A stretch of 64,000 bases of DNA from an uncultured Ruminococcus sp. GTDB taxonomy: Bacteria; Bacillota; Clostridia; Oscillospirales; Ruminococcaceae. The notes beneath the pieces were generated by a model. The model saw nothing but the letters and a program-made list of their open reading frames with translations. It was not told the origin of the DNA and ran no database searches. The position numbers were made by a program, and so were the translations under genes. The stretch is taken from NCBI GenBank assembly GCA_947627275.1, contig CANQVK010000008.1:1-64000 (forward strand). The letters run 5' to 3'. Numbering within the stretch: position 1 is the first letter of the stretch; each line of letters opens with the position of its first letter. Below are positions 1 through 64,000 of the stretch, in pieces.

Positions 1-132
1 AAGATCATCGTCCACGAACCCGACAAGTCCAGCGGAAAGCGTGTGCAGGATATTGAGATACACTTCCGCTTTGATGTGGCGGTGACTACCATATCCGTTG
101 AAACAGGCAAATATGGAAAAAAGGTCGCATAA
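1..132 (+). CDS. Large serine recombinase, C-terminal end only (partial)
   Basis: The open frame enters from the left edge and ends at TAA 130-132. The 43 visible residues (start KIIVHEPDKSSGKR, then IEIHFRFDV) resemble the DUF4368-type tail of large serine recombinases from Firmicutes mobile elements, which excise and integrate DNA through a catalytic Ser located in the missing N-terminal part. It runs towards the truncated Maff2 gene on the opposite strand, so this is probably the terminal recombinase of an element inserted into the conjugative element. Family call rests on a short tail, so moderate confidence. Confidence 0.6.
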   Translation, partial: KIIVHEPDKSSGKRVQDIEIHFRFDVAVTTISVETGKYGKKVA

Positions 133-150
133 TGCCTATTTTATGCGACC
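123..150. terminator. Hairpin at the end of the recombinase gene
   Basis: A perfect 10-bp inverted repeat (GGTCGCATAA / TTATGCGACC, 8-base loop) includes the recombinase stop codon. No clear T-run follows, so it may be a terminator or part of the end of the inserted element. Confidence 0.45.
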
Positions 151-180
151 TGAATTAAGGGAGAAAAAACTTCTATATCA

Positions 181-480
181 CTACTGTGCTTTAGCGCCGG
201 GGTTATCGTTGCCGTAGCCCTCAAGCAGATTGACTACGCCCCACACGCCTACGCCTGCGCCAATCAGACAGATAACGGACTTGAGTACCGTACAAGCCGT
301 GCTGATGAAAGACGATGTATCGACCTCACCTGTCGCAGCGAAAGCCTGTATTGTACACATCGTAGCCATACAGCAGGCTGTGGTCATGCCCATGATCATC
401 TTCTTTGCGATTCTGCTGCCCTTAGACAGCCACTTGTGCTTCGGCTCGGCAGATACCGCTGTTGTTGTTACATTTCCCAT
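181..480 (-). CDS. Maff2 family conjugative-element membrane protein, 3'-truncated
   Basis: 99 residues: basic N-terminus, one hydrophobic segment ending near AFAATGEV, a second near residues 63-85, then the family hallmark VVNLLEGYGNDNPGAK. In intact Maff2 proteins this motif is followed by another ~25 residues with a further membrane helix; here the frame stops right after GAKAQ, at the edge of the neighbouring recombinase element. Maff2 genes lie directly behind the VirD4-type coupling protein in Tn1549/CTn-like elements, exactly as here (45 bp behind it), and are thought to belong to the mating channel. Probably non-functional because of the insertion. Confidence 0.7.
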   Translation of the reverse strand: MGNVTTTAVSAEPKHKWLSKGSRIAKKMIMGMTTACCMATMCTIQAFAATGEVDTSSFISTACTVLKSVICLIGAGVGVWGVVNLLEGYGNDNPGAKAQ

Positions 481-525
481 TTTGTTTTTCTCCTTTGTTC
501 TGTTTTACACGTTTTTCTTTTTGTT

Positions 526-2469
526 CTATTCGTCCGTTTCCGGCGAGGTTTCGGCTTTGCACTCGACCTGTGTAAACTCCGTATCCGAATTGAAATCCAT
601 TCTCTTTTCTCTCTTTTTCTTTACAAAAGCGGCAATGTCAAATTCGTTTTTCGGGTTATCGTCAAGCAAAAGCCCGTAATGCTTGTGACGAGTAATATCA
701 TACTTATCCGAGAAGAACGGACGCACTCCCCGAAGCTGTAAGATACATTTACCACCGTCCATAACGGCTAACTCGTCCTGACTTTTCAACTCCTTTCCTA
801 ATTTCTGATAGTTAAGTCCGTAAGACTCCGATTGTCCACGATTTTCGGAGGTATTGAAAGCGTCTATTGTTTCTTTGCCCAAACTCTCCGATATTTCTTT
901 CAGCGTTGTTTTCTCTTTACCGCCTAAGAAAAGCATGGTATCGCAGTTACCCTCGATCGTATCAGCGTTATCCTTGTAAATAGCCTTTAGCTGTGACTTC
1001 GCTTGAAGAATGATACTTGCTGATATTTCACGAGAACGGATCGTCGCAATCAGCTTATCAAAGTTCGGAATCTCGCCTATATTCGCAAACTCGTCAAGCA
1101 GACAGCGGACATGATATGTCAGTCTGCCGCCCTTGCTGTTGTCAGCTTTGGTGCAGAGCAGATTGAACATCTGTGAGTACATGATAGCCACCAAGAAATT
1201 GAATGTGCTATCGGTGTCGGAGATAATGACGAACAATGCCGACAGTTCATCTCCCAGTTTATCCAAGTGCAGCTCGTCATAGCTTGTGATTTCGAGTACC
1301 TCGTCAATCGCAAATGGGGCTAAACGAGTTGAACATGAGATCAGAATAGATTTAGCGGTCTTTCCTGCGGCAAGTTTGTAGGACTTGTACTGCTTGACCG
1401 CAAACTGTCCGATTCTTCTTTGCTCTGCCGACGGCTCATAGTTGTCAAGCATATACTGATAGTCCTCGGCAAGTTCAAGATCATCGGGCTTTTCACCGTT
1501 CACCCAAGCATTGATAAAATCAAACTGATCGTCAACGGCATTTTTGAACGTTTCATCTTCCTCACGAGTTTCGGAGGCGTTGATAAGTTCGATCAGCGTT
1601 CTGAAATTTCGTTCCGATTCGGGATAGAATGTGAATATCAGAGCAATGTAGGCTGTGTACAGCAGCTTTTCGGCTTTTACCCAAAAGTCCTCGCCATTCG
1701 GCTGTTGACCGCTGCCCGATGTGTTCTTGATAAGCACCTCAACGAATTTCAGAATATCTTTCTCTCGGTTACGCTCAGAGATATATGCAAACGGATTGTA
1801 GTGCATGGACTTGTCAAAGTCGATCGTGTTGAAAACCTTGATTTTGTAAGGCTCATAGATCGTCTTTCCGTTTTTGTCCTTTTTGTAGGTCGGTCTGCCA
1901 CGTTTCAGCATTTTACCGCACTCCACAAGCACCGTACCTTTCGGGTCGGTGACAACATAGGAGCAGTGCATTTGCATGAGATTCGGCTTGACGAAAAACC
2001 TCGTCTTGCCGGAGCCTGAGCCTCCGATGATGAGTATGTTTTTGTTCCGGGCAAACTTTGGGGAGGACGGTCTGCCCATAGTGAGAAACTCCGTCTTTGT
2101 TAGAATCACATTGTTGGAAAAGTCGGTTGTATCCATGTAAGGCTCAATGTCCTTTTCCGTACCCCATTTCGCAGAGCCGTATTCCTCGCCCTGTCGGAAT
2201 TTCTTTCGGTTTTTGGACTTGACATACATCACGACCCACATTCCTGCACCGACCACAATGCCTGTGAGTATATCCACAGGATTGAAACTCGGCATGATCT
2301 GTGCGAATGATGTGCCGATATTGTTCATGAAAGGCAGGAGTTTTTCAGATAAATTCTCGCCCTCCGCAACTCTGTATGCAAATCCGAGTTTGTTGCCTGC
2401 GTAGGCAAAGATAGCGTAAGGGAGAGCCTTGATTATCAGCTTTTTTATCTTTTGACTGCTGATTTGCAA
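526..2469 (-). CDS. VirD4/TraG-type type IV coupling ATPase (CD1115-like)
   Basis: 647-residue coupling protein that would feed the relaxase-DNA complex into the conjugation channel at the membrane. Visible: two hydrophobic stretches near the N-terminus (about residues 13-30 and 60-80), Walker A GGSGSGKTR near residue 150, Walker B-like RCLLDEFANIGEIP in the C-terminal half. The start is TTG: a stop lies a few codons upstream in frame and GAGG sits 10 bases before it. It overlaps the end of a small upstream reading frame by about 25 bp and belongs to the minus-strand conjugation operon with PcfB-like and Maff2 genes. Confidence 0.93.
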   Translation of the reverse strand: MQISSQKIKKLIIKALPYAIFAYAGNKLGFAYRVAEGENLSEKLLPFMNNIGTSFAQIMPSFNPVDILTGIVVGAGMWVVMYVKSKNRKKFRQGEEYGSAKWGTEKDIEPYMDTTDFSNNVILTKTEFLTMGRPSSPKFARNKNILIIGGSGSGKTRFFVKPNLMQMHCSYVVTDPKGTVLVECGKMLKRGRPTYKKDKNGKTIYEPYKIKVFNTIDFDKSMHYNPFAYISERNREKDILKFVEVLIKNTSGSGQQPNGEDFWVKAEKLLYTAYIALIFTFYPESERNFRTLIELINASETREEDETFKNAVDDQFDFINAWVNGEKPDDLELAEDYQYMLDNYEPSAEQRRIGQFAVKQYKSYKLAAGKTAKSILISCSTRLAPFAIDEVLEITSYDELHLDKLGDELSALFVIISDTDSTFNFLVAIMYSQMFNLLCTKADNSKGGRLTYHVRCLLDEFANIGEIPNFDKLIATIRSREISASIILQAKSQLKAIYKDNADTIEGNCDTMLFLGGKEKTTLKEISESLGKETIDAFNTSENRGQSESYGLNYQKLGKELKSQDELAVMDGGKCILQLRGVRPFFSDKYDITRHKHYGLLLDDNPKNEFDIAAFVKKKREKRMDFNSDTEFTQVECKAETSPETDE

Positions 2470-2603
2470 ACACTCTTGACCTCGCTTTTCTTAACAGAAT
2501 CAGCCAGATCACGGCTATTGATAAGTTCCCTTGTTCTGCGGCGCATATCTGCATGGTAGGCAGGGGACATGACCGCAAAGGGCAGCGTTTTGTTGTGAAT
2601 CAT
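2445..2603 (-). CDS. Small conserved-position protein of the conjugative element (52 aa)
   Basis: Encodes 52 residues starting MIHNKTLPFAVMSP and ending in a Lys-rich tail. Its ATG overlaps the TGA of the PcfB-like gene (ATGA), and its end overlaps the TTG start of the coupling protein, so it is packed in the operon as if translated. No known domain recognised. Short, so moderate confidence. Confidence 0.5.
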   Translation of the reverse strand: MIHNKTLPFAVMSPAYHADMRRRTRELINSRDLADSVKKSEVKSVCKSAVKR

Positions 2604-3085
2604 CGCATTTCCTCTCTCTTTTTTGTACGCTCCTTGTGTTTTTGCTTTGAGGGGACAGCCCTCTTTTTCTGTGCCTGTCTGCGAAGATCGTCACGGGAAA
2701 AATATGCCTCTTTCGGTTTGATCTCCCCCTGTTTACGGTCGGCATACTCCGCAAAGGCTCGTTTGAAGTCCTCTGTCTTGTTTGCCGAGAAGAAAACGTG
2801 ATAGGTCGGAGGCGTTGTCGTTTTATCCCGTTTGATCGCAAAGTCAACGTCATACTTCCTCGCAGTATCGAGAAAATCCCGAATATTGCTGTCTGTTACC
2901 TCAATGCTGTCCAGCTTACCGCCCGACTGCTTTTCAAGCTGTCTAAGGCTCATTTTGCCTTTCTTATCGGCTTTTCCGTCAAGAAATTCAGCCATTGCAG
3001 CTTTGAGAATATCCGAGGTCACACGTTCAGCCTTGATCGTCAGGTCGATTGTCTTTTTCGTACCCGATTCAAAGTCCGAGGGCAT
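2600..3085 (-). CDS. PcfB family (DUF3801) conjugation accessory protein
   Basis: 161 residues with the order typical of PcfB/DUF3801 proteins: N-terminal helical part that begins TIDLTIKAERVTSDILKAA, a central strand-rich part (VDFAIKRDK, YHVFFSANK), and a highly basic tail (KKRAVPSKQKHKERTKKR). PcfB of pCF10 acts with the coupling protein in substrate processing for conjugation; the gene here lies just ahead of the VirD4-like gene, as is usual. Start ATG shares one base with the stop of the preceding gene (TAATG). Confidence 0.8.
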   Translation of the reverse strand: MPSDFESGTKKTIDLTIKAERVTSDILKAAMAEFLDGKADKKGKMSLRQLEKQSGGKLDSIEVTDSNIRDFLDTARKYDVDFAIKRDKTTTPPTYHVFFSANKTEDFKRAFAEYADRKQGEIKPKEAYFSRDDLRRQAQKKRAVPSKQKHKERTKKREEMR

Positions 3086-3357
3086 TAGCGACCGCCCTCC
3101 TGCGAAACCTCAAAAAACGGAGTAGTATCCTCTTTGAGCCAGTCCGTAATGTCAGTCATAAGACTGTTGGCAGCGAAAGTGCTGTCATACGCACCGAGGA
3201 CGATGATCTCTCCGAGAACGTCAGAGCCGATCACAGCAATCTTGTCCTCCATTTCGCCTGTGCGTTCGTTAGGCATTTCACCCTTTTCAACGGCAATCGT
3301 GATAAGATTGTCGTAGTTTACGGCAGTGCCTTTCTGTGTGAAGATTGTCTTTGCCAT
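3085..3357 (-). CDS. Conserved small protein of conjugative elements, unknown function
   Basis: 90-residue acidic protein (MAKTIFTQKG start; ends FFEVSQEGGR). No motif for an enzyme or DNA-binding fold recognised. TAATG overlap with the PcfB-like gene and a GGAAAG-type ribosome site ahead of its ATG support translation within the conjugation operon. Confidence 0.65.
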   Translation of the reverse strand: MAKTIFTQKGTAVNYDNLITIAVEKGEMPNERTGEMEDKIAVIGSDVLGEIIVLGAYDSTFAANSLMTDITDWLKEDTTPFFEVSQEGGR

Positions 3358-3440
3358 TCTGTGTTTCCTTTCTTTCTGTTCGTTCCTTTTGCCATTTTTT
3401 ACTTTCCGGCATAACGATAACTGTGAAATTACAGCCGAAA

Positions 3441-3638
3441 TTACGTTTCCTCTCCGTACATCTCGTCAAGTTTGTCGGAATAGGTAAACTGTAATTCGTC
3501 AATTTCGGAGAGTACCTCCTGCAACTCGTTAAACAGTAGCTTACCACCAAATTTCTCCATGAGAAGTGCATTCACATCGTCGGAAAAATGCCAGATAAGT
3601 GTGTCAATTTCCTTTTTTGTTGGAATAGCTTTTGGCAT
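3441..3638 (-). CDS. Hypothetical protein of the conjugative element (65 aa)
   Basis: 65 residues, acidic, predicted helical (LIWHFSDDVNALLMEKFGGK; EVLSEIDELQFTY). It starts four bases below the next upstream gene's end, with GGAGGTGT before its ATG, so it is likely translated with it. No function assigned. Confidence 0.6.
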   Translation of the reverse strand: MPKAIPTKKEIDTLIWHFSDDVNALLMEKFGGKLLFNELQEVLSEIDELQFTYSDKLDEMYGEET

Positions 3639-3641
3639 AAC

Positions 3642-3884
3642 CTACACCTCCTTGTCGGGATTCGGGTTGAAGTAGCCTGTTCTCTCCCAGACGAGTTTGT
3701 CGGGGCAAAGATAGCTGTACTGATCGCTGTTCTCCGACTTGACTACATAGCCAAAGCCAAGAACACCGCTTTTCAGCCCTCTTTTCAGAAAGCTAACGCT
3801 TTTTCCTGTTGCCCTTGCGATCTCCGCAAGCGGAACATTTCTGCCCGTAAACGGAGGAAAAACGCTGATGTGAATATCCGCCAT
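3642..3884 (-). CDS. Putative small HTH protein of the conjugative element
   Basis: 80 residues from the ATG at 3884, chosen because AAAGGAGGTGAG lies 6 bases upstream; a longer frame to 3905 would place this site inside the gene. Residues about 13-40 (VPLAEIARATGKSVSFLKRGLKSG) look like a helix-turn-helix with a recognition helix, followed by a short strand region (VLGFGYVVKS). Such small proteins in RepA_N/VirD4 elements are often annotated as DNA-binding or excisionase-like. Function inferred from fold only. Confidence 0.6.
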   Translation of the reverse strand: MADIHISVFPPFTGRNVPLAEIARATGKSVSFLKRGLKSGVLGFGYVVKSENSDQYSYLCPDKLVWERTGYFNPNPDKEV

Positions 3885-3901
3885 AGCCTGCTCACCTCCT
3901 T

Positions 3902-4894
3902 TCAAATGCCGCCGAACGTAGCCCTGAAATCAGCCTGAAACGTGCTGTTCATCGTCATGGGGGCATTGTAGAGCGTTGTAATGAGATATGCCCTCATGTT
4001 GGTAATTTCAGAGGCATAGCCGTAAATGCGGTCAAAGACGTACTGAATATGCTCGTTGTTCAGTTTGAGGAATTGAGCCTTGACGATCTCCGCAGACTTA
4101 TTCTCGCCGTTGACACGAATTGTCTTAGCGGTCGAGCATACGCAGTCCACCATGATCTCAACGATCTCGTCCAGTTCCTCCATAGTGCCGTTCAGTTTGT
4201 GTTTGCTTTTCGGCATTGAGAACATCTCAACAAACCAGTCATATTCGATGTTGTCTTTGATAACCTGTTCATAGACTTTCCGCTGTGCGACGGAATCCAT
4301 CACATCTATCCGTCGTTCAGATTGATTGATTTGATCTGATTCACTCAATATCGCTCTTTCAGTCTGGCTATATAGTGGGAGTTGTGATTTCGGAAAGTCT
4401 TGCGTTTTGATTTTCACAATTCCAGAATTTTGATTTTCACAATTCTGCAATGGTGAATTTGAAAATTCAGAAATGTCCGTATCGGAGTTTTCAACAGCCT
4501 CGTTTTCCTCTGTTACGACAGTTTCCTCGGTCGTATCTTCTTCCTCTGAATGTCTGCCGCAGTGCTTTACATAGATACGGTCGGGCTTACCCTGACCGAG
4601 CCTTTCACGTTCGATCAGACCAAAGTTTTCAAGTTCTTTCATAAGGCGTACTGCTTTCTGTGTGCCGACACCGATCTTCTCACATATCTCTGCTATGGGG
4701 TAATTGATGTACACTCTGCCCTCTGAATCAATCCAGTGCTTTTTGATAGACAGTCCTGTGCGGTCAAGCAGCAGGGCATAGAGGACTTTGGTATCGCTTG
4801 AAAGCGGACGGAATATCTCGTCGGTAAACAATATCTGCGGTAAACGGATAAAATTGAAATGTCTGCTCTTGTCACCGTATATGTAGTCAAACAT
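3902..4894 (-). CDS. RepA_N-domain replication initiator protein (conjugative element)
   Basis: 330 residues. The N-terminal ~115 residues have the RepA_N pattern (FIRLPQILFTDEIFRPLSSD, VLYALLLDRTGLS, INYPIAEICEKIGVG, LIERERLGQGKPDRIYV), a winged-helix domain that binds iterons in plasmid initiation. The acidic middle linker is followed by a helical DUF6017-like C-terminal part. In integrative elements these proteins may support plasmid-like replication during transfer. The gene follows a shorter paralogue two bases upstream. Confidence 0.88.
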   Translation of the reverse strand: MFDYIYGDKSRHFNFIRLPQILFTDEIFRPLSSDTKVLYALLLDRTGLSIKKHWIDSEGRVYINYPIAEICEKIGVGTQKAVRLMKELENFGLIERERLGQGKPDRIYVKHCGRHSEEEDTTEETVVTEENEAVENSDTDISEFSNSPLQNCENQNSGIVKIKTQDFPKSQLPLYSQTERAILSESDQINQSERRIDVMDSVAQRKVYEQVIKDNIEYDWFVEMFSMPKSKHKLNGTMEELDEIVEIMVDCVCSTAKTIRVNGENKSAEIVKAQFLKLNNEHIQYVFDRIYGYASEITNMRAYLITTLYNAPMTMNSTFQADFRATFGGI

Positions 4895-4896
4895 GA

Positions 4897-5214
4897 TTAC
4901 CCCTCGCTTTCCTCAAAGTCATTTACATAGATCCTGCCGCGCTCACAGCAGATAAGGTCATAGCTTGTCAGTTCCGTCAGCAGCTCCATAGCCTCATTCG
5001 CTTGACAGCAGAAGTCCTCGCAGATTTCCTGAATGGAGTACACAGCGAACGGGCGGTTATTGATGTCTGTATCTTCACAGCTATCGAGCAAGAGGGCATA
5101 AAGCACCTTTGCCATTGCAGACAGCTTTGCATATCTCCGGCATGAGAACAGTCGTTTAGGTATGATGATCGACTGCATAGCCCTTACATCTTTTTCGTAC
5201 ATATAGTCAAACAT
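4897..5214 (-). CDS. Short RepA_N-like protein (second copy, lacks the C-terminal part)
   Basis: 105 residues from the ATG at 5214, preceded by AAAAGGAGTTGG. The start MFDYMYEKDVRAMQ and the motif KVLYALLLDS match the adjacent full-length RepA_N protein, but it ends after the winged-helix portion. Such a short paralogue upstream of the full initiator could be a regulator of replication or a decayed duplicate. A longer reading frame to 5289 exists but would run through a terminator-like hairpin and has no better start. Confidence 0.7.
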   Translation of the reverse strand: MFDYMYEKDVRAMQSIIIPKRLFSCRRYAKLSAMAKVLYALLLDSCEDTDINNRPFAVYSIQEICEDFCCQANEAMELLTELTSYDLICCERGRIYVNDFEESEG

Positions 5215-5242
5215 TCTTCCAACTCCTTTTCCGTTTTGGCAA

Positions 5243-5280
5243 CAAAAAAAGCGTTTCCCAAATTTCTTTGAGAAACGCTT
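5243..5280 (-). terminator. Leader hairpin with T-run upstream of the RepA-like genes
   Basis: On the minus strand AAGCGTTTC and GAAACGCTT pair and are followed by seven T. It lies between any outside promoter and the first RepA-like gene, so it is an attenuator or an insulator rather than an operon end. Confidence 0.6.
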
Positions 5281-5307
5281 ATACAACACTATTCGATTTT
5301 ATAACGC

Positions 5308-5336
5308 AAAAAAAGCGTTCCTCGCTTTGGGAACGC
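5308..5336 (-). terminator. Second leader hairpin with T-run
   Basis: On the minus strand AGCGTTCC and GGAACGCT form an 8-bp stem followed by a run of T. Its stem sequence and tail resemble the downstream hairpin at 5243-5280, giving two tandem terminators in front of the element's operon. Confidence 0.6.
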
Positions 5337-5398
5337 TGTCGATTTATTCGATTTTATTTGTTTTCAAGTAGCTAACCTGCCCACACTAAAATTTGTAA

Positions 5399-6097
5399 AG
5401 TTTCTGTGAACCTCACTTCCCTAAATCAGTTACAAGTATTGGTAATTGTGCGTTTTGGGAGTGCTCAAAATTAACAAATATTACTATACCAAACAGCGTT
5501 ACAAATATCGGCGGCGGAACTTTTCGTGGTTGTTCAAGTCTGACAAAGATAACTATTCCCGACAATGTTATCCATATTGACAATATTGCGTTTGCTTGTT
5601 GTTCAAATCTGACGTCAATAACTATTCCCGACAGCGTTGCGAGTATCGGAATTGAAACGTTTACTAAGTGTTCGGAACTGACATCAATTACTTTTCTTAA
5701 CCCTGATTGCGAAATCTACGATCATGTAAATACAATTTCAAATGATTATGACGGTGAAAAAAATTATTGTTATTTCAACGGCACAATTTACGGCTATGAA
5801 AACTCGACCGCACAGGCATACGCTGAAAAATACGGCTATAACTTTGCTTTGATCGGCGCAGCTCCCGAAGTCAAGGGTGTCGCAGGAGACGCAAACTGCG
5901 ACGGTAAAGTATCAATCGCCGATTCTACGGCTATTCTCCAGCACCTCGGAAATCAGGACAAATACGGTCTTTCAGCAGAGGGCTTGAAAAATGCCGATGT
6001 TGACGGAAATGACGGCGTTAGCACCAATGACGCTCTTGTAATTCAAATGGTAGACTCTAAGCTCCTGACTGTTGAGCAGTTGCCTTTAAAAAAATAA
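5399..6097 (+). pseudogene. 5'-truncated BspA-type LRR protein with dockerin
   Basis: An open frame from just after TAA 5396-5398 to TAA 6097 encodes about three and a half LRR_5 repeats (PNSVTNIGGGTFRGC, PDSVASIGIETFTKC), the usual linker FNGTIYGYENSTAQAYAEKYGY, and a dockerin-like end with two calcium-loop motifs (GDANCDGKVSIADS; DVDGNDGVSTND). There is no start codon, no signal peptide and no ribosome site at the 5' end, and LRR homology begins abruptly near 5420, where the conjugative element ends. The rest of the gene may lie beyond the element's other end. Confidence 0.75.
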
Positions 6098-6103
6098 TTT
6101 CAT

Positions 6104-6130
6104 GGAACGTTCTCTTGCAGAGCGTTCCCT
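6104..6130 (+). terminator. Rho-independent terminator after the LRR-dockerin remnant
   Basis: GGAACGTTCT and AGAGCGTTCC (one wobble) with a CTTGC loop and CTTTGTTTG tail. The same hairpin motif recurs at 46040-46070. Confidence 0.65.
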
Positions 6131-6258
6131 TTGTTTGTCTAAAAATTGATTTGCACGGCAAACAAAACTTACAAAATACAGGAAGTAAAAAAATAACGCA
6201 AACGGCTTGTTAATTTTGTGACAAATTACGATTTTACAGAAAAATAACTGCCAATCCC

Positions 6259-6286
6259 TTGATATTTTCCTATTTTATGCTATAAT
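6259..6286 (+). promoter_or_regulatory. Promoter of the dehydrogenase gene
   Basis: TTGATA (6259-6264), 16-bp spacer, TATAAT (6281-6286). The ~90-base leader to the ATG contains a CAGCGTA/TACGCTG inverted repeat; AAAGGTGG is the ribosome site. Confidence 0.65.
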
Positions 6287-6380
6287 AGAAGATAAGAAGC
6301 TGTATGTCAGCGTATTGCGGAAAATCTAACGGTACGCTGAGGTTTCTTGTACTATAACTAATAAAAAAGGTGGTTTTTTT

Positions 6381-7334
6381 ATGGCTAACAGTAAAGGCGG
6401 AAAGAAAATTGCTGTCCTCGGCGCAGGAAATGTCGGCGCAACTTGTGCGTATACCTTCGCCGTGGCGGGAACATGTTCCGATATTGTGCTTATAGATATT
6501 AACAAAGAAAAAGCCAAGGGCGAAGCTATGGATATTCGTCAGGGCGTTTCGTTCAGCCATAACGTCGAGGTTTTCGACGGCACTTACGATGATGCGGCAG
6601 GCGCAGATATTGTCGTCGTTACCCTCGGGCTTGCACGAAAGCCCGGTCAGACGCGTATCGACCTTGCTCAGGCAAACGTAAACATCATCAAGGACGTTAT
6701 GCCCAAGATCGCAAAAGCTGCCCCTGACGCAATATATATCGTTGTCAGCAACCCTGTTGACATTATTACCTACGCTATACTTAAATGTACCGACCTTAAG
6801 CCCGAGCAGGTCATCGGTTCCGGTACGGCTCTCGATACTTCGCGTCTACGTTCAAGCATTGCCGATCATCTCGACATAAGCCCCAACAGCGTTCACGCCT
6901 ACGTTTTCGGCGAACACGGCGATACTTCAATGATACCTTGGTCTATTACCAATATTGCAGGAAGCTCTATGGAGGAATACTGCGCTGAACAGGATCACCG
7001 TGAAATTGACGAAGAAGAAATAATCCAAGAAGTCCGCAAGGCGGGCGGCGAGGTAATAAAGCGCAAGGGCGCGACCTTTTACGCTATTTCCCTGACTGTC
7101 AACAAGCTTTGCGACGACGTTCTCCGTGATTCAAACAATATCCGCACGGTGTCGAGCCTTATCAACGGCAGATACGGCATTAACGACGTATGTCTCAGCC
7201 TGCCTTCGGTCATCGGCGGTCACGGTATAGAAAAAGAAGTGTCTCCTAATCTGACCGATACTGAAATAGCTAAACTTCAGGAAAGCGCAGCCGCATTGAG
7301 AAAAGTTCTTGACAGCCTGAACTTCGATAACTAA
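6381..7334 (+). CDS. Lactate/malate dehydrogenase family protein (likely malate-specific)
   Basis: 317 residues, full family length, NAD-dependent 2-hydroxyacid dehydrogenase of the LDH-like group. Visible: GAGNVG dinucleotide loop (residues 14-19), acidic D39 at the strand end typical for NAD, substrate Arg R92 and R155, catalytic His in GEHGD (H179). At the position that sets specificity, LDHs have Gln in NQKPGETR; here the sequence is ARKPGQTR with Arg (R86), the residue used by malate dehydrogenases to bind oxaloacetate. Related clostridial proteins with this Arg are malate dehydrogenases. Single-gene unit with own promoter. Database name would probably be L-lactate dehydrogenase. Confidence 0.9.
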   Translation: MANSKGGKKIAVLGAGNVGATCAYTFAVAGTCSDIVLIDINKEKAKGEAMDIRQGVSFSHNVEVFDGTYDDAAGADIVVVTLGLARKPGQTRIDLAQANVNIIKDVMPKIAKAAPDAIYIVVSNPVDIITYAILKCTDLKPEQVIGSGTALDTSRLRSSIADHLDISPNSVHAYVFGEHGDTSMIPWSITNIAGSSMEEYCAEQDHREIDEEEIIQEVRKAGGEVIKRKGATFYAISLTVNKLCDDVLRDSNNIRTVSSLINGRYGINDVCLSLPSVIGGHGIEKEVSPNLTDTEIAKLQESAAALRKVLDSLNFDN

Positions 7335-7422
7335 TATATTACGCCGCTCTTGCAGGGTGACCGAATTACAAAAATCATTAAATTGCAGATGGTGGATATT
7401 ATTTTCGCAAAAATTTCTTGAT

Positions 7423-7450
7423 GTAGGGACACGGCGTGCCGTGTCCCTAC
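7423..7450. repeat. REP-like palindrome GTAGGGACACGGC
   Basis: 13-bp perfect arms GTAGGGACACGGC / GCCGTGTCCCTAC with a 2-base centre. The same palindrome recurs intact or worn at 18600, 18720, 44565, 58339 and 63736. Confidence 0.85.
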
Positions 7451-7493
7451 AAGGGGAAATAACTATGGACACAACCCGTCCATTCAGCGTAAA

Positions 7494-7661
7494 ATTATTA
7501 GACCTCCTCGGAAACTAACGCACACCGTCTGTCAAATCTTTTGCCATATGGCTGCGTTATCCTCCTCAGAGGGCGTCAGCCCGCTTTCGTCGTCTGCCTT
7601 GCCATATGACAAAATCTTTAGTCATACGGCTGCACCTTAGTTTCCGAGGAGGTCTATTATT
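7494..7661. repeat. MITE-like element with TAGACCTCCTCGG ends (family C)
   Basis: About 168 bp flanked by 25-bp inverted ends (ATTATTAGACCTCCTCGG... / ...CCGAGGAGGTCTATTATT). It fills most of the gap between the dehydrogenase and hydF and contains no reading frame of note. Ends match the element at 48121-48289 and more loosely 23207-23371 and 58470-58635. Confidence 0.75.
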
Positions 7662-7741
7662 GAGTAATAAAATAACTAAAATTAATTCGAGGATCTCTAC
7701 AGTCCGACACACGGCAGCAGAGATTCCAAAGGGGGATATTT

Positions 7742-8941
7742 ATGAGTCTTAACGATACGCCGTCGGGCGAGAGGCTTCATATCGCCTTTTTCGGCAGAAG
7801 AAACGCAGGCAAGTCCTCTTTGGTAAACGCCGTTACGGGTCAGGAGCTTTCGGTAGTTTCCGATATTAAAGGAACTACCACCGACCCTGTTTACAAGGCC
7901 ATGGAGCTTCTGCCTCTCGGCCCTGTTGAAATAATCGACACTCCCGGCTTTGACGACGAAGGCAAGCTCGGCGAGCTTCGCGTCAAAAAGACCCGTATGA
8001 TACTTGCGAAAACTGATATTGCCGTACTTGCCGCCGACATTACAAAGGGTCTCGGCGAATGCGAAAAAGAACTTACCGCGCTTTTTACCGAACGGGAAAT
8101 CCCTTATATCATCGCTTACAATAAGTCCGACTTATCCGAAAAGAAAATAAATTCCGAAAATGAAATAACCGTGAGCGCAAAAAATAAAACGAATATAAAC
8201 GCGCTTAAAGAAAAGATCGCCGCAATGGTGAAAGTGAACGGAGAAAAAAGACGTATTATCGGCGATCTGCTCAGCCCCGAGGATACGGTCGTTCTTGTCA
8301 CGCCCATAGACGCCGCCGCTCCAAAGGGCAGAATGATACTGCCGCAGGTGCAGACGCTTCGGGATATTCTCGATGCCGACGCTATGGCGGTATTCGCAAA
8401 GGAATTTCAGCTCGAAGCCGCCTTGAAAAAGCTTTCCTCTCCGCCGAAAATGGTCGTTACGGATTCGCAGGCATTCGGTATGGTCAGCAGGATAGTTCCC
8501 GAAAGCGTTCCACTGACCTCCTTTTCCATTCTTATGGCAAGATACAAGGGATTCTTAGAGACTGCCGTAAAAGGTGCGGCTGCTGTTAAAAATCTGAAAA
8601 GCGGCGATAAGATACTGATTTCCGAGGGCTGCACCCACCACCGTCAATGCGGCGACATAGGCAGCATAAAGCTCCCGAAGCTGCTGAAAAAGCACACTGG
8701 CAGGGAATTTGAGATCGTGTTAAGCTCGGGACGTGATTTCCCCGAGGAGCTGTCCGGATTCAGCCTTATTATCCATTGCGGCGGCTGCATGCTCAATGAA
8801 AGGGAAATGCTCTACCGCAAAAATTCCGCTGAAGCTCAGGGCGTTCCATTTACGAATTACGGCATCGCTCTTGCGATGTTCAACGGTATTTTAAAGCGCA
8901 GTCTCGGTATTTTCCCCGATCTTGCGGCATTGGTGGACTAA
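7742..8941 (+). CDS. hydF: [FeFe]-hydrogenase H-cluster maturation GTPase HydF
   Basis: 399 residues. N-terminal GTPase domain with P-loop GRRNAGKSS (residues 18-25), switch G3 DTPGFDD and the NKSD specificity motif; middle dimerisation region; C-terminal iron-sulfur region with CTHHRQCGD and HCGGC, which fits the HydF cluster ligands (Cys-x-His then His-Cys-x-x-Cys). HydF is the scaffold on which HydE and HydG build the diiron subcluster before transfer to the hydrogenase, so the organism likely makes hydrogen. AAAGGGGGA precedes the ATG. hydE and hydG are not in this window. Confidence 0.95.
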   Translation: MSLNDTPSGERLHIAFFGRRNAGKSSLVNAVTGQELSVVSDIKGTTTDPVYKAMELLPLGPVEIIDTPGFDDEGKLGELRVKKTRMILAKTDIAVLAADITKGLGECEKELTALFTEREIPYIIAYNKSDLSEKKINSENEITVSAKNKTNINALKEKIAAMVKVNGEKRRIIGDLLSPEDTVVLVTPIDAAAPKGRMILPQVQTLRDILDADAMAVFAKEFQLEAALKKLSSPPKMVVTDSQAFGMVSRIVPESVPLTSFSILMARYKGFLETAVKGAAAVKNLKSGDKILISEGCTHHRQCGDIGSIKLPKLLKKHTGREFEIVLSSGRDFPEELSGFSLIIHCGGCMLNEREMLYRKNSAEAQGVPFTNYGIALAMFNGILKRSLGIFPDLAALVD

Positions 8942-8942
8942 G

Positions 8943-9329
8943 ATGAAAAAAAGACTGCCATACTTCATTTTGCTTATCCTGCTCATCGCTGTCGAAACGC
9001 TTATCGCACTTACACAGCACGGCAACTGGCTCAGATACTACGGCGGAGACGTTATAGTGGTTTGGGTTGTATACTGCCTTGTGCAGTCGCTCCTCGGCGG
9101 AAAGAACAATCATTATATCGTACACGTCGGCGTGTTGATTTTCGCTTTTCTGGTGGAGTTTTTGCAGCTTATAAATATAGTCGAGCTTATAGGCTTGGGC
9201 GAAATCGAGTTCTTCCGCATACTTATAGGCACGAGCTTCGCCGTTGAGGATCTGTTCAGCTATGCCGCAGGTACGGCGATCGGCTGCGCAGGTACGTTTA
9301 TTTATAAAAAATTTCAATTGAAAAAGTGA
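8943..9329 (+). CDS. Small integral membrane protein, DUF2809 family
   Basis: 128 residues with four hydrophobic segments (about 6-23, 32-51, 60-78, 99-120), like DUF2809/YjgA-type proteins of unknown role; the polar loops include YGGDVIVVW and FVEDLFSYAAG-like residues (SFAVEDLFSYAAGTAIG). ATG lies one base after the hydF stop, so it is translated with hydF; no functional link known. Confidence 0.75.
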   Translation: MKKRLPYFILLILLIAVETLIALTQHGNWLRYYGGDVIVVWVVYCLVQSLLGGKNNHYIVHVGVLIFAFLVEFLQLINIVELIGLGEIEFFRILIGTSFAVEDLFSYAAGTAIGCAGTFIYKKFQLKK

Positions 9330-9432
9330 TATGTTATCGGGATCTCCATTCTACGGCGTCCCCTTGGAGTCCCGATATATACTCGCTTTCAAATGCGACT
9401 TAAACGCAAAACAAAAAATTTTTTAAAAGATA

Positions 9433-9461
9433 TTGACAACGACGTTTTTTTATGATATAAT
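9433..9461 (+). promoter_or_regulatory. Promoter of tRNA-Thr
   Basis: TTGACA (9433-9438), 17-bp spacer, TATAAT (9456-9461), about 45 bases before the mature tRNA. Confidence 0.8.
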
Positions 9462-9507
9462 ATTAAAGTAATCGCTTATGCCGTCATGTCGTAAGCTTAT
9501 AAAATAC

Positions 9508-9583
9508 GCTAATGTGGCTCAGCAGGTAGAGCAGCTCACTCGTAATGAGCAGGTCGCCCGTTCGAATCGGGTCATTAGCTCCA
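9508..9583 (+). tRNA. tRNA-Thr (anticodon CGT)
   Basis: 76-nt cloverleaf: acceptor GCTAATG/CATTAGC, D stem GCTC/GAGC, anticodon stem GCTCA/TGAGC around loop CTCGTAA (anticodon CGT, reads ACG), T arm with TTCGAAT, discriminator T and encoded CCA. Own promoter and terminator. Confidence 0.95.
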
Positions 9584-9613
9584 AAGTCTCCTGTTTTCAG
9601 GAGACTTTTTTAT
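9584..9613 (+). terminator. Terminator of tRNA-Thr
   Basis: AAGTCTCCTG / CAGGAGACTT with a TTTT loop, followed by a T-run. Confidence 0.9.
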
Positions 9614-9617
9614 GTTC

Positions 9618-9673
9618 GCTCGTAATAATTTGCCAGCGTAGACTCTCGACTTAGAATCGGGTCAATAGCTCCA
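9618..9673 (+). pseudogene. Decayed partial copy of tRNA-Thr
   Basis: Positions 9651-9673 match the tRNA 3' end (9561-9583, exactly 90 bp upstream) at 21 of 23 bases including TAGCTCCA; CTCGTAAT of the anticodon arm also recurs at 9619-9626. D and acceptor 5' halves are missing, so it cannot fold as a tRNA. It is a duplication relic or an integration scar. Confidence 0.6.
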
Positions 9674-9675
9674 AC

Positions 9676-9712
9676 AAAAACCTCCGAAATCAAAAGATTC
9701 CAGAGGGTTTTA
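9676..9712. terminator. Bidirectional terminator-like hairpin
   Basis: AAAACCTC ... GAGGGTTTT pair imperfectly with flanking A/T runs, after the tRNA relic and before the convergent kinase gene. Confidence 0.5.
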
Positions 9713-9781
9713 CATTTTTAAGGAACGCTGATTAAGTCTGTCGTGCATAATAAAAATTTTAAAAAGGCTCTTAGAACAGGT

Positions 9782-11053
9782 CTATTTTTTTAACAATACG
9801 GAAAATGTAGTTCCGCCGCCTTTTGTATCTTTTACGGTTATCATACCGTGATGCAGTTCCACAAGCTCTTTGGCGATACAAAGCCCCAGACCGAAGTGGG
9901 ATTTGGATTCACGGGCTTTGTCAGCACGGTAAAATCTGTCAAAAATATGGGGCTTATCCTCGTCGGAGATTCCGATGCCATTATCAATAACTTCAATGAT
10001 ACGCGCCCTTGAGGTCTCGCTGCATTTCAGTATTACCGAGCCGCCAGCCTCTGTATAGCTTATCGCGTTATCAAGTAGGATCGAGATCACCTGCCTTATA
10101 CGTTCACCGTCAATATTTTCCGCATTTACAGCTCCTTCCGGCAGCTCGATCTTAAATGAAATCTTCTTTTGAGCTGCCGCCGCCGTAAATGCCTCATAGC
10201 AGTCGATAAGGAGCGTATCAAGCTCCGCAGAACCTAACTTTGCATTGAAGGCATGATCGTCGCTTCTTGCAAGCGTCAGCAGATCGCTTGTGAGCCGAGC
10301 AAGACGATGCCCTTCTTTTTTAGCAATATCAGCAAATTCCGGACGCTGCATATCGTCGCATTTTTCCATTGCGTCAAGTGCGGAAAGAATCGTATTTACC
10401 GGATTTCTTATCTCATGAGAGGCGGCGGCAATAAACCGTGTCTGCTTTTCCTGAGATTCGCGGATAGGCGCAAGGAGTTTCTTTGTATAAAATCTTGAAA
10501 AGATATAAAGAATGATCGCGGTTACGACTATGATCTGTGAAAAATGCAGGATCAACGATCTGAACTGTGCATATATCCCCTTAAGGGAGTGGACAACGTA
10601 AATTTCACAGCTTCCTTTTGCGGTAGGCATTACGATCAAGCTGACATGAGAGCTTCCGCTTTTTTCCTTATAACTGAACTCCTTGTGTCTGGCAGTATAA
10701 GAGTCCGGCTGTATCTCGATATTTCTCTGTGTATACTCATGCAGACGGTCGGCAAATTCCCATTGATCCTTGTTTTTGGTGTCATGAGTGAAGCGAAAGG
10801 GAACGCCGTTATCGTAAACGAAAAATTCATACTCATAATTCGTCTGCAAGCTTTTCAGCCAGTCATGAGATACTATTCTGTTTCCCTCAAAATTAGCCGC
10901 AAAGGTATTTATATCGCTCCGGAATCCCAGCAGAGCGTTCTCGATGAGGCTTGTGTAGTTCATGTACAGATAAATTCCCGACATGACCGCCAGTATCAGC
11001 GTACTTACAACGGTAAAAAGCATGGAGAGTCTGAAACTAACCTTTTTATACAT
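9782..11053 (-). CDS. Sensor histidine kinase
   Basis: 423 residues from the ATG at 11053, chosen because GGAGGAAAAAG lies just upstream inside the regulator gene. Two membrane helices (about 7-29 and 158-183) enclose an extracytoplasmic sensor of about 125 residues; only a short linker follows, with no clear HAMP. Catalytic core: H box AASHEIRNPVN, N box LLDNAISY, G1 DNGIGISDED, F box FDRFYRAD, G2 GLGLCIAKELV. It overlaps the response regulator by 8 bp, giving a coupled two-component system, and is divergent from a transport operon that it probably controls. Confidence 0.93.
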   Translation of the reverse strand: MYKKVSFRLSMLFTVVSTLILAVMSGIYLYMNYTSLIENALLGFRSDINTFAANFEGNRIVSHDWLKSLQTNYEYEFFVYDNGVPFRFTHDTKNKDQWEFADRLHEYTQRNIEIQPDSYTARHKEFSYKEKSGSSHVSLIVMPTAKGSCEIYVVHSLKGIYAQFRSLILHFSQIIVVTAIILYIFSRFYTKKLLAPIRESQEKQTRFIAAASHEIRNPVNTILSALDAMEKCDDMQRPEFADIAKKEGHRLARLTSDLLTLARSDDHAFNAKLGSAELDTLLIDCYEAFTAAAAQKKISFKIELPEGAVNAENIDGERIRQVISILLDNAISYTEAGGSVILKCSETSRARIIEVIDNGIGISDEDKPHIFDRFYRADKARESKSHFGLGLCIAKELVELHHGMITVKDTKGGGTTFSVLLKK

Positions 11054-11735
11054 CAGCTTTTTCCTCCGTTGAAAGCATATAACCAACGCCTCTTATCGTC
11101 TTTATTTCAAGGGAGCTGCCTGTATTTTTCAGCCGTCTGCGGACAAAGTAAATATAGTTATCGAGATTTCCTTCTTCGATCTCGTATTCTGCGCCCCAGA
11201 TACGCGTAAGAATGACATGCCTCGAAAGGATCTGATCGGGATTTTTAATAAACAGCTCCAGCAGCCTGCCCTCCTTCTGAGAAAGTGTGCAGCAGCTTTT
11301 TTTCCCAATAAGCACGTTTTCGTCACGCTTATAGGTTATATCTCCGAGCTGTATCTGGTCAAGGCTTTTCAGCTCTGACGGACGCCGCAGAACACAGCGT
11401 ATCCTCGCCATAAGCTCTCCGAAAGCGAACGGCTTTACAAGATAATCGTCCGCACCGCAGTCAAGACCCGTGATCCTGTCATTCAGTTCTCCCAGCGCCG
11501 TAAGAAGTATAACGGGCGTTGTATTTCCCGATTCTCTCATTTCCCGCAGAATCGTCAAACCGTCCTTATGCGGCAGCATACGGTCAAGGAGAACTACATC
11601 GTAGGCGTTCTGAGAAAGAAAAAATTCTGCGTCCTCGCCGTCATAGCATACATCAGCGGCATAGCCTTCCTTTTCAAGCTGAAACTGTAGTACATAGCTC
11701 TGTTTCTTATCGTCCTCTATAATCAGAATTCGCAT
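11046..11735 (-). CDS. OmpR-family response regulator
   Basis: 229 residues from ATG 11735 (GTG 11744 is an alternative). Receiver domain with acidic pocket IIEDD, phospho-acceptor Asp in VLLDRMLP, Thr in LLTALGE and Lys in YLVKPFA; C-terminal winged helix with ILTRIWGAEYEIEEGNLDNYIYFVRRRL and the final TIRGVGYML. Such regulators bind tandem direct repeats about one helical turn apart, which are present in the divergent promoter region at 11803-11842. Confidence 0.93.
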   Translation of the reverse strand: MRILIIEDDKKQSYVLQFQLEKEGYAADVCYDGEDAEFFLSQNAYDVVLLDRMLPHKDGLTILREMRESGNTTPVILLTALGELNDRITGLDCGADDYLVKPFAFGELMARIRCVLRRPSELKSLDQIQLGDITYKRDENVLIGKKSCCTLSQKEGRLLELFIKNPDQILSRHVILTRIWGAEYEIEEGNLDNYIYFVRRRLKNTGSSLEIKTIRGVGYMLSTEEKADV

Positions 11736-11770
11736 TTTTATCACCCAAATACTATTAATATCTTGTTCTT

Positions 11771-11857
11771 ATTATAACATAAATTTTCGCACAATGCACG
11801 TTTTAGAGACAAATTAGAGATAAATTAGAGATTATTTAGAGAAAGCCGTGTTATAAT
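11771..11857 (+). promoter_or_regulatory. Divergent control region with four TTAGAGA repeats at 11-bp spacing
   Basis: TTAGAGA occurs at 11803, 11814, 11825 and 11836, exactly 11 bp apart, and is followed by TATAAT at 11852-11857. The last two copies cover the place of the -35 box, which is otherwise poor, the pattern of an activator-dependent promoter. On the other strand TATAAT (complement of 11771-11776) could serve the regulator operon. Binding by the adjacent OmpR-type protein is inferred. Confidence 0.7.
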
Positions 11858-11882
11858 CAGAGTATCAAAGGAGGTCAACGCT

Positions 11883-14093
11883 ATGAAATTCAAAATGACA
11901 GCAGTCATATTATCGGCTTGCTTTCTGCTGAATGCGGCAGGCTGCAATAATAAGCAAAAAGAAGAAACGACCGTAAGCAAGGGACGATATGTTGAAGAAG
12001 AAATAAAATTCTACGACTATAGCGGAAATGTTGGAGAGCTATATGTGCAGGACGGAAAGATCTCCTTCCTTGACAGCCATGCAAACAAAACATACACTCT
12101 GAACGATAAGAAAACCGCGTTTAACGCTTCGCCGATCTCTTCTTCCGATAAGCTTGAAGAAAAAACGTTGATCACGGGTTCGGCTGTGTCTCCCAACGGT
12201 ACTATATTTCTGCAATATTCAGAGTACGACGAAAATGGAATGACGAATAGCAAAGATCAGCGCTATGCGGTGATCTCAAAGGACGGTCAGTTTCAGAAAA
12301 TCACTTTTGATAATACTGACCGTTTGCCAAGCTTTGTTTATGGGAATAACGGTACTCTGTACGGCATCGGATATGACGGAATTTTATATGAACTAAATAT
12401 CAGTTCAAAAAAATTTGTAAAGCTTTGCGATTTCGGATCTGCCAACATGGAATACAAGCTCGATCGTGCAGGGGATCTCATTATTGCAGCAGCTCCGGGA
12501 GAAATATTGTTCTATGACTGCAAGAACAGAACAGCAGTAGATACTCCGCAGGCTATTGCGGATTTCTGGGACAGTAACATAGCTGCAAACTCTGCCTTTG
12601 ATTTCTGCGATGGCGAGGAAAATTCATTTTATATCGCCTGTAAAAGCGGTCTGTTTCGCTACGTTATGAACGGCGCTTTGGTGGAACAGCTTATTGACGA
12701 ATATTCCTGCCGTTTGGGAGATCCCACATATTCAGTAAGCTCCGTGATCTGCGACGGTGATTCTTTTATTATTTCTTGTGGTGAAGGAAGCTTTTTCCGC
12801 TATTATTACGATCCGGAGGCAATAAACGAGATAACCTCTACGCTTAAAGTCTACAGCCTTGAAAAAAGCGATACCCTTTCTCAGATAATCAGCCAATACA
12901 AAATAAAATATCCTACTGTTCGTGTTGAGCATGAGATCGGGATGCGCTCGGGAATGACATATGAGGATGCGGTGAAAAATCTTACAGCGGCAGTTTTATC
13001 TGGTAACGCTCCGGATATTATTATGCTCGACGGCTTGGATATTGATAATTTAAAGGAAAATAATATGCTCCTCGATCTTTCAAAGTGCGAAGATAAATGG
13101 AATCCCAACAACTCTCTGCTGGACGATATTGCAAAGTGGAATGATGAAAACGGTCTTTACAGTGTAGCGTGCAGATTCCGTATTCCGGCTGTAGGCGCTG
13201 AATCCGATGAATTGAAAACAATAAAGAGCTTGAAGGATTTTGCTGATAAGGTTGAAGAATATCGTAAAAAATACAACGATCCTTATCCGATAACATTTTT
13301 TGACAGCCCTGAATCCACTATAAAATGCGGGCTTATTCATGAGGGCAGCGAGATAATCAGTAACGGAAGCGTTGACAAGGATAAGCTTGAGGAGTTGTTT
13401 GACAGTTGTTCACGTATATGGAACAATTGTCAGTATGGTGAAAAAGATGGTTGGATGCTCATCGGTCTGTCCAGCCAGTCAGACGTAGATGATGAGTATA
13501 CATTTGCAACAAGATTAACAACTGTATTGCCAGATGAGCATACTTTAGCTATAGGAACAATAAACACCTTTGAGATGGATCTTAATTTGGCAACTTCTAT
13601 TGATACAACGAGCGTTCCTTGCGATGCAGAGGTGAAATACGGCATAAGAGATAATGACAGGACATTTATTCCGAACTGCAATCTAGGTATTATTCAGTCA
13701 GGTCATAACAATGATGACGCAGTAAATTTCATTGCGGAAGCTCTTGACGCGGAAAATCAGAAGATACACCATAACGACGGTTTCCCTGTAAATACAGATA
13801 CGCTTAAATGGTTCTATAATAAAAATAAAAACTCGGACAATAATTTTTACGGCTTTGGTGCCGTATCTTTCGATGAAGGAAACAATATAGATATGAACGT
13901 GGAATGGATGACGGATGAGGAAGTCAAGGAATTTGATTCCTATATCCGTGATCTTGATACACCGGTAATTATGGACATGGTAACAAAAAATATTATTATT
14001 GACTCAGGTGCGAAATGTATATCGGGAAGTATGTCGCCGTCAGAAGCGGCAGATGAAGTTGTCCGCCAGCTTGAATTGAAGATGAAAGAGTAA
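11883..14093 (+). CDS. Extracellular solute-binding lipoprotein with N-terminal propeller-like region
   Basis: 736 residues. Lipoprotein signal with lipobox LNAAGC. Residues about 40-315 are a series of short beta-rich units (GELYVQDGKISFLDS, GTIFLQYSEYD, GTLYGIGYDGILYELN, SFYIACKSGLFRYV) like a beta-propeller. From about 325 it has a family-1 solute-binding pattern (TLKVYSLEKSDTLSQIISQY, GNAPDIIMLDGLDIDNL). The binding domain would hand a sugar or other ligand to the two permeases encoded behind it; the extra propeller is unusual and may bind a second ligand or protein. AAAGGAGGTC precedes the ATG. Confidence 0.85.
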   Translation: MKFKMTAVILSACFLLNAAGCNNKQKEETTVSKGRYVEEEIKFYDYSGNVGELYVQDGKISFLDSHANKTYTLNDKKTAFNASPISSSDKLEEKTLITGSAVSPNGTIFLQYSEYDENGMTNSKDQRYAVISKDGQFQKITFDNTDRLPSFVYGNNGTLYGIGYDGILYELNISSKKFVKLCDFGSANMEYKLDRAGDLIIAAAPGEILFYDCKNRTAVDTPQAIADFWDSNIAANSAFDFCDGEENSFYIACKSGLFRYVMNGALVEQLIDEYSCRLGDPTYSVSSVICDGDSFIISCGEGSFFRYYYDPEAINEITSTLKVYSLEKSDTLSQIISQYKIKYPTVRVEHEIGMRSGMTYEDAVKNLTAAVLSGNAPDIIMLDGLDIDNLKENNMLLDLSKCEDKWNPNNSLLDDIAKWNDENGLYSVACRFRIPAVGAESDELKTIKSLKDFADKVEEYRKKYNDPYPITFFDSPESTIKCGLIHEGSEIISNGSVDKDKLEELFDSCSRIWNNCQYGEKDGWMLIGLSSQSDVDDEYTFATRLTTVLPDEHTLAIGTINTFEMDLNLATSIDTTSVPCDAEVKYGIRDNDRTFIPNCNLGIIQSGHNNDDAVNFIAEALDAENQKIHHNDGFPVNTDTLKWFYNKNKNSDNNFYGFGAVSFDEGNNIDMNVEWMTDEEVKEFDSYIRDLDTPVIMDMVTKNIIIDSGAKCISGSMSPSEAADEVVRQLELKMKE

Positions 14094-14097
14094 TATC

Positions 14098-14949
14098 ATG
14101 AAAATAACAAAAAATAATCTTCGGTTTCTGCCTTTTTTGCTGCCGGGTATGATCGGAGTATTCCTGTTTATTCTGCTGCCGTTTTCTGATTCCGTAAGGC
14201 GTTCATTCTGCACGGCAGTAAAAGGCGATTACATCGGTCTCAAAAATTATGAGACGATCTTTCACAACGAAGCCTTTGCCCTTGCGGTAAAAAATACCCT
14301 GCGGTTCACAGCAGTCTGTCTGCCTATTCTTATAATCTCCTCATTTTTCATTGCCTATTTTTTATGCAGGCTAAAATACATTCGCCTGATAAAATCGTCT
14401 CTGCTTTTTCCTCTTGCCGTACCGACTGCCACGCTTGTTTTCATCTGGCAGGTATTGTTTGGCGACAGTGGATATATCAATGGAATATTGCAGAATATGG
14501 GCTGTGAGAGCATTTCCTTTCTCCATAGCGGAGCATCCTTCTATGTGCTTGTCGGAAGCTATGTCTGGAAGAATTTAGGATATACCGTACTGCTGTGGGT
14601 CACAGGAATAATGAGCATTTCCACGTCGCTGACGGATGCGGCAAAAGTGGACGGCGCAAACGAGCGTCAATGCTTATTCAAAATTATTTTGCCGAACCTG
14701 AAACCGACTCTTTATACGATCACTATACTGTCGTTTCTCAATTCGTTAAAGGTTTTTCGAGAAGCCTATCTGGTAGCAGGCTCGTACCCTCATGAGAGCA
14801 TATACCTTTTGCAGCACCTTTTCAATAATTGGTTCGTCAACATGGAGCTGGACAAGATCGCAGCGGCGGCGGTATGTGTTTTTGCGGTGATATTCCTCGG
14901 GATAATCCTCCTGCAGCGGCTCTGGGACAGGGAGGAGAAAAGCATATGA
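14098..14949 (+). CDS. ABC transporter permease, MalF/UgpA type
   Basis: 283 residues with six membrane helices and the EAA loop DAAKVDGANERQCLFKIILP, which docks onto the ATPase. It lies 4 bp behind the binding lipoprotein and overlaps the next permease by ATGA. No ATPase gene is in the operon; in Firmicutes such CUT1 importers often use a shared MsmX-type ATPase encoded elsewhere. Confidence 0.92.
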   Translation: MKITKNNLRFLPFLLPGMIGVFLFILLPFSDSVRRSFCTAVKGDYIGLKNYETIFHNEAFALAVKNTLRFTAVCLPILIISSFFIAYFLCRLKYIRLIKSSLLFPLAVPTATLVFIWQVLFGDSGYINGILQNMGCESISFLHSGASFYVLVGSYVWKNLGYTVLLWVTGIMSISTSLTDAAKVDGANERQCLFKIILPNLKPTLYTITILSFLNSLKVFREAYLVAGSYPHESIYLLQHLFNNWFVNMELDKIAAAAVCVFAVIFLGIILLQRLWDREEKSI

Positions 14950-15794
14950 AACTGATAAAAAAAGTTATGATCTACATACTTCTGGGAGTGCTTTGCATTG
15001 CCATTCTGTACCCTGTCGCGCTGATACCCATATTGTCGATACAAGACTCGGACGAGCTGATAAAAACTACGGTTCCAATGCTTGCAAGCTCCGATAAATT
15101 CGTGCAGATCGACTATCTGCCTCAATATCCCACACTTGGATATTTCAAAAGACTTCTGCTGTTTACGCCCGAATTTTACACGGTATTCCGCAATTCTATT
15201 TTAACAGTGGGAGCGATATTACTGTTTCAGATACTTGTTGCAGCGCCCTCTGCATGGGCGTTTGCGCAGTTCGGATTCAAGGGAAAGCGACTGCTTTTTA
15301 ACCTGTATGTGATATTCATGCTGATGCCGTTTCAGGTCACAATGCTGTCCCAGTATCTTGTACTGGACAATTTATCCCTGATGAATACGCGCTGGGCGAT
15401 CATTCTTCCCGCGGTCTTTTCCACGTTCCCTGTATTCCTTATATACCGAGGATTTTCCGATATACCAAAGGACATTCTCGACAGTGCAAGGATAGACGGT
15501 GCAAATGAATGGAACGTGCTGCGCTATATCGGTCTGCCCCTTGGAAAGTCAGGAGTTTTAGCCTGTATTGTACTGTGCTTTCTCGATTACTGGAATATGG
15601 TTGAGCAGCCTCTTGCCTTTATCAAGGACAAAACGCTGTTTCCGCTGTCGCTGTATCTGCCAATGCTTGATATGAGCAATGCAGATATGATCCTTGCAGC
15701 CTCGGTCATTACGCTGATACCTGCGGTTTTTGTATTTGTCATCGGTCAGAATCATCTGGAACAGGGCATTATTGCGGCTGCATTGAAGGAGTGA
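14946..15794 (+). CDS. ABC transporter permease, MalG/UgpE type
   Basis: 282 residues from the ATG that overlaps the preceding stop. Six helices, a long first extracytoplasmic loop and EAA loop DSARIDGANEWNVLRYIGLP. With the MalF-type partner it forms the membrane pore of a carbohydrate-type importer. Confidence 0.92.
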   Translation: MKLIKKVMIYILLGVLCIAILYPVALIPILSIQDSDELIKTTVPMLASSDKFVQIDYLPQYPTLGYFKRLLLFTPEFYTVFRNSILTVGAILLFQILVAAPSAWAFAQFGFKGKRLLFNLYVIFMLMPFQVTMLSQYLVLDNLSLMNTRWAIILPAVFSTFPVFLIYRGFSDIPKDILDSARIDGANEWNVLRYIGLPLGKSGVLACIVLCFLDYWNMVEQPLAFIKDKTLFPLSLYLPMLDMSNADMILAASVITLIPAVFVFVIGQNHLEQGIIAAALKE

Positions 15795-15798
15795 GTTT

Positions 15799-16851
15799 AT
15801 GGAAGGAAAAATTACATACAAAAACAAGGCAATGAAGCTGTTTCTGCTGTTTTTAGCGACAATGGGGATCATGTCCCTTGTGTCGCGGGGAATCTATGCA
15901 AGTCGCATCCCAAAGGTCAGCACCGTATCAATGGTGAACCGGGCGCTGAGCTTTGAAGTTGAATGCTCGGGAACATTGGAAACCTCGAAGGAGTTTCCGG
16001 TATTCGCGCTTCCTGATCTGAGAGTCAGCGAAATATGCGTAAGACAGGGAGATAAGGTTGAGGAAGGAGATGTGCTTATCCGTTTTGACAGCGAATATCT
16101 TGAAGGCTGCATCAAAAAGATCGAAAATGAGCTTGAAACAGACAGGCTGACCCGTCTTGACTACGGCGGCGCGCAGGCGTGGAACAGCATAAAAATATTG
16201 GATATTTCTATGAATGCCAAAAAGGAAAAGCTTGAAAAATATAAGGAGCTGCTTGAAAACAAATCCGAATTGACGAGCAGGACTATCGGCGTTATCACGG
16301 ATGTACGCGTCGGTTCGGGAGATATTACAGGCGAGACCGCTGTTCTTCTGATAGCGGATGTATCGGCGGATCTGCATTTTTCTGCCGACATTTCAAAGGA
16401 AGATACGGAACGTATCTCCGTTGGCGATCTTGTGAACCTTAAATTCAGGAACGGAAAGGTCAACATGAATAATTGCGAGATCTCCGCGATCAATGCGGTG
16501 GATAATGAAGATTTTTTTCGGCTTGAAATCAACATAGAGCCATCCGAGCTGACGATCGGAGAGATAGGAACAATGGCTATCACTGTTCTTTCCGAGCAAA
16601 AGTATGATTGTATTCCGATCGAAGCCGTACATACCAACAATGACAGTATGAAGTCATACGTCTATGTGCTTGAAGAAAGCGAGGGCTTCCTCGGGACGGA
16701 GTATCATGTTGTGAAAAAAGATATTGAGATCGCGGATAAGAATGAAAGCTATGCGGCTGCCGAAAACTCAGGCATAAGCCGCAGCGATAAAATTGTAAGC
16801 TTTTCAAATAAGGAGCTCTTTGACGGTGATATTGTAAGGATTAATTTCTGA
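15799..16851 (+). CDS. HlyD/RND-type membrane fusion (adaptor) protein
   Basis: 350 residues: one N-terminal membrane helix (about 12-32), then a split lipoyl domain (ALPDLRVSEICVRQGDKVEEGDVLIRFD ... TDVRVGSGDITGETAVLLIAD by position) around a short helical hairpin, and a beta-barrel part (ADISKEDTERISVGDLVNLKF). Such proteins normally pair with an exporter (MacB-like or LolCDE-type ATPase/permease). Finding one as the last gene of an importer-like operon, with no exporter gene, is odd. Four bases separate it from the permease, so it is co-transcribed. Confidence 0.85.
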   Translation: MEGKITYKNKAMKLFLLFLATMGIMSLVSRGIYASRIPKVSTVSMVNRALSFEVECSGTLETSKEFPVFALPDLRVSEICVRQGDKVEEGDVLIRFDSEYLEGCIKKIENELETDRLTRLDYGGAQAWNSIKILDISMNAKKEKLEKYKELLENKSELTSRTIGVITDVRVGSGDITGETAVLLIADVSADLHFSADISKEDTERISVGDLVNLKFRNGKVNMNNCEISAINAVDNEDFFRLEINIEPSELTIGEIGTMAITVLSEQKYDCIPIEAVHTNNDSMKSYVYVLEESEGFLGTEYHVVKKDIEIADKNESYAAAENSGISRSDKIVSFSNKELFDGDIVRINF

Positions 16852-16936
16852 GTATAAGACCTGTCAAACTACGGCGGAAGCATATGTTGAGGAGTTCAAG
16901 GAAAGCGGAGTACGATTTATACTAAACGCTATAGCA

Positions 16937-16976
16937 AATCACCGAACAAAGTATTAAACAGCTTTGTTCGGTGATT
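16937..16976. terminator. Bidirectional terminator between the transport operon and proS
   Basis: 15-bp perfect stem AATCACCGAACAAAG / CTTTGTTCGGTGATT with a 10-base loop, placed between convergent genes. Confidence 0.85.
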
Positions 16977-16986
16977 CATTATTTTA

Positions 16987-18429
16987 TTAATATGCCTTGC
17001 CCCAGTAAACCATATGCTTTGCAGGCTTGCCGCAGCATACGCATACATCGGAGAGCTTTTCCTGCTCGAAAGGAATACAGCGTGAGCCTACTCCTGTTTT
17101 TTCCTTTACTTCGTCCTCGCAGGCTTCTTCACCGCACCACATAGCCTTGATGAAGCCGTCGCCCTTTTCTTCGAGGGTCTTGACTATTTCGTCCATAGTC
17201 CTGCATGCGTAAGTCCTGTTCTCCTGATTTGCAAGAGCCTTTGCGTACATGCCGTCATGAGCCTCTTTGAGCTTCTTCTCAACGGATGATTCAAGCTCCG
17301 CAAGAGCTGCAACGGATTTTTCGCCGTTCCAGCGTGACGCTATAACGCATTGATCTGCTTCGATGTCCTTAGGACCTATCTCGATACGTATCGGAACGCC
17401 CTTCATTTCGTATTCGGCGAACTTCCAGCCGGGCGAGTTGTCCGTATCGTCAAGCTTAACGCGAAGTCCGGCGGCTTTTAGACGGCTGTAAAGCTCGTTC
17501 GCCTTTTCGAGAACGCCCTCCTTGTGCTGTGCGACAGGGATAATTACTGCCTGTACGGGAGCCACGGCAGGAGGAAGCACAAGACCGTTATTGTCGCCGT
17601 GTGTCATGATGACCGCACCGATCAGACGGGTCGTAACGCCCCAGCTTGTCTGATGAGGGAAAACACGCTTGTTTTCCTTGTCGGTGTACTCAATATCAAA
17701 CGCCTTTGCAAAGCCGTCCCCGAAGTAGTGGGAAGTGCCTGCCTGAAGCGCCTTGCCGTCGTGCATAAGAGCCTCGATAGCATATGTAGATACAGCTCCG
17801 GCAAATTTATCGCTCTCGGTCTTTTTTCCCTTAACTACGGGCATTGCAAGAGCGTCCTCGCAGAACTGCGCATAAACGTTCAGCATACGCTCCGTTTCCT
17901 CGACAGCCTCCTCGGCAGTAGCGTGGATAGTGTGACCCTCCTGCCAGAGGAATTCACGTGAACGGAGAAACGGACGGGTCGTCTTTTCCCAGCGGACTAC
18001 GCTTACCCACTGGTTGTAAAGCTTGGGCAGGTCACGGTATGAATGAACTATATTTGCGTAATGCTCGCAGAAAAGCGTTTCCGAAGTCGGGCGGACGCAC
18101 ATACGCTCCTCAAGCTTTTCGTTTCCGCCGTGAGTGACCCATGCTACCTCGGGAGCAAAGCCCTCGACGTGGTCTTTTTCCTTTTGAAGCAGGCTCTCGG
18201 GAATGAACATGGGCATACAAACGTTTTCGTGACCCGTTTCCTTGAACATTTTATCAAGGATCCTCTGAATATTCTCCCAGACAGCGTATCCGTACGGACG
18301 TATTACCATACAGCCCTTAACGCTTGTGTATTCAACAAGCTCCGCTTTCTTGCATATATCGGTATACCATTGAGCGAAATCCTCGTCCATTGAGGTTATC
18401 GCCGTTACCATTTTCTTATCCTTTGCCAT
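16987..18429 (-). CDS. proS: Prolyl-tRNA synthetase, short (archaeal/eukaryotic-like) type
   Basis: 480 residues, the ProS type 3 length, without the YbaK editing insertion of the bacterial type. Class II motifs: motif 2 around [24 protein letters not shown], motif 3 region [14 protein letters not shown]; anticodon-binding domain from about residue 285; C-terminal part with Cys pairs ([16 protein letters not shown]). It charges tRNA-Pro. AAAGGA precedes the ATG; own promoter at 18487-18515. Confidence 0.95.
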
Positions 18430-18486
18430 AAAAAAATCCTTTCAAAAAAATCGCATATTCCGCAGTTAAACAGCGTTGTCTATATT

Positions 18487-18515
18487 ATTATATCATCATT
18501 TTCCATTATTGTCAA
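18487..18515 (-). promoter_or_regulatory. Promoter of proS
   Basis: Minus strand TTGACA (18510-18515), 17-bp spacer, TATAAT (18487-18492). No T-box leader is visible in the ~55-base leader. Confidence 0.75.
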
Positions 18516-18599
18516 TTGCCGTATACAAATTTGATTTTTTTGCAGGAACAGGTCGTGCCGTGTCTTTGTGATTTTCCGATTAAATAATCATTCCCCGTT

Positions 18600-18743
18600 G
18601 TAGGGACACGGCGTGCCGTGTCCGCACGTAGCATTATGTGACCCGTAAAAATACGGATATATCGTTATTTTGGCTGTACGTTTCTACCTATAATTATATG
18701 TTTCTGTATTTCTTTGAACGGGCACGGCACGCCGTGTCCCTAC
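18600..18743. repeat. Two REP-like palindromes in the gap before the LRR gene
   Basis: Copies of the GTAGGGACACGGC palindrome at 18600-18627 (right arm changed to GTCCGCAC) and 18720-18743 (left arm shortened); worn single arms GGTCGTGCCGT also at 18551 and 18802. The gap 18520-18834 holds nothing else recognisable. Confidence 0.7.
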
Positions 18744-18834
18744 ATCGAGAAATTTTAGCGAAGATAAAATTTGTTGTCCGAAAATTTTTTCTTCGCAAGG
18801 ACAGGTCGTGCCGTATTTTTGTAATTTATTAATG

Positions 18835-20298
18835 TTATTTCGTCATCCATTTGGACATATCCGTTTCCGTACCGCCGGTGGAAATATAAGAGTAGAACTT
18901 GAGTATAAACGAAGCGTCGGAGGAATCTATCTTGCCGTCTTTGTCAACGTCGGCGGCGGCTTTCTGAGCGTCGGTAAGGATTGATTCCTTGCCTGTAGAG
19001 GTCAGAGAATAGTCAACAAGCACGATTGAAGCATCGCTGGAATCAACTGTTTTATCGCCGTTTACATCGCCCATAGCAAGGGCAGGAGCTTCGCCGAGCG
19101 ATTCAAATTTATAGCCGCATTTTTCAGCATACGCCTGTGCAGTTGAGTTGTCATAGCCGTAAATCGTGCCGTCAAAAGAACAATCACTGGCAGTCACAAA
19201 AGTATTTGAGATAGTTGCTGCATAATTGGAAATTTTACAATTCGGATTGAGAATGGAGATTTCTGTTAAATCAGAACAACCAGCAAACGCCTCGTAACCA
19301 ATACTTGTAACGCTGTCGGGAACAGTAATTGATGTCAAATGAGAACAGTTCTCAAACGCATTACTGCCAATATTTGTAATGCCGTTGGCAATAGTTATTG
19401 ATGTCAGACCCGAACACTTAATAAACGCGTAATTGCCGATACTTTTAACGCTGCCGGGGATAGTTATTGATGTCAGCCCTGAACAATTACAAAACGCATA
19501 TTCGCCCATACTTGTAACGCTGTCTGGAATAGTTATCTCTGTCAGTCCCGAACAATAAGCAAACGCCCAATTTCCGATACTTGTAACACTGTCCGGAATA
19601 GTTATCTCTGTCAGCCCCGAACAATAAGCAAACGCCCACATTCCGATACTTGTAACACTGTCAGGAATTGTTATTGATGTAAGATCCCAACAGTCGTGAA
19701 AAGCACCATCGCCAATTGTTGTAACGCCATCAGGAATAATAACATCTCCCTTGCAGGTAGCATCAATCAGAATATTATTAATTATAACAAGTGGATTTTC
19801 TTTCCGCTTTTCTGCAAGCCATGACGTACCACCAAACGCATCATTGCCAATACTTGTAACGCTTTCAGGAATTGTTATTGATCTAAGATTTTCACAATAG
19901 AAAAACGCATCGTCACCGATACTTGTAACGCTTTCAGGAATTGTTATTGATCTAAGATTTACACAATAGAAAAACGCATCGTCACCGATACTTGTAACGC
20001 CGTCAGGAATTGTTACTGATTCAAGATCAGAACACTCTGAAAACGCTTCGTCACCGATACTTGTAACCGGCAACCCCTCTATTTCAGCCGGAATTACAAC
20101 TTTTACAGCTGATTTATCACAGTGTATAATTTTAATATGGTCGCTGTATTTTTGATAACTGATATTATTATATATACCCCCAACAGCTTCTTCCGCCTGA
20201 ACTGCCGGAATACTGCTGTATTCATGAAAATATGCCGGAACTGCCGGAATTGATATACATACAGCCAACGCCGCCGCGATAATTTTTCTGAATTTCAT
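18835..20298 (-). CDS. Secreted BspA-type LRR protein with C-terminal dockerin
   Basis: 487 residues. Signal peptide (KIIAAALAVCISIPAVPAYF). About ten LRR_5 repeats of 23 residues built on ITIPDSVTSIGxxAFxxCSxL (residues ~70-385), interrupted by a GTSWLAEKRKENPLVIINNIL segment shared with the protein at 39304. Then the linker YGYDNSTAQAYAEKCGY and a dockerin (about 415-475) with duplicated calcium loops DVNGDKTVDSSDAS and DVDKDGKIDSSDAS. It would be exported and held on a cohesin-bearing scaffold, the LRR array serving adhesion. Several neighbouring repeats are near-identical at the DNA level. Confidence 0.92.
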   Translation of the reverse strand: MKFRKIIAAALAVCISIPAVPAYFHEYSSIPAVQAEEAVGGIYNNISYQKYSDHIKIIHCDKSAVKVVIPAEIEGLPVTSIGDEAFSECSDLESVTIPDGVTSIGDDAFFYCVNLRSITIPESVTSIGDDAFFYCENLRSITIPESVTSIGNDAFGGTSWLAEKRKENPLVIINNILIDATCKGDVIIPDGVTTIGDGAFHDCWDLTSITIPDSVTSIGMWAFAYCSGLTEITIPDSVTSIGNWAFAYCSGLTEITIPDSVTSMGEYAFCNCSGLTSITIPGSVKSIGNYAFIKCSGLTSITIANGITNIGSNAFENCSHLTSITVPDSVTSIGYEAFAGCSDLTEISILNPNCKISNYAATISNTFVTASDCSFDGTIYGYDNSTAQAYAEKCGYKFESLGEAPALAMGDVNGDKTVDSSDASIVLVDYSLTSTGKESILTDAQKAAADVDKDGKIDSSDASFILKFYSYISTGGTETDMSKWMTK

Positions 20299-20355
20299 AT
20301 AAAACCTCCTGATTATTAATTTTAAAAAGCAAAGCTATACTGCAAATGTCTCTCT

Positions 20356-20480
20356 ATACTCGCCGCTATTGCAAAATATCCAAAGAATGCTGAACAGAAA
20401 ATTCGTCTGTCAAGGAAGATTACGCAGACAGACGAATTTTATGCTTGCATTACTGGATATTTTGCAATAGCGGCGAGTAT
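20356..20480. repeat. Inverted-repeat element with 26-bp perfect ends (family D)
   Basis: 125 bp with perfect arms ATACTCGCCGCTATTGCAAAATATCC and its complement; the centre carries a second imperfect hairpin (ATTCGTCTGTC / GACAGACGAAT). A related element lies at 47941-48100. It sits just behind the DUF6483 gene and could also stop transcription. Confidence 0.8.
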
Positions 20481-20481
20481 A

Positions 20482-20865
20482 TTATTCAAAAAATATCAGA
20501 TCGAACAAATCGTCCGATATGCCGTATTGTGCAAAAAACGCTCTCATCTCGTCCTTTATTTCGGCATAACTGATATTATTTTCAGCGAGAATATCATCGT
20601 CCAAAGAACAAAGATGAGAGAAAAAAATAAATCCTATAAACAGATCGTCTTTTGTTTTATTTTCAGTTGCGCCGCGGAACTCCAATATGGCTTCCCTGAT
20701 ATTTCCGCTGTCGAGTTCTTCAATGAGCCAGTCGGACTTAGCCTTTTTCGCCAGATCAAGAATAGCTATCGTTTCCGGATTTACCGTTTCAATGCCAAAA
20801 ACCACTTTCATAATAATTTCTATCATCTGCCTTATCTGCCTCATGATGTAATCCTGTTCAAGCAT
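20482..20865 (-). CDS. DUF6483-like protein
   Basis: 127 residues, all-helical by composition, beginning MLEQDYIMRQIRQMIEIIMKV, which resembles the conserved start of DUF6483 proteins common in Ruminococcus and relatives; function unknown, no signal peptide. GGAAGGTA precedes the ATG. It follows the DUF5684-like membrane protein by 30 bp and may be co-transcribed. Confidence 0.7.
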   Translation of the reverse strand: MLEQDYIMRQIRQMIEIIMKVVFGIETVNPETIAILDLAKKAKSDWLIEELDSGNIREAILEFRGATENKTKDDLFIGFIFFSHLCSLDDDILAENNISYAEIKDEMRAFFAQYGISDDLFDLIFFE

Positions 20866-20895
20866 ATTCTACCTTCCTTTCAAGGTATGACGGCA

Positions 20896-21429
20896 TCAGA
20901 ATCTTCCGTATTGGTTGTACTGCGGAACGCCCTTTGGTCCAACGTAATAGGTATTTTTATCAAACCCCATTATGAGTATCATTATTTGTGAAAAGAATAT
21001 CGACAGCACGCAGAATGCCGTTGACTTTCCATATGATTTTGCGAACATGTAGCCTGTATAGCCTGCAATAATATACAGCGGAACTAACATAAGGAACGCC
21101 ATACACATCGCGCCTATCTGTATCATGACCAATTCGTCCGACTGTTCGCAGATAACGTTTATCACGCCGCCCGCTATGGTAAATACCATATAACCTCCAC
21201 AGAAAATTAAATATATCCACGCCAATTTATAGCTGCCAAAAGCTATTTTTATCATCTGCATATAATTGTAGATCGGTACTATTGCAGACCACCCGGGTTC
21301 GCCAGCCTTTTCATAGAGTTTCCATTTAGCGATTATCTGAAGAACCGCCATGCCAATTGATATTAAAAGTATAACGACGTAAATAAGCACAAAAAACAGC
21401 GCAATACCTGCAACAAACGTACTTTCCAT
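20896..21429 (-). CDS. DUF5684-like integral membrane protein
   Basis: 177 residues from the ATG at 21429, which has TTTGGAGG upstream; a longer frame to 21480 lacks a site. Five or so hydrophobic segments; the motif KWKLYEKAGEPGWSAIVPIYNYMQMIKIAFG is the usual signature of DUF5684 proteins, often linked to signal-peptidase-like membrane proteins. Ends with GPKGVPQYNQYGRF. Unknown role. Confidence 0.78.
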   Translation of the reverse strand: MESTFVAGIALFFVLIYVVILLISIGMAVLQIIAKWKLYEKAGEPGWSAIVPIYNYMQMIKIAFGSYKLAWIYLIFCGGYMVFTIAGGVINVICEQSDELVMIQIGAMCMAFLMLVPLYIIAGYTGYMFAKSYGKSTAFCVLSIFFSQIMILIMGFDKNTYYVGPKGVPQYNQYGRF

Positions 21430-21500
21430 AAAAAACCTCCAAATCTCCTGTTTCATTATCATAATAATCTCTAATCGCAATGCTGTTACGGCTCATGAAC

Positions 21501-21728
21501 CACTGTTTACAACTTAAGAGGAACTCATTTCCTGTATTTTCTGCTAAAGAGGTAACTCTTGGTGTCCGTTCTCGTGAATTGGACTGTGAAAATCAAGGAG
21601 ACTAACAGCATCATGCTAATTTGGGGATTTTCACAGTCCAATTCACGACAGCAGAGATTCCAAAGGGGTCACCCCTTTGGCAGGGGGTACAGGGGGACAG
21701 CGTCCCCCTGCTTAAGTTGTTGACAGCG
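21501..21728. repeat. MITE-like element with ACAACTTAAG/CTTAAGTTGT ends (family B)
   Basis: Ends CACTGTTTACAACTTAAG and CTTAAGTTGTTGACAG form imperfect inverted repeats. Inside are a 23-bp hairpin built on GTGAATTGGACTGTGAAAATC, and a GC-rich module with CCAAAGGGG/CCCCTTTGG and CAGGGGGACAGCGTCCCCCTG. The same module occurs at 29587-29773, 37440-37500, 42515-42592 and (reversed) 48743-48970. Confidence 0.85.
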
Positions 21729-21741
21729 TATCATGGACGGC

Positions 21742-23160
21742 TCAGCTTTCGAGCGGCTTTATCTCCGTACCCTGTCTTGTTTCCTTGATCTCATAGCCGA
21801 GAGCCGTTATCTTATCGCGAAGCTCGTCGGCAAGGGCAAAATTCTTCTCCTTACGCGCAGTCTTGCGCTGTTCCGCAAGCTCCATTACCTCGGCAGGAAT
21901 TTCGGGCGTTTCCGATACTTCAAGAGACTTTTCCGCCGCCCCGATAAGGTCAAGTCCCAGCACCTTGTCAAATTCTTTCAGAAGCGCAAGCTTCGTAGCG
22001 GCGTTGGACTGTGATTTCAGCACATCATAAACCGCCGTCACAGCAAGAGCCGTGTTAAGATCGTTATCCAAAGCGGACGTAAATCCGCTCATAAGGCGTT
22101 CAAATTCGGGTTTATCTATGTCTCCGCCTTTATCGGAAAGAAGCGGAGCTATTTTTGCTATAAGCTTGCCGTATGTCACTTTGGCGTTATCGAGGTTCTC
22201 CCAAGAGAAAACAAGATTCTTCCTGTAGTGCGATTGCAGGCAGAAAAAGCGGTATACCAGCGGAGCGTAGCCTTTTTCCTCAAGCAGGGACACTGTAAGG
22301 AATTCTCCGCTCGATTTGCTCATCTTGCCGCTGTTGGTGTTCAGGTGGTGAACGTGAAACCAGTAATTGCACCACTCATGACCAAGATACGCCTCGCTCT
22401 GCGCTATTTCGTTGGTGTGGTGAGGGAAAGCATTATCAATTCCGCCGCAGTGCAGATCAAGATATTCGCCGAGATTTTTCATGCTGATGCAGGAGCATTC
22501 GATATGCCAGCCGGGGTAGCCGACTCCCCATGGAGAATCCCATTTAAGCTCCTGATCGTCAAATTTCGATTTGGTGAACCACAATACAAAGTCAGCCTTA
22601 TTGCGCTTATTCGAGTCCTCCTCAACGCCCTCTCGGACGCCGACTGCCAAGTCCTCCTCCTTGAAATCGTTAAAAACGTAGTATTTATCAAGCTTTCCCG
22701 TATCAAAGTAAATATTGCCGCCCGCCTCGTAAGCGTAACCCTTTTCCATAAGCGACGATATGACGCGGATAAACTCGTCAATATATGACGTTGCCGGAAC
22801 TACGGCGTCGGGAGTTTTTATATTGAGCTTTGCGCAGTCGGCGAAAAACGCATCGGTGTAAAACTTTGCTATCTCCATTACCGTCTTATGCTCGCGCTTT
22901 GCCCCTTTTAACATTTTGTCATCGCCCGTATCGCCGTCGCTTGTAAGATGACCCACGTCTGTGATGTTCATAACACGCTTAACGTCAAGGCCCGTAAAGC
23001 GCAGGTACTTTTCCAGCACATCCTCCATTATATAGCTTCTAAGATTGCCGATATGAGCATAGTGATACACGGTAGGGCCGCAGGTGTACATGCTGACCTT
23101 TCCGGCTTCACGGGGGATAAAGTCCTCTTTTTTTCTCGATAATGAATTATATATCTGCAT
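21742..23160 (-). CDS. cysS: Cysteinyl-tRNA synthetase
   Basis: 472 residues, full length. Class I signatures: HIGH-type YHYAHIGNLRSY with the zinc ligand Cys in YTCGPTVYHYAHIG, further zinc ligands in GWHIECSCIS and HHTNEIAQSE, and KMSKS in GKMSKSSGE; helical anticodon-binding domain at the C-terminus. AAAGGAACTTTCC leads to the ATG. The likely promoter is about 220 bp upstream with a MITE-like element lying in the leader. Confidence 0.96.
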   Translation of the reverse strand: MQIYNSLSRKKEDFIPREAGKVSMYTCGPTVYHYAHIGNLRSYIMEDVLEKYLRFTGLDVKRVMNITDVGHLTSDGDTGDDKMLKGAKREHKTVMEIAKFYTDAFFADCAKLNIKTPDAVVPATSYIDEFIRVISSLMEKGYAYEAGGNIYFDTGKLDKYYVFNDFKEEDLAVGVREGVEEDSNKRNKADFVLWFTKSKFDDQELKWDSPWGVGYPGWHIECSCISMKNLGEYLDLHCGGIDNAFPHHTNEIAQSEAYLGHEWCNYWFHVHHLNTNSGKMSKSSGEFLTVSLLEEKGYAPLVYRFFCLQSHYRKNLVFSWENLDNAKVTYGKLIAKIAPLLSDKGGDIDKPEFERLMSGFTSALDNDLNTALAVTAVYDVLKSQSNAATKLALLKEFDKVLGLDLIGAAEKSLEVSETPEIPAEVMELAEQRKTARKEKNFALADELRDKITALGYEIKETRQGTEIKPLES

Positions 23161-23206
23161 TGGAAAGTTCCTTTCTCATTAGTATGGATCTGTAAACGTT
23201 TTTTCT

Positions 23207-23371
23207 ATAGACCTGTTCAGTAACCTGAAAAATGCTGAATGACACAGGATTTTTTGTGCTGTGCAAAGTCAAGTTTCCGCAGGAATACGTGTGTATTGCA
23301 AGGAAAGCTGGCAAAGCACAACGCAAAAAAACAAGTCAGGCAGCGTTTTGAAGGTTATTGAACAGGTCTTA
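23207..23371. repeat. MITE-like element inside the cysS leader (family C)
   Basis: About 165 bp with inverted ends ATAGACCTGTTCAGTAACCT / AGGTTATTGAACAGGTCTTA. The core shares CCGCAGGAATAC...GTAT...CAAGGAAA with the elements at 48121-48289 and 58470-58635. Confidence 0.75.
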
Positions 23372-23378
23372 TGCTATT

Positions 23379-23407
23379 ATTATATCATGGGCGCATTTCT
23401 TTGTCAA
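23379..23407 (-). promoter_or_regulatory. Probable cysS promoter
   Basis: Minus strand TTGACA (23402-23407), 17-bp spacer, TATAAT (23379-23384), directly outside the MITE-like element. Confidence 0.7.
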
Positions 23408-23444
23408 TACGGCAGAGAGCCGATTCATGGTTATAAAAACTTTA

Positions 23445-23783
23445 TCAGGCTTCTTTTCTTTTTGCCGCAATTTCGATAAGCTCCGACATAAGGTACTCGA
23501 TCTTGCCTTTACTGCGCTCCGACAGACATCTCCAGCCGCTAAGAAGCTCTGCTTCGTCATCATTTATTGATATTTCGCATTTATATTTGCTTCTTCCTGC
23601 AAGATAATCCAAACTGACACCGTAATACTCCGCAAGCTGTATCGCTCTCGAAAACGGAAGCTCACGCTCTCCCTTTTCGTACTTTCCATAATACTGCGCT
23701 GTAGTTCCCAAATATTCAGCCAATTCTGATTGAGTCTTGTCGGAATCCTCCCTCAGATCTCTGATACGCTGATAATAAGCCAT
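23445..23783 (-). CDS. XRE-family transcriptional regulator
   Basis: 112 residues from the ATG at 23783 (AAAGGA ten bases upstream). N-terminal Cro/CI-type helix-turn-helix, residues ~4-62 (IRDLREDSDKTQSELAEYLGTTAQYYGKYEKGERELP, then LAEYYGVSLDYLAGRS); the C-terminal ~45 residues are helical and unassigned. Divergent from the CHAP-dockerin gene, with two similar operator-like sites in between, so it probably represses one or both. Confidence 0.88.
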   Translation of the reverse strand: MAYYQRIRDLREDSDKTQSELAEYLGTTAQYYGKYEKGERELPFSRAIQLAEYYGVSLDYLAGRSKYKCEISINDDEAELLSGWRCLSERSKGKIEYLMSELIEIAAKRKEA

Positions 23784-23810
23784 ATGCGACACATCCTTTC
23801 AAAAATATTT

Positions 23811-23889
23811 TATCACAAATGACTGAAAACTATTGACATTTTAATCTTATTAGGTTATAATATAACTATAGAGTAGTCACATATGACTA
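23811..23889 (+). promoter_or_regulatory. Promoter of the CHAP-dockerin gene flanked by two operator-like sites
   Basis: TTGACA (23833-23838), 17-bp spacer, TATAAT (23856-23861). Downstream lies a perfect palindrome TAGTCACATATGACTA (23874-23889); upstream TATCACAAATGACTGA (23811-23826) shares the core TCACAWATGACT. The downstream site would overlap the start of transcription, as expected for repression by the divergent XRE protein. Confidence 0.7.
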
Positions 23890-23916
23890 AATTATTCTTA
23901 CGGAGGCTGATGTTTT

Positions 23917-25461
23917 ATGGTTAAAGCAAAAAGTATTTTTAAGCTGTTTTCTGTTCTGATGTCGATTAGCATAATATGTATGCTGCTTTCTGTTATTCCG
24001 ATCGAACCTATTACAGTATCAGCGATTTGCTGTCGCAAGGACGGCTTTGATAAAAGCAAATATTCTTTGACCGGCAATATGGCAGAAGATGTGGCGACGA
24101 TCGCTAAATCACAGAAAGGAAGAACAGAAGCTCAATTTGGCTATTCAGGTGTCGATGCTGGTGCATGGTGCGATGAATTTGTTGCGGACTGTATTGAAAA
24201 TGCAGGAGCAGATTCCTCAATAGTCGGACACGGCGGAACTGTTGCTAACTTTGAACAGGTAATGCGTAACAAGGGCGCTGTTCAAGTCAGTTTTCCTAAG
24301 ACAGGCGACCTCATTTTTTTTACAAAAAGTCATGTGGAAATCGTAACAAAAATTGAAAATGGTGTGGTCTATTGTGCAGGCGGCAATAATGGCGGAAGAA
24401 TGTGTAAGGGAGAAAGAACTGCAAGTTCCGTTGGAACAACAAGATTATATTTAAGACCGAATTATCCCGTTCCTGAACCTAATCCACCAACATACAGCAA
24501 TCTTATAGCAGATAAAACAATGCTTGCTGTTGAGGAAGAAATTACTTTTACTGCTTCTTCTGATTATGCAACAGGATTTACAATTGGTATTTACAAGGGA
24601 ACAGAACAATATTTGGTGCAGGCGATGCCAAACGGAAAATTAACTCTTAATTTTGATGAAACAGGAGAATATGGAGCATTTGTATCAGCTTATAATTCAA
24701 TGGGTTATGTTGATAGCAACTGGGTCGGATTTACAGTATATGATTCTGCACCAACATATAGCAATTTGGAAGCAGACAAAACAATGCTTGCTGTTGAGGA
24801 AGAAATTACTTTTACTGCTTCTTCTGATTATGCAACAGGATTTACGATTGGCATTGATAATGAGGTAGAACGTTATCTGACACAAGGAATGGAAAATGGA
24901 AAGTTGACCCTTTCGTTCAATAAAGCTGGAGAATATGGAGCATATGTTACATCTTATAATTCTTTGGGTTATGCAGATAGCAGTTGGATTGGCTTTACTG
25001 TATATAATTCTGCGCCAACATATAGTAAACTTGTAGCAGATAAAACAATTATTTCAATTGGCGAAGAAATTACTTTTACTGCTTCTTCTGATTTAGGTAA
25101 TGTATATTGGATTGGGATTGATAATGAAAGCGAACGATATATTACGAAAGAAATGATAAATAAACAATTAACCTTGACTTTCGATAAGGCAGGTTCTTAT
25201 TCTGCGTATGTTACTTCATCTAACTCTTTAGGCGGAAAGGATAGTACCTGTATATATTTCACAGTTTATGATTCCAATCAATTGCAAGGCGACATCAACG
25301 CAGACGGCGAAATCGACAAAGACGATGTAGTAATACTCCAGAAATGGCTGCTCGGTTCAGGTGAAATGACAAACTGGCAGACCGCCGACCTCTGCCAAGA
25401 CGGAATAATAGACGTATACGATTTGATAATGCTCAGAAAGCTTATATCTGACAGCAAATAA
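23917..25461 (+). CDS. Secreted CHAP-type amidase/peptidase with three repeats and dockerin
   Basis: 514 residues. Signal peptide (LFSVLMSISIICMLLSVI). CHAP-like domain about 60-175 with WCDEF (Cys85), GDLIFF and SHVEIV (His139), the Cys/His pair used to cut peptidoglycan or related amides. Three ~88-residue beta repeats follow (190-280, 278-368, 366-450), each starting YSxLxADKTxxxxxEEITFTASSD; the first two are almost identical in DNA (264-bp period). A dockerin with GDINADGEIDKDD and DLCQDGIIDVYD closes the protein, so it may be attached to a cohesin scaffold. More AT-rich than the housekeeping neighbours. Confidence 0.9.
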   Translation: MVKAKSIFKLFSVLMSISIICMLLSVIPIEPITVSAICCRKDGFDKSKYSLTGNMAEDVATIAKSQKGRTEAQFGYSGVDAGAWCDEFVADCIENAGADSSIVGHGGTVANFEQVMRNKGAVQVSFPKTGDLIFFTKSHVEIVTKIENGVVYCAGGNNGGRMCKGERTASSVGTTRLYLRPNYPVPEPNPPTYSNLIADKTMLAVEEEITFTASSDYATGFTIGIYKGTEQYLVQAMPNGKLTLNFDETGEYGAFVSAYNSMGYVDSNWVGFTVYDSAPTYSNLEADKTMLAVEEEITFTASSDYATGFTIGIDNEVERYLTQGMENGKLTLSFNKAGEYGAYVTSYNSLGYADSSWIGFTVYNSAPTYSKLVADKTIISIGEEITFTASSDLGNVYWIGIDNESERYITKEMINKQLTLTFDKAGSYSAYVTSSNSLGGKDSTCIYFTVYDSNQLQGDINADGEIDKDDVVILQKWLLGSGEMTNWQTADLCQDGIIDVYDLIMLRKLISDSK

Positions 25462-25464
25462 AAA

Positions 25465-25494
25465 AATTCCCCTCGCTAATGAGGGGAATTTTTA
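25465..25494. terminator. Terminator between the convergent CHAP-dockerin and DUF2752 genes
   Basis: AATTCCCCTC / GAGGGGAATT with a GCTAAT loop, flanked by A and T runs; works in both directions. Confidence 0.9.
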
Positions 25495-25516
25495 TGTATT
25501 TATCGTCCGCTGCACG

Positions 25517-25918
25517 TCAGCTTATGGGTACGGGCGCAATTTCGGGTATAAAGTTCCGTGCGATAAAATAGACTCCGAAAATTCCGAGAACTATCCACCA
25601 GACAAGCGGCTTACGCGGAAGAATTTTTATCGGTTTCCCGAAAACATCGAACAATAGCTCGATATACAGGCAAAGAAGCAGCAACCCCAGAAAAGGCAGG
25701 GAAGCGTTGTTTCTGACGGCGAGCAGGAAGTCCCCGTGAAGCAGAGCGGTCATACAGCGCGTATTACCGCAGCCGGGGCAATACAGTCCTGTCAGAATGT
25801 TAAAGGTGCATACGCCAAGGTGATGCCCTAAGAAGATCAACTGTTCATTAAATATGTACATTAAAACAACTGCCGTGGGAGCTGCTGCTGCCACGGCAAT
25901 TTTTGCTGACCTTTTCAT
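25517..25918 (-). CDS. DUF2752 membrane protein
   Basis: 133 residues with three hydrophobic segments and the DUF2752 signature GLYCPGCGNTRCMTALLHGDF. Function unknown; the Cys-rich motif could bind metal. Its start overlaps the stop of the DUF4190 gene, which commonly accompanies it. Confidence 0.85.
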   Translation of the reverse strand: MKRSAKIAVAAAAPTAVVLMYIFNEQLIFLGHHLGVCTFNILTGLYCPGCGNTRCMTALLHGDFLLAVRNNASLPFLGLLLLCLYIELLFDVFGKPIKILPRKPLVWWIVLGIFGVYFIARNFIPEIAPVPIS

Positions 25919-26370
25919 TATCTGATAATGAAGTTTATCGCACCCGACATCTGGTCAAGGATATTTTGCAGGGGATTGTTGCCGTTTGCAATGTTTACTA
26001 AATTGATTATCAAAGTAACAAGACCGATCACAAAACCAACAGCGCCGCAAATAATGCCTGCAAGAGCCATCTGTTCGCCCTCGCGGTGCTGCTTCTTGCT
26101 GATTATACCGAGAACTACGGCAATAATTCCGCAGATAATTCCCACATAAGTACAGCAGCATGCGCCAACGATAGCCACGATACCGAGTACCATAGCCGCT
26201 ACGGACATACCCTTGCTGCCCTGAGGCTGCTGACCGCCCATAGGGTCGTACTGCTGATAGGGCTGCTGATTAAAGTTCTGCTGATTGTACTGTGTGTCGT
26301 TCACGGGCTGCACAGGCTCGGTAGGAACGTTCTGAACCTCAGTATTATTTGTGTTGTTTAAATCGTCCAT
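25918..26370 (-). CDS. DUF4190 membrane protein with Gln/Asn-rich N-terminus
   Basis: 150 residues. The first ~50 are polar and low-complexity (NNTNNTEVQNVP, YNQQNFNQQPYQQYDP); then two hydrophobic helical segments (about 57-90 with GACCCTYVGIICG, and 100-125 with LAGIICGAVGFVIGLV) separated by a KKQHREGEQ loop, as in DUF4190. Probably a small envelope protein; unknown role. Confidence 0.8.
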   Translation of the reverse strand: MDDLNNTNNTEVQNVPTEPVQPVNDTQYNQQNFNQQPYQQYDPMGGQQPQGSKGMSVAAMVLGIVAIVGACCCTYVGIICGIIAVVLGIISKKQHREGEQMALAGIICGAVGFVIGLVTLIINLVNIANGNNPLQNILDQMSGAINFIIR

Positions 26371-26540
26371 TTGTTGAATCCTCCAATTCCTTTTTATACT
26401 CGCCGCTCAAGTATAAAATCATTTGCATAATTATCTTATGACGTTATTACCATTTTATCACACTTTTTTCACAATGTCAACAGAAAATATAAATTTCTTT
26501 AAAAACCGCTAAATTAGCAGCGATTTTACTGCTCGTATTT

Positions 26541-26573
26541 ATAAGACCTGTTCAATAGACCGAGATATATCGT
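26541..26573. repeat. Solitary end of a family C element
   Basis: AAGACCTGTTCAATAGACC matches the terminal sequence of the element at 23207-23371 without a partner end nearby. The rest of the gap 26371-26540 shows nothing recognisable. Confidence 0.4.
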
Positions 26574-27233
26574 CTATTTTACCGTGATTTTTCCGCCCTT
26601 CCAGTTTTCAAAGACATATTTCTCCATTGCTTTATCCTTTGCCACGTTTTCAAACATATCGCCTTCAAGGTAGAAGAAATTCACAGGGTACTCCGTTCCG
26701 CTTTCCGCATCTTCGGGTATTTTCAGGAAAAACGTCACAACATCGCCGTCAAGACCGTGATCCTTTTCAAACATTTCAACAAAGAATATGCTTCCCAGAT
26801 TATTTGATGTAAGCTCCTCGGGCAGATTCTCCTGCCATTCCATTGAAACAGAGCCGTTATTGTATTTAGAAGCTTCGCCCAGCTCTCTCTCGACCATGCG
26901 TTCCTCAACATCTGCCATTTCGGGCTTGAGAACGTTGGGGTACGTTATATGAAAGCCGCACATATTCCATTTTGCCTCGGCATTTTCAATTGCGATCGTG
27001 ACCTCTGCCACCTCTCCGGGTGCGGCGGAGGCGTCCTTGATAAAAAGTCTCGGGCCGTCCTCAGCCGCCTTTATTTCCTCTGTGGGCGCAACTATTTGAG
27101 CTTCCGTAGTATTGTTGCTGTAGGTAATTATGCTGTTTTCGCCGCTGTTTGTATTCTTCTTATCACCACATGCCGTCATTGACAGTAAAGCTGCCAGAGC
27201 TGAGGCTGCGGCAATAATTCTGACTGTTTTCAT
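26574..27233 (-). CDS. Lipoprotein with cohesin-like domain (putative dockerin anchor)
   Basis: 219 residues. Lipoprotein signal with lipobox LSMTAC (Cys22), a short Ser/Thr/Asn linker, then from about residue 62 a cohesin-like sequence: LFIKDASAAPGEVAEVTIAIENA, WNMCGFHITYP, a middle VVTFFLKIPEDAESGTEYPV and the final GGKITVK. Cohesins are beta-sandwich domains that bind dockerins; a single cohesin on a lipid anchor would tether dockerin proteins to the membrane. It sits 2 bp after the clpE-like gene, with its ribosome site in that gene's end. The fold call is by pattern only and could be a related beta-sandwich. Confidence 0.65.
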   Translation of the reverse strand: MKTVRIIAAASALAALLSMTACGDKKNTNSGENSIITYSNNTTEAQIVAPTEEIKAAEDGPRLFIKDASAAPGEVAEVTIAIENAEAKWNMCGFHITYPNVLKPEMADVEERMVERELGEASKYNNGSVSMEWQENLPEELTSNNLGSIFFVEMFEKDHGLDGDVVTFFLKIPEDAESGTEYPVNFFYLEGDMFENVAKDKAMEKYVFENWKGGKITVK

Positions 27234-27235
27234 TT

Positions 27236-29548
27236 TCAGTTCTCCCTTCTCTGTCCAACGGCGTCTATTCTGCCGTCCTTTTTACATATGAGTATTTCGT
27301 CTATCTCCGAAGCGCTGCCGATTATTATATCCGCTATCTTATCCTCGATCTCCTGACGGATAACGCGGCGAATGTCTCTTGCGCCATAAGGCTTTCCGTA
27401 AGCCTCCTCGGCAATAAGCTTAAGAACCTCGTCATCGTATCGGAGAGAGATATTCTTTTCGCTCAGAGGCTCTTTCATCTCGTCAAGCATAAGTGCGGCA
27501 ATATCCGCAAAGTCCGCCTTTGTAAGCTGCTTGAACACTACAACCTCGTCAATCCGGCTGATAAACTCCGGCCGCAGGAACTCTCTCAATCCTTTCATAG
27601 CCTTATCTCTGGAAATTTCGTTCTCGGTACGGTTGAAGCCTACGCCGATGCTCTTATCGGTAGAGCCTGCGTTTGACGTCATACAGATTATAGTGTTCTC
27701 AAAATTGACCGTTCTTCCGTGAGCGTCGTCTATTTTGCCCTCGTCAAGGATCTGCATGAGAATATTCATAACATCGGGGTGCGCCTTTTCGATCTCATCA
27801 AAGAGAATTACCGAATACGGCTTGCGGCGAACCTTTTCCGTGAGCTGACCCGCTTCGTCATAGCCGACATATCCGGGAGGCGAGCCTATCATTCTCGCAA
27901 CAGAATGCTTTTCCATATATTCCGTCATATCAAGTCGGATAAGCGGTTCGGTGGAATCAAAAAGCTCCTCGGAAATAGCCTTGACAAGCTCTGTCTTGCC
28001 CACGCCCGTAGGTCCTACAAATATAAACGACGCAGGTCTGCGGCGCTTGCTGAGCTGAACTCTTGTACGCTTTATAGCCTTTGTAAGAACGGAGACAGCT
28101 TCATCCTGTCCGAGAACGCGCTTTTTCAGCGCATCTTCCAGACGGGCTATCTTCAAGAACTCAGTCTCTGCGATCTTACTTGCCGGAATACCCGTCCAAA
28201 GCTCTACCACTTTCGTGATGTCCGCCTCCGTGACCTGAATGTCGTTCACCTTTTCGTGCAGCTCCTGTTCCTGAGCGTTTGCCTGCACAAGTCTGCTTCT
28301 CATTTCGGCGATAGCCTCGTAATCGGGTTCGGGATTTTCTGACATGTTCTTTATCATGTCGTCCAGAACGTTGATCTCTTTCTTGATCTTTGAATGCTCT
28401 GCCAGCTCGGGGGAACGTATGCTTGCATAAGCGCAGCTCTCGTCCATAAGGTCGATAGCCTTATCGGGCAGGAAACGGTCGGTAATATATCTCTCCGAAA
28501 GAACTGCGCACACACGGATAAGATAATCCGATATATGCACCTTGTGATAATCCTCATAATACTTCTTTATGCCGAGAAGAACGCTTACCGTGTCCTCTAT
28601 AGTCGGCTCGGCAACAGTAACCGGCTGAAAACGTCTTTCAAGGGCAGAATCCTTTTCAATATACTTTCGGTATTCGCCGAACGTAGTCGCGCCTATAACC
28701 TGCACCTCGCCCCTCGAGAGAGCAGGCTTAAGGATATTAGCCGCATTCATCGAACCCTCCGAATCGCCCGCGCCCACAAGGTTATGCACCTCGTCGATAA
28801 AGAGGATAATGTTCCCCTCACGCTTGACCTCGTCTACCAGCCCCTTTACGCGGCTTTCAAACTGTCCTCTGAACTGAGTTCCTGCCACAAGAGCGGTCAG
28901 ATCGAGGAGGTACACCTTCTTATCGGCAAGGTTGAACGGAACGTCGCCCGAATCAATACGCTGAGCTATACCCTCGGCGATAGCGGTCTTGCCCACGCCC
29001 GGTTCGCCGATAAGGCAGGGATTGTTCTTTGTACGGCGTGAAAGTATCTGAACTACTCTCGCTATCTCCTTATCTCTGCCGATGATACGGTCAAGCTCGC
29101 CGTCAGCCGCCTTTTTGGAAAGATTGGTGCAATAGCTGTTAAGAAAACGAAGTTCCTTTTTCTTTTTATCCTTTTTTTCCTTGTCCTTATCACGGGTCCT
29201 GCCGAAAAAGCCCTTGCCGGCAGGCTCGCTGTTCTTTTCCTCCTTGACGGGTTCGGGTTCTTCAAACGCCTTATTTGCTCCGCCGAACATGTTCGACAGA
29301 AATTCGGGCATAAGTCCAGAGCCTCCCATCTCGAACGAGTCGCCGTCCAGCATATCCATCATCTGCTCGGAGAGGTGATCTATCTCCTCATCGGAAATGC
29401 CCAAACGCTCCATGTATTCCGCAACCTGCGGAACGTTTTTCTCTCTTGCACAATTCAGGCAAAGACCCTCGTTTTTCTTTTCATTTCCCTTTATCGAGGT
29501 AATAAATACGACCGCAGGACGTTTTTTGCAGTTACTGCACATTATCAT
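27236..29548 (-). CDS. ClpE-type AAA+ protease ATPase subunit (Clp/Hsp100)
   Basis: 770 residues. N-terminal zinc finger (CSNCKKRP ... CLNCAREK) characteristic of ClpE rather than ClpC, with a charged linker to about 135. First AAA+ module: Walker A GEPGVGKTA, Walker B ILFIDEVHNLVG; second: GPTGVGKTE, VILFDEIEKAHP, and a UVR-like/coiled middle between them. It lacks the double Clp_N repeats of ClpC. It unfolds proteins for ClpP. Ribosome site GGAGG ten bases before ATG. Confidence 0.92.
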   Translation of the reverse strand: MIMCSNCKKRPAVVFITSIKGNEKKNEGLCLNCAREKNVPQVAEYMERLGISDEEIDHLSEQMMDMLDGDSFEMGGSGLMPEFLSNMFGGANKAFEEPEPVKEEKNSEPAGKGFFGRTRDKDKEKKDKKKKELRFLNSYCTNLSKKAADGELDRIIGRDKEIARVVQILSRRTKNNPCLIGEPGVGKTAIAEGIAQRIDSGDVPFNLADKKVYLLDLTALVAGTQFRGQFESRVKGLVDEVKREGNIILFIDEVHNLVGAGDSEGSMNAANILKPALSRGEVQVIGATTFGEYRKYIEKDSALERRFQPVTVAEPTIEDTVSVLLGIKKYYEDYHKVHISDYLIRVCAVLSERYITDRFLPDKAIDLMDESCAYASIRSPELAEHSKIKKEINVLDDMIKNMSENPEPDYEAIAEMRSRLVQANAQEQELHEKVNDIQVTEADITKVVELWTGIPASKIAETEFLKIARLEDALKKRVLGQDEAVSVLTKAIKRTRVQLSKRRRPASFIFVGPTGVGKTELVKAISEELFDSTEPLIRLDMTEYMEKHSVARMIGSPPGYVGYDEAGQLTEKVRRKPYSVILFDEIEKAHPDVMNILMQILDEGKIDDAHGRTVNFENTIICMTSNAGSTDKSIGVGFNRTENEISRDKAMKGLREFLRPEFISRIDEVVVFKQLTKADFADIAALMLDEMKEPLSEKNISLRYDDEVLKLIAEEAYGKPYGARDIRRVIRQEIEDKIADIIIGSASEIDEILICKKDGRIDAVGQRREN

Positions 29549-29586
29549 TTAAAATTTTCCTCCAAAACAGTAATATATTTGTCATA

Positions 29587-29773
29587 CTCTATACACAACT
29601 AAAGCGATTTTGTTTCACTTCACTTCTTGTCAAAAGGAGACTGTTTGAACCCATGTCGTATATTTCTACCCCATTCGGGGTAGAAATATACGACAACAGA
29701 GATTCCAAAGGGGTCACCCCTTTGGCAGGGGGTGCAGGGGGACAGAGTCCCCCTGCTTAAGTTGTGGACAGTG
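29587..29773. repeat. MITE-like element (family B)
   Basis: Right end CTTAAGTTGTGGACAGTG and a worn left end CTATACACAACTAAAG; inside a hairpin TCGTATATTTCTACCCC/GGGGTAGAAATATACGA and the shared CCAAAGGGG...CAGGGGGACAGAGTCCCCCTG module. It fills the gap between the CvpA-like gene and clpE. Confidence 0.8.
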
Positions 29774-29780
29774 CGTTTTG

Positions 29781-30683
29781 TTACAGCTTCATTGCAAACT
29801 CGTAAAAATATTTAAAAACATATGATTTTTCAACAGCCTCGTTGTTGAAAAAAAGCATCTCGTCGTTTCCCATAACAGCCCATAAACGAACCGACACAGC
29901 TATTGCAAAGACGATAGCCGCTGCCGAAACGATTCCGGCAACTCCTCCGATAATATGAGAGGAAACGCTTGCAGCAGACGTCTCCCGTCCTCCGAGGAAA
30001 GCGTTTGTGCCGAACACTATAAGCGCTCCCAGAACAATAAACGCTGTCAGATATGCGATAAGGCATATGAGCGTTCCGTATGCTGCCGATGTATAATGTT
30101 CCGCAATATACCCTGCCGCAGGGTGCATGTTCTCCTGATCTCTCAGGAGAGGGATAAGCTCCTGCATTCCGCTGCTGTCGCTTCGTATAATCGCGGCAGA
30201 AGTTTCAGCCGCAAATTTACTAAGGGCTTCTTCCGCAATATCGCCTATAACAACCGCATAGCCCTCATGGACCTTTTCAAGAAGAATATCGTTATCCTCC
30301 TCGACCTTTCGCGCATTGATGTTGTTTACATATTTTGCGATCGCTTCATCGTATTGTACGTCCGAATCCAGAATGTTCCCCAGCTTGTTTTTATCGACCC
30401 TTATGCTGTAGCCCATACCCTCGAGGTACGCTGCATATTTATCGGTAAATGTACTGCTGTCAATACATTTTTCAAGCTTTTTGGCATTGCTGTTTTTTAT
30501 GGTGCTGCCGCTCAGACTGTCGGCGACAGCGCCGCTTATGCCGAATGCCGCCGCAGCCGCTATAACCAGACCAAGCGCCGCAACGATCCCCTTCATAAAA
30601 CCTTTTCTTCCACTCAGAAAAATGCACACCAGCAGTACAGCTCCTGCTATAATGTCATAAAACCACCAGAATTGTGTTCCCAT
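29781..30683 (-). CDS. CvpA-family-like membrane protein
   Basis: 300 residues. Begins like CvpA proteins (FYDIIAGAVLLVCIFLSGRKGFMKGIVAALGLV) with two membrane helices, a ~130-residue polar insert (about 65-200), and three more helices (LICLIAYLTAFIVLGALIVFG, SSHIIGGVAGIVSAAAIVFAIAVSV). CvpA relatives act in envelope homeostasis or colicin V production; role here unknown. Follows the DUF5711 gene by 12 bp with GGAGG before its ATG. Confidence 0.75.
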   Translation of the reverse strand: MGTQFWWFYDIIAGAVLLVCIFLSGRKGFMKGIVAALGLVIAAAAAFGISGAVADSLSGSTIKNSNAKKLEKCIDSSTFTDKYAAYLEGMGYSIRVDKNKLGNILDSDVQYDEAIAKYVNNINARKVEEDNDILLEKVHEGYAVVIGDIAEEALSKFAAETSAAIIRSDSSGMQELIPLLRDQENMHPAAGYIAEHYTSAAYGTLICLIAYLTAFIVLGALIVFGTNAFLGGRETSAASVSSHIIGGVAGIVSAAAIVFAIAVSVRLWAVMGNDEMLFFNNEAVEKSYVFKYFYEFAMKL

Positions 30684-30695
30684 ATCACGCCTCCT

Positions 30696-31862
30696 TTAAC
30701 TTTCGTAATTTATTCGGTCTATCTTATCGAAGCTTTTCAGAAAAACGTATCCGCCGCATCTTACAAAACCCGTATAAGAATCGTTTACCTGTGCCGTTGA
30801 CCTGAGACTGCCCTCAAAATCGTAAGCAAGAACGGAATTTTTCGTCATAACATATGCAAGACCTCCGCTTACGGTAACGTCAATAAGCGGACTGTCAAAG
30901 CTCAGCTCAAGCGGTTCTTTGCCTATGCCGTTGAAAAGCGTCATAACGTATTTTCGCATGTCGTCGCTGTTGACGATAACGGCTATTCTGCCGTTTTCGC
31001 ACGAACCTCCGGCAAACTCGCCGTCATAGCGGTAAAGCGAGCTTATCTGACCGCTTCCGTCAACGTATCCGCAGGCGTCTATGCCGATGACCGCAGCGCC
31101 GTTGCCGAAGCCGCAGACCTCCACGCCAAGGGTATCAAGCCCGGGAGAAGTCCATTTCTCGCTGCTTTCCGTAAACGAAGTCTCCTGAACAGACGTTACA
31201 AGAGAACCGTTCTCCGCATATATGTAGCTGATAACGCAGCCCTTGCTGTCCTCGGTGAAGCTTATGTCGTTCACACGCTCAACGCATTTTCTTTCATAGA
31301 TAAACTTTCCGTCGCGATCGTAAACGTTTATCTCGCAGTCATAATCCGCCGAAGTAGTTACGACCGCCGTATACCCCTCGGGGCTCAGGCGAACGAACAT
31401 GATATTCTCCTCCGACTCTTTTGAATAGAGAACGCCGTTTCTGTCCTCTACGCTGAAACGGCTGCCGCCGCTTTCGTAGATAAGCGCCCTGCCGTTGACG
31501 GCATTCATTACTGCATTAGTATATGCGTGCTGACGGCGTTTGATAAGTCCGCCCTCGTCGCTGTAGATATAAACGCTTGAATCGTTGAGAACGAAAAGCA
31601 TGTTATCCGAGCATTCAAGCTGATAAGTCTCTCCGCCGCTGACCTCGATAGGGAAGTTCCCCTGCGCAAGACGTCCGTCGTTTACTATCGTGGTGTACTG
31701 CTTTCCTATGCCGCGAAGCTTCGGTAGCCAAAGCTCCTGCGTTACAAATATTACCGCCCCGATCGCAAGTATGATAAGAAATACGGCAAATTTGACAAGT
31801 CGTTTCTTTCGTTTTTCTTTATTCTGTTTTTCTATAGCGTCATTCTCATCATACATTGGCAT
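30696..31862 (-). CDS. DUF5711 family membrane-anchored propeller-like protein
   Basis: 388 residues: basic cytoplasmic N-terminus (KEKRKKR), one membrane helix (about 26-45), then an external domain of repeating four-strand units (ECSDNMLFVLNDSSVYIYS, FVRLSPEGYTAVVTTSAD, GLAYVMTKNSVLAYDFEGSL), a beta-propeller by pattern. DUF5711 is frequent in Ruminococcus-like genomes next to CvpA-like genes, as here. Function unknown. GGAGGATTTTTCC precedes the ATG. Confidence 0.78.
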   Translation of the reverse strand: MPMYDENDAIEKQNKEKRKKRLVKFAVFLIILAIGAVIFVTQELWLPKLRGIGKQYTTIVNDGRLAQGNFPIEVSGGETYQLECSDNMLFVLNDSSVYIYSDEGGLIKRRQHAYTNAVMNAVNGRALIYESGGSRFSVEDRNGVLYSKESEENIMFVRLSPEGYTAVVTTSADYDCEINVYDRDGKFIYERKCVERVNDISFTEDSKGCVISYIYAENGSLVTSVQETSFTESSEKWTSPGLDTLGVEVCGFGNGAAVIGIDACGYVDGSGQISSLYRYDGEFAGGSCENGRIAVIVNSDDMRKYVMTLFNGIGKEPLELSFDSPLIDVTVSGGLAYVMTKNSVLAYDFEGSLRSTAQVNDSYTGFVRCGGYVFLKSFDKIDRINYES

Positions 31863-31902
31863 GGAAAAATCCTCCGTACTTTTTATTTAAATCGTCCGCC
31901 TG

Positions 31903-32637
31903 TCAATAATAAACTTTATTGAGGTACAATCCGTGAGCCATTGCCGTCCTGCCTGCTTTGAGCCTGTCCCTTGCGGCAAGAATGGCGGGCATATCGTCCG
32001 GTGAAAAGCGTCCCTCGCTGACGTCCATAAGCGTCCCTGCAATTATCCTAATCATATTATACAGAAAACCGTCGCCTTTTACAAGCATTATCACAGAAGT
32101 TCCACTATTTTCTATTTCAAGTGAATAAATAGTTCTCACCGTTGTTGAAACAGATGTACAGTCCGCACAAAAGGATGCGAAGTCATGAGTACCCACAAGA
32201 TAGGCTGCCGCCTTTCTCGCCGCCTCAACGTCAAACTTTCTGCGGTAGTGAAAGGCAAGATCAGAGCCGAAAGGATCTTTTGACTCGCTGCAATGGATCT
32301 TGTAGATGTACTCCTTGCCCTTGCAGTCAAACCTTGCATGAAAGTCAAGAGGAACGTCCTCACAGCCGAGTATGGAAATATCGTCGGGCAGTTCGCCGTT
32401 TACGCCCCTGCAAAAGCCTATATTCCGTATCGTACTTTCGGTTTTCACGTTAAAGCAGAACTCATTGGCATGAACGCCCGTATCGGTTCTCGAGCAGCCG
32501 ATTATAGACGCCTGCTCGTTCAATACCTTGGAAACCGCCCTTTCCAGCGTCTCCTGAACGGTGATCGCATTGCTCTGACGCTGGAATCCATGATACTTAG
32601 TCCCCCGATACGCCGTCATTACTTTCAGATTTCTCAT
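31903..32637 (-). CDS. truA: tRNA pseudouridine(38-40) synthase TruA
   Basis: 244 residues, full length. Catalytic Asp in CSRTDTGVHA, start MTAYRGTKYHGFQRQ after a few residues, late motif GDGFLYNMIRIIAGTL. Modifies positions 38-40 of tRNA anticodon stems. Its start lies inside the yfhO-like gene's end (41-bp overlap) with AGGTGAG before the ATG. It belongs to the conserved ecf-truA neighbourhood. Confidence 0.94.
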   Translation of the reverse strand: MRNLKVMTAYRGTKYHGFQRQSNAITVQETLERAVSKVLNEQASIIGCSRTDTGVHANEFCFNVKTESTIRNIGFCRGVNGELPDDISILGCEDVPLDFHARFDCKGKEYIYKIHCSESKDPFGSDLAFHYRRKFDVEAARKAAAYLVGTHDFASFCADCTSVSTTVRTIYSLEIENSGTSVIMLVKGDGFLYNMIRIIAGTLMDVSEGRFSPDDMPAILAARDRLKAGRTAMAHGLYLNKVYY

Positions 32638-35506
32638 TGCCGCTCACCTTTTCCTGTTCAGTCTCTTTGTCTGCGCCGCTTTCGGGAACGTCAGCTTCAT
32701 CGCTAAGAGCTTCCGCAATCTCGTCCGCTTCTTTTTCGTCAGCCGATACGGAAACGCTCTCAGCCGCCGCTTCGGACTTTTTCTTTTTCCTTGAATCTAA
32801 ATAAGCGAAAAGGATAAACAACAGAAGCGAACCGCCGCTTACGATAAGTCCAACGGCAAAGCCGTCAGGAGAATATTTCAGAACTATCTCATGCCTACCG
32901 GCGTCCGCCTTGATACCGAGCATTGCGTCAAGCACGGGGAAGGTATCGGTCTTTTTGCCGTCAACGTACACGCTCCAGCCCTTTTCGTAAGGGATCGAGA
33001 AGTACATAACGCCGTAATCCTTAACGTTTATATCGCCCTTTATCTTAGTATCGGAAAACTCGGTGATATTGAGCTGTTCATCGGCAAGACGGCTGTATAC
33101 ATCCGTAAACGCCTCTTTATCGAGCGCATACACCACAAAGGAATAATTTCCCGAACGAGTGTCCGATGAGTATTTCAGTTCAGCGGAAGCGGTTGAGCCT
33201 CCCTGTCCCTCTCCCATGGGGAACGCAATGGAATAGCCGTTTGACGAAACAGATGCGTCCGCCGATTCGCCGTCGCAGGTAACGCTGATAGAATCAACGC
33301 CGTTGCCCCTTACATAACCGTAAAGATATGCGCCGTCCACTCCGTCGAAGTCATAAGTCGTCTTAGCCTCGGCTTCTGCGTCTACAACGCCGAAGAAATA
33401 TTCGCCGTAGCTTGATTTATCGACCTCAACGTTGTCATAGGAAACCATTTTCACAGGCTGAGCGGTGAAAAGGCTTATATCGAGACCGCTTGCCTTTTTC
33501 ATAACGCTGTTCTGATATTCAAAGGGATTCATTCCCGGAGAATCGGGAATATCGAGGATCGAGGGATCCATCATAAAGCCGAGCGAAAGGCTGTACTTAT
33601 TTTCGTAGAGATTTACAGGGTCAACCGAACACACAGGCTCAAGAAAAGCGGAGCTGTTTCTCAGAGGACCGAGCTTTGCCACGACATATTTAAGTCCGAG
33701 AAGCGAGTTTGCCACGGGAGTTCCCGTGCGGTAGTAGAAACGGTTTCCCGCCTCTGAGCCGTACAGTCCGAGCCGCTGGAAGTATCTCGTAACGGACACG
33801 TTCGCTGAAGAAGAAAACTGCGAAAGTCCGTTGTAGCCGTAAAGCGAACTGTCGTTGAGAGTATATGTGCCTGTCATTTCCGTGCGGTAAAACTTTGAAC
33901 GATCGCGCTCCCTCATTACCTCAAGGACCTTCTGAACCTCGACATTGTATGAGGGATAGCTGTTGTAATCCGACGTACCTACCGTCTGAACGCCGATAAC
34001 TGCGTTCTTGGACATCTCCGTAATAACGGCTGCCGCAACCGCTACGTTTATAACGGCTCTGAAAACGTTCTTGTCTTTAAGCGGCATAAGCTTGACGCAT
34101 ATAAAAATGAGGATATAGACCGCCGTTATTATCAAGGAGCTTTTCAGCGCCGCATTGCTGAATGAAAAGCCCTCCTCCGTATCCTTATCCGAAAGGTAGC
34201 ACATGTAAAATACCGCGCACGGCGCAATAACAAGCATCGGAAGCTGATACAGCTTAATGCCCTTTTCCGTCATGACATCGTACGCGCGGTAAGCCGCCGC
34301 CGCAAGGACAAAACTGAAAATAAAGGCAAATCTGTACGGCAGCTGATTCGTTACATGGAAACCGTGCCAGATGTAATTTAACTGATTCATGTTGCAGCTT
34401 ACGGCAATAAGCGCAAGCATAAGCACAGAAGCGATCTTTTCCCGTATCTTTATCCCTGCCGAGAAAAGGAAAACTCCGAAAAGGGTCACGGCAAGCATTC
34501 CGCATGCAAAATTAGGCAGCCCCTCCTTGAAGGTCGGTTCACTGTATGAAATTAGGTTCGCAAAAATATCCTGCCACTTTTCAGCCCACCTTACCTCCGC
34601 AGGAAACGTGTTGTTCGCACTGTAGGTAAGCTTCAGGGCAAGGTACGAGGGCAGAAGCATGAAAGCTCCCAGTCCGATACCGATAACGGAAGAACGGACG
34701 ATAAGCCAGAGCTTTTTAAAGAACTTCTTAAAGCCGTCCCACTCGATAACTGCGGCGGCGGCAAACATAAATATAGTGAAAATGCAGGTGAAAAAGCCTA
34801 CGTAGTAGTTTGATATGAGCGAGAGCGCAAGCGCCGCCGTGTAAAGCTTCCACTTTCTCTCTCTGCACATAGCCGTAACGCCCAGCATAACAAGCGGAAA
34901 CAGCGCGATCGTATCGAACCACATAACGTTCCAGTAATAGCCCAGACTGTAGCTGCAAAGCGCGAATATTACGGAAAAAATAACTATCGAGAGATCGCGG
35001 CGTTTGTAGGCGTATCTGAGAAAGCAACTGAAAAAAGCTCCGCAGAAGCCGATCTTTGCGGCAAGGAGATACATAAGGCATTCACGGATATGCTCATCGT
35101 CAAAGAACACCGATACCCAGTTGAGCGGACTTGCGGCGTAGTAGGAAATGAGCGAGAGAAAATTCGTGCCTATACCGTTCTGCCATGAATAGAGGAACGA
35201 ACCGCCCGTAAGCAGTTTTTCCCGAAGCACCCGGAAAAACGGATAATATTGATGCCAAAGGTCAACTACAAGGAACTGATTGTCGCCGCTTTCCTTAAAC
35301 TTGCCGTCCGTGAACCACAGCATATGGATGTCTTCCTTTTGGAACGCTATCAGCATTATAATGAAAGGAATAAAAAACGACAGAAGAAAATAAAGCGCAC
35401 CCTTTTCGTACATTATATTGGCAAATTTACTCTTTCTGAAACGCTCTGCACAGGCTTTCCATGACTTCCCGCTTTTTTTCACATTACTATTTGTCTTGTT
35501 TTCCAT
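32597..35506 (-). CDS. YfhO-family polytopic membrane protein
   Basis: 969 residues from the ATG at 35506 (AGAGGTAGC upstream; the frame extends to 35551 without a better start). About a dozen membrane helices in residues 40-530, including a short SFVLAAAAYRAYDVM helix; then an extracellular part with the family motifs (TYTLNDSSLYGYNGLSQFSSS, YFSIPYEKGWSVYVDGKK), a last helix GLIVSGGSLLLFILFAYL and an acidic C-terminal tail (~60 residues, rich in E/S/A). B. subtilis YfhO is needed for glycosylation of lipoteichoic acid, so an envelope glycosylation role is inferred. Lies between ecfT and truA. Confidence 0.9.
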   Translation of the reverse strand: MENKTNSNVKKSGKSWKACAERFRKSKFANIMYEKGALYFLLSFFIPFIIMLIAFQKEDIHMLWFTDGKFKESGDNQFLVVDLWHQYYPFFRVLREKLLTGGSFLYSWQNGIGTNFLSLISYYAASPLNWVSVFFDDEHIRECLMYLLAAKIGFCGAFFSCFLRYAYKRRDLSIVIFSVIFALCSYSLGYYWNVMWFDTIALFPLVMLGVTAMCRERKWKLYTAALALSLISNYYVGFFTCIFTIFMFAAAAVIEWDGFKKFFKKLWLIVRSSVIGIGLGAFMLLPSYLALKLTYSANNTFPAEVRWAEKWQDIFANLISYSEPTFKEGLPNFACGMLAVTLFGVFLFSAGIKIREKIASVLMLALIAVSCNMNQLNYIWHGFHVTNQLPYRFAFIFSFVLAAAAYRAYDVMTEKGIKLYQLPMLVIAPCAVFYMCYLSDKDTEEGFSFSNAALKSSLIITAVYILIFICVKLMPLKDKNVFRAVINVAVAAAVITEMSKNAVIGVQTVGTSDYNSYPSYNVEVQKVLEVMRERDRSKFYRTEMTGTYTLNDSSLYGYNGLSQFSSSANVSVTRYFQRLGLYGSEAGNRFYYRTGTPVANSLLGLKYVVAKLGPLRNSSAFLEPVCSVDPVNLYENKYSLSLGFMMDPSILDIPDSPGMNPFEYQNSVMKKASGLDISLFTAQPVKMVSYDNVEVDKSSYGEYFFGVVDAEAEAKTTYDFDGVDGAYLYGYVRGNGVDSISVTCDGESADASVSSNGYSIAFPMGEGQGGSTASAELKYSSDTRSGNYSFVVYALDKEAFTDVYSRLADEQLNITEFSDTKIKGDINVKDYGVMYFSIPYEKGWSVYVDGKKTDTFPVLDAMLGIKADAGRHEIVLKYSPDGFAVGLIVSGGSLLLFILFAYLDSRKKKKSEAAAESVSVSADEKEADEIAEALSDEADVPESGADKETEQEKVSGNEKSESNDGVSGD

Positions 35507-35593
35507 TTTGCTACCTCTCCGATCAACTTCTCCGATATACACATCATACACGTCAATAACCCGATACGACGTTACTCAGGCTACTAAACAAAT

Positions 35594-36400
35594 CTATTTC
35601 AAAACAATGCCGAGCGCTGCCGCACCGCCGTAAAACAAAATTGTTACCGCAAGAGCCGCATAATCTCTCGGCGCAGAACAAAGCTGTCTGAGCCTTGTTC
35701 TTCCCTCGCCGCCCCGATAACAGCGGCACTCCATTGCCGTTGCCAGTTCGTCTGCTCGTCTGAATGCCGATATGAACAGCGGCACAAGTATGGCTACCAT
35801 GTTTTTTGCCCGTGTCATAAAGCTTCCGCTGTCTATCTCTGCGCCCCTTGCTTTCTGCGCCGCCATTATCTTTTCTGTCTCCTCAATGAGAGTCGGTATG
35901 AATCTCAATGCAATAGACATCATCATAGCAAGCTCATGCACGGGAACTTTTAGCTTTTTCAACGGCGACAAAAGCCGTTCTATTGCGTCTGTAAGCGTTA
36001 TGGGGGACGTTGTGTAGGTCAGCAGAGAGCTTCCCATAATAAGCAGCGTTATCCTGATAAGCATGAATACGCTTACGTTGATGCCCTCCGAAGTGATCTT
36101 TATGAACTTCCAATGAAAGTACACGTCTCCGCTGCTGATAAACAGAAGATTCAGCGCCGCAGTCAGGATAAGAAACGGCATCAGCGGCTTTACCGACTTA
36201 ACGAACATTTTAAACGGTATCTGTGATAAAATTATCGCCGCCGCAGTAAACACAGCTCCTACGCTCAGACAGACGATATGATCCCCTGTAAAAAGCATCA
36301 TGATATATATAAACGTTATAACTATCTTGAATCTTGGATCGAGCCGATGTATCAGGCTGTTCCCCGGGAAGTACTGTCCTATGGTAATATCCCTCAGCAA
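35594..36400 (-). CDS. ecfT: Energy-coupling factor transporter membrane subunit EcfT
   Basis: 268 residues with five to six helices and the coupling motifs of EcfT (AQKARGAEIDSG, ELATAMECRCYRGG). The start is TTG, with AAAGGAGGTAC nine bases upstream; seven bases overlap ecfA2. Together with the two ATPases it energises vitamin-binding S components encoded elsewhere. Confidence 0.93.
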   Translation of the reverse strand: MLRDITIGQYFPGNSLIHRLDPRFKIVITFIYIMMLFTGDHIVCLSVGAVFTAAAIILSQIPFKMFVKSVKPLMPFLILTAALNLLFISSGDVYFHWKFIKITSEGINVSVFMLIRITLLIMGSSLLTYTTSPITLTDAIERLLSPLKKLKVPVHELAMMMSIALRFIPTLIEETEKIMAAQKARGAEIDSGSFMTRAKNMVAILVPLFISAFRRADELATAMECRCYRGGEGRTRLRQLCSAPRDYAALAVTILFYGGAAALGIVLK

Positions 36401-37266
36401 TTTTTTGTACCTCCTTTTTCGGCAAGCTTTTTCAGCAGCAGTTTTTTTGCGTATTCCATAGTATACACATCCTTGCCGAAATCCAGCCCCTGCTTTTTAA
36501 GTCCGATAAAGACCTTCGTTATCTGCGGCACGTCAAGTCCTATATCCGCTATTTCCTCCGCACGGGCGAAAACTTTCTCGGTATCGTCATAGCAAAAAAG
36601 CTTCGCCTTGTTCATAACGAGTATCTTATCCGCAAATCCTGCAATGTCCTCCATACTGTGGGAAACTATGAGGATAGTATTTTTCCTCCTTTTATGGTAC
36701 GCCTTTATATGCCCGAGTATCTTGTCTCTGCCGGCAGGGTCAAGACCGGCGGTAGGCTCGTCCAGTATAAGGACTTTCGGATTCATCGCCATAACTCCCG
36801 CTATGGCAACACGCCTTTTCTGCCCTCCCGAAAGCTCAAAGGGCGAACGCTCCAGAAGCTCCTCGCCAAGTCCTATATCGTGGGCAGTCTCGAGAACTCT
36901 TTTCCTGATCTCGGCTTCGTCAAGCCCCATGTTTTTCGGTCCGAATGCAATGTCCTTGAATACGGTTTCCTCAAATATCTGATATTCGGGATACTGAAAA
37001 ACAAGTCCGACTTTAAAACGAACGTCACGAATATTTTTTTTATCCGCCCATATATCCTCGCCGTCAAGAAGAACCTTTCCCAACGTAGGCTTCAATAGAC
37101 CGTTGAAATGCTGTATCAGCGTGGATTTTCCCGAGCCTGTATGACCCATAACGCCTACCATTTCACCCTCGTCTATTTTCAGGTCAACATGATCGACAGC
37201 GGTTTTCTGAAAGGGCGAGCCTTCGCTGTATACATATGTCAGCCCCTGAGTTTCAAGAATCGCCAA
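36394..37266 (-). CDS. ecfA2: Energy-coupling factor ATPase EcfA2
   Basis: About 290 residues from a TTG at 37266, 8 bases after AAGGAG (GTG 37275 would overlap the ribosome site). Walker A GHTGSGKST, Q loop FQYPEYQIFE, signature LSGGQKRR, Walker B VLILDEPTAGLDP, H loop VSHS; C-terminal ECF-specific extension with GLDVPQIT. Pairs with EcfA1 and EcfT. Confidence 0.92.
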   Translation of the reverse strand: MAILETQGLTYVYSEGSPFQKTAVDHVDLKIDEGEMVGVMGHTGSGKSTLIQHFNGLLKPTLGKVLLDGEDIWADKKNIRDVRFKVGLVFQYPEYQIFEETVFKDIAFGPKNMGLDEAEIRKRVLETAHDIGLGEELLERSPFELSGGQKRRVAIAGVMAMNPKVLILDEPTAGLDPAGRDKILGHIKAYHKRRKNTILIVSHSMEDIAGFADKILVMNKAKLFCYDDTEKVFARAEEIADIGLDVPQITKVFIGLKKQGLDFGKDVYTMEYAKKLLLKKLAEKGGTKNC

Positions 37267-37365
37267 TAAAAACACTCCTTCAAAGAACCTGTTTTTTTGA
37301 TGATATTGACTTTGCAGAGATTTTATTTCTCTGAATCCCGGTCAAGAAATAACTCTGTGAACCTA

Positions 37366-37500
37366 ATATCGTAAATATAACTGTATAAATCACATAATTA
37401 TTATACGGTAAGTATATACAGTCGCATTTACGATAATCGAGATTCCAAAGGGGTCACCCCTTTGACAGGTGGTGTAGGAGACAGAGTCCCACACAAAAGA
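37366..37500. repeat. Worn MITE-like element between ecfA1 and ecfA2 (family B)
   Basis: A hairpin ATCGTAAATATAACTGTATA / TATACAGTCGCATTTACGAT followed by the family module GATTCCAAAGGGGTCACCCC and a degenerate GAGACAGAGTCCCAC part. It separates two genes that are usually adjacent. Confidence 0.65.
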
Positions 37501-37508
37501 CAAAATCA

Positions 37509-38354
37509 TCAGGAGAAGAGCTTCTTGATCGCATTGATACACTCTTCCTCGGTTATAATATCGTCTGAAATGTCATAGCCAGCCTTTTTAAGCTCATAGG
37601 CAAGCTCCGTGACCTGCGGAACGTCAAGTCCTATCTTCTTGACCTGCTCCACCTGTGAGAACACGGCTCTCGGGGTATCGTCAAGGATAACCCTGCCCTT
37701 ATCCATGACGACCACACGTCCGCACTGCGCCGCCTCGTCCATATAGTGAGTTATAAGTACAATTGTAATGCCGTACTCACGGTTCATACGCTTTATGACC
37801 GACATGACCTCGCGCCGTCCTTGAGGGTCGAGCATTGCCGTAGGCTCGTCAAGAATTATGCACTTCGGCTTCATTGCGATGATTCCTGCAATAGCCACTC
37901 TCTGCTTCTGTCCGCCCGAAAGCTGCGACGGAGAATGCAGGCGATAATCGTACATATTTACGTCTTTCAGAGCTTCGTCAACGCGCCTGCGCATTTCCTC
38001 GTATGGAACTCCGAGATTTTCAAGGGCAAACGCCACGTCCTCCTCGACGATCGAGGAGACTATCTGATTATCGGGATTCTGAAAAACCATTCCCGCGCGG
38101 CGGCGGAGATCGAAGATCTTATCCTCATCGGCGGTATTTATACCGTCCACCGTGACCGTACCCGACGTGGGAACAAGTATTCCGTTGATATGCTTTGCAA
38201 GGGTCGATTTTCCCGAGCCGTTATGCCCGAGTATCGCCATAAATTCACCCTCTTTTACAGTAAGATCAATACCTTTCAGTACTTCGGCAGGTTCGCTTCC
38301 TTCCTCTGCCGGATAGCTGAAATGCAGATTTTTTATTTCAATTATATTGCTCAT
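37509..38354 (-). CDS. ecfA1: Energy-coupling factor ATPase EcfA1
   Basis: 281 residues. Walker [11 protein letters not shown] loop [11 protein letters not shown], signature LSGGQKQR, Walker [15 protein letters not shown] loop LITHYM; C-terminal [15 protein letters not shown]. First ATPase of the ECF module. AAAGGAAATAA precedes the ATG. Confidence 0.94.
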
Positions 38355-38392
38355 TTATTTCCTTTCAAGCGATAGCTCTTTGAAATATCGGC

Positions 38393-39286
38393 TCATTTTT
38401 CCCATATTGCCGTTGAACCGCATGGCAGCGTCATTCCCGTTGATCTTACGGGCAGACCTATCTCGTCGAAGGTCACGCTTCCGCCGAATCTGTCAGTCAG
38501 TACGCTTCCGAGGATATACCCCATAACAGACGGCGAAAGTCCCGTGGTATAGCTGTTTATCAGAAAAAACAGCGGATCGTCCGAAAGCGCTCCCGAACAC
38601 AGCTTGACAAGGTCGTAAACGCAGTTCTCAAGCTTCCAGACCTCTCCGCCCGGACCTCTGCCATAGCTCGGGGGATCCATTACAACGGCATCGTATCTGC
38701 GTCCCCTGCGTATCTCACGAGCGATAAATTTTTCGCAATCGTCCACTATCCAACGGATAGGCTTATCGGAAAGCCCCGAAGCTGCGGCGTTTTCTCTTGC
38801 CCACTGTACCATGCCCTTTGAAGCGTCCACATGGCACACGGAAGCTCCGGCTTCGGCACAGGCAAGAGTAGCTCCGCCCGTGTAGGCGAAAAGGTTCAGC
38901 ACGTTTATCTCACGCCCGGAACTGCGAATTTTTTCCGCCATGTAATCCCAGTTTACCGCCTGTTCGGGGAAAAGTCCCGTATGCTTGAAGCCTGTCGGCT
39001 TTATGTTAAAAGTGAGATTCCTGTAATTTACGGTCCAGCCGTCGGGAAGTCTCCTGCGGAACTCCCATTTTCCGCCGCCCTGATTTGAGCGGTGATAGTG
39101 ACCGTCGGCTTTGAACCACAAGGGGTCGTTCCTTTCGGTTTTCCAGATTATCTGCGGATCGGGGCGGACAAGGCTTATATCGCCCCACTTTTCAAGCTTT
39201 TCCCCGTCCGAGGTATCAATTATTCTGTAATCGTGCCAGTTTTCAGCGGTTCTCAAAGTTACAACATCCTTTTGATAAATCGACAT
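38393..39286 (-). CDS. Class I SAM-dependent methyltransferase (RlmI/RlmK-like)
   Basis: 297 residues. N-terminal beta-rich part with VRPDPQIIWK and FKHTGLFPEQAVNWDYM, then a Rossmann methyltransferase domain: motif I VLNLFAYTGGATLACAEAGA, acidic CHVDASKG, motif IV VMDPPSYGRG. The DPPSYG motif suits methylation of a base or amino group, as in 23S rRNA methyltransferases of this group. Substrate not determined. Lies 39 bp ahead of ecfA1 on the same strand. Confidence 0.88.
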   Translation of the reverse strand: MSIYQKDVVTLRTAENWHDYRIIDTSDGEKLEKWGDISLVRPDPQIIWKTERNDPLWFKADGHYHRSNQGGGKWEFRRRLPDGWTVNYRNLTFNIKPTGFKHTGLFPEQAVNWDYMAEKIRSSGREINVLNLFAYTGGATLACAEAGASVCHVDASKGMVQWARENAAASGLSDKPIRWIVDDCEKFIAREIRRGRRYDAVVMDPPSYGRGPGGEVWKLENCVYDLVKLCSGALSDDPLFFLINSYTTGLSPSVMGYILGSVLTDRFGGSVTFDEIGLPVRSTGMTLPCGSTAIWEK

Positions 39287-39303
39287 TCGTCAATTTTTAT
39301 TAT

Positions 39304-40428
39304 TTACTGTTTTTCCAGAAAAGCTTCAATACTGTCCGTACCGCCTGTGGATACGTAGGCATAGTATGCCAAAATCAGCGAAGCGTCCGAGGAATCTATT
39401 GTTCCGTCTTTGTCAAGGTCGGCAAGCTTTTTCACGCTTTCCGAAAAATTGCCGTTTTTTCCTGTGGAAAGCAGCGCGTACTCTGTCAGCACAAGCGATG
39501 CGTCGGAAGAATCCACCATGCCGTCGCCGTTGACGTCGCCGAGCATATCTTTTGTGGGAGCTTCGCCGAGGGAGACAAATTTTCTTTCGTATTTTTCGGC
39601 ATACGCCTGCGCGGTCGAGTTGTCATAGCCGTAAATCGTGCCGTTATAAAAAACACGATCATTATCATAACCATTTGTAATTGTGTAAATATCATCGTAA
39701 ATTTTGCAATCGGGGTTGAGCATTGTAATTTCTTTCAGTTCTGCACAATGACAAAACGCATCCAACCCAATTCTTTCAACGCTGTCGGGTATAATAATTC
39801 CCGTCAGTCCTGCGCATTCATAAAAAGCGCTCTCGCTGATACTTACGACGCTGTCGGGAATAACAACATTACCCGAGCAGGTCGTGCCGTCAATCAAGAT
39901 ACCGTTTACGATAACAAGCGGATCGTCTGCCCTTTTGGATTCCAACCACGGAGTACCGATAAAGGCATTTTCTCCAATATCGGTAACGCTGTCGGGAATG
40001 ACGATCTCTGTCAGGTTTGTGTCTTCAAATGCGTAACCTTCAATAATTGTAACACTGTCGGGTATGGTTATCTGCGTCAGTCTCGTACATCCGCAAAATG
40101 CACTATCTCCAATTCTTGTAACGCTGTCGGGTATGGTGACGCTCAGCAAAGCTTGACAGTCGCCAAATGCAAAAATCCTAATACCCGTAACAGGCAGTCC
40201 TTCAATTTCGGCAGGGATATCGATCGACATTACCCCTCTTTCACAGTCCGTGATCTCAATGTAGTCCCCATAATTTCTGTAAGTAAGAACTCCATCTGTA
40301 CCCTCTGTATAATCAGCCGCAGAAGCCGTGATCGCCTCACTATACGCAGTTTTTCCGCCAACAGACGGCAAAACAGTCCCCATAACGCAAACACACATAA
40401 CGCCCGCAATAATTCTCCTGATATTCAT
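39304..40428 (-). CDS. Secreted BspA-type LRR protein with dockerin
   Basis: 374 residues. Signal peptide (IIAGVMCVCVMGTVLPSV), about six LRR_5 repeats (ITIPDSVTIIEGYAFEDT, VIPDSVTDIGENAFIGT), the inserted PWLESKRADDPLVIVNGILIDG segment, the TIYGYDNSTAQAYAEKYERK linker, and a dockerin with DVNGDGMVDSSDAS and DLDKDGTIDSSDAS. Same architecture and same dockerin class as the protein at 18835-20298, but with fewer repeats. Expected to be exported and scaffold-bound. Confidence 0.92.
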   Translation of the reverse strand: MNIRRIIAGVMCVCVMGTVLPSVGGKTAYSEAITASAADYTEGTDGVLTYRNYGDYIEITDCERGVMSIDIPAEIEGLPVTGIRIFAFGDCQALLSVTIPDSVTRIGDSAFCGCTRLTQITIPDSVTIIEGYAFEDTNLTEIVIPDSVTDIGENAFIGTPWLESKRADDPLVIVNGILIDGTTCSGNVVIPDSVVSISESAFYECAGLTGIIIPDSVERIGLDAFCHCAELKEITMLNPDCKIYDDIYTITNGYDNDRVFYNGTIYGYDNSTAQAYAEKYERKFVSLGEAPTKDMLGDVNGDGMVDSSDASLVLTEYALLSTGKNGNFSESVKKLADLDKDGTIDSSDASLILAYYAYVSTGGTDSIEAFLEKQ

Positions 40429-40472
40429 AATAACCCCTCATTTTCGATAAATAATTTTACAAACGCATCAGA

Positions 40473-41831
40473 TCAGTTATCAAAGGTATAAAGTCTTTCT
40501 CTAATGGTTTCGGCAATATGGAGCGCCATTTTATTTATTGCGGAAAAGTCCCTGCCCTCAATGCGTATGCGGATAACAGGCTCTTTCCCTGTCTCACGGA
40601 CGACAACACGTCCCTCGTCTCCGAGAATGCTCTCGAACTCGTCTATAACGCTTGTTATGGCACGGTCGTTTTTCCAGACCTCACGGTGCTTTTTCTCTAT
40701 AGGCACATTTATCATTACCTGCGGAGACTTTTCTATGACCGACGCAAGTCCGCTCATTTTTCTGCCCGAAGCCTTCATAGCCTCCAGCAGACGTATTCCC
40801 GTAAGCTGACCGTCCGCCGAGGGCGCGTCGTCGGGAAAAATTATATGACCCGACGGGTCGCCGCCGATACTGAAACCGCATTCCAGCATACGTCTCATCA
40901 TGCTCCGCTCTCCCGTAGGGGCAGACGCCGTGCCTATCCCATTTTCACGGGCAAAACGCAGCAATCCGAGATTGTTCGCCTGCGTTACAAGAATGGAATT
41001 GTTGCGGAGCGTTCCCTGCTCTCTCATATAGCCGGCACAGGCGGCGATTATCACGTCGCCGTCAACCAGCGAGCCTTCCTCATCGACTGCAAGACAGCGT
41101 TCGCCGCCGCCGTCAAAGGCTATACCGCATTGGCATTCGTTCTCCGTAACAAATGTCATCAGGGACTCTATTCTGGTACTTCCGCTTGAATTTATATTAA
41201 GTCCGTCGGGAGTATTCCCCATCATCACGACCTCTGCGCCGAGATCGGAAAAAATACGTTCAGCGGTCAGCGAGGCGCTGCCGTTTGCGCAGTCCACAGC
41301 CACTTTTATGCCGCTAAGATCGGCAGGAGCGATCTTTTTCAGGTGGTCTGTATACTCGTCAATAGCCGTTTCGCAGCGTATCACTCTGCCGTATCTTCTG
41401 CGCTGCTTAGGCTCAAGCTCATCGGGAGCGTCGAGAATAAGCCGTTCCATTTCCTCCTCACGGTCGTCCCCGAGACGGTAGCCGTATGAAGAAAACATCT
41501 TTATCCCGTTAAATTCAGCTCCAACGTGAGACGCTGTTATCATTATACCGCCGCAAGCTTCACGCTGCTTTATATGCCACGCAAGGGCTGGGACAGGAAC
41601 CTCCCCCAGAAGCTCCGCATCAGCTCCTGCCGAGCAGATACCTGCGCAGAGAGCCGCTTCGATAGTATCGGACGAGCTGCGCATATCCTTTCCTATAAGT
41701 ATTTTAGTACGTTTGTCCTTATGCGCCGCAAGTACTCTTGCAGCCGCACGTCCTATCTGCATGGCAAGTTCGCAGGTAAACTCCGTTACCGCAAGTCCCC
41801 TCATGCCGTTTTTTCCGAATATTCGGCTCAT
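40473..41831 (-). CDS. Phosphoglucosamine mutase-like protein with altered active-site loops
   Basis: 452 residues, full GlmM length and order. The phosphoserine loop reads TASHVGAEFNG (S101, H102 kept; usual SASHNP has lost N and P). The metal loop reads DGGGER (240-245) in place of DGDGDR, so two of three Mg-binding Asp are replaced by Gly and Glu. The sugar loop is GGDPSGH instead of GGEQSGH, and the phosphate loop RETGKEP instead of RPSGTEP. Canonical GlmM interconverts glucosamine 6- and 1-phosphate for cell-wall synthesis; this copy may have reduced, changed or no mutase activity. Confidence 0.85.
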   Translation of the reverse strand: MSRIFGKNGMRGLAVTEFTCELAMQIGRAAARVLAAHKDKRTKILIGKDMRSSSDTIEAALCAGICSAGADAELLGEVPVPALAWHIKQREACGGIMITASHVGAEFNGIKMFSSYGYRLGDDREEEMERLILDAPDELEPKQRRRYGRVIRCETAIDEYTDHLKKIAPADLSGIKVAVDCANGSASLTAERIFSDLGAEVVMMGNTPDGLNINSSGSTRIESLMTFVTENECQCGIAFDGGGERCLAVDEEGSLVDGDVIIAACAGYMREQGTLRNNSILVTQANNLGLLRFARENGIGTASAPTGERSMMRRMLECGFSIGGDPSGHIIFPDDAPSADGQLTGIRLLEAMKASGRKMSGLASVIEKSPQVMINVPIEKKHREVWKNDRAITSVIDEFESILGDEGRVVVRETGKEPVIRIRIEGRDFSAINKMALHIAETIRERLYTFDN

Positions 41832-41849
41832 AGCCGTTTCACCTGCCTG

Positions 41850-42302
41850 TTACTTTATTTTATATATGGTAAGAACCCTGCAATTATCAAAGATTTTTTC
41901 AACCGAATCATAATACTTCTCTGTCGGACAGGTGTTGTATCTGTTGTAGACACGTATGCGTTCCCCCTCGTTCACGCAGAAAACGGTGTGTATCGAGGAT
42001 AGAAACGGTTTTCCCGTCCATGAGGAAATAATGAAAGCCTTTGAAGCTTCCGCCGACTTTATCCGCATACAGTCAGCGCCGAAATGCTTCAAGGCTCTGC
42101 CGACACAGTAAACATTGCACCCGAAAAGTCCCAGCAATACGCAGTACCTTTGCATGTACCGAAGAACGTTCTCAACAGGGCTTTTTATACCGAGATATTC
42201 GAGCGCATTGCATACCGCAATGACCTCGCAACCGTTGAAGCTCATGGGGAAAAGTCCGTATCTGAGCTTAGAAACGTCCCCTAATGCCTGTCCGTTTATC
42301 AT
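41850..42302 (-). CDS. Papain-fold (C39-like) cysteine peptidase-like protein
   Basis: 150 residues from ATG 42302 (GGAG six bases upstream); a GTG at 42347 could extend it by 15 residues. Pattern of a cysteine peptidase fold: FPMSFNGCEVIAVCNAL with the putative nucleophile (Cys25), a C-terminal IHTVFCV (His105) and VYNRYN (Asn120). No signal peptide or membrane helix. Follows the GlmM-like gene's start region on the same strand (18 bp). Substrate unknown; it may be a non-catalytic relative. Confidence 0.6.
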   Translation of the reverse strand: MINGQALGDVSKLRYGLFPMSFNGCEVIAVCNALEYLGIKSPVENVLRYMQRYCVLLGLFGCNVYCVGRALKHFGADCMRIKSAEASKAFIISSWTGKPFLSSIHTVFCVNEGERIRVYNRYNTCPTEKYYDSVEKIFDNCRVLTIYKIK

Positions 42303-42404
42303 ACCGCTCTCCAACTCTGCTTTTTCTGATAAGCTGCTATTCAACACGGAAATCTATTTTAAGGTTTACAGTAAATTTATACAGCGGATATTGTTTCACT
42401 TTAC

Positions 42405-42592
42405 TTTCTGCTAAAAAGGTAACTCTTAGTGTCCGTTTTCGTGAATTGGACTGTGGAAATCATGGAGACTAACAGCGTAATGCAGATCGGGGGATTTCTA
42501 CAGTCCAATTCACGACAACAGAGATTCCAAAGGGGTCACCCCTTTGGCAGGGGGTACAGGGGGACGGCGTCCCCCTGCTTAAGCTTCCTGTC
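42405..42592. repeat. MITE-like element (family B)
   Basis: Nearly the same as 21555-21720: TTTTCGTGAATTGGACTGTG hairpin with its partner, then CCAAAGGGG/CCCCTTTGG and CAGGGGGACGGCGTCCCCCTG, ending CTTAAGC; the right terminal sequence has diverged. Confidence 0.8.
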
Positions 42593-42620
42593 ATAAACTT
42601 AAAATTAATTTTCATGCTAT

Positions 42621-43679
42621 TCAAAAAGTAAGCTGACCATCGTCCTTGGACGTACCCTGCTCGGGAGCTTTTATCCCGAGATGATCGTATGCAAGGCGTG
42701 TGGCGACACGTCCCCTCGGGGTTCGTCCCAGAAAACCGAGCTGCATTAGAAAAGGCTCGCATATATCCTCAAGAGTTACCGATTCTTCGCCTATCGCCGC
42801 CGCAAGCGTTTCAAGACCCACAGGACCGCCGCCGTAACCCTTGATTATCATTGTGAGCATACGCCTGTCAAGGCTGTCAAGCCCCAGTCCGTCTATTTCA
42901 AGACGGCTCAGAGCTATCGAGGCAATCTCCTTTGTAATACAGCCGTTTCCCATAACGTCGGCAAAATCCCGCACACGCTTTAAAAGTCTGTTTGCGATTC
43001 GGGGCGTGCCTCTTGCACGTCCGGCAATTTCCTCAGCGCCGTCGCCCTCGCAGGGAATGCCGAGTATCATTGCGCTTCTGCGGATAATATCCGTAAGCTG
43101 CTCCTTGTTGTATAGCTCCAGACGTTCGATAACTCCGAATCTGTCTCTCAGAGGTGCGGAAAGCTGTCCTGCGCGCGTAGTCGCTCCGATAAGCGTAAAG
43201 GGTTTCAGATCCATGCGTATCGACCGCGCGGACGGGCCTTTTCCTATGATTATATCAATTACCCTGTCCTCGAGAGCAGGATACAAAAGCTCCTCGACAG
43301 GACGTGAAAGGCGGTGTATCTCGTCAATGAAAAGCACATCGTTATCGTTAAGACCGGTCAGAAGCGAAACAAGGTCGCCGGGCTTTTCAATGGCAGGGCC
43401 TGTTGTGACACGGAGGTTCACTCCCAGTTCATGAGCGATTATTGAAGAAAGAGTGGTCTTTCCCAGACCGGGAGGTCCGTAAAGCAGAACGTGGTCGAGA
43501 GGTTCTCCCCTGCCCTTTGCCGCCTTGATATATATGGCTATTTTCTCCTTGACCTTCTCCTGACCGATGTATTCATGAAGGCTTTGGGGGCGCAGGCTGA
43601 CCTCGGCGTCCCCGTCCTCAACGGTATTCTCGGGAGAAACGACCCTCGGTGCAAATTCCATTTCTTCTGTGTGTATCAT
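42621..43679 (-). CDS. ruvB: Holliday junction branch migration ATPase RuvB
   Basis: 352 residues from the ATG at 43679 (GGGGG six bases upstream). Walker [10 protein letters not shown], Walker [10 protein letters not shown], sensor [19 protein letters not shown], arginine finger region and C-terminal winged helix ([20 protein letters not shown]). Forms hexamers that pull DNA through RuvA. Follows an SseB-like gene and the ruvC-ruvA pair on the same strand. Confidence 0.96.
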
Positions 43680-43712
43680 AAATGCCCCCAATGCTTCAAC
43701 ATATTTTACAAA

Positions 43713-44447
43713 TTATCTTTCAAAGTATCTCTTTTTTCTCACATAGAACGGGTCTACGGTAGCCGCCGCTTTTTTGCCCATATCCTGTTCGTATGTAATA
43801 AAGCAGAGGTGATCGCCTGCCTTCGAGTACTTCGCAAGATACTTTGACAGCGGTACGAACAGCTTTCTTGTGTTTCCCAGCATGTCGATAACCATTAGCA
43901 GCTGCGGTTTCTCGCAGCCCTTTATCATTTCCATAATAAAGGCTCTGTCAACGTTTTCCTGCTTTGCAAGGAACTTTGACGCCGCCTTGGTAAGATGCCC
44001 CACCGATCTTTCACACGGACGGTAATTTATGATCTCCTCCTCATTGTAGGAGATCGCCTTTATTTTAAGATTACGGGCTATCATAAGGATACTTTTTATC
44101 TCCTGCGAGGAAAATTCCTTGCCGTAGGAATTAGGATTAAGAACCGCCGACGTTGACTGTATAAGGTCAAACAAACGCAGGCAGTTTATCTTGTAGTGTT
44201 CAACATAACGTTTTGCAAACTGCTGCAAGGCTCTGTGGCTGGTGAAAAAAGGAACAAAAACATCGCCGTGGGGATTTTTTATCGTTATCAGCTCCAGTTG
44301 AATGCCGCCCTCCTCTCGTCCCCGTTCATACCTTACGGGATTTTTGCAGATTACGTAAACATCGCTTTTTATTAGCGTCTGCAAAAAAAGCGAACGTTTT
44401 GACGGATCTGTTACAGCCGCTTTCAGCAGCTCGTCAAGATTCATCAT
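43713..44447 (-). CDS. SseB-family protein
   Basis: 244 residues from the ATG at 44447, with AAAGGAC upstream. N-terminal half resembles SseB (LLKAAVTDPSKRSLFLQTLIKSDVYVI, GDVFVPFFTSHRALQQFA); C-terminal half (FLAKQENVDRAFIMEMI, LLMVIDMLGN) resembles the SseB C-terminal domain. SseB is linked to serine sensitivity and has unknown biochemistry. It lies between ruvA and ruvB. Confidence 0.72.
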   Translation of the reverse strand: MMNLDELLKAAVTDPSKRSLFLQTLIKSDVYVICKNPVRYERGREEGGIQLELITIKNPHGDVFVPFFTSHRALQQFAKRYVEHYKINCLRLFDLIQSTSAVLNPNSYGKEFSSQEIKSILMIARNLKIKAISYNEEEIINYRPCERSVGHLTKAASKFLAKQENVDRAFIMEMIKGCEKPQLLMVIDMLGNTRKLFVPLSKYLAKYSKAGDHLCFITYEQDMGKKAAATVDPFYVRKKRYFER

Positions 44448-44532
44448 GAAAAATCGTCCTTTCCTATATATACCGGACTTTCTCATGTTCTGCAACTCCG
44501 TCCGGTAAATTTAAATTTAATACAAAATAATT

Positions 44533-44665
44533 ACTGTCTGCAACTTAACGATTTTTATTTCTTTGTAGGGACACGGCGCGCCGTGTCCTCGCTAAGGGAA
44601 CGCACTCTCTTACAGGGCGCTGCCTTTGGAATCCCGATGTTAGTTTGCTTAAATTGTTGACAGTG
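44533..44665. repeat. MITE-like element (family B ends, REP core)
   Basis: Ends ACTGTCTGCAACTTAA and CTTAAATTGTTGACAGTG are inverted repeats; inside are a REP-like GTAGGGACACGGC palindrome (44565-44588) and a GGGAACGC...CTCTCTTACAGGGCGC hairpin. It separates the SseB-like gene from ruvA. Confidence 0.75.
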
Positions 44666-44677
44666 GTTCAAAAATTA

Positions 44678-45289
44678 TTATTGCGACATGATCCTCAGAG
44701 TTTCCTTTATAAGCTCCTGCGTATCGAGAGAGGGATCGAGCTTTCGGAGTATGGGAGCGATCTCTCCCTGAGAATAGCCAAGAACCTGCAAAGCCTCCAG
44801 AGCCTCTCCAACGGCGGAGCTTCCGCCGGCAGACGGCATGGGACTTCCGCTGCTTTCAAGGGTCATGGACTTGCCGCCCAACGCCTCCGAGGAGATCTTA
44901 TCTTTAAGCTCCAGAACTATGCGCTGGGCTGTTTTTGCGCCGATCCCCTTGGTTCTTGTTATCGCCTTGCTGTCCCCCGAAGCCACGATAAAGGCAAACT
45001 GCTCCGGCGTCATGTCGGAAAGTATGGACGTAGCCGCTTTCGGGCCTACGCCTGAAACGGAAATAAGCTGTTTGAAGCAGTTAAGCTCCTGCACATCTGC
45101 GAACCCGAAAAGCTCCGCGCTGTCGTCGCGAACGGCGAGATACGTATACAAAGTGACCTCGCTGCCCGTTTCGCCGAGCTTCGTGATCGTACTGTGCGAG
45201 GTCTTGCAGCCGTAGCCGACTCCGCCGCATTCCACGACGGCAAATCCGATTTCCTTAAGTATAAGCTTACCTCGCAAACTGTATATCAT
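44678..45289 (-). CDS. ruvA: Holliday junction branch migration protein RuvA
   Basis: 203 residues: OB-fold start MIYSLRGKLILKEIGFAVVECGGVGYG, two helix-hairpin-helix motifs (LISVSGVGPKAATSIL; IVASGDSKAITRTKGIGAKTA by position), and the RuvB-binding C-terminal domain (VGEALEALQVLGYSQGEI). Binds four-way junctions and loads RuvB. Sixteen bases behind ruvC. Confidence 0.96.
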   Translation of the reverse strand: MIYSLRGKLILKEIGFAVVECGGVGYGCKTSHSTITKLGETGSEVTLYTYLAVRDDSAELFGFADVQELNCFKQLISVSGVGPKAATSILSDMTPEQFAFIVASGDSKAITRTKGIGAKTAQRIVLELKDKISSEALGGKSMTLESSGSPMPSAGGSSAVGEALEALQVLGYSQGEIAPILRKLDPSLDTQELIKETLRIMSQ

Positions 45290-45305
45290 GATTACCTCCG
45301 TATGG

Positions 45306-45794
45306 TCAATTGTCCCAGCGTGTAGTGTGACCGTGGCATATAGCTATAGCGAGAGCGTCGGCTGCGTCGTCGGGCTTGGGTATCTGAGAAAGGTTCAGAA
45401 GCTGACGGGTCATTTCCATGACCTGCTGCTTTTCCGCCTTCCCATAGCCGACTACCGCCGATTTTACCTGAAGCGGCGTATATTCAAACACGGGAACGTC
45501 CCTGACCGCTGCGGAAAGAACCGTTATCCCTCTCGCCTGCGCAACGTCGATCGCGGTTTTCTGATTAGTGGTGAAAAATAGCTTTTCCACCGCCATACAG
45601 TCGGGGCGGAACTTCTCAAATATAAACTCCATATCCGTGTGTATCGACCGAAGCCGCTGTGTAAACGGGGTGTGCGCTTCGGTAAGTACCGCGCCGTATT
45701 CTATGGGCGAAAAACGCCGTCCGTCATAATCGACCACGCCGAAGCCCACGATAGCATAGCCGGGATCAATCCCCAGTATCCTTATTTTTTTCAT
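45306..45794 (-). CDS. ruvC: Crossover junction endodeoxyribonuclease RuvC
   Basis: 162 residues from the ATG at 45794 (AGGTTAAAATA upstream); the frame runs on to 45899 but without homology. Acidic active-site residues in GIDPGYAIVG, AVEKLFFTTN and DDAADALAIA. Resolves Holliday junctions with RuvAB. Confidence 0.95.
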   Translation of the reverse strand: MKKIRILGIDPGYAIVGFGVVDYDGRRFSPIEYGAVLTEAHTPFTQRLRSIHTDMEFIFEKFRPDCMAVEKLFFTTNQKTAIDVAQARGITVLSAAVRDVPVFEYTPLQVKSAVVGYGKAEKQQVMEMTRQLLNLSQIPKPDDAADALAIAICHGHTTRWDN

Positions 45795-45857
45795 TATTTT
45801 AACCTGACATCCGTGCCATCGCACACTTATCCATAATATTTCATAGTATTCCTTATT

Positions 45858-45887
45858 ATTATAACACAATTCCTCACCACTTTGCAA
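45858..45887 (-). promoter_or_regulatory. Probable ruvC promoter
   Basis: Minus strand TTGCAA (45882-45887), 18-bp spacer, TATAAT (45858-45863), about 65 bases before the ATG. Confidence 0.55.
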
Positions 45888-46039
45888 CATTTTATTCATA
45901 TAAATATCATATAAAAGCTATTGCTTTTTTTGTGAAAATTGCAGTCAATTTCTATAGGCAACCTGCCCTGCGCTGCCTTTGGAATCACGTTGTTAGTTTG
46001 TTTTAACAGTCTTACCTTAAGGAGATTAATTACTTTAGT

Positions 46040-46285
46040 AGGGAACGCCCTCTCTTGCAGGGCGTTCCCTCTTTCAAAACAGTCCGATGGACTGTTTTGA
46101 AATTCACCCTTTGCGGAGCGCTTAAACGCTTTGTGGGGCGTTGATTCTCACCTGTCGGCTCGGTCGGTGCTTCTGCTTCGCAGAGGTGTCCACTGGACAC
46201 CCGCACCCCCACACCCCACCAGAGGCGCTGCCTCTGGACACCGCCAAAGGGACACCGTCCCTTTGGAATCCCACTGTTATTTTAT
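46040..46285. repeat. Cluster of hairpins in the 530-bp gap before the zinc-ribbon gene
   Basis: Perfect hairpin AGGGAACGCCCT/AGGGCGTTCCCT (46040-46070), then AAAACAGTCC/GGACTGTTTT, GGTGTCC/GGACACC, CCAGAGGC/GCCTCTGG and CCAAAGGGAC/GTCCCTTTGG, the last being the family B module. No gene is seen between 45900 and 46431; several nested element remains are likely. Confidence 0.65.
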
Positions 46286-46373
46286 TCTAACTTAGTTGGA
46301 ACTCTGTCATTGTTTAAACTACACAAATAATAAACGGCAAAAAAAACAATGTGTACAAATTTTTTGAAAGGTA

Positions 46374-46402
46374 TTGCAAATTCGGACGGGAAATGCTATA
46401 AT
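46374..46402 (+). promoter_or_regulatory. Promoter of the zinc-ribbon repeat gene
   Basis: TTGCAA (46374-46379), 17-bp spacer, TATAAT (46397-46402); ribosome site AGGGAGGG. Confidence 0.7.
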
Positions 46403-46431
46403 ATTTTTAAACGAATAAGGGAGGGCATTTC

Positions 46432-47934
46432 ATGATATGCAGCGTATGCGGAACCGAAAATGAAAAAGGATTTAAATTCTGCGTAAAATGCGGAAGCAAT
46501 CTTGAAAACCCTGATGAAACAAATTACGAACAGGTCGATATGGGCAACTACCACTCCGAGGAGGAGGGTGAAAACAACGGTTTTACCATGGATACGGGTA
46601 CTTTCGTAATCAGGGACACCGCACCTCCGCCCGAACAGAGCATCTATACCGCCGATGAGCTTAATCAGTCCGAGGAGGACTTCGATTTCAGCATGTACGA
46701 CGAACCGTCAATGGCAGCGCTGACTCCGCCGCCAACGGCACAGCCCACAGCTCCGCAGCAGACTTTCGCCCAGCCTCAGCCGCCCGTACAAGGTATGAAT
46801 CAATATATGGCACAGCAGCCTATGATGTATGCCCAGCCGCAGATCATAGGCTACGACCCCAACGGTATGCCGATATACGGTCAGCCGCAGGGCATGATGT
46901 TCGCCCAGCCGCAGGTAATCGGCTACGACCCTAACGGTATGCCGATATACGGTCAGCCGCAGGGCATGATGTTCGCTCAGCCGCAGATAATCGGGTATGA
47001 CCCTAACGGCGTACCGATATATGGTCAGCCACAGGGCATGATGTTCGCTCAGCCGCAGATAATCGGATACGACCCTAACGGCGTACCGATATACGGTCAG
47101 CCGAATTTCCAGCCTATGGGCGGAATGCCTGTGACGAATCAGGGAGTAATGCCTAACATGCAGCCGACGCAGGGTATGCAGTCCGTACCCAATCAGGGTA
47201 TGCAAGGAATACCAAATCACGGCATGACGCCCAATATGCAGGGCATGGCTAATGTTCCGAAACAGAACGGTATGCAGGGTATCCCGAATACTTCTCAGCA
47301 GACGGCAGAAGCTCCCAAAAAGGAAGAAGATAACGACTTTTGGTCGTTTTTTGACGGTGGAAGCGGCGAACATCACGCAAGCTCCGATGATGATTTCTTT
47401 GGCAAGGCAAGATCCGAGCCGATTATTTCCGACGACCCTTTCGCCGACATTGACAACAGACGGAAAATGCGTCTCCAAGCCGAAAAAGCGGCGCAGGGCT
47501 TTATGAGCGATACTCCTGTGGTAGACGGAGACAAACTGGCGAAAAACGATTCCGACCGCATAAACAAGCTTTATATGAGACAGACGGGCAATTCGGTTTC
47601 CTCCGATCTGACAGTCGGCGAAGGAAAGCATAAAAAGGGTACGATGGCAGCCGCAGGAGAAGTCAATGCGGATATGCTGGCAGAAAAACTCAACGTCCGT
47701 TCGAGGGTTTCCATGCAGTACGCCGATGAAATAAACGCGGACAGCATAGAAGCTTATGTTCCCGAACATCGTGAGGCGATAATGGCTCAGGCAGACCATG
47801 CCGTTGAAGCTATGCCGAAAAAGATCGATCCGTATGAAAGCGAGCTTGATAAAATCGAACTGCCTGAGTATATGCAGGCTAAAAAGACGGTGCATGAGGA
47901 TACTGCCGAAATTCCGTCTTTACCCGAAATTTAA
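46432..47934 (+). CDS. Zinc-ribbon protein with Pro/Gln-rich tandem repeats
   Basis: 500 residues. N-terminal zinc ribbon (CSVCGTEN ... CVKCGSNL), an acidic stretch, a Pro/Gln-rich part with four 24-residue repeats built on QGMMFAQPQIIGYDPNGMP (about residues 131-226), then a Met/Asn/Gln tail (QGMQGIPNHGM) and a charged helical C-terminal region. No membrane helix or signal peptide. The YDPNGMPIYGQP unit is typical of low-complexity linkers in Ruminococcus zinc-ribbon proteins. Intracellular, disordered, possibly scaffold-like; function unknown. Confidence 0.82.
   Translation: MICSVCGTENEKGFKFCVKCGSNLENPDETNYEQVDMGNYHSEEEGENNGFTMDTGTFVIRDTAPPPEQSIYTADELNQSEEDFDFSMYDEPSMAALTPPPTAQPTAPQQTFAQPQPPVQGMNQYMAQQPMMYAQPQIIGYDPNGMPIYGQPQGMMFAQPQVIGYDPNGMPIYGQPQGMMFAQPQIIGYDPNGVPIYGQPQGMMFAQPQIIGYDPNGVPIYGQPNFQPMGGMPVTNQGVMPNMQPTQGMQSVPNQGMQGIPNHGMTPNMQGMANVPKQNGMQGIPNTSQQTAEAPKKEEDNDFWSFFDGGSGEHHASSDDDFFGKARSEPIISDDPFADIDNRRKMRLQAEKAAQGFMSDTPVVDGDKLAKNDSDRINKLYMRQTGNSVSSDLTVGEGKHKKGTMAAAGEVNADMLAEKLNVRSRVSMQYADEINADSIEAYVPEHREAIMAQADHAVEAMPKKIDPYESELDKIELPEYMQAKKTVHEDTAEIPSLPEI
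46822..47109 (+). repeat. Four 72-bp coding tandem repeats
   Basis: Units begin at 46822, 46894, 46966 and 47038 (ATGATGTTCGCCCAGCC...), in frame with the zinc-ribbon gene; differences are mostly at third codon positions. Confidence 0.9.
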
Positions 47935-47940
47935 GCTTAT

Positions 47941-48100
47941 ATACTTACCTCTATTGCAAAATATTCATATATTTCGGCTAAAATTTCGCCATTCTGCGTC
48001 GCAAATCCTCGATGGGCGACAGCCCATCTTGCGGTTTGTTCCTTGCCTGACAAAATTTTATCCTGAAATCTTCTGGACATTTTGCAATAGAGGCAAGTAT
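47941..48100. repeat. Inverted-repeat element (family D)
   Basis: Ends ATACTTACCTCTATTGCAAAAT and its near complement at 48080-48100, with an inner hairpin GATGGGCGACAGCCCATC. Same end design as 20356-20480. Confidence 0.75.
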
Positions 48101-48120
48101 AACAAGGTTTTACTGTTATA

Positions 48121-48289
48121 AATAGACCTCCTCGGAAATCGGAGAAGCGCCGGATTCCGCAGGATATTTTGTTCTGTGCAAAGCGGCTCGACCGCAGGAA
48201 TACTGTATGTATTTCAAGGAAAAGACGCAAAGCACAGGGCGAAAGAGACAAGGAAGATAGTGCTTCGGAAGTTTCCGAGGAAGTCTAAT
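48121..48289. repeat. MITE-like element (family C)
   Basis: Ends AATAGACCTCCTCGGAAA / TTTCCGAGGAAGTCTA; core with GTGCAAAGCGGC, CCGCAGGAATAC and TTTCAAGGAAAAGACGCAAAGC like that in the cysS leader. Lies directly before the mscL ribosome site. Confidence 0.75.
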
Positions 48290-48313
48290 AAAAATAAAAA
48301 GGAGATAAAAAAA

Positions 48314-48733
48314 ATGAAGAAGTTACTGGAAGAATTCAAGGCGTTTATTATGAGGGGCAATATCATTGATATGGCTATCGGCGTTATCATCGGCGGTGCG
48401 TTCTCGGGACTTGTAACATCGCTGCTTGACAATATTATTTCCCCTATACTCGGATTTTTCAGCGTAGGCGGACTTAACGGGCTATCCATAAGAATACTCA
48501 ATGCCGATCTCAGATTCGGCGCGTTCTTTATGGACATCGTTAATTTCGTTATCATGGCGGCTGTCGTATTTATTATCATGAAGGCTGTCACCTCCATTAT
48601 GAACAAGTTTAAGAAGAAGGAAGAAGCCGCTCCCCCCAAGCCTTCCAAGGAAGAGGAGCTTCTTACTGAGATAAGAGATCTTCTCAAAGCTCAGGCAGGT
48701 ACTTCCGAAGCTGCTGAGAAAAAAGCCGAATAA
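48314..48733 (+). CDS. mscL: Large-conductance mechanosensitive channel MscL
   Basis: 139 residues: the conserved start KKLLEEFKAFIMRGNIIDMAIGVIIGGAFSGLV with the pore-lining helix, a second membrane helix (FMDIVNFVIMAAVVFIIMKAV), and a charged cytoplasmic helix (KEEELLTEIRDLL). Opens on membrane stretch to release solutes. GGAG eight bases before the ATG. Confidence 0.95.
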   Translation: MKKLLEEFKAFIMRGNIIDMAIGVIIGGAFSGLVTSLLDNIISPILGFFSVGGLNGLSIRILNADLRFGAFFMDIVNFVIMAAVVFIIMKAVTSIMNKFKKKEEAAPPKPSKEEELLTEIRDLLKAQAGTSEAAEKKAE

Positions 48734-48742
48734 TTACATAAC

Positions 48743-48970
48743 CGCTATCTACAACTTAAGTGGGGGACGCTGTCCCCCACACCCCCTGCCAAAGGGGTGA
48801 CCCCTTTGGAATCTCAGCTGTCGTAAATTTACCTGTATAAAGCCGCCTTGTTTATTTGTAAACTTAAGTTCACATGGCTTTATACAGGAAAATTTACGAT
48901 ATTGGGTTCTAAGAATTATCTCTCTGACAAGAATGAAGGGTAACAAAATACTCTTAAGTTGTAGACATTG
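48743..48970. repeat. MITE-like element, reversed copy (family B)
   Basis: Ends CGCTATCTACAACTTAAG and CTTAAGTTGTAGACATTG; inside the GTGGGGGACGCTGTCCCCCAC and CCAAAGGGG modules, then a long hairpin on CGTAAATTTACCTGTATAAAG. Opposite orientation to the other copies. Confidence 0.85.
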
Positions 48971-48984
48971 ATTACATAACGATC

Positions 48985-49030
48985 AAACGCCTTAGAGCCG
49001 TCCCGAAATACGACTTCTAAGGCGTTTTTA
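48985..49030. terminator. Terminator between mscL region and uvrC
   Basis: AAACGCCTTAGA / TCTAAGGCGTTT stem followed by T on the plus strand, A-run before it; usable in both directions. Confidence 0.75.
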
Positions 49031-49091
49031 CGTTGAATACATCTTGAACTAAGGCTCTATGAAATGGTAAGCATTCATAGGGACATGGCAT

Positions 49092-50915
49092 TTATAAATT
49101 CTGAATGACTTCCCAAAGCTCCTTTGCAGTCTCGGGACTTACGCCCGCTGTCTGCGCAAGCTCCTCCGGAGTGGCTTTGATAAGATTGGCTTTGGTCTTA
49201 TATTTTATCATTATCTTAGCCGCTTTCTTTTCTCCTATGCCCTTGACCGCAAGAAGCTCGGAGCTGTAGGTCTTTTTCTTGTGCCTGCTGTGCATATAGC
49301 TGACCGAATAACGGTGTACCTCGTCCTGTATTTTCGTCACAAGATTGAAAGCCGCCTGCAAATTATTTATCTGAATTTCCCGTCCGCCGGTCGCTATCGC
49401 CCGTGTTCGGTGCTTATCGTCCTTTACCATTCCGAACAGGGGAATATTAAGACCAAGCTCCTTCAGAACAGGTTCTACCGCATGGACATGTCCCGTGCCG
49501 CCGTCAAGCAGAATAAGGTCGGGAGTACGTCTGAAATACTCGTCTCCCTCCTGTTCAACGATATGAAGCAGACGTCTTTTCAGTACCTCGCGCATACTTC
49601 CGTAGTCGTTCTGATATTCCTGCTCCTTTATGGAAAACCGCTTATACGCTTTTTTCAGGGGTCTGCCGTCCTCAAAGACCACCATTCCGGCGACCATTGA
49701 TTCGGACGAAAGATTAGAAATATCGTAAGCCTCGATATATTTCGGCGGAGAAGCAAGTCCGAGACTTTTTCCCAACTGTTCCAGCGCAATGACCTCTTTT
49801 CCCGTGCGGCTGCTTTTCAAGGCTGCATATTCTGCGGAATTGCTTTTCGCAAGCTTTAAAAGGTCAAGCAGTCTGCCTCGCTGCGGCTGATGAAGCTTTA
49901 CCGCTCTGCCTGCCTGTTTTTCGAGCAGTTGTTCTATAAGCTCCGCTTCTTCGGGAATGTGGTCAACTGCAACAAGCTTCGGAATATCGTTTCTTCCGTG
50001 ATAAAACTGCACCATGAACGTGCTGAGAATGTCCTCCTCTGCGCCGCTTTTTTCAAGGTCGAAAACCGCCTTGTCGTAAAGGCGGTTTTCGCGGTACATC
50101 AGCACGGAAATGTAAACGCCGCTGTTATACTCGGCTACTCCGATAACGTCTGCCGAATCGACGCCGCTGTCGACCATTTTCTGCTTTTCCGACGCTTTTT
50201 TTACAGCGTTTATACGGTCGCGCAGCATTGCCGCTTTCTCGAAATTAAGCTCCTCCGCCGCCTCGTTCATCTCACGTTCCATACGTTCGACGGATGCGGC
50301 GCTGCCCGAGCGGATAAACTCTGCCGCTTCGTCAATGGTTTTCCTGTAAGCCGCGCTGTCTATATTTCCTCGGCAGACGCCCATGCACATTTTTATGTGG
50401 TAGTTAAGGCACGGACGCTCTTTGCGGAAATCCTGAGGAAATCTCCTGCGGCAGGTCGGCAGCATAAATACACGGTTCGCTTCTTTTACCGCTTCCTTTG
50501 TAATGTATGCGCTTGTGTACGGACCGAGGTATTTTCCGCCTGCCGAGGTGTTTTTTTCGGTAGTTATCCTCGGATATTCCCCGTCCGAGATACGGATATA
50601 GGAGTAGCCCTTATCGTCCTTGAGAAGAATGTTGTAGCGGGGTTTATGCTGCTTTATAAGGCTGCATTCGAGTACAAGAGCCTCAAATTCGCTGTCGGTA
50701 ACGATAAAGTCATAGTCAAAGACCTTTGAGACCATTGCCGCCACCTTCGGGGTATGGTCGGGATTTTCACGGAAATAGCTTGTAACACGCTTTTTCAGAT
50801 TTTTAGCCTTGCCGATGTAGATTATTCCGCTGTCCTTGTCTTTCATTATATAAACTCCGGGAGAAGCGGTCAGCCTTGACGTTTTTTCTCTGAGGTAGGG
50901 AAGTCTTGGATTCAT
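49092..50915 (-). CDS. uvrC: Excinuclease ABC subunit C
   Basis: 607 residues. GIY-YIG nuclease at the N-terminus (SPGVYIMKDKDSGIIYIGKAKNLKKRV), Cys-rich PTCRRRFPQD...RPCLNYHIKMCMGVC, UVR helix (EEAEELNFEKAAMLRDRI by position), RNase H-like nuclease (AYDISNLSSESMVAGMVVFE; LILLDGGTGHV) and terminal helix-hairpin-helix pair (KGIGEKKAAKIM). Cuts on both sides of bulky DNA lesions with UvrAB. Confidence 0.96.
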   Translation of the reverse strand: MNPRLPYLREKTSRLTASPGVYIMKDKDSGIIYIGKAKNLKKRVTSYFRENPDHTPKVAAMVSKVFDYDFIVTDSEFEALVLECSLIKQHKPRYNILLKDDKGYSYIRISDGEYPRITTEKNTSAGGKYLGPYTSAYITKEAVKEANRVFMLPTCRRRFPQDFRKERPCLNYHIKMCMGVCRGNIDSAAYRKTIDEAAEFIRSGSAASVERMEREMNEAAEELNFEKAAMLRDRINAVKKASEKQKMVDSGVDSADVIGVAEYNSGVYISVLMYRENRLYDKAVFDLEKSGAEEDILSTFMVQFYHGRNDIPKLVAVDHIPEEAELIEQLLEKQAGRAVKLHQPQRGRLLDLLKLAKSNSAEYAALKSSRTGKEVIALEQLGKSLGLASPPKYIEAYDISNLSSESMVAGMVVFEDGRPLKKAYKRFSIKEQEYQNDYGSMREVLKRRLLHIVEQEGDEYFRRTPDLILLDGGTGHVHAVEPVLKELGLNIPLFGMVKDDKHRTRAIATGGREIQINNLQAAFNLVTKIQDEVHRYSVSYMHSRHKKKTYSSELLAVKGIGEKKAAKIMIKYKTKANLIKATPEELAQTAGVSPETAKELWEVIQNL

Positions 50916-50980
50916 AAAAACTCCGTATTATAATTTTTTTAACAAAGTCCATTTAACTTAGGAATAGTTCTTTTCATACT

Positions 50981-51014
50981 ATAGCAAACGACAAAATATT
51001 TTGGCGTTTGCTAT
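50981..51014. repeat. 34-bp near-perfect palindrome
   Basis: ATAGCAAACGACAAAAT followed by ATTTTGGCGTTTGCTAT; one mismatched pair. It abuts the 104-bp repeat at 51014-51117. Confidence 0.7.
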
Positions 51015-51117
51015 TTGCCGAGCCGCACGTAGCGAACGTTAGTGAGCAAATGTGCGAGGCAATTAAAATCAAAATTATAGTGAATGTCAAATTTATTTTG
51101 ACGTTCACTATAATTTT
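51014..51117. repeat. 104-bp two-hairpin repeat, copy 1 (family E)
   Basis: More than 90% identical by eye to 63794-63897. First hairpin TTGCC..GCAC / GTGC..GGCAA, second AGTGAATGTCAAA...TTTGACGTTCACT. The rest of the gap to 51184 shows nothing recognisable. Confidence 0.85.
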
Positions 51118-51184
51118 CTATCGTTCTGTAAACAAGATGGGCAGATAGAATTTTGTCGATCAAGGAAAACAGGCGATTGTACAA

Positions 51185-51700
51185 TCAATGAAATTCTGCT
51201 ATTCTTGCGTACACATACAGATTATCATTAATTTTTTCAAAGCAGTAAACATTTCGTTGAGGTGATGTATTGTAATAAGGCTCACCAAAGAAATATTGAA
51301 CATCATTCATATTTTCTATATAGCAAACACCTATGTCTGTTTCAGGACAATAATCATAATAAAACAGTACAATACCGGGAGTGGTATTTGCTATGTTTTC
51401 AGAAAAGCCAAGTTCAAGCAGTTTCTGCTTTTTATCCGAATTGAGAATATAATTATCATTATTTCTAATGGCATCAGAACCAATTTCAGTAAACAAATCA
51501 TTATTGTTCTTTCCAATTTCTCTGCACTTATTGACATTTTTGTCAATTTCAGTGTAGTTGATGCGATTTTCCCAGTACGGACTCCACGGAAACGCGTGAT
51601 ATGTATTATAACAGAAATACAGACTAAAACCAATGATAAGTACAAAAATAACAACAAATATTATTATAAACTTAACTGCAAAACATTTTTTACCACGCAT
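51185..51700 (-). CDS. Hypothetical membrane-anchored protein
   Basis: 171 residues: basic start, one membrane helix (about 9-31, FIIIFVVIFVLIIGFSLYF), then an extracytoplasmic domain of ~140 residues with acidic/aromatic content (HAFPWSPYWENR, GIVLFYYDYCPETDIGVCYIE) and three Cys that could form disulfides. No family recognised. AT-rich, isolated between repeats. Confidence 0.65.
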   Translation of the reverse strand: MRGKKCFAVKFIIIFVVIFVLIIGFSLYFCYNTYHAFPWSPYWENRINYTEIDKNVNKCREIGKNNNDLFTEIGSDAIRNNDNYILNSDKKQKLLELGFSENIANTTPGIVLFYYDYCPETDIGVCYIENMNDVQYFFGEPYYNTSPQRNVYCFEKINDNLYVYARIAEFH

Positions 51701-51899
51701 CGTTTAAATCACCTATATCCAAAGTTATATACTAAACGCTATAGCAAATCACGCAGAGTGACGAAATTATATCCGTCAAGATTGTCTACAGGTTGATTGA
51801 AAATTAGTATCACAGACAGCCGCATTCAGGAAGTCCATAAATCTTCTTCCGCCGCATTTGTCCTGACATGTTCATTGCCGATCAAGGAATATGAGAGTA

Positions 51900-52523
51900 T
51901 TACTCATCATCGTAAACATTAAGAGGCTGAGAAAGCTCAGAAACGTCGCCCATCTTTTCTAACAAGGCTTTTTTCATAAGCGTCAGATCGAATACGTCGA
52001 GCTTACCGTCCATACACAGATCGGCAGCCGTCCAATTATAAAGCTCTGCATCAGGTGCATTCAGAAGCCATTTCTGTAAAGAAACAACATCGGCAATATT
52101 GAAGAGACCGTCATCGTTCGCATCACCGTCCGAAGGCGCAATATCGCCGACAAGGGGCGGAATTTCTTCCACTGTCGTTGGTTCTATAAATTCATCGGGA
52201 GGCAATGGCTCGCCTGCAAGGGGCGGAATTTCTTCCACTGTCGTTGGTTCTATAAATTCATCGGGAGGCAAGGGTTCGCCTGCGAGAGGCGGTATTTCTT
52301 CAACTGTCGTTGGTTCTATAAATTCATCGGGAGGCAAGGGATCGCCTACAAGAGGCGGAATTTCTTCCACTGTCGTTGGTTCTATAGATTCATCGGAGAT
52401 CATCGGAACGCCGGCTGTCTGGACTATTTCCTCTGATGACGCTGAAAATGCGCCCACTCCTGCGGCAGTACCGACAGCTGCAGAGGCTATAAGCGACGTT
52501 ATTTCTTTTGTGAATTTCCTCAT
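51900..52523 (-). CDS. Secreted dockerin protein with four 22-residue repeats (putative radical SAM substrate)
   Basis: 207 residues. Signal peptide (LIASAAVGTAAGVGAFSA), then four repeats of 22 residues with the invariant core IEPTTVEEIPPL followed by (A/V)G(E/D)PLPPDE (residues ~46-130), and a dockerin with GDANDDGLFNIADV and DLCMDGKLDVFD, ending in a short acidic tail. No catalytic domain. Its ATG overlaps the TGA of the radical SAM gene (ATGA), whose last codons provide GGAGGT, so the two are translationally coupled. The repeated T/E-rich core looks like a multi-core substrate for modification; this is an inference. Confidence 0.85.
   Translation of the reverse strand: MRKFTKEITSLIASAAVGTAAGVGAFSASSEEIVQTAGVPMISDESIEPTTVEEIPPLVGDPLPPDEFIEPTTVEEIPPLAGEPLPPDEFIEPTTVEEIPPLAGEPLPPDEFIEPTTVEEIPPLVGDIAPSDGDANDDGLFNIADVVSLQKWLLNAPDAELYNWTAADLCMDGKLDVFDLTLMKKALLEKMGDVSELSQPLNVYDDE
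52145..52408 (-). repeat. Four 66-bp coding tandem repeats
   Basis: 66-bp units, very similar in DNA (GTCGTTGGTTCTATAAATTC appears in three), encode the 22-residue repeats of the dockerin protein. Confidence 0.9.
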
Positions 52524-53500
52524 AGTGTTTTACCTCCATTATCTTTAGATATAATTTCAAGCGCCGTAAGAATATGTACTTGTTCTTCAAGACAGGCTGC
52601 ATCTGAAATGTCCCTTACCGTACCCGTTGTCGCCATTTTTTTGCAGGCGCATGAGTTTCGGCAGTATTCGGCTATCTCGCAGCCATTGCATCTTTCCGAC
52701 GTCATGGAATAATCGGGGTGGGCTGCTCTGGCTTTTTCAGCTTCGATACCTGCATAAACATCGCCGCACCGGTATTCCTGTTTATTTTGGAACTGTATAC
52801 AGGGATAAAATTTTCCGTCCCAGTTTATAAACAGCTTTTTTTTACATATTTCGCAGGTACTTCGAGTGTTTTCCCCGATCGTTTTCTTTTTCACAGCCAA
52901 CTCGTATACAAACAGGTCTTTTATTTCGGAAATTTTCCGCCATTGCTCTCTTAAAAGATCGCCGAAGCCGTCGAGGTCGTCGGGAACAAGAAATGCGTCC
53001 ATTGCTGCCGATACCTTTTTCACGCCGAGATCTTTCAGGTAAATGATATTATCATACAAAAAAGGGAGAGTTTCTTTCGTATAGACGAGCTGAACCAGTG
53101 TTTCAGGCTGATATTTCAGAAGTAATTTGAGATTCGCATCAAGAAGGGTCGTATCAGCGCCGCGTTCGGCACATTCCGAGCCGTCGTGTGACATATTTAC
53201 AGTAACTTTCTTCTCTGCACACCATTTTATAAATTCCTCGTCAAGAAGCGTTCCGTTTGTCGTGATAACAAAACGTTTCGCTTTAAGATTTTCACAGAAA
53301 TATTTTACGATGTCTTTGTAAAGCAGCGGCTCGCCTCCGAAGATATAAACGACTCCGGCGTCGCCGCGGCGATTTACAAATTCTGTTACCTGACGCATCG
53401 TTTCATCGCTGATGCAGCCGTACTCCGTATTAAGATGCCTCTCGTAACAGTAGCTGCATTTCAAATTACATCTGTTGGTAATGCTTATGGTGTAATCCAA
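52520..53500 (-). CDS. Radical SAM/SPASM peptide maturase
   Basis: 326 residues. CxxxCxxC cluster motif CNLKCSYC (Cys11, 15, 18), GGEP motif (FGGEPLLY), SAM-binding strand region, and a C-terminal SPASM domain with Cys in CEICKKKLFINWDGKFYPC, YRCGDVY, CNGCEIAEYCRNSCACKK and AACLEEQ, enough for two auxiliary clusters. This layout is shared by anaerobic sulfatase maturases and RiPP-modifying enzymes. No sulfatase is nearby; the coupled dockerin repeat protein is the obvious candidate substrate. The start is TTG with GGAGGTG eight bases upstream. Confidence 0.9.
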   Translation of the reverse strand: MDYTISITNRCNLKCSYCYERHLNTEYGCISDETMRQVTEFVNRRGDAGVVYIFGGEPLLYKDIVKYFCENLKAKRFVITTNGTLLDEEFIKWCAEKKVTVNMSHDGSECAERGADTTLLDANLKLLLKYQPETLVQLVYTKETLPFLYDNIIYLKDLGVKKVSAAMDAFLVPDDLDGFGDLLREQWRKISEIKDLFVYELAVKKKTIGENTRSTCEICKKKLFINWDGKFYPCIQFQNKQEYRCGDVYAGIEAEKARAAHPDYSMTSERCNGCEIAEYCRNSCACKKMATTGTVRDISDAACLEEQVHILTALEIISKDNGGKTL

Positions 53501-53655
53501 AAAAACACCTCCATGATATAACCCCTGTTATTTACATTAACGGAAAATCTTATTAAATGTGCGGATGAAAATGTTAATTTTTTGTAAACATTCCAATCGG
53601 CGTAAAAAACTTATGGCAGCGCCGAACAAAGCGCATTTCTAAGTTATCCTCGCCG

Positions 53656-54174
53656 CTATTGTCTGTTGAAATAGTCTATTCCTGCATTCGGACGGAAGTA
53701 CGTCCGTATATAGCCGTCAGTGGACAGAACGACAAATTCGTTTGTGTCCTCGATATAGTACACGCCGTCTCCGTCCTCCGCTTCGGTTTTAAAAAGAGCC
53801 TCCGAGCTGTTTATAACGTCGCTCGCTCCTGCTTCGTAGTCCTCTGCCGTCTCGTAATTGAAGTCTCCCTCAAACTCGCCGCCGTGCTTTTCAAAATGCT
53901 GTTCAAGCTGTTTCTGTGTACGAAAATGATACTCCACATAGGTATTATCGCTGTAATCATCGAATGCTTCGGTAATTTCAGGGGACGTTACCTCAATTCC
54001 CTCCGTCTCGGATTCAGCCGATGTTTCGGTATCTGTAGGAGCTTCCGTTTCCTTATACTGATATGAAGAGCTGTCGGCGTCAATACTTTCATTCAGCTCA
54101 TAATCCGCATATCCGCAGCCTGTGAGCATTATTGCCGCCGCAAGCGCAGTAACCTTTAATAATATTTTTTTCAT
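53656..54174 (-). CDS. Lipoprotein with C-terminal BECR-type nuclease-like domain
   Basis: 172 residues from the ATG at 54174. Lipobox LTGCG, a Thr/Glu-rich linker, then from about residue 80 a domain with EYHFRTQKQLEQHFEKHG, FNYETAEDYEAGASDVI, GVYYIEDTNEFVVLSTDG and IRTYFRPNAGIDYFNRQ. The pattern H...KHG...Y.TA..YE..A...NEFVV...G.I.TYF.P resembles barnase/EndoU/ColicinE5-RelE-like RNase toxins found in phage and contact-dependent systems. No immunity gene is recognised next to it. Could be an adapted, non-toxic version. Confidence 0.65.
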   Translation of the reverse strand: MKKILLKVTALAAAIMLTGCGYADYELNESIDADSSSYQYKETEAPTDTETSAESETEGIEVTSPEITEAFDDYSDNTYVEYHFRTQKQLEQHFEKHGGEFEGDFNYETAEDYEAGASDVINSSEALFKTEAEDGDGVYYIEDTNEFVVLSTDGYIRTYFRPNAGIDYFNRQ

Positions 54175-54191
54175 TTTAAACTCCGAACTTA

Positions 54192-55310
54192 TCAATTATC
54201 CAAAGTTCCGTGGGACAGAGATTTCAGGTATGCGTTGATAAATCCGTCAATATCTCCGTCCATTACAGCCTGTATATTTCCGTTTTCAAAGCCCGTGCGG
54301 TGATCCTTGGCAAGGGTATAGGGCATAAATACGTATGAGCGTATCTGACTTCCCCATGCTATTTCACGCTGAACGCCCTTGATGTCCTCGATTTTTTCAA
54401 GATGCTCACGCTCTTTTATCTCAACGAGCTTTGCGCGGAGCATCTTCATAGCGTAGTCCTTATTCTGATACTGGCTTCGCTGCGTCTGACAGGAAACTAC
54501 AATGCCTGTAGGCTTATGAATAAGACGTACCGCCGAGCTGGTCTTGTTTACCTTCTGACCGCCTGCGCCGCTTGAACGGTAAACCTCCATTTCAATATCC
54601 TCGTCCCTGATCTCCACCTCGATGGAATCGTCGATCTCGGGCATTACTTCAAGCGCCGCAAAGGAAGTATGACGTCTTCCCGAGGAATCAAACGGCGAAA
54701 TACGCACAAGTCTGTGTACTCCCGATTCGGACTTCATATAGCCGTAGGCGTTTTCGCCCTCAATGAGTATAGACGCCGATTTTACGCCTGCATCGTCGCC
54801 GTCAAGATAATCCATGAGGGTGACTTTATAATTGTGACGCTCCGCCCACATGTTATACATACGGTAAAGCATTTCAGTCCAGTCCTGAGCCTCTGTACCG
54901 CCTGCGCCCGCATGGAACGTGAGAATAGCGTTAGCTCCGTCATACTCGCCCGTGAGCAGAGTGGAGAGCTTTTCTTCTTCAAGCTTGCTCTTGAACTCCG
55001 CCGCTTCGGACTTTATTTCCTCTACGGAGCTTTCATCTTCTTCCTCTATAGAAAGCTCGATAAGCGTTATAACGTCCTCCAACTGATCGTTGAGCTTGTT
55101 GTATCTCTCAATCTTGCGCTCAAGAGATTTTGTTTCCTGCAAGACCTTCTGCGAATTCTCCAGATCGTCCCAGAAGCCCTCTTTTGCTGTTTCGGCGTTG
55201 AGTACCTCGATGCGCTCCTTTGCCGCCTTTATGTTCAATACGTCCGCAAGCTCCGCCATTTCTTTACGGCAGCCCACTAACTCTAATCTGAGTTCGTCAA
55301 GTAGTATCAT
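54192..55310 (-). CDS. prfB: Peptide chain release factor 2
   Basis: 372 residues from the ATG at 55310. Catalytic GGQ in SSGAGGQKVNKT, stop-codon reading SPF in RISPFDSSGRRHTS, helical domain 1. The reading frame is continuous through the N-terminal region where many bacteria carry an in-frame TGA and a programmed +1 shift, so this gene lacks that autoregulation. Confidence 0.95.
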   Translation of the reverse strand: MILLDELRLELVGCRKEMAELADVLNIKAAKERIEVLNAETAKEGFWDDLENSQKVLQETKSLERKIERYNKLNDQLEDVITLIELSIEEEDESSVEEIKSEAAEFKSKLEEEKLSTLLTGEYDGANAILTFHAGAGGTEAQDWTEMLYRMYNMWAERHNYKVTLMDYLDGDDAGVKSASILIEGENAYGYMKSESGVHRLVRISPFDSSGRRHTSFAALEVMPEIDDSIEVEIRDEDIEMEVYRSSGAGGQKVNKTSSAVRLIHKPTGIVVSCQTQRSQYQNKDYAMKMLRAKLVEIKEREHLEKIEDIKGVQREIAWGSQIRSYVFMPYTLAKDHRTGFENGNIQAVMDGDIDGFINAYLKSLSHGTLDN

Positions 55311-55379
55311 AAAAATTCCTTTCTTTAACAGGTGCAAAATTTAGCATTCTGTTATATCTCAAAATTTACATACAGTTTT

Positions 55380-55408
55380 ATTATATCATATATCCGTGAA
55401 AAGTGCAA
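55380..55408 (-). promoter_or_regulatory. prfB promoter
   Basis: Minus strand TTGCAC (55403-55408), 17-bp spacer, TATAAT (55380-55385). The remaining gap to 55742 shows only a possible TATAAT at 55647-55652 for the next gene. Confidence 0.6.
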
Positions 55409-55742
55409 CGCTTTTTTAAAATTTCACATGAAAAGCGCTGTTTTTACTATGATTTTATATAACTTATCCTTATTGTAAACGTAAATAAAAATAAACTTAT
55501 ATAAGACAGCATAACGCCATGCTTAAGCCGCCATTCCCTTGACCGTTTCAACAAATCCGCAGAATATTACATATGCGTTTTTGTAGCAAACAACGATAAA
55601 TTGAGAAAACTAAATGAAAACTCTATATTTCTTCATAAATTTGTGGTATAATAAAAACAGATAAAAGAGAGAATCAGAGGGGAATCACTTCTTCATTAGA
55701 GAACAGAAAACATGTGTAGAAATATTTAAGGAGCTGATACCT

Positions 55743-56861
55743 ATGCCTAAAAATATCAGTAAGGAAAAAAGCATAAACAGAACGAAAACTACTGCCGAGC
55801 TTATTGTATGCGCCATTTTTCTCGGTACTGCGGCTCTTATCGGAAAAAGCTGCATTGACCGTTCAAGGATCGTTCCGGCAACTCAGAACGAGGGAAAAAA
55901 GGTCGATGAAATAACGATACCCGACCCATCCGAAGCAATTGACCCGAACAAGATCATTTTTACCTCTACCCCTGTCAATACCCGCGCCAAATTCAGCGGA
56001 AACCTTATCCTCGTCAACAACGATTACCAGTATTACACAACGGACGAAGAAGATCTGGTCAGCATAATGTCCATGAACGATGAAAACGGCAGGACAAGCT
56101 TTACTGCCGTTGACTACGATTATACGATCCTCAGCAACGTCTACAAGCCTCTTGCTCAAATGGTAGACGACTGGTACGAGATATACAAAAACGATACGCT
56201 CATCGTTTACGGCTCATATCGCTCAAACGAATTTCAGCAGCAGCTTTACGACCAGTTCACCGCCAATACTTCCGGTGACGGCGAAGCGCCAATAGTTGCG
56301 CCGCCCGGATTCAGCGAGCATGAAACAGGTCTTGCTTTTGATTTCAGCGAAACTGTCGGACTGGACTATCAGGGTACGGGCGATTTCCTTTGGCTCAATG
56401 AAAATTGCGACAAGTACGGTTTTGTCATAAGATACGCGGAGGATAAAGAGGATATTACGGAATATCGCTACGAACCATGGCATTTCCGCTATGTCGGCAT
56501 ACCTCACGCTAAATATATGACCGATAACAATATCTGCCTTGAAGAATACATCGAGCTTCTGCGAAACGCTCACCCATACAACGGCGAACATCTTGAAGTC
56601 ACCGATGATTCGGGAGCAGCTTACGAAATATATTTCTTTCCGTCAGACGACGGCGCAGAGTATACGAACGTTCCCGTGCCTACAGGCTTAAAATATGATC
56701 TATCGGGAAATAACGTCGACGGCTTTATCGTTACCGTCCATAAGGACGAAAAAGTAAGCATCGGCGCGGAAAATCTCTCCGTTACCACTTCTCCGCCCTC
56801 TACGGAAACTACGGATTCCGAAAGCGCAACGGATTCCACGGAAACTACCGCTGCATATTAA
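55743..56861 (+). CDS. M15-family D,D-carboxypeptidase (VanY-like)
   Basis: 372 residues: N-terminal membrane helix (about 19-36), a beta-rich lead region, then the peptidase M15B/VanY domain (about 115-280) with zinc motifs SEHETGLAFDF and EPWHFRYVG and the YGSYRSNEFQQQLY substrate-side motif. A Ser/Thr-rich tail follows. It trims D-Ala from peptidoglycan stem peptides at the outer membrane face. AAGGAGCTG precedes the ATG. Confidence 0.9.
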   Translation: MPKNISKEKSINRTKTTAELIVCAIFLGTAALIGKSCIDRSRIVPATQNEGKKVDEITIPDPSEAIDPNKIIFTSTPVNTRAKFSGNLILVNNDYQYYTTDEEDLVSIMSMNDENGRTSFTAVDYDYTILSNVYKPLAQMVDDWYEIYKNDTLIVYGSYRSNEFQQQLYDQFTANTSGDGEAPIVAPPGFSEHETGLAFDFSETVGLDYQGTGDFLWLNENCDKYGFVIRYAEDKEDITEYRYEPWHFRYVGIPHAKYMTDNNICLEEYIELLRNAHPYNGEHLEVTDDSGAAYEIYFFPSDDGAEYTNVPVPTGLKYDLSGNNVDGFIVTVHKDEKVSIGAENLSVTTSPPSTETTDSESATDSTETTAAY

Positions 56862-56866
56862 ACTTC

Positions 56867-56902
56867 AAAAGCTGAGAGCCAATTATAGGTTCTCAGCTTT
56901 TT
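56867..56902 (+). terminator. Terminator after the VanY-like gene
   Basis: AAAAGCTGAGAGCC / GGTTCTCAGCTTTTT; strong stem with T-run, also usable by the convergent gpr gene. Confidence 0.9.
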
Positions 56903-56933
56903 ACTTCATTTTGTCAAGCAAACTGACATTTGT

Positions 56934-57782
56934 TCAGAACAACCCCCTTACATCGTCAAAACTGAGTGTCGGCTGCAAGGCAAGATTTATCCCGAAAGCT
57001 ATAAGCTGCGCCGCACGTTCGGCAAGTCTGTCAACGTCGCGGGGCGTTACCATCATATTCGGCGTACCCTCGTCGATATCCACATCTGCAAGACTGCGGA
57101 CGATCGTGTGCATATCCACAACGGTAGGCACGCCTACTGCCACCACAGGTATCCCCAGCGTTTCTAAGGAAAGCTCCTTTCGGGCGTTTGAAACGCCGCT
57201 TCCCGGAGAAATACCGCTGTCGCTTATCTGAATGGTAGTCCCCAGCCGGCTTATATCCGAACAGGCAAGGGCATCGACAGCAATAACTGCCGCCGGCTTT
57301 ATTTCACGGCATATCGCTGTTATCAGCTCCGCAGTCTCGATACCCGTCTGCCCGAGAACTCCTCCTGCAAGACTGCTCACAGGGCGGAGCGCAGTCAGGA
57401 AAGCCTCCTCCTCGCTGTCAAGCTCCTTTTTGAGATGTCGGGTAGCAAGAATCTTTTCCGCTGTATGAGGCCCTATGGCATCGGGCGTAATGTCACGGTT
57501 GCCGAGTCCGGCTACGAAAATTTCCCCCTCGGGAAGAAGCGGCTTAAGCTCGTCCGCAAATTCCTGAGCCATATCCTCGTAGGTATCGCAGAATCGGCTC
57601 AGACTGCCGCTTTCAAGCGTGATGTACCTGCCCTTGCCCTTACCGAGAGTATGACGGTAATCGTCGTTTTCTATGATGATCTCGGTTATCCGAAAGGCTT
57701 CTCCCCGTTCTTTTTTGCTGACCCCTTTCGGAAGCCTTTCGGCGTTTATCTGTTCTACGGCAAGATCCGATCTGAAATTCAT
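56934..57782 (-). CDS. gpr: GPR endopeptidase (spore germination protease)
   Basis: 282 residues, slightly shorter than the Bacillus enzyme. Start motif FRSDLAVE near the zymogen cleavage site; FVAGLGNRDITPDAIGP, KPAAVIAVDALA, TIQISDSGISPGSG. It degrades small acid-soluble DNA-binding proteins when spores germinate, so the organism keeps at least part of a sporulation programme. Confidence 0.93.
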   Translation of the reverse strand: MNFRSDLAVEQINAERLPKGVSKKERGEAFRITEIIIENDDYRHTLGKGKGRYITLESGSLSRFCDTYEDMAQEFADELKPLLPEGEIFVAGLGNRDITPDAIGPHTAEKILATRHLKKELDSEEEAFLTALRPVSSLAGGVLGQTGIETAELITAICREIKPAAVIAVDALACSDISRLGTTIQISDSGISPGSGVSNARKELSLETLGIPVVAVGVPTVVDMHTIVRSLADVDIDEGTPNMMVTPRDVDRLAERAAQLIAFGINLALQPTLSFDDVRGLF

Positions 57783-57870
57783 GTTATTCTCCTCCGATTC
57801 TACGCGTGGCTTTGTCTATTATGCTGTATTTCACCATGATTTTCACGATATATTCTTTCGTTTTTTACAA

Positions 57871-57899
57871 TTGATTTTTTTCGTAAAAAATGGTATAAT
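57871..57899 (+). promoter_or_regulatory. rpsT promoter
   Basis: TTGATT (57871-57876), 17-bp spacer, TATAAT (57894-57899). The ~115-base leader has a GGCAGTTGTGC/GCAGCTGCC hairpin; GGGAGG is the ribosome site. Confidence 0.75.
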
Positions 57900-58015
57900 T
57901 AATATTGTCTCAGTGGGCAGTTGTGCGTTGCAGCTGCCGGCACATTGTAATGATGTGCTTATAATATGTATTATCCTTTGGTTAATTCAAGGAAAATTTC
58001 GGGAGGTGCAACAAA

Positions 58016-58276
58016 ATGCCAAATATCAAATCCGCTAAAAAGAGAGTTAAGGTCAACGCTACAAAGGCTGCTGCCAATAAGTCAAGAAGATCCAACCTCA
58101 AGACTGTTCTCAAGAAGGCTGACATCGCCTGCTCTACAGGTGCTGCCGACAAGGCAGAGGCTGTTAAGCTCGCTGTCAAGAGAGTAGATCAGGCTTGTGC
58201 AAAGGGTCTTATGCACAAGAACAAGGCTGCCCGCAAAAAGGCTCAGCTTGCTAAGAAGCTTAACGCTGCTCAGTAA
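58016..58276 (+). CDS. rpsT: 30S ribosomal protein S20
   Basis: 86 residues, highly basic and helical, with the S20 pattern MPNIKSAKKRVKVNATKAAAN and NKAARKKAQLAKKL near the end. Binds 16S rRNA. Single-gene unit with promoter and terminator. Confidence 0.96.
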   Translation: MPNIKSAKKRVKVNATKAAANKSRRSNLKTVLKKADIACSTGAADKAEAVKLAVKRVDQACAKGLMHKNKAARKKAQLAKKLNAAQ

Positions 58277-58286
58277 TATAAAAAAC

Positions 58287-58320
58287 TCCCCCCGAAGTCT
58301 TGCGATCCGGGGGATTTTTA
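58287..58320 (+). terminator. Terminator of rpsT
   Basis: TCCCCC / GGGGGA stem with a 16-base loop and TTTTTA tail. Confidence 0.85.
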
Positions 58321-58338
58321 TTTTATTATGATTTTTAA

Positions 58339-58364
58339 TAGGGACACGGCACGCCGTGTCCCTA
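58339..58364. repeat. REP-like palindrome
   Basis: TAGGGACACGGCA / CGCCGTGTCCCTA, the same family as 7423-7450. Confidence 0.85.
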
Positions 58365-58469
58365 CTTGTGTGCTTACTAAGGGAACGCTTAAACGCTATG
58401 TGGGACAAAGTCCCTTTGAAATCCCGATGTTAGTTTGCTTAAGTTGCTGACATATTTCTGCGCAGTTCC

Positions 58470-58635
58470 TTAGAGACTGTTTAATATCTCGGCGTGTGCG
58501 GATCTTCGAGCATAATTTTGCCGAGTACAAGACAAAAATCCGCAGGCATACTGCCGTATGGCAAGGATTTTTAACGCAGTAATCGGCAAAATTTGCCGAA
58601 AATACGTGCGCGAGGAGATTTTAAACAGGCTCTTA
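58470..58635. repeat. MITE-like element (family C, diverged)
   Basis: Ends TTAGAGACTGTTTAATATCTC and GAGATTTTAAACAGGCTCTTA; core CCGCAGGCATACTGCCGTATGGCAAGG, as in the other family C elements. Its right end touches the recR stop codon. Confidence 0.7.
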
Positions 58636-59235
58636 CATATAATTACGATTTTCAAGCGCTTTAAAAAGCGTTACCTCGTCGGCGTATTCCAGTATTCCTC
58701 CCACCGGCAGCCCAAAGGCAAGCCGTGAGACTTTCACGCCCAAGGGTTTCAGCAGATTGGCAATGTACAGCGCGGTAGCGTCGCCCTCGACCGTGGGATT
58801 GGTCGCCATAATGACCTCCTCAACGCCGCCCTGAGAAATTCTCGCCAGAAGCTCACGTATTCTCAGTTTATCGGGCGTTATGCCGTCCATAGGCGAAAGC
58901 AGTCCGTGAAGAACATGATAAACGCCTGCGTATTCACGGGTACGCTCAAAGGCAGTAACGTCCTTAGGAGATTCAACTACGCAGACAACGCTACGATCTC
59001 GTCCCTCATCGCTGCATATGGGGCATACCTCGCGCTCGGTAAGATTCTGACATACCGAACAGCAGCGGACGTTCTTTTTAGCGTCAATGAGAGCCTGAGC
59101 GAACTCCTCGACCGACTGCATATCCATTGACATAACATGATACGCCAATCGCTGAGCCGACTTCATTCCGATACCGGGCAGAGAAGCAAATTTTTCCGCC
59201 AGTATGACAAGAGGAAGAGCGTTATGGTCAGCCAT
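58633..59235 (-). CDS. recR: Recombination protein RecR
   Basis: 200 residues: HhH region (FASLPGIGMKSAQRLAYH), Cys4 zinc finger (CSVCQNLTE..CPICSDEGRD), Toprim domain (CVVESPKDVTAFE). Acts with RecF/RecO in gap repair. Shares a base with the ebfC stop (TAATG) in the conserved dnaX-ebfC-recR operon. Confidence 0.96.
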   Translation of the reverse strand: MADHNALPLVILAEKFASLPGIGMKSAQRLAYHVMSMDMQSVEEFAQALIDAKKNVRCCSVCQNLTEREVCPICSDEGRDRSVVCVVESPKDVTAFERTREYAGVYHVLHGLLSPMDGITPDKLRIRELLARISQGGVEEVIMATNPTVEGDATALYIANLLKPLGVKVSRLAFGLPVGGILEYADEVTLFKALENRNYM

Positions 59236-59579
59236 TAAAACATTCCGGGAATGGATACCCCGCCTGTGATCTTGCTCATTTCAGTTTCCGTAGTAGTCTC
59301 TATGGTGTTTACAGCTTCGTTGATAGCGGAGATGATAAGATCCTGAAGCATTTCGATGTCCTCCGGGTCTACGACCTCGGGCTTAAGGTTAAGGGACTTT
59401 ATCTCCTTTTTGCCGCTGAGTGTGACCTCAACTGCGCCGCCGCCTGCCGTAGCTGTAAACTCACGCGACTCTATATCCTCCTGAAGCTCCGTGATCTGAT
59501 CCTGCATCTTCTGAGCCTGTCTGATCATCTGATTCATATTCTGCGCTCCGCCTGAATTTTTAGGTATTCTTGCTTTCAT
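59235..59579 (-). CDS. ebfC: YbaB/EbfC family nucleoid-associated protein
   Basis: 114 residues from the ATG at 59579 (AAAGGAG upstream). Helical QMIRQAQKMQDQITELQEDI, central strands FTATAGGGAVEVTLSGKKEI, then LQDLIISAINEAVNTIE. Small dimeric DNA-binding protein, always next to dnaX and recR. Confidence 0.94.
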   Translation of the reverse strand: MKARIPKNSGGAQNMNQMIRQAQKMQDQITELQEDIESREFTATAGGGAVEVTLSGKKEIKSLNLKPEVVDPEDIEMLQDLIISAINEAVNTIETTTETEMSKITGGVSIPGMF

Positions 59580-59610
59580 TTTTAATTTCTCCTTTATATT
59601 TTTGGCTGTA

Positions 59611-61230
59611 TTATGCCTGATTATCAACAGCTGTTTCGATACTGCTGTTAATTGCTTTTTTCACAAGCTGCTCCGCCATTGATCTCGTTTCCTCGACGGT
59701 AGCGGTACAGCGTGCGGAGATCCTGTATTTCTGCCCGAGAACGTTAAATATCGCTTTACTCAGGGAAACAGCGTTCTCCTTGCTGCTCTTGAAAAGCGAG
59801 ATAAAAAATCTGTTCGGGGTGAAAATACACATCACATTTCCCTTGGACGCAGCATAGGAGCCGTCAAGACTTCCTGCGACCGCAGGATTTATACGGCGGA
59901 ACTCCTCCATTATCTCATTCCAGCGCGTACACGGTGTAAGCTCGTCCTCGGTTATTGTTTTTATGTCAATACGCACATTCGGCTGCGGCTCATTTTCAGC
60001 GGCGGGACTTGTCGCAGTCAGCGTTTCACGTTCCCGAGGAGCGTTTCTGACAGCCGCCGGAGCGTTATTCAGCCGGTTCTCAAGCATTTTTATCTTTTCA
60101 ATAAGATTTGAAACATCGGCGTCCGAAGCTCCTCCCGAAGCCTCGCGAACGTTTCCGCAAAGCCTGATAAGAGCCATTTCAAACTCAACGCGCTTATTCA
60201 TAACGCGTCCCATACGTTCACGGCAGCCTTGAAGCTGTGCAAGACGCTTCATTACCGTATCGAGGTCGGAGCTGTCCGCAATTTTTTTCAGCCGTTCCAG
60301 TTCATCGGGCATAGCCGTGATTATGTCCTCCGCAGTAGCCGGCGACGCCTTAAGAAGCATGATGTTTCTGAGCTGTAAAATAAGCTCCTCGCAAAGTCTC
60401 GTAAGATCCTTTGACATATCGTAAAGCCTTGAAGTTATCTCCAAAGCCTTCGGAGCGTCCGACTGAGAAACAGCGTCGAGAATATCATAAAGGAACTCAC
60501 GTCCTGCGATACCTGCGGTCTGCGAAACAGTTTCAGCGGTTATTTCATCTGCGCATACGGAACACTGGTCGAGAAGCGACACAGCGTCTCTCATACCTCC
60601 GTCCGCTATTTTGGCAATGAGCGCCGCACCGTCTCCGCTGAGCGAGAGATTCTCCTGTTCTGCGATATACAGCAGTCTTGCCGCTATATCCTTCTGCCTG
60701 ATACGGCGAAAATCATACCGTTGACACCGTGAAGCCACAGTAGCGGGAACTTTGTGTATCTCCGTAGTCGCAAGAATAAACTTGACGTACTCGGGCGGTT
60801 CTTCCATTATTTTCAGCAGCGCATTGAACGCCGAAGCCGAAAGCATGTGAACCTCGTCAATGATATATATTTTGTACCTGCACCGTTCGGGCGAATAGAC
60901 TGCGCCGTCCCGAAGCTCGCGTATGTCCTCAACGCCGTTGTTGGAGGCGGCGTCTATCTCGATAATATCGGTAAGAGAGCCTTCATCGGCTTCCCGACAT
61001 ATATCGCATTCAAGGCAAGGACTGCCGTTCTTCATATTCGGGCAGTTCACAGCCTTTGCAAGGATCCTTGCGCAGGTAGTTTTTCCAGTTCCACGAGAGC
61101 CCGTAAAAAGATAGGCGTGTGCGGTCTTATCGTTTTTCAGCTGATTTTTGAGAGTTTCAGTAATATGCTGCTGAGAGATAACGTCATCGAAGGTCAGCGG
61201 TCTCCACTTACGATATAAAGCCTTATACAC
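59611..61230 (-). CDS. dnaX: DNA polymerase III subunit gamma/tau
   Basis: About 539 residues from the GTG at 61230, which follows AAAGGGGGAG; an ATG at 61260 would add 10 residues. Walker A GSRGTGKTT, zinc module CPNMKNGSPCLECDIC, Walker B IYIIDEVHML, SRC motif VASRCQRY; C-terminal part with a short linker and a tau-like domain. Clamp loader core. Downstream of the SRP RNA gene, as in many Firmicutes. Confidence 0.95.
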   Translation of the reverse strand: MYKALYRKWRPLTFDDVISQQHITETLKNQLKNDKTAHAYLFTGSRGTGKTTCARILAKAVNCPNMKNGSPCLECDICREADEGSLTDIIEIDAASNNGVEDIRELRDGAVYSPERCRYKIYIIDEVHMLSASAFNALLKIMEEPPEYVKFILATTEIHKVPATVASRCQRYDFRRIRQKDIAARLLYIAEQENLSLSGDGAALIAKIADGGMRDAVSLLDQCSVCADEITAETVSQTAGIAGREFLYDILDAVSQSDAPKALEITSRLYDMSKDLTRLCEELILQLRNIMLLKASPATAEDIITAMPDELERLKKIADSSDLDTVMKRLAQLQGCRERMGRVMNKRVEFEMALIRLCGNVREASGGASDADVSNLIEKIKMLENRLNNAPAAVRNAPRERETLTATSPAAENEPQPNVRIDIKTITEDELTPCTRWNEIMEEFRRINPAVAGSLDGSYAASKGNVMCIFTPNRFFISLFKSSKENAVSLSKAIFNVLGQKYRISARCTATVEETRSMAEQLVKKAINSSIETAVDNQA

Positions 61231-61275
61231 AGCAGCTCCCCCTTTAAATTCACTGTTCATTATGAATTAAAAAAA

Positions 61276-61399
61276 TCCGGAACATAGATGTGCAGGCTGG
61301 CTGCGGCACACGAGACGATCCGCTTAATGCTGCTCGGTCTCCCGCCTGACATGGTTCACGGTGTCTTGTTGCACAGGGCCCGCACATCTATATTCCGGA
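61276..61399 (-). ncRNA. ffs: Signal recognition particle RNA (small bacterial 4.5S type)
   Basis: Minus strand: closing stem TCCGGAATATAGATGTGC / GCACATCTATGTTCCGGA, then the domain IV core GAACCATGTCAGG ... AGCAGCATTAAG that binds Ffh. The apical helix is CGG-GAGA-CCG, a GNRA tetraloop different from the common GGAA. A run of T (complement of 61270-61275) ends it, 45 bases before the dnaX start. It guides membrane protein targeting. Confidence 0.88.
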
Positions 61400-61441
61400 A
61401 TTTTTACTTTTAAACAAGCGCATGACAACGCTCCGTTTAAT

Positions 61442-61470
61442 ATTATATCACATTCGCTTCGCTTTGTCAA
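61442..61470 (-). promoter_or_regulatory. Promoter of the SRP RNA-dnaX operon
   Basis: Minus strand TTGACA (61465-61470), 17-bp spacer, TATAAT (61442-61447), about 45 bases before the RNA. Confidence 0.8.
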
Positions 61471-61593
61471 GCACAATTTAAGAACATATTTTTTATCTGT
61501 AACAAGAATTTCAGTTATCATTTTTTATTTCGATAAATTCCGTCTTAAAATTATCATATCAAAAACGTCAATTCTTTTACAGTATAAATATAA

Positions 61594-63666
61594 TCAGGTC
61601 AGAATTTTTTCGATAATGAGCTTACGCATTTTTATCATATCAAAAGCATCGGCAGAACCGCTGAAATCAAGGTCATAAAGAGTCAGATCATCCGTATCAA
61701 CAGCGTCAGCTCCCATAATATACCTATTCATTTTAACGGCATCGGCAACAGATACAGAACCGTCCATATTGCAGTCGCCCATAGAATAGGGACACTCGGG
61801 CATCACGTCGCTCTGAAAGCTGTGGAGAGACGAGGTCGTTTTCAAATCCCATCGAGAGTGAGAGCTTGTCTCGCTTTTCATTTCATTATCGGACTTCAAG
61901 AACCAATTATCAGTGATTTTGTCGCTGTCGTCCCACGTTGTATCAACATGAAAATAATGACCGCCGATCTTTATGATATTCCAGATATGATTACTGCTGT
62001 TTACCTGACAAGTCTCGATACCCGCTTCATGGAGAAGAAGATTATACGCCCGCGCGTAGCCGTCGCAAACAGCAGCTCCTGTTAAAAACGGTGAAAGGTC
62101 GTTGTGATCCTCGGCTTCCGCATAAGCTTTTTGGCTGTATGAAACGTTTTCACATACCCAGTCATGCAGTACCTTTGCTTTTTCCATATCGCTCATGCTG
62201 TCGTTTGTGTACCTGCTCACAACGTCTTTGACGTGCCACATAACATAATCGTTGACAAAGCCAACATCGTCCGCACCGCTGAAATTTCTTATAATAAAAT
62301 CCTTGTATTTTTCGTTGAAATCGCCTGTAGCGTTGTCAAATGCGGGTTTGCCATTTATATTAGTAAGTGAAGGACACATATCAAAAGTACCCGGTGAAAC
62401 GGAAACGAAAGTATTATCAAAAATGATATTATTCAGCGGACAGTCCTTAAAAACACCTGCTGATGAATTTACATTTCCGTTGAATACAATTTCCTGCAAA
62501 TTATTACATCCCTTGAATGTACCTCCGCTGATTTTGCTGCCTGCATTCACTTCCAGTCTGCGAAGTGACGAATCGCTAAAAGCATAACGATCAAAAGAAA
62601 TTGAATTATATCCGTTAAAAGTAACAGTATCAAGTGCAGAGCAGTTTGCAAAAGCATAATTTTCAAGTTTAAAATCGTCCTTACCATTTTCAAAATGGAC
62701 GTTTCTTATAGTTTCTGAATCTTTAAAACACCCATTGTTAAGAGCATGATAATCGTCACCATAATTCAAAAGCGGAAAAGTTATTTCCTCAACACCTAAT
62801 TCAGACATATTCGTACTGTCATACACAAGTAATTCATCACTGTTAAAAGTTAGGCTTTTAAGTTTTTCAGGATATTCCAGTTTTAAATCAAATTTTTTTA
62901 TATCTTCAGGAAGAACAAGAGAAGTTATCAATTTCTTTTCATTTAGCCAAAAAGCATAGTTATCAATTATCTTTACAGGCATATTGTCAATTGATTCGGG
63001 TATAACAATATCTGTATCATTTCCGATATATTTTTCTATACAAATATATTTTCCTGTTGACACAGTGTATTTAATAGTGTACTGAAATCCATTACTTATC
63101 GCATAACCGCTTTTTGAGTTTTGGCAATCAGCGTTTTTCACTTTATCTGCTAATTCATCAGGAAGAACATAATCTGTTCCCTCAAAGGCAGATTCAGGAA
63201 TTAAAAAAATATCACTTCCGAAGTCCACATGTTTAAGATTTTTACAGTTTTTAAATGTATTATTCGGAATATACTTTGCAAATTCAGTAAGAATTACAGA
63301 CTCAACAGATGAATTTTCAAATAACCCACTGCCAAAGGAAGAACATTGCGAAATGTCTACAGTTTTTATTGTCTGATTATCCGCAAACAGTCTTTCGGGA
63401 AGCGAATAAACAAAATAACCGGCTATTTTGGCTGGAACAACTACATCAGGTTCAGTTCCGTCATATGATATGATATCCAAAGTTCCCCATGGTGTTATTT
63501 TCCAATGAAAACCGTCCTCTGTCACACCTTTTTTTTCTTCATATTCAATGATTGACGGTGTGGCTTCTTCAGAATAGCCTGTCAGCGGTGAAAATTCCGC
63601 TGATAACGGCAGAACCGTAACAATAAGAGCCATTATAAATGAAATTATATTTTTATCTTTTTTCAT
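61594..63666 (-). CDS. Secreted LRR protein with transglutaminase-like domain and dockerin
   Basis: 690 residues. Signal peptide (IISFIMALIVTVLPLSA), irregular BspA-like LRR repeats (about 75-450; VDISQCSSFGSGLFENS, FENGKDDFKLENYAFANCSAL), a transglutaminase-like domain (about 470-590) with the triad Cys534 (GAAVCDGYARAY), His560 (SSNHIWNII) and Asp575 (HVDTTWDD), and a terminal dockerin (630-690, GDCNMDGSVSVADA and DLDFSGSADAFD). It may cross-link or cleave proteins at the cell surface while bound to a scaffold. AT-rich in the LRR half. Confidence 0.9.
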   Translation of the reverse strand: MKKDKNIISFIMALIVTVLPLSAEFSPLTGYSEEATPSIIEYEEKKGVTEDGFHWKITPWGTLDIISYDGTEPDVVVPAKIAGYFVYSLPERLFADNQTIKTVDISQCSSFGSGLFENSSVESVILTEFAKYIPNNTFKNCKNLKHVDFGSDIFLIPESAFEGTDYVLPDELADKVKNADCQNSKSGYAISNGFQYTIKYTVSTGKYICIEKYIGNDTDIVIPESIDNMPVKIIDNYAFWLNEKKLITSLVLPEDIKKFDLKLEYPEKLKSLTFNSDELLVYDSTNMSELGVEEITFPLLNYGDDYHALNNGCFKDSETIRNVHFENGKDDFKLENYAFANCSALDTVTFNGYNSISFDRYAFSDSSLRRLEVNAGSKISGGTFKGCNNLQEIVFNGNVNSSAGVFKDCPLNNIIFDNTFVSVSPGTFDMCPSLTNINGKPAFDNATGDFNEKYKDFIIRNFSGADDVGFVNDYVMWHVKDVVSRYTNDSMSDMEKAKVLHDWVCENVSYSQKAYAEAEDHNDLSPFLTGAAVCDGYARAYNLLLHEAGIETCQVNSSNHIWNIIKIGGHYFHVDTTWDDSDKITDNWFLKSDNEMKSETSSHSRWDLKTTSSLHSFQSDVMPECPYSMGDCNMDGSVSVADAVKMNRYIMGADAVDTDDLTLYDLDFSGSADAFDMIKMRKLIIEKILT

Positions 63667-63703
63667 AAAAATCCCCCACGATTTATTTCCGGAACTTTTT
63701 TAT

Positions 63704-63790
63704 CACTATCCACAACTTAACGATATTTATTTTTTGTAGGGACACGGCACGACGTGTCCCTACTAAAGCCCTCTTAAGTTGTTGACAGTG
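63704..63790. repeat. Short MITE-like element with REP core (family B ends)
   Basis: Ends CACTATCCACAACTTAA and CTTAAGTTGTTGACAGTG enclose a GTAGGGACACGGC-type palindrome (63736-63763). Same design as 44533-44665 but only 87 bp. Confidence 0.8.
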
Positions 63791-63793
63791 CTG

Positions 63794-63897
63794 TTTGCCG
63801 ATCTGCACGTAGAGAACGTAAGTGAGCGAATGTGCGAGGCAATTAAAATCAAAATTATAGTGAACGTCAAATTTATTTTGACGTTCACTATAATTAT
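63794..63897. repeat. 104-bp two-hairpin repeat, copy 2 (family E)
   Basis: Same as 51014-51117 with few changes. It is joined directly to the preceding element. From 63898 to the window end no gene is visible; AAGGAACATTTTTCCTT near 63970 is a small hairpin. Confidence 0.85.
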
Positions 63898-64000
63898 AGC
63901 ATATTTTATGCAATGTGTCAACCCGAATGATCAAATCTTAACACATTATAGCCAATACTCACATTTCAAGGAACATTTTTCCTTTTCCGCCAAAGGAGTT

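Follow-up and report, generated by a model that had tools for sequence, protein, structure and literature searches.

A radical SAM/SPASM enzyme conserved beside a secreted dockerin protein with repeated glycine cores

Results

Two overlapping genes on a Ruminococcus contig

The window, by which we mean the whole 64,000-nt stretch of DNA analyzed, contains an enzyme gene and a gene for a secreted partner protein that overlap on the minus strand. The features of this gene pair are as follows.

52520 to 53500, minus strand: radical SAM/SPASM enzyme, the presumed maturase; 326 aa, TTG start (ORF list, Pfam, NCBIfam, alignment, and model)
51900 to 52523, minus strand: secreted repeat-dockerin partner, the presumed substrate; 207 aa, ATG start (ORF list and Pfam)
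52520 to 52523, minus strand: ATGA, in which the enzyme stop overlaps the partner start (sequence)
53507 to 53512, minus strand: GGAGGT, presumed ribosome-binding site of the enzyme gene, shortly 5′ of its TTG (sequence)
52532 to 52537, minus strand: GGAGGT, presumed ribosome-binding site of the partner, within the final codons of the enzyme (sequence)
52434 to 52523, minus strand: leader/signal region MRKFTKEITSLIASAAVGTAAGVGAFSASS, partner residues 1–30 (leader conservation in the precursors)
52134 to 52424, minus strand: core region, partner residues 34–130, with five [T/L]xG cores that overlap four copies of IEPTTVEEIPPL (alignment and repeat spacing)
51960 to 52127, minus strand: type I dockerin, partner residues 133–188 (Pfam PF00404)

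The partner's GGAGGT lies 8 nt 5′ of its ATG. A preliminary description of this DNA had pointed to the ATGA overlap, a maturase with the motif CNLKCSYC, and a GGAGGT in the last codons of the maturase, and the open reading frames and sequence bear out all three. Its reading of the partner as a protein with a dockerin and no enzyme domain also holds: Dockerin_1 (PF00404) matches residues 133–188 with 29.1 bits against a cut-off of 22.9, and no other domain scores above its cut-off. The signal peptide of the partner was judged by eye. The host genome gives 65 dockerin matches and 3 cohesin matches, 2 of the latter above the cut-off, which makes a cellulosome plausible; with its Dockerin_1 match above the Pfam cut-off in a genome with cohesins, the partner is a putative cellulosomal dockerin protein. 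The ORF list of the window contains no further tailoring gene between the neighbors of the pair. Elsewhere in the window, a 500-aa zinc-ribbon protein (46432–47934, plus strand) carries tandem repeats like MMFAQPQIIGYDPNGVPIYGQPQG.

The enzyme resembles SPASM enzymes that act on peptides

The CNLKCSYC motif occupies enzyme residues 11–18, placing the radical SAM domain right at the start of the protein, with no N-terminal extension. Against Pfam, Radical_SAM scores 62.5 bits (over the cut-off) and SPASM 20.2 bits, just below its cut-off of 21.5. In an alignment of 25 sequences (L015 left out), the radical SAM cysteines and the SPASM-type cysteines C216, C219, C234, C271, C274, C280, C284, and C303 are invariant in 25/25. 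The enzyme therefore carries the pattern of the broad radical SAM/SPASM class, CxxxCxxC followed by C-x9-G-x4-C ... CxxCx5Cx3C ... C.

An AlphaFold2 model of the enzyme has a mean pLDDT of 89.3, and its predicted fold is nearest to those of SPASM enzymes acting on peptides or proteins. On structure comparison, model residues 1–319 align to residues 94–448 of the CteB chain (PDB 5wgg and 5why, which we take to be CteB, the SCIFF thioether maturase). As model residue 1 aligns with CteB residue 94, the window enzyme lacks the N-terminal part of CteB, which has about 90 more residues there. CteB also differs in its Cys-based substrate, the PDB title naming thioether bond formation. Membership in the SCIFF thioether maturases was rejected, with TIGR03974 at 75 bits against a cut-off of 425 and no Cys in the cores of the window protein.

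Among the best 25 of 83 matching NCBIfam families, the top match is PapB (NF047865), and its 120.7 bits against a cut-off of 340 leave the enzyme outside the PapB ranthipeptide maturases. PapB, a peptide-modifying SPASM enzyme as the window enzyme is presumed to be, links Cys to Asp/Glu (PMC9413430). A thioether of this type, from a core Cys to Asp or Glu, was likewise discarded for the window pair, where the sole Cys of the partner, C170, lies in the dockerin.

Enzyme and partner are inherited together

We searched with the enzyme across one genome per GTDB species and kept the best 80 of 344 confirmed relatives. Among these best 80, identity falls from 55% to 34% or less, leaving 29 loci on the near side (at least 55% identity), whose records carry the labels Ruminococcus, Oscillospiraceae, or, in one case, Clostridium. 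Cultured strains of R. flavefaciens are among the carriers of the pair, for example ATCC 19208, Y1, and YAD2003 (loci L017, L021, and L022). A leader-repeat gene lies directly downstream of the enzyme in 28 of the 29 near loci, and the 29th, at a contig end, shows its first residues. The preliminary description had proposed looking for this SPASM family beside short dockerin proteins in other genomes, and the partner was present at 29/29 near loci.

Across 396 genomes of the window's family, the enzyme occurs in 12 at E 1e-40 or better. A profile of the partner leader (first 40 residues, built from 22 partners, some from the same species as those searched) matches 35 of the 396 genomes at E 0.01, and the 12 genomes with the best matches (E 2.4e-7 or better) are precisely those that have the enzyme. 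The profile was trained on the enzyme's partners, and therefore the informative half of this result is the absence of the leader elsewhere. The two strongest of the 23 enzyme-less genomes, G370 (7.1e-7) and G030 (1.1e-5), were read as possible orphan partners and proved to have ordinary signal peptides on unrelated proteins; the other 21 gave weaker matches. Within the host genome there is one full enzyme match and one leader match; three further enzyme matches lie within two other radical SAM genes.

The family search added 13 enzyme loci, 11 of them with the partner. The other two, L110 and L111, are second-copy enzymes (50–52% identity) without an adjoining partner in G096 and G292, genomes that each also have a normal pair (L106, L105). 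For the second copy in G096, no partner was found among ORFs of at least 170 aa in 16 kb or, by leader search, on the contig. This orphan copy (L162, G096:C71:38000-54000, 7853–8863; 52% identity) is flanked by a repeat-rich exported protein on one side and a further radical SAM gene on the other, both neighbors being named by eye.

The pairing of the enzyme with the repeat-dockerin protein is conserved in different species. Homologues beside sulfatases, or a repeat protein widespread without the enzyme, had been named beforehand as findings that would speak against the pairing, and in what was searched the outcome favors it. Membership in the anaerobic sulfatase maturases was rejected at 59.1 bits for sulfatase_rSAM (TIGR03942) against a cut-off of 349.45. 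With this score, the partner at 29/29 near loci, and co-inheritance in 12/12 genomes, it is extremely improbable that a sulfatase maturase or other SPASM enzyme adjoins the dockerin gene by chance. Because the enzyme is co-inherited with a secreted dockerin repeat protein, the cellulosome may display a protein that has been chemically modified.

The partner has a conserved leader and glycine-centered cores

The N-terminus of the partner, MRKFTKEI, is nearly invariant across the family, and the linker is hypervariable. In 34 distinct precursors, K3, F4, and I8 are invariant and T5, K6, E7, and L11 nearly so, with synonymous codons in use at the invariant sites (Lys 19/15, Phe 17/17, Ile 27/5/2). 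Signal peptides are normally looser than this. Because conservation of the leader exceeds that of a usual signal peptide, the leader likely serves a further purpose, for which recognition by the enzyme is the simplest candidate.

Within the window protein, IEPTTVEEIPPL begins at residues 47, 69, 91, and 113, a spacing of 22 that corresponds to a direct repeat in the DNA with a spacing of 66. The three full repeat units differ at 7 codons, of which 5 changes are silent and the other 2 flank the glycine. The preliminary description had reported four 22-residue repeats with invariant IEPTTVEEIPPL; this is correct within the window protein and fails across the family, where the glycines stay and IEPTTVEEIPPL varies. 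Counted by the family-conserved element, moreover, there are five cores rather than the four repeats described: TAGVP, LVGDP, LAGEP, LAGEP, and LVGDI, with glycines at residues 38, 60, 82, 104, and 126 and a period of 22. Glycine columns 38, 82, 104, and 126 are nearly invariant in the 34 precursors (60 is not among them), and the TTVEEIPPL part is not kept. The recurring element of the family is thus the glycine core [T/L]-x-G, not IEPTTVEEIPPL.

By a relaxed count, 31 of 32 linkers contain 3 to 12 cores and one contains 17. We tallied the residues around the glycine in 242 family cores, using a pattern that itself fixes the residues allowed at the second position before Gly; the dockerin start was likewise set by an ad hoc pattern. 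Two residues before Gly, mostly Thr (74) and Leu (73) are found. The residue directly before Gly is Ala (88), Met (30), Ile (30), Val (24), or one of E, D, T, S, and others, and the residue after it is Thr (73), Val (43), Asp (34), Glu (23), or others. Cys is absent from the window cores; some relatives have scattered linker Cys, a few beside a core glycine.

This variability bears on the possibility that the enzyme is an epimerase that inverts the residue before each core Gly to the D form, locking turns of the linker without a change in mass. Nearly any residue precedes Gly, which fits chemistry at the alpha carbon, and the glycine that follows is conserved. We consider the epimerase reading unlikely, and it overlaps, as a sub-case, with modification of the cores by a dedicated enzyme, the reading we prefer.

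Two less likely readings: release of the cores or modification outside them

The locus has the layout of a RiPP system, with a linked precursor that carries a conserved leader and a variable or repeated core. Multi-core RiPPs usually have near-identical cores, a conserved leader, and a neighboring modifying enzyme, and the partner matches this layout. The partner could accordingly be a multi-core precursor from which a protease cuts the modified repeats as a bacteriocin or signal, with the dockerin merely delivering or parking the precursor. P0121, a database protein nearly identical to the partner, is missing exactly one unit of 22 residues, which means that the repeat number is not fixed, and variation of this kind (P0121 versus P0122) would suit release, as would the VanY- and germination-protease-type peptidases within 5 kb of the pair. 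However, the region 46000–60000 of the window contains no transporter gene apart from one for a small MscL-like channel, identified by eye. Of the seven genes flanking the pair in the window, one recurs among the 34 loci, many of which have 1.5–5 kb of flank: a VanY-like gene, at L033. The dockerin, moreover, is kept in 28 of the 34 precursors, some of which extend past it (e.g., L009, L012, L028). On balance, we regard release of the cores as quite unlikely. The stretch after the dockerin in L009, L012, and L028 is long.

Alternatively, the target of the enzyme might be the dockerin or the extra C-terminal stretch, the Thr/Pro/Glu linker being a mere spacer. Thr/Pro-rich linkers are frequent in cellulosomal proteins, and those of the relatives differ widely from one another. 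Against this, the C-terminal stretch is missing in the window protein and many others, and 6/34 precursors fall short of the dockerin threshold (E 0.01), whereas the leader and core glycines are retained in the family. Furthermore, other dockerin proteins of the host genome match the partner solely from about residue 120 onward and hence lack its leader and cores. A target outside the cores therefore appears very unlikely, and we return below to the cores as the site of modification.

Some distantly related enzymes stand beside lipoproteins

Beyond the near loci, there are 51 more distant enzyme loci, and we read the neighbors at 12 of them. At 4/12 (L037–L040, 27–28% identity), the enzyme adjoins lipoproteins; the other 8 do not have this layout. 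These four resemble the window pair in that a PapB-like enzyme stands beside secreted proteins with xGD/E elements, and differ from it in a leader of the form KYPxKY...KPNRW and a lipobox in place of the dockerin. The L039 enzyme scores 232.9 bits as PapB, against the cut-off of 340.

A search with one lipoprotein of the L037–L040 type gave 43 proteins, query included, many with elements such as TMGEP, LMGDVP, or TAGVP between the lipobox and the C-terminal domain. We compared the linkers of both families by pattern; the sample was 32 linkers from the dockerin family, without L028, and 39 from the 41 lipoproteins P0215–P0255 (P0256 and P0257 out). The core pattern derived from dockerin proteins occurs in 21/39 lipoprotein linkers, compared to a mean of 4.1 and a maximum of 12 after shuffling. 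In the reverse direction, the lipoprotein-derived pattern shows no enrichment among the dockerin linkers (4/32; shuffle mean 3.6, maximum 10). Transfer of core profiles between the two families gave z values of 2.1 and 2.0 with linkers L034, L109, and L036 (long insertions) and L028 (no dockerin start by pattern) left out. The linkers are mutually related, so these shuffle contrasts overstate significance. The comparison is suggestive of a core common to the dockerin and lipoprotein families.

A second SPASM family with dockerin partners

The host genome encodes a second pair, at L097 (G000:C22:29000-37500), where a gene for a dockerin protein of 173 aa that carries two VYGPP elements (3665–4186, plus strand) overlaps that of a SPASM enzyme (4179–5270, plus strand). 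This enzyme scores 271.3 bits against TIGR04133, below the cut-off of 425, and, at E 1e-50, is present in 33 of the 396 genomes of the family. Of the 30 loci fetched, 28 have a frame encoding YGPP immediately upstream of the enzyme. Pfam assigns a dockerin to 11 of these 28 YGPP proteins and a DUF805 membrane domain to 2; a simple pattern finds a lipobox in 11/28, with no calcium-loop match, although for several of the proteins the start was itself set by pattern and could be wrong.

The residue preceding YGPP is Val in 63/85 instances, and the N-terminus of the YGPP partners is conserved (MKKTxKTxLxAA). Splicease sites have an XYG motif, which the X-Y-G of the YGPP proteins resembles. Like the window pair, this second pair joins a SPASM enzyme to a secreted repeat protein with a conserved N-terminus and a dockerin or lipid anchor; unlike it, the enzyme is from a distant SPASM subfamily, the gene order is opposite, and the core is xYGPP. 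Given the lipoprotein-paired relatives of the window enzyme and the lipoprotein members of the YGPP family, the dockerin looks like a swappable surface anchor. That two only distantly related SPASM families are each joined to dockerins supports a role for the dockerin as a display anchor.

Discussion

Based on this information, we think it probable that the two genes form a dedicated maturase–substrate pair in which the enzyme modifies the repeated cores and the product is held on the cellulosome; from sequence and context we infer the modification itself, its site, the double role of the leader, and the docking. The partner would be made with an N-terminal MRKFTKEI segment acting at once as the leader that the enzyme recognizes and as the Sec signal peptide. 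The enzyme, directed by this N-terminus, would modify the linker's [T/L]-x-G cores in the cytosol; oxidative bond formation at or next to the conserved glycine, with a loss of 2 Da per core, is the most likely reaction. The modified partner would then be exported, and its dockerin would bind a cellulosome cohesin. The cores would stay in place as a surface-displayed spacer, chemically hardened or functionalized, with no release of a small peptide. Several findings weigh against this reading: the second-copy enzymes L110 and L111 without an adjoining partner, the variability of the residue before the core glycine, the one-sided match of core patterns between the dockerin and lipoprotein families, and the 6/34 precursors below the Dockerin_1 threshold.

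Radical SAM enzymes with repeated-core substrates are known; what is new here is the dockerin, the signal peptide as a likely leader, and the Cys-free glycine core. In the titles and abstract openings of the open-licence papers searched, we found no account of a radical SAM enzyme that acts on a dockerin protein. TigE has a TIGSVS motif. TvgB is a cyclopropylglycine synthase that acts on repeated TVGG and removes 2 Da from several Val (PMC9062424), and it resembles the window pair in combining a radical SAM enzyme with many short T-x-G repeats in one precursor. It differs in belonging to a pathway with oxidase and peptidase/transporter genes and in acting on Val, and the text makes no mention of dockerin, lipoprotein, or Ruminococcus (PMC9062424).

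Val or Ile precedes Gly in 54/242 family cores, and Val does so in 2 of the 5 window cores. Formation of cyclopropylglycine from Val/Ile was rejected as a general rule, with 54/242 cores suited to it and Ala (88) the commonest residue. Because most cores are without Val/Ile, cyclopropylglycine is not the product at all cores, though a TvgB-type reaction could still occur at the Val/Ile cores alone. More broadly, the residue before the core Gly is so variable that a side-chain-specific reaction is hard to reconcile with it. With most cores of the non-Val/Ile kind, we therefore commit to no more than radical chemistry on the core glycine or a residue beside it. If a modification takes place, ring or bond formation with a loss of 2 Da has about an even chance; some other chemistry is possible though doubtful, and epimerization of the residue before Gly is fairly unlikely.

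In the usual description, a cellulosome consists of scaffolds that carry enzymes and binding modules. If our reading is true, the cellulosome would gain a new type of part, a modified non-enzymatic module, and there would be a ready-made route to the cell-surface display of radical SAM products. A wider proposal, to which we give slightly less than an even chance, is that radical SAM products are displayed rather than released, with the signal peptide as leader and an exchangeable anchor (lipid, membrane domain, or dockerin). With two only distantly related SPASM families joined to dockerins in cellulosome-forming Ruminococcus relatives, such products would be recurrent cellulosome parts, and the reaction at a Cys-free [T/L]xG without a fixed preceding side chain may be an undescribed one. 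A Cys-free, glycine-centered repeated substrate would also offer an opening to new radical chemistry, with one enzyme, one substrate, and several cores.

At L013 (2907–4673), two partner genes stand in tandem behind one enzyme.
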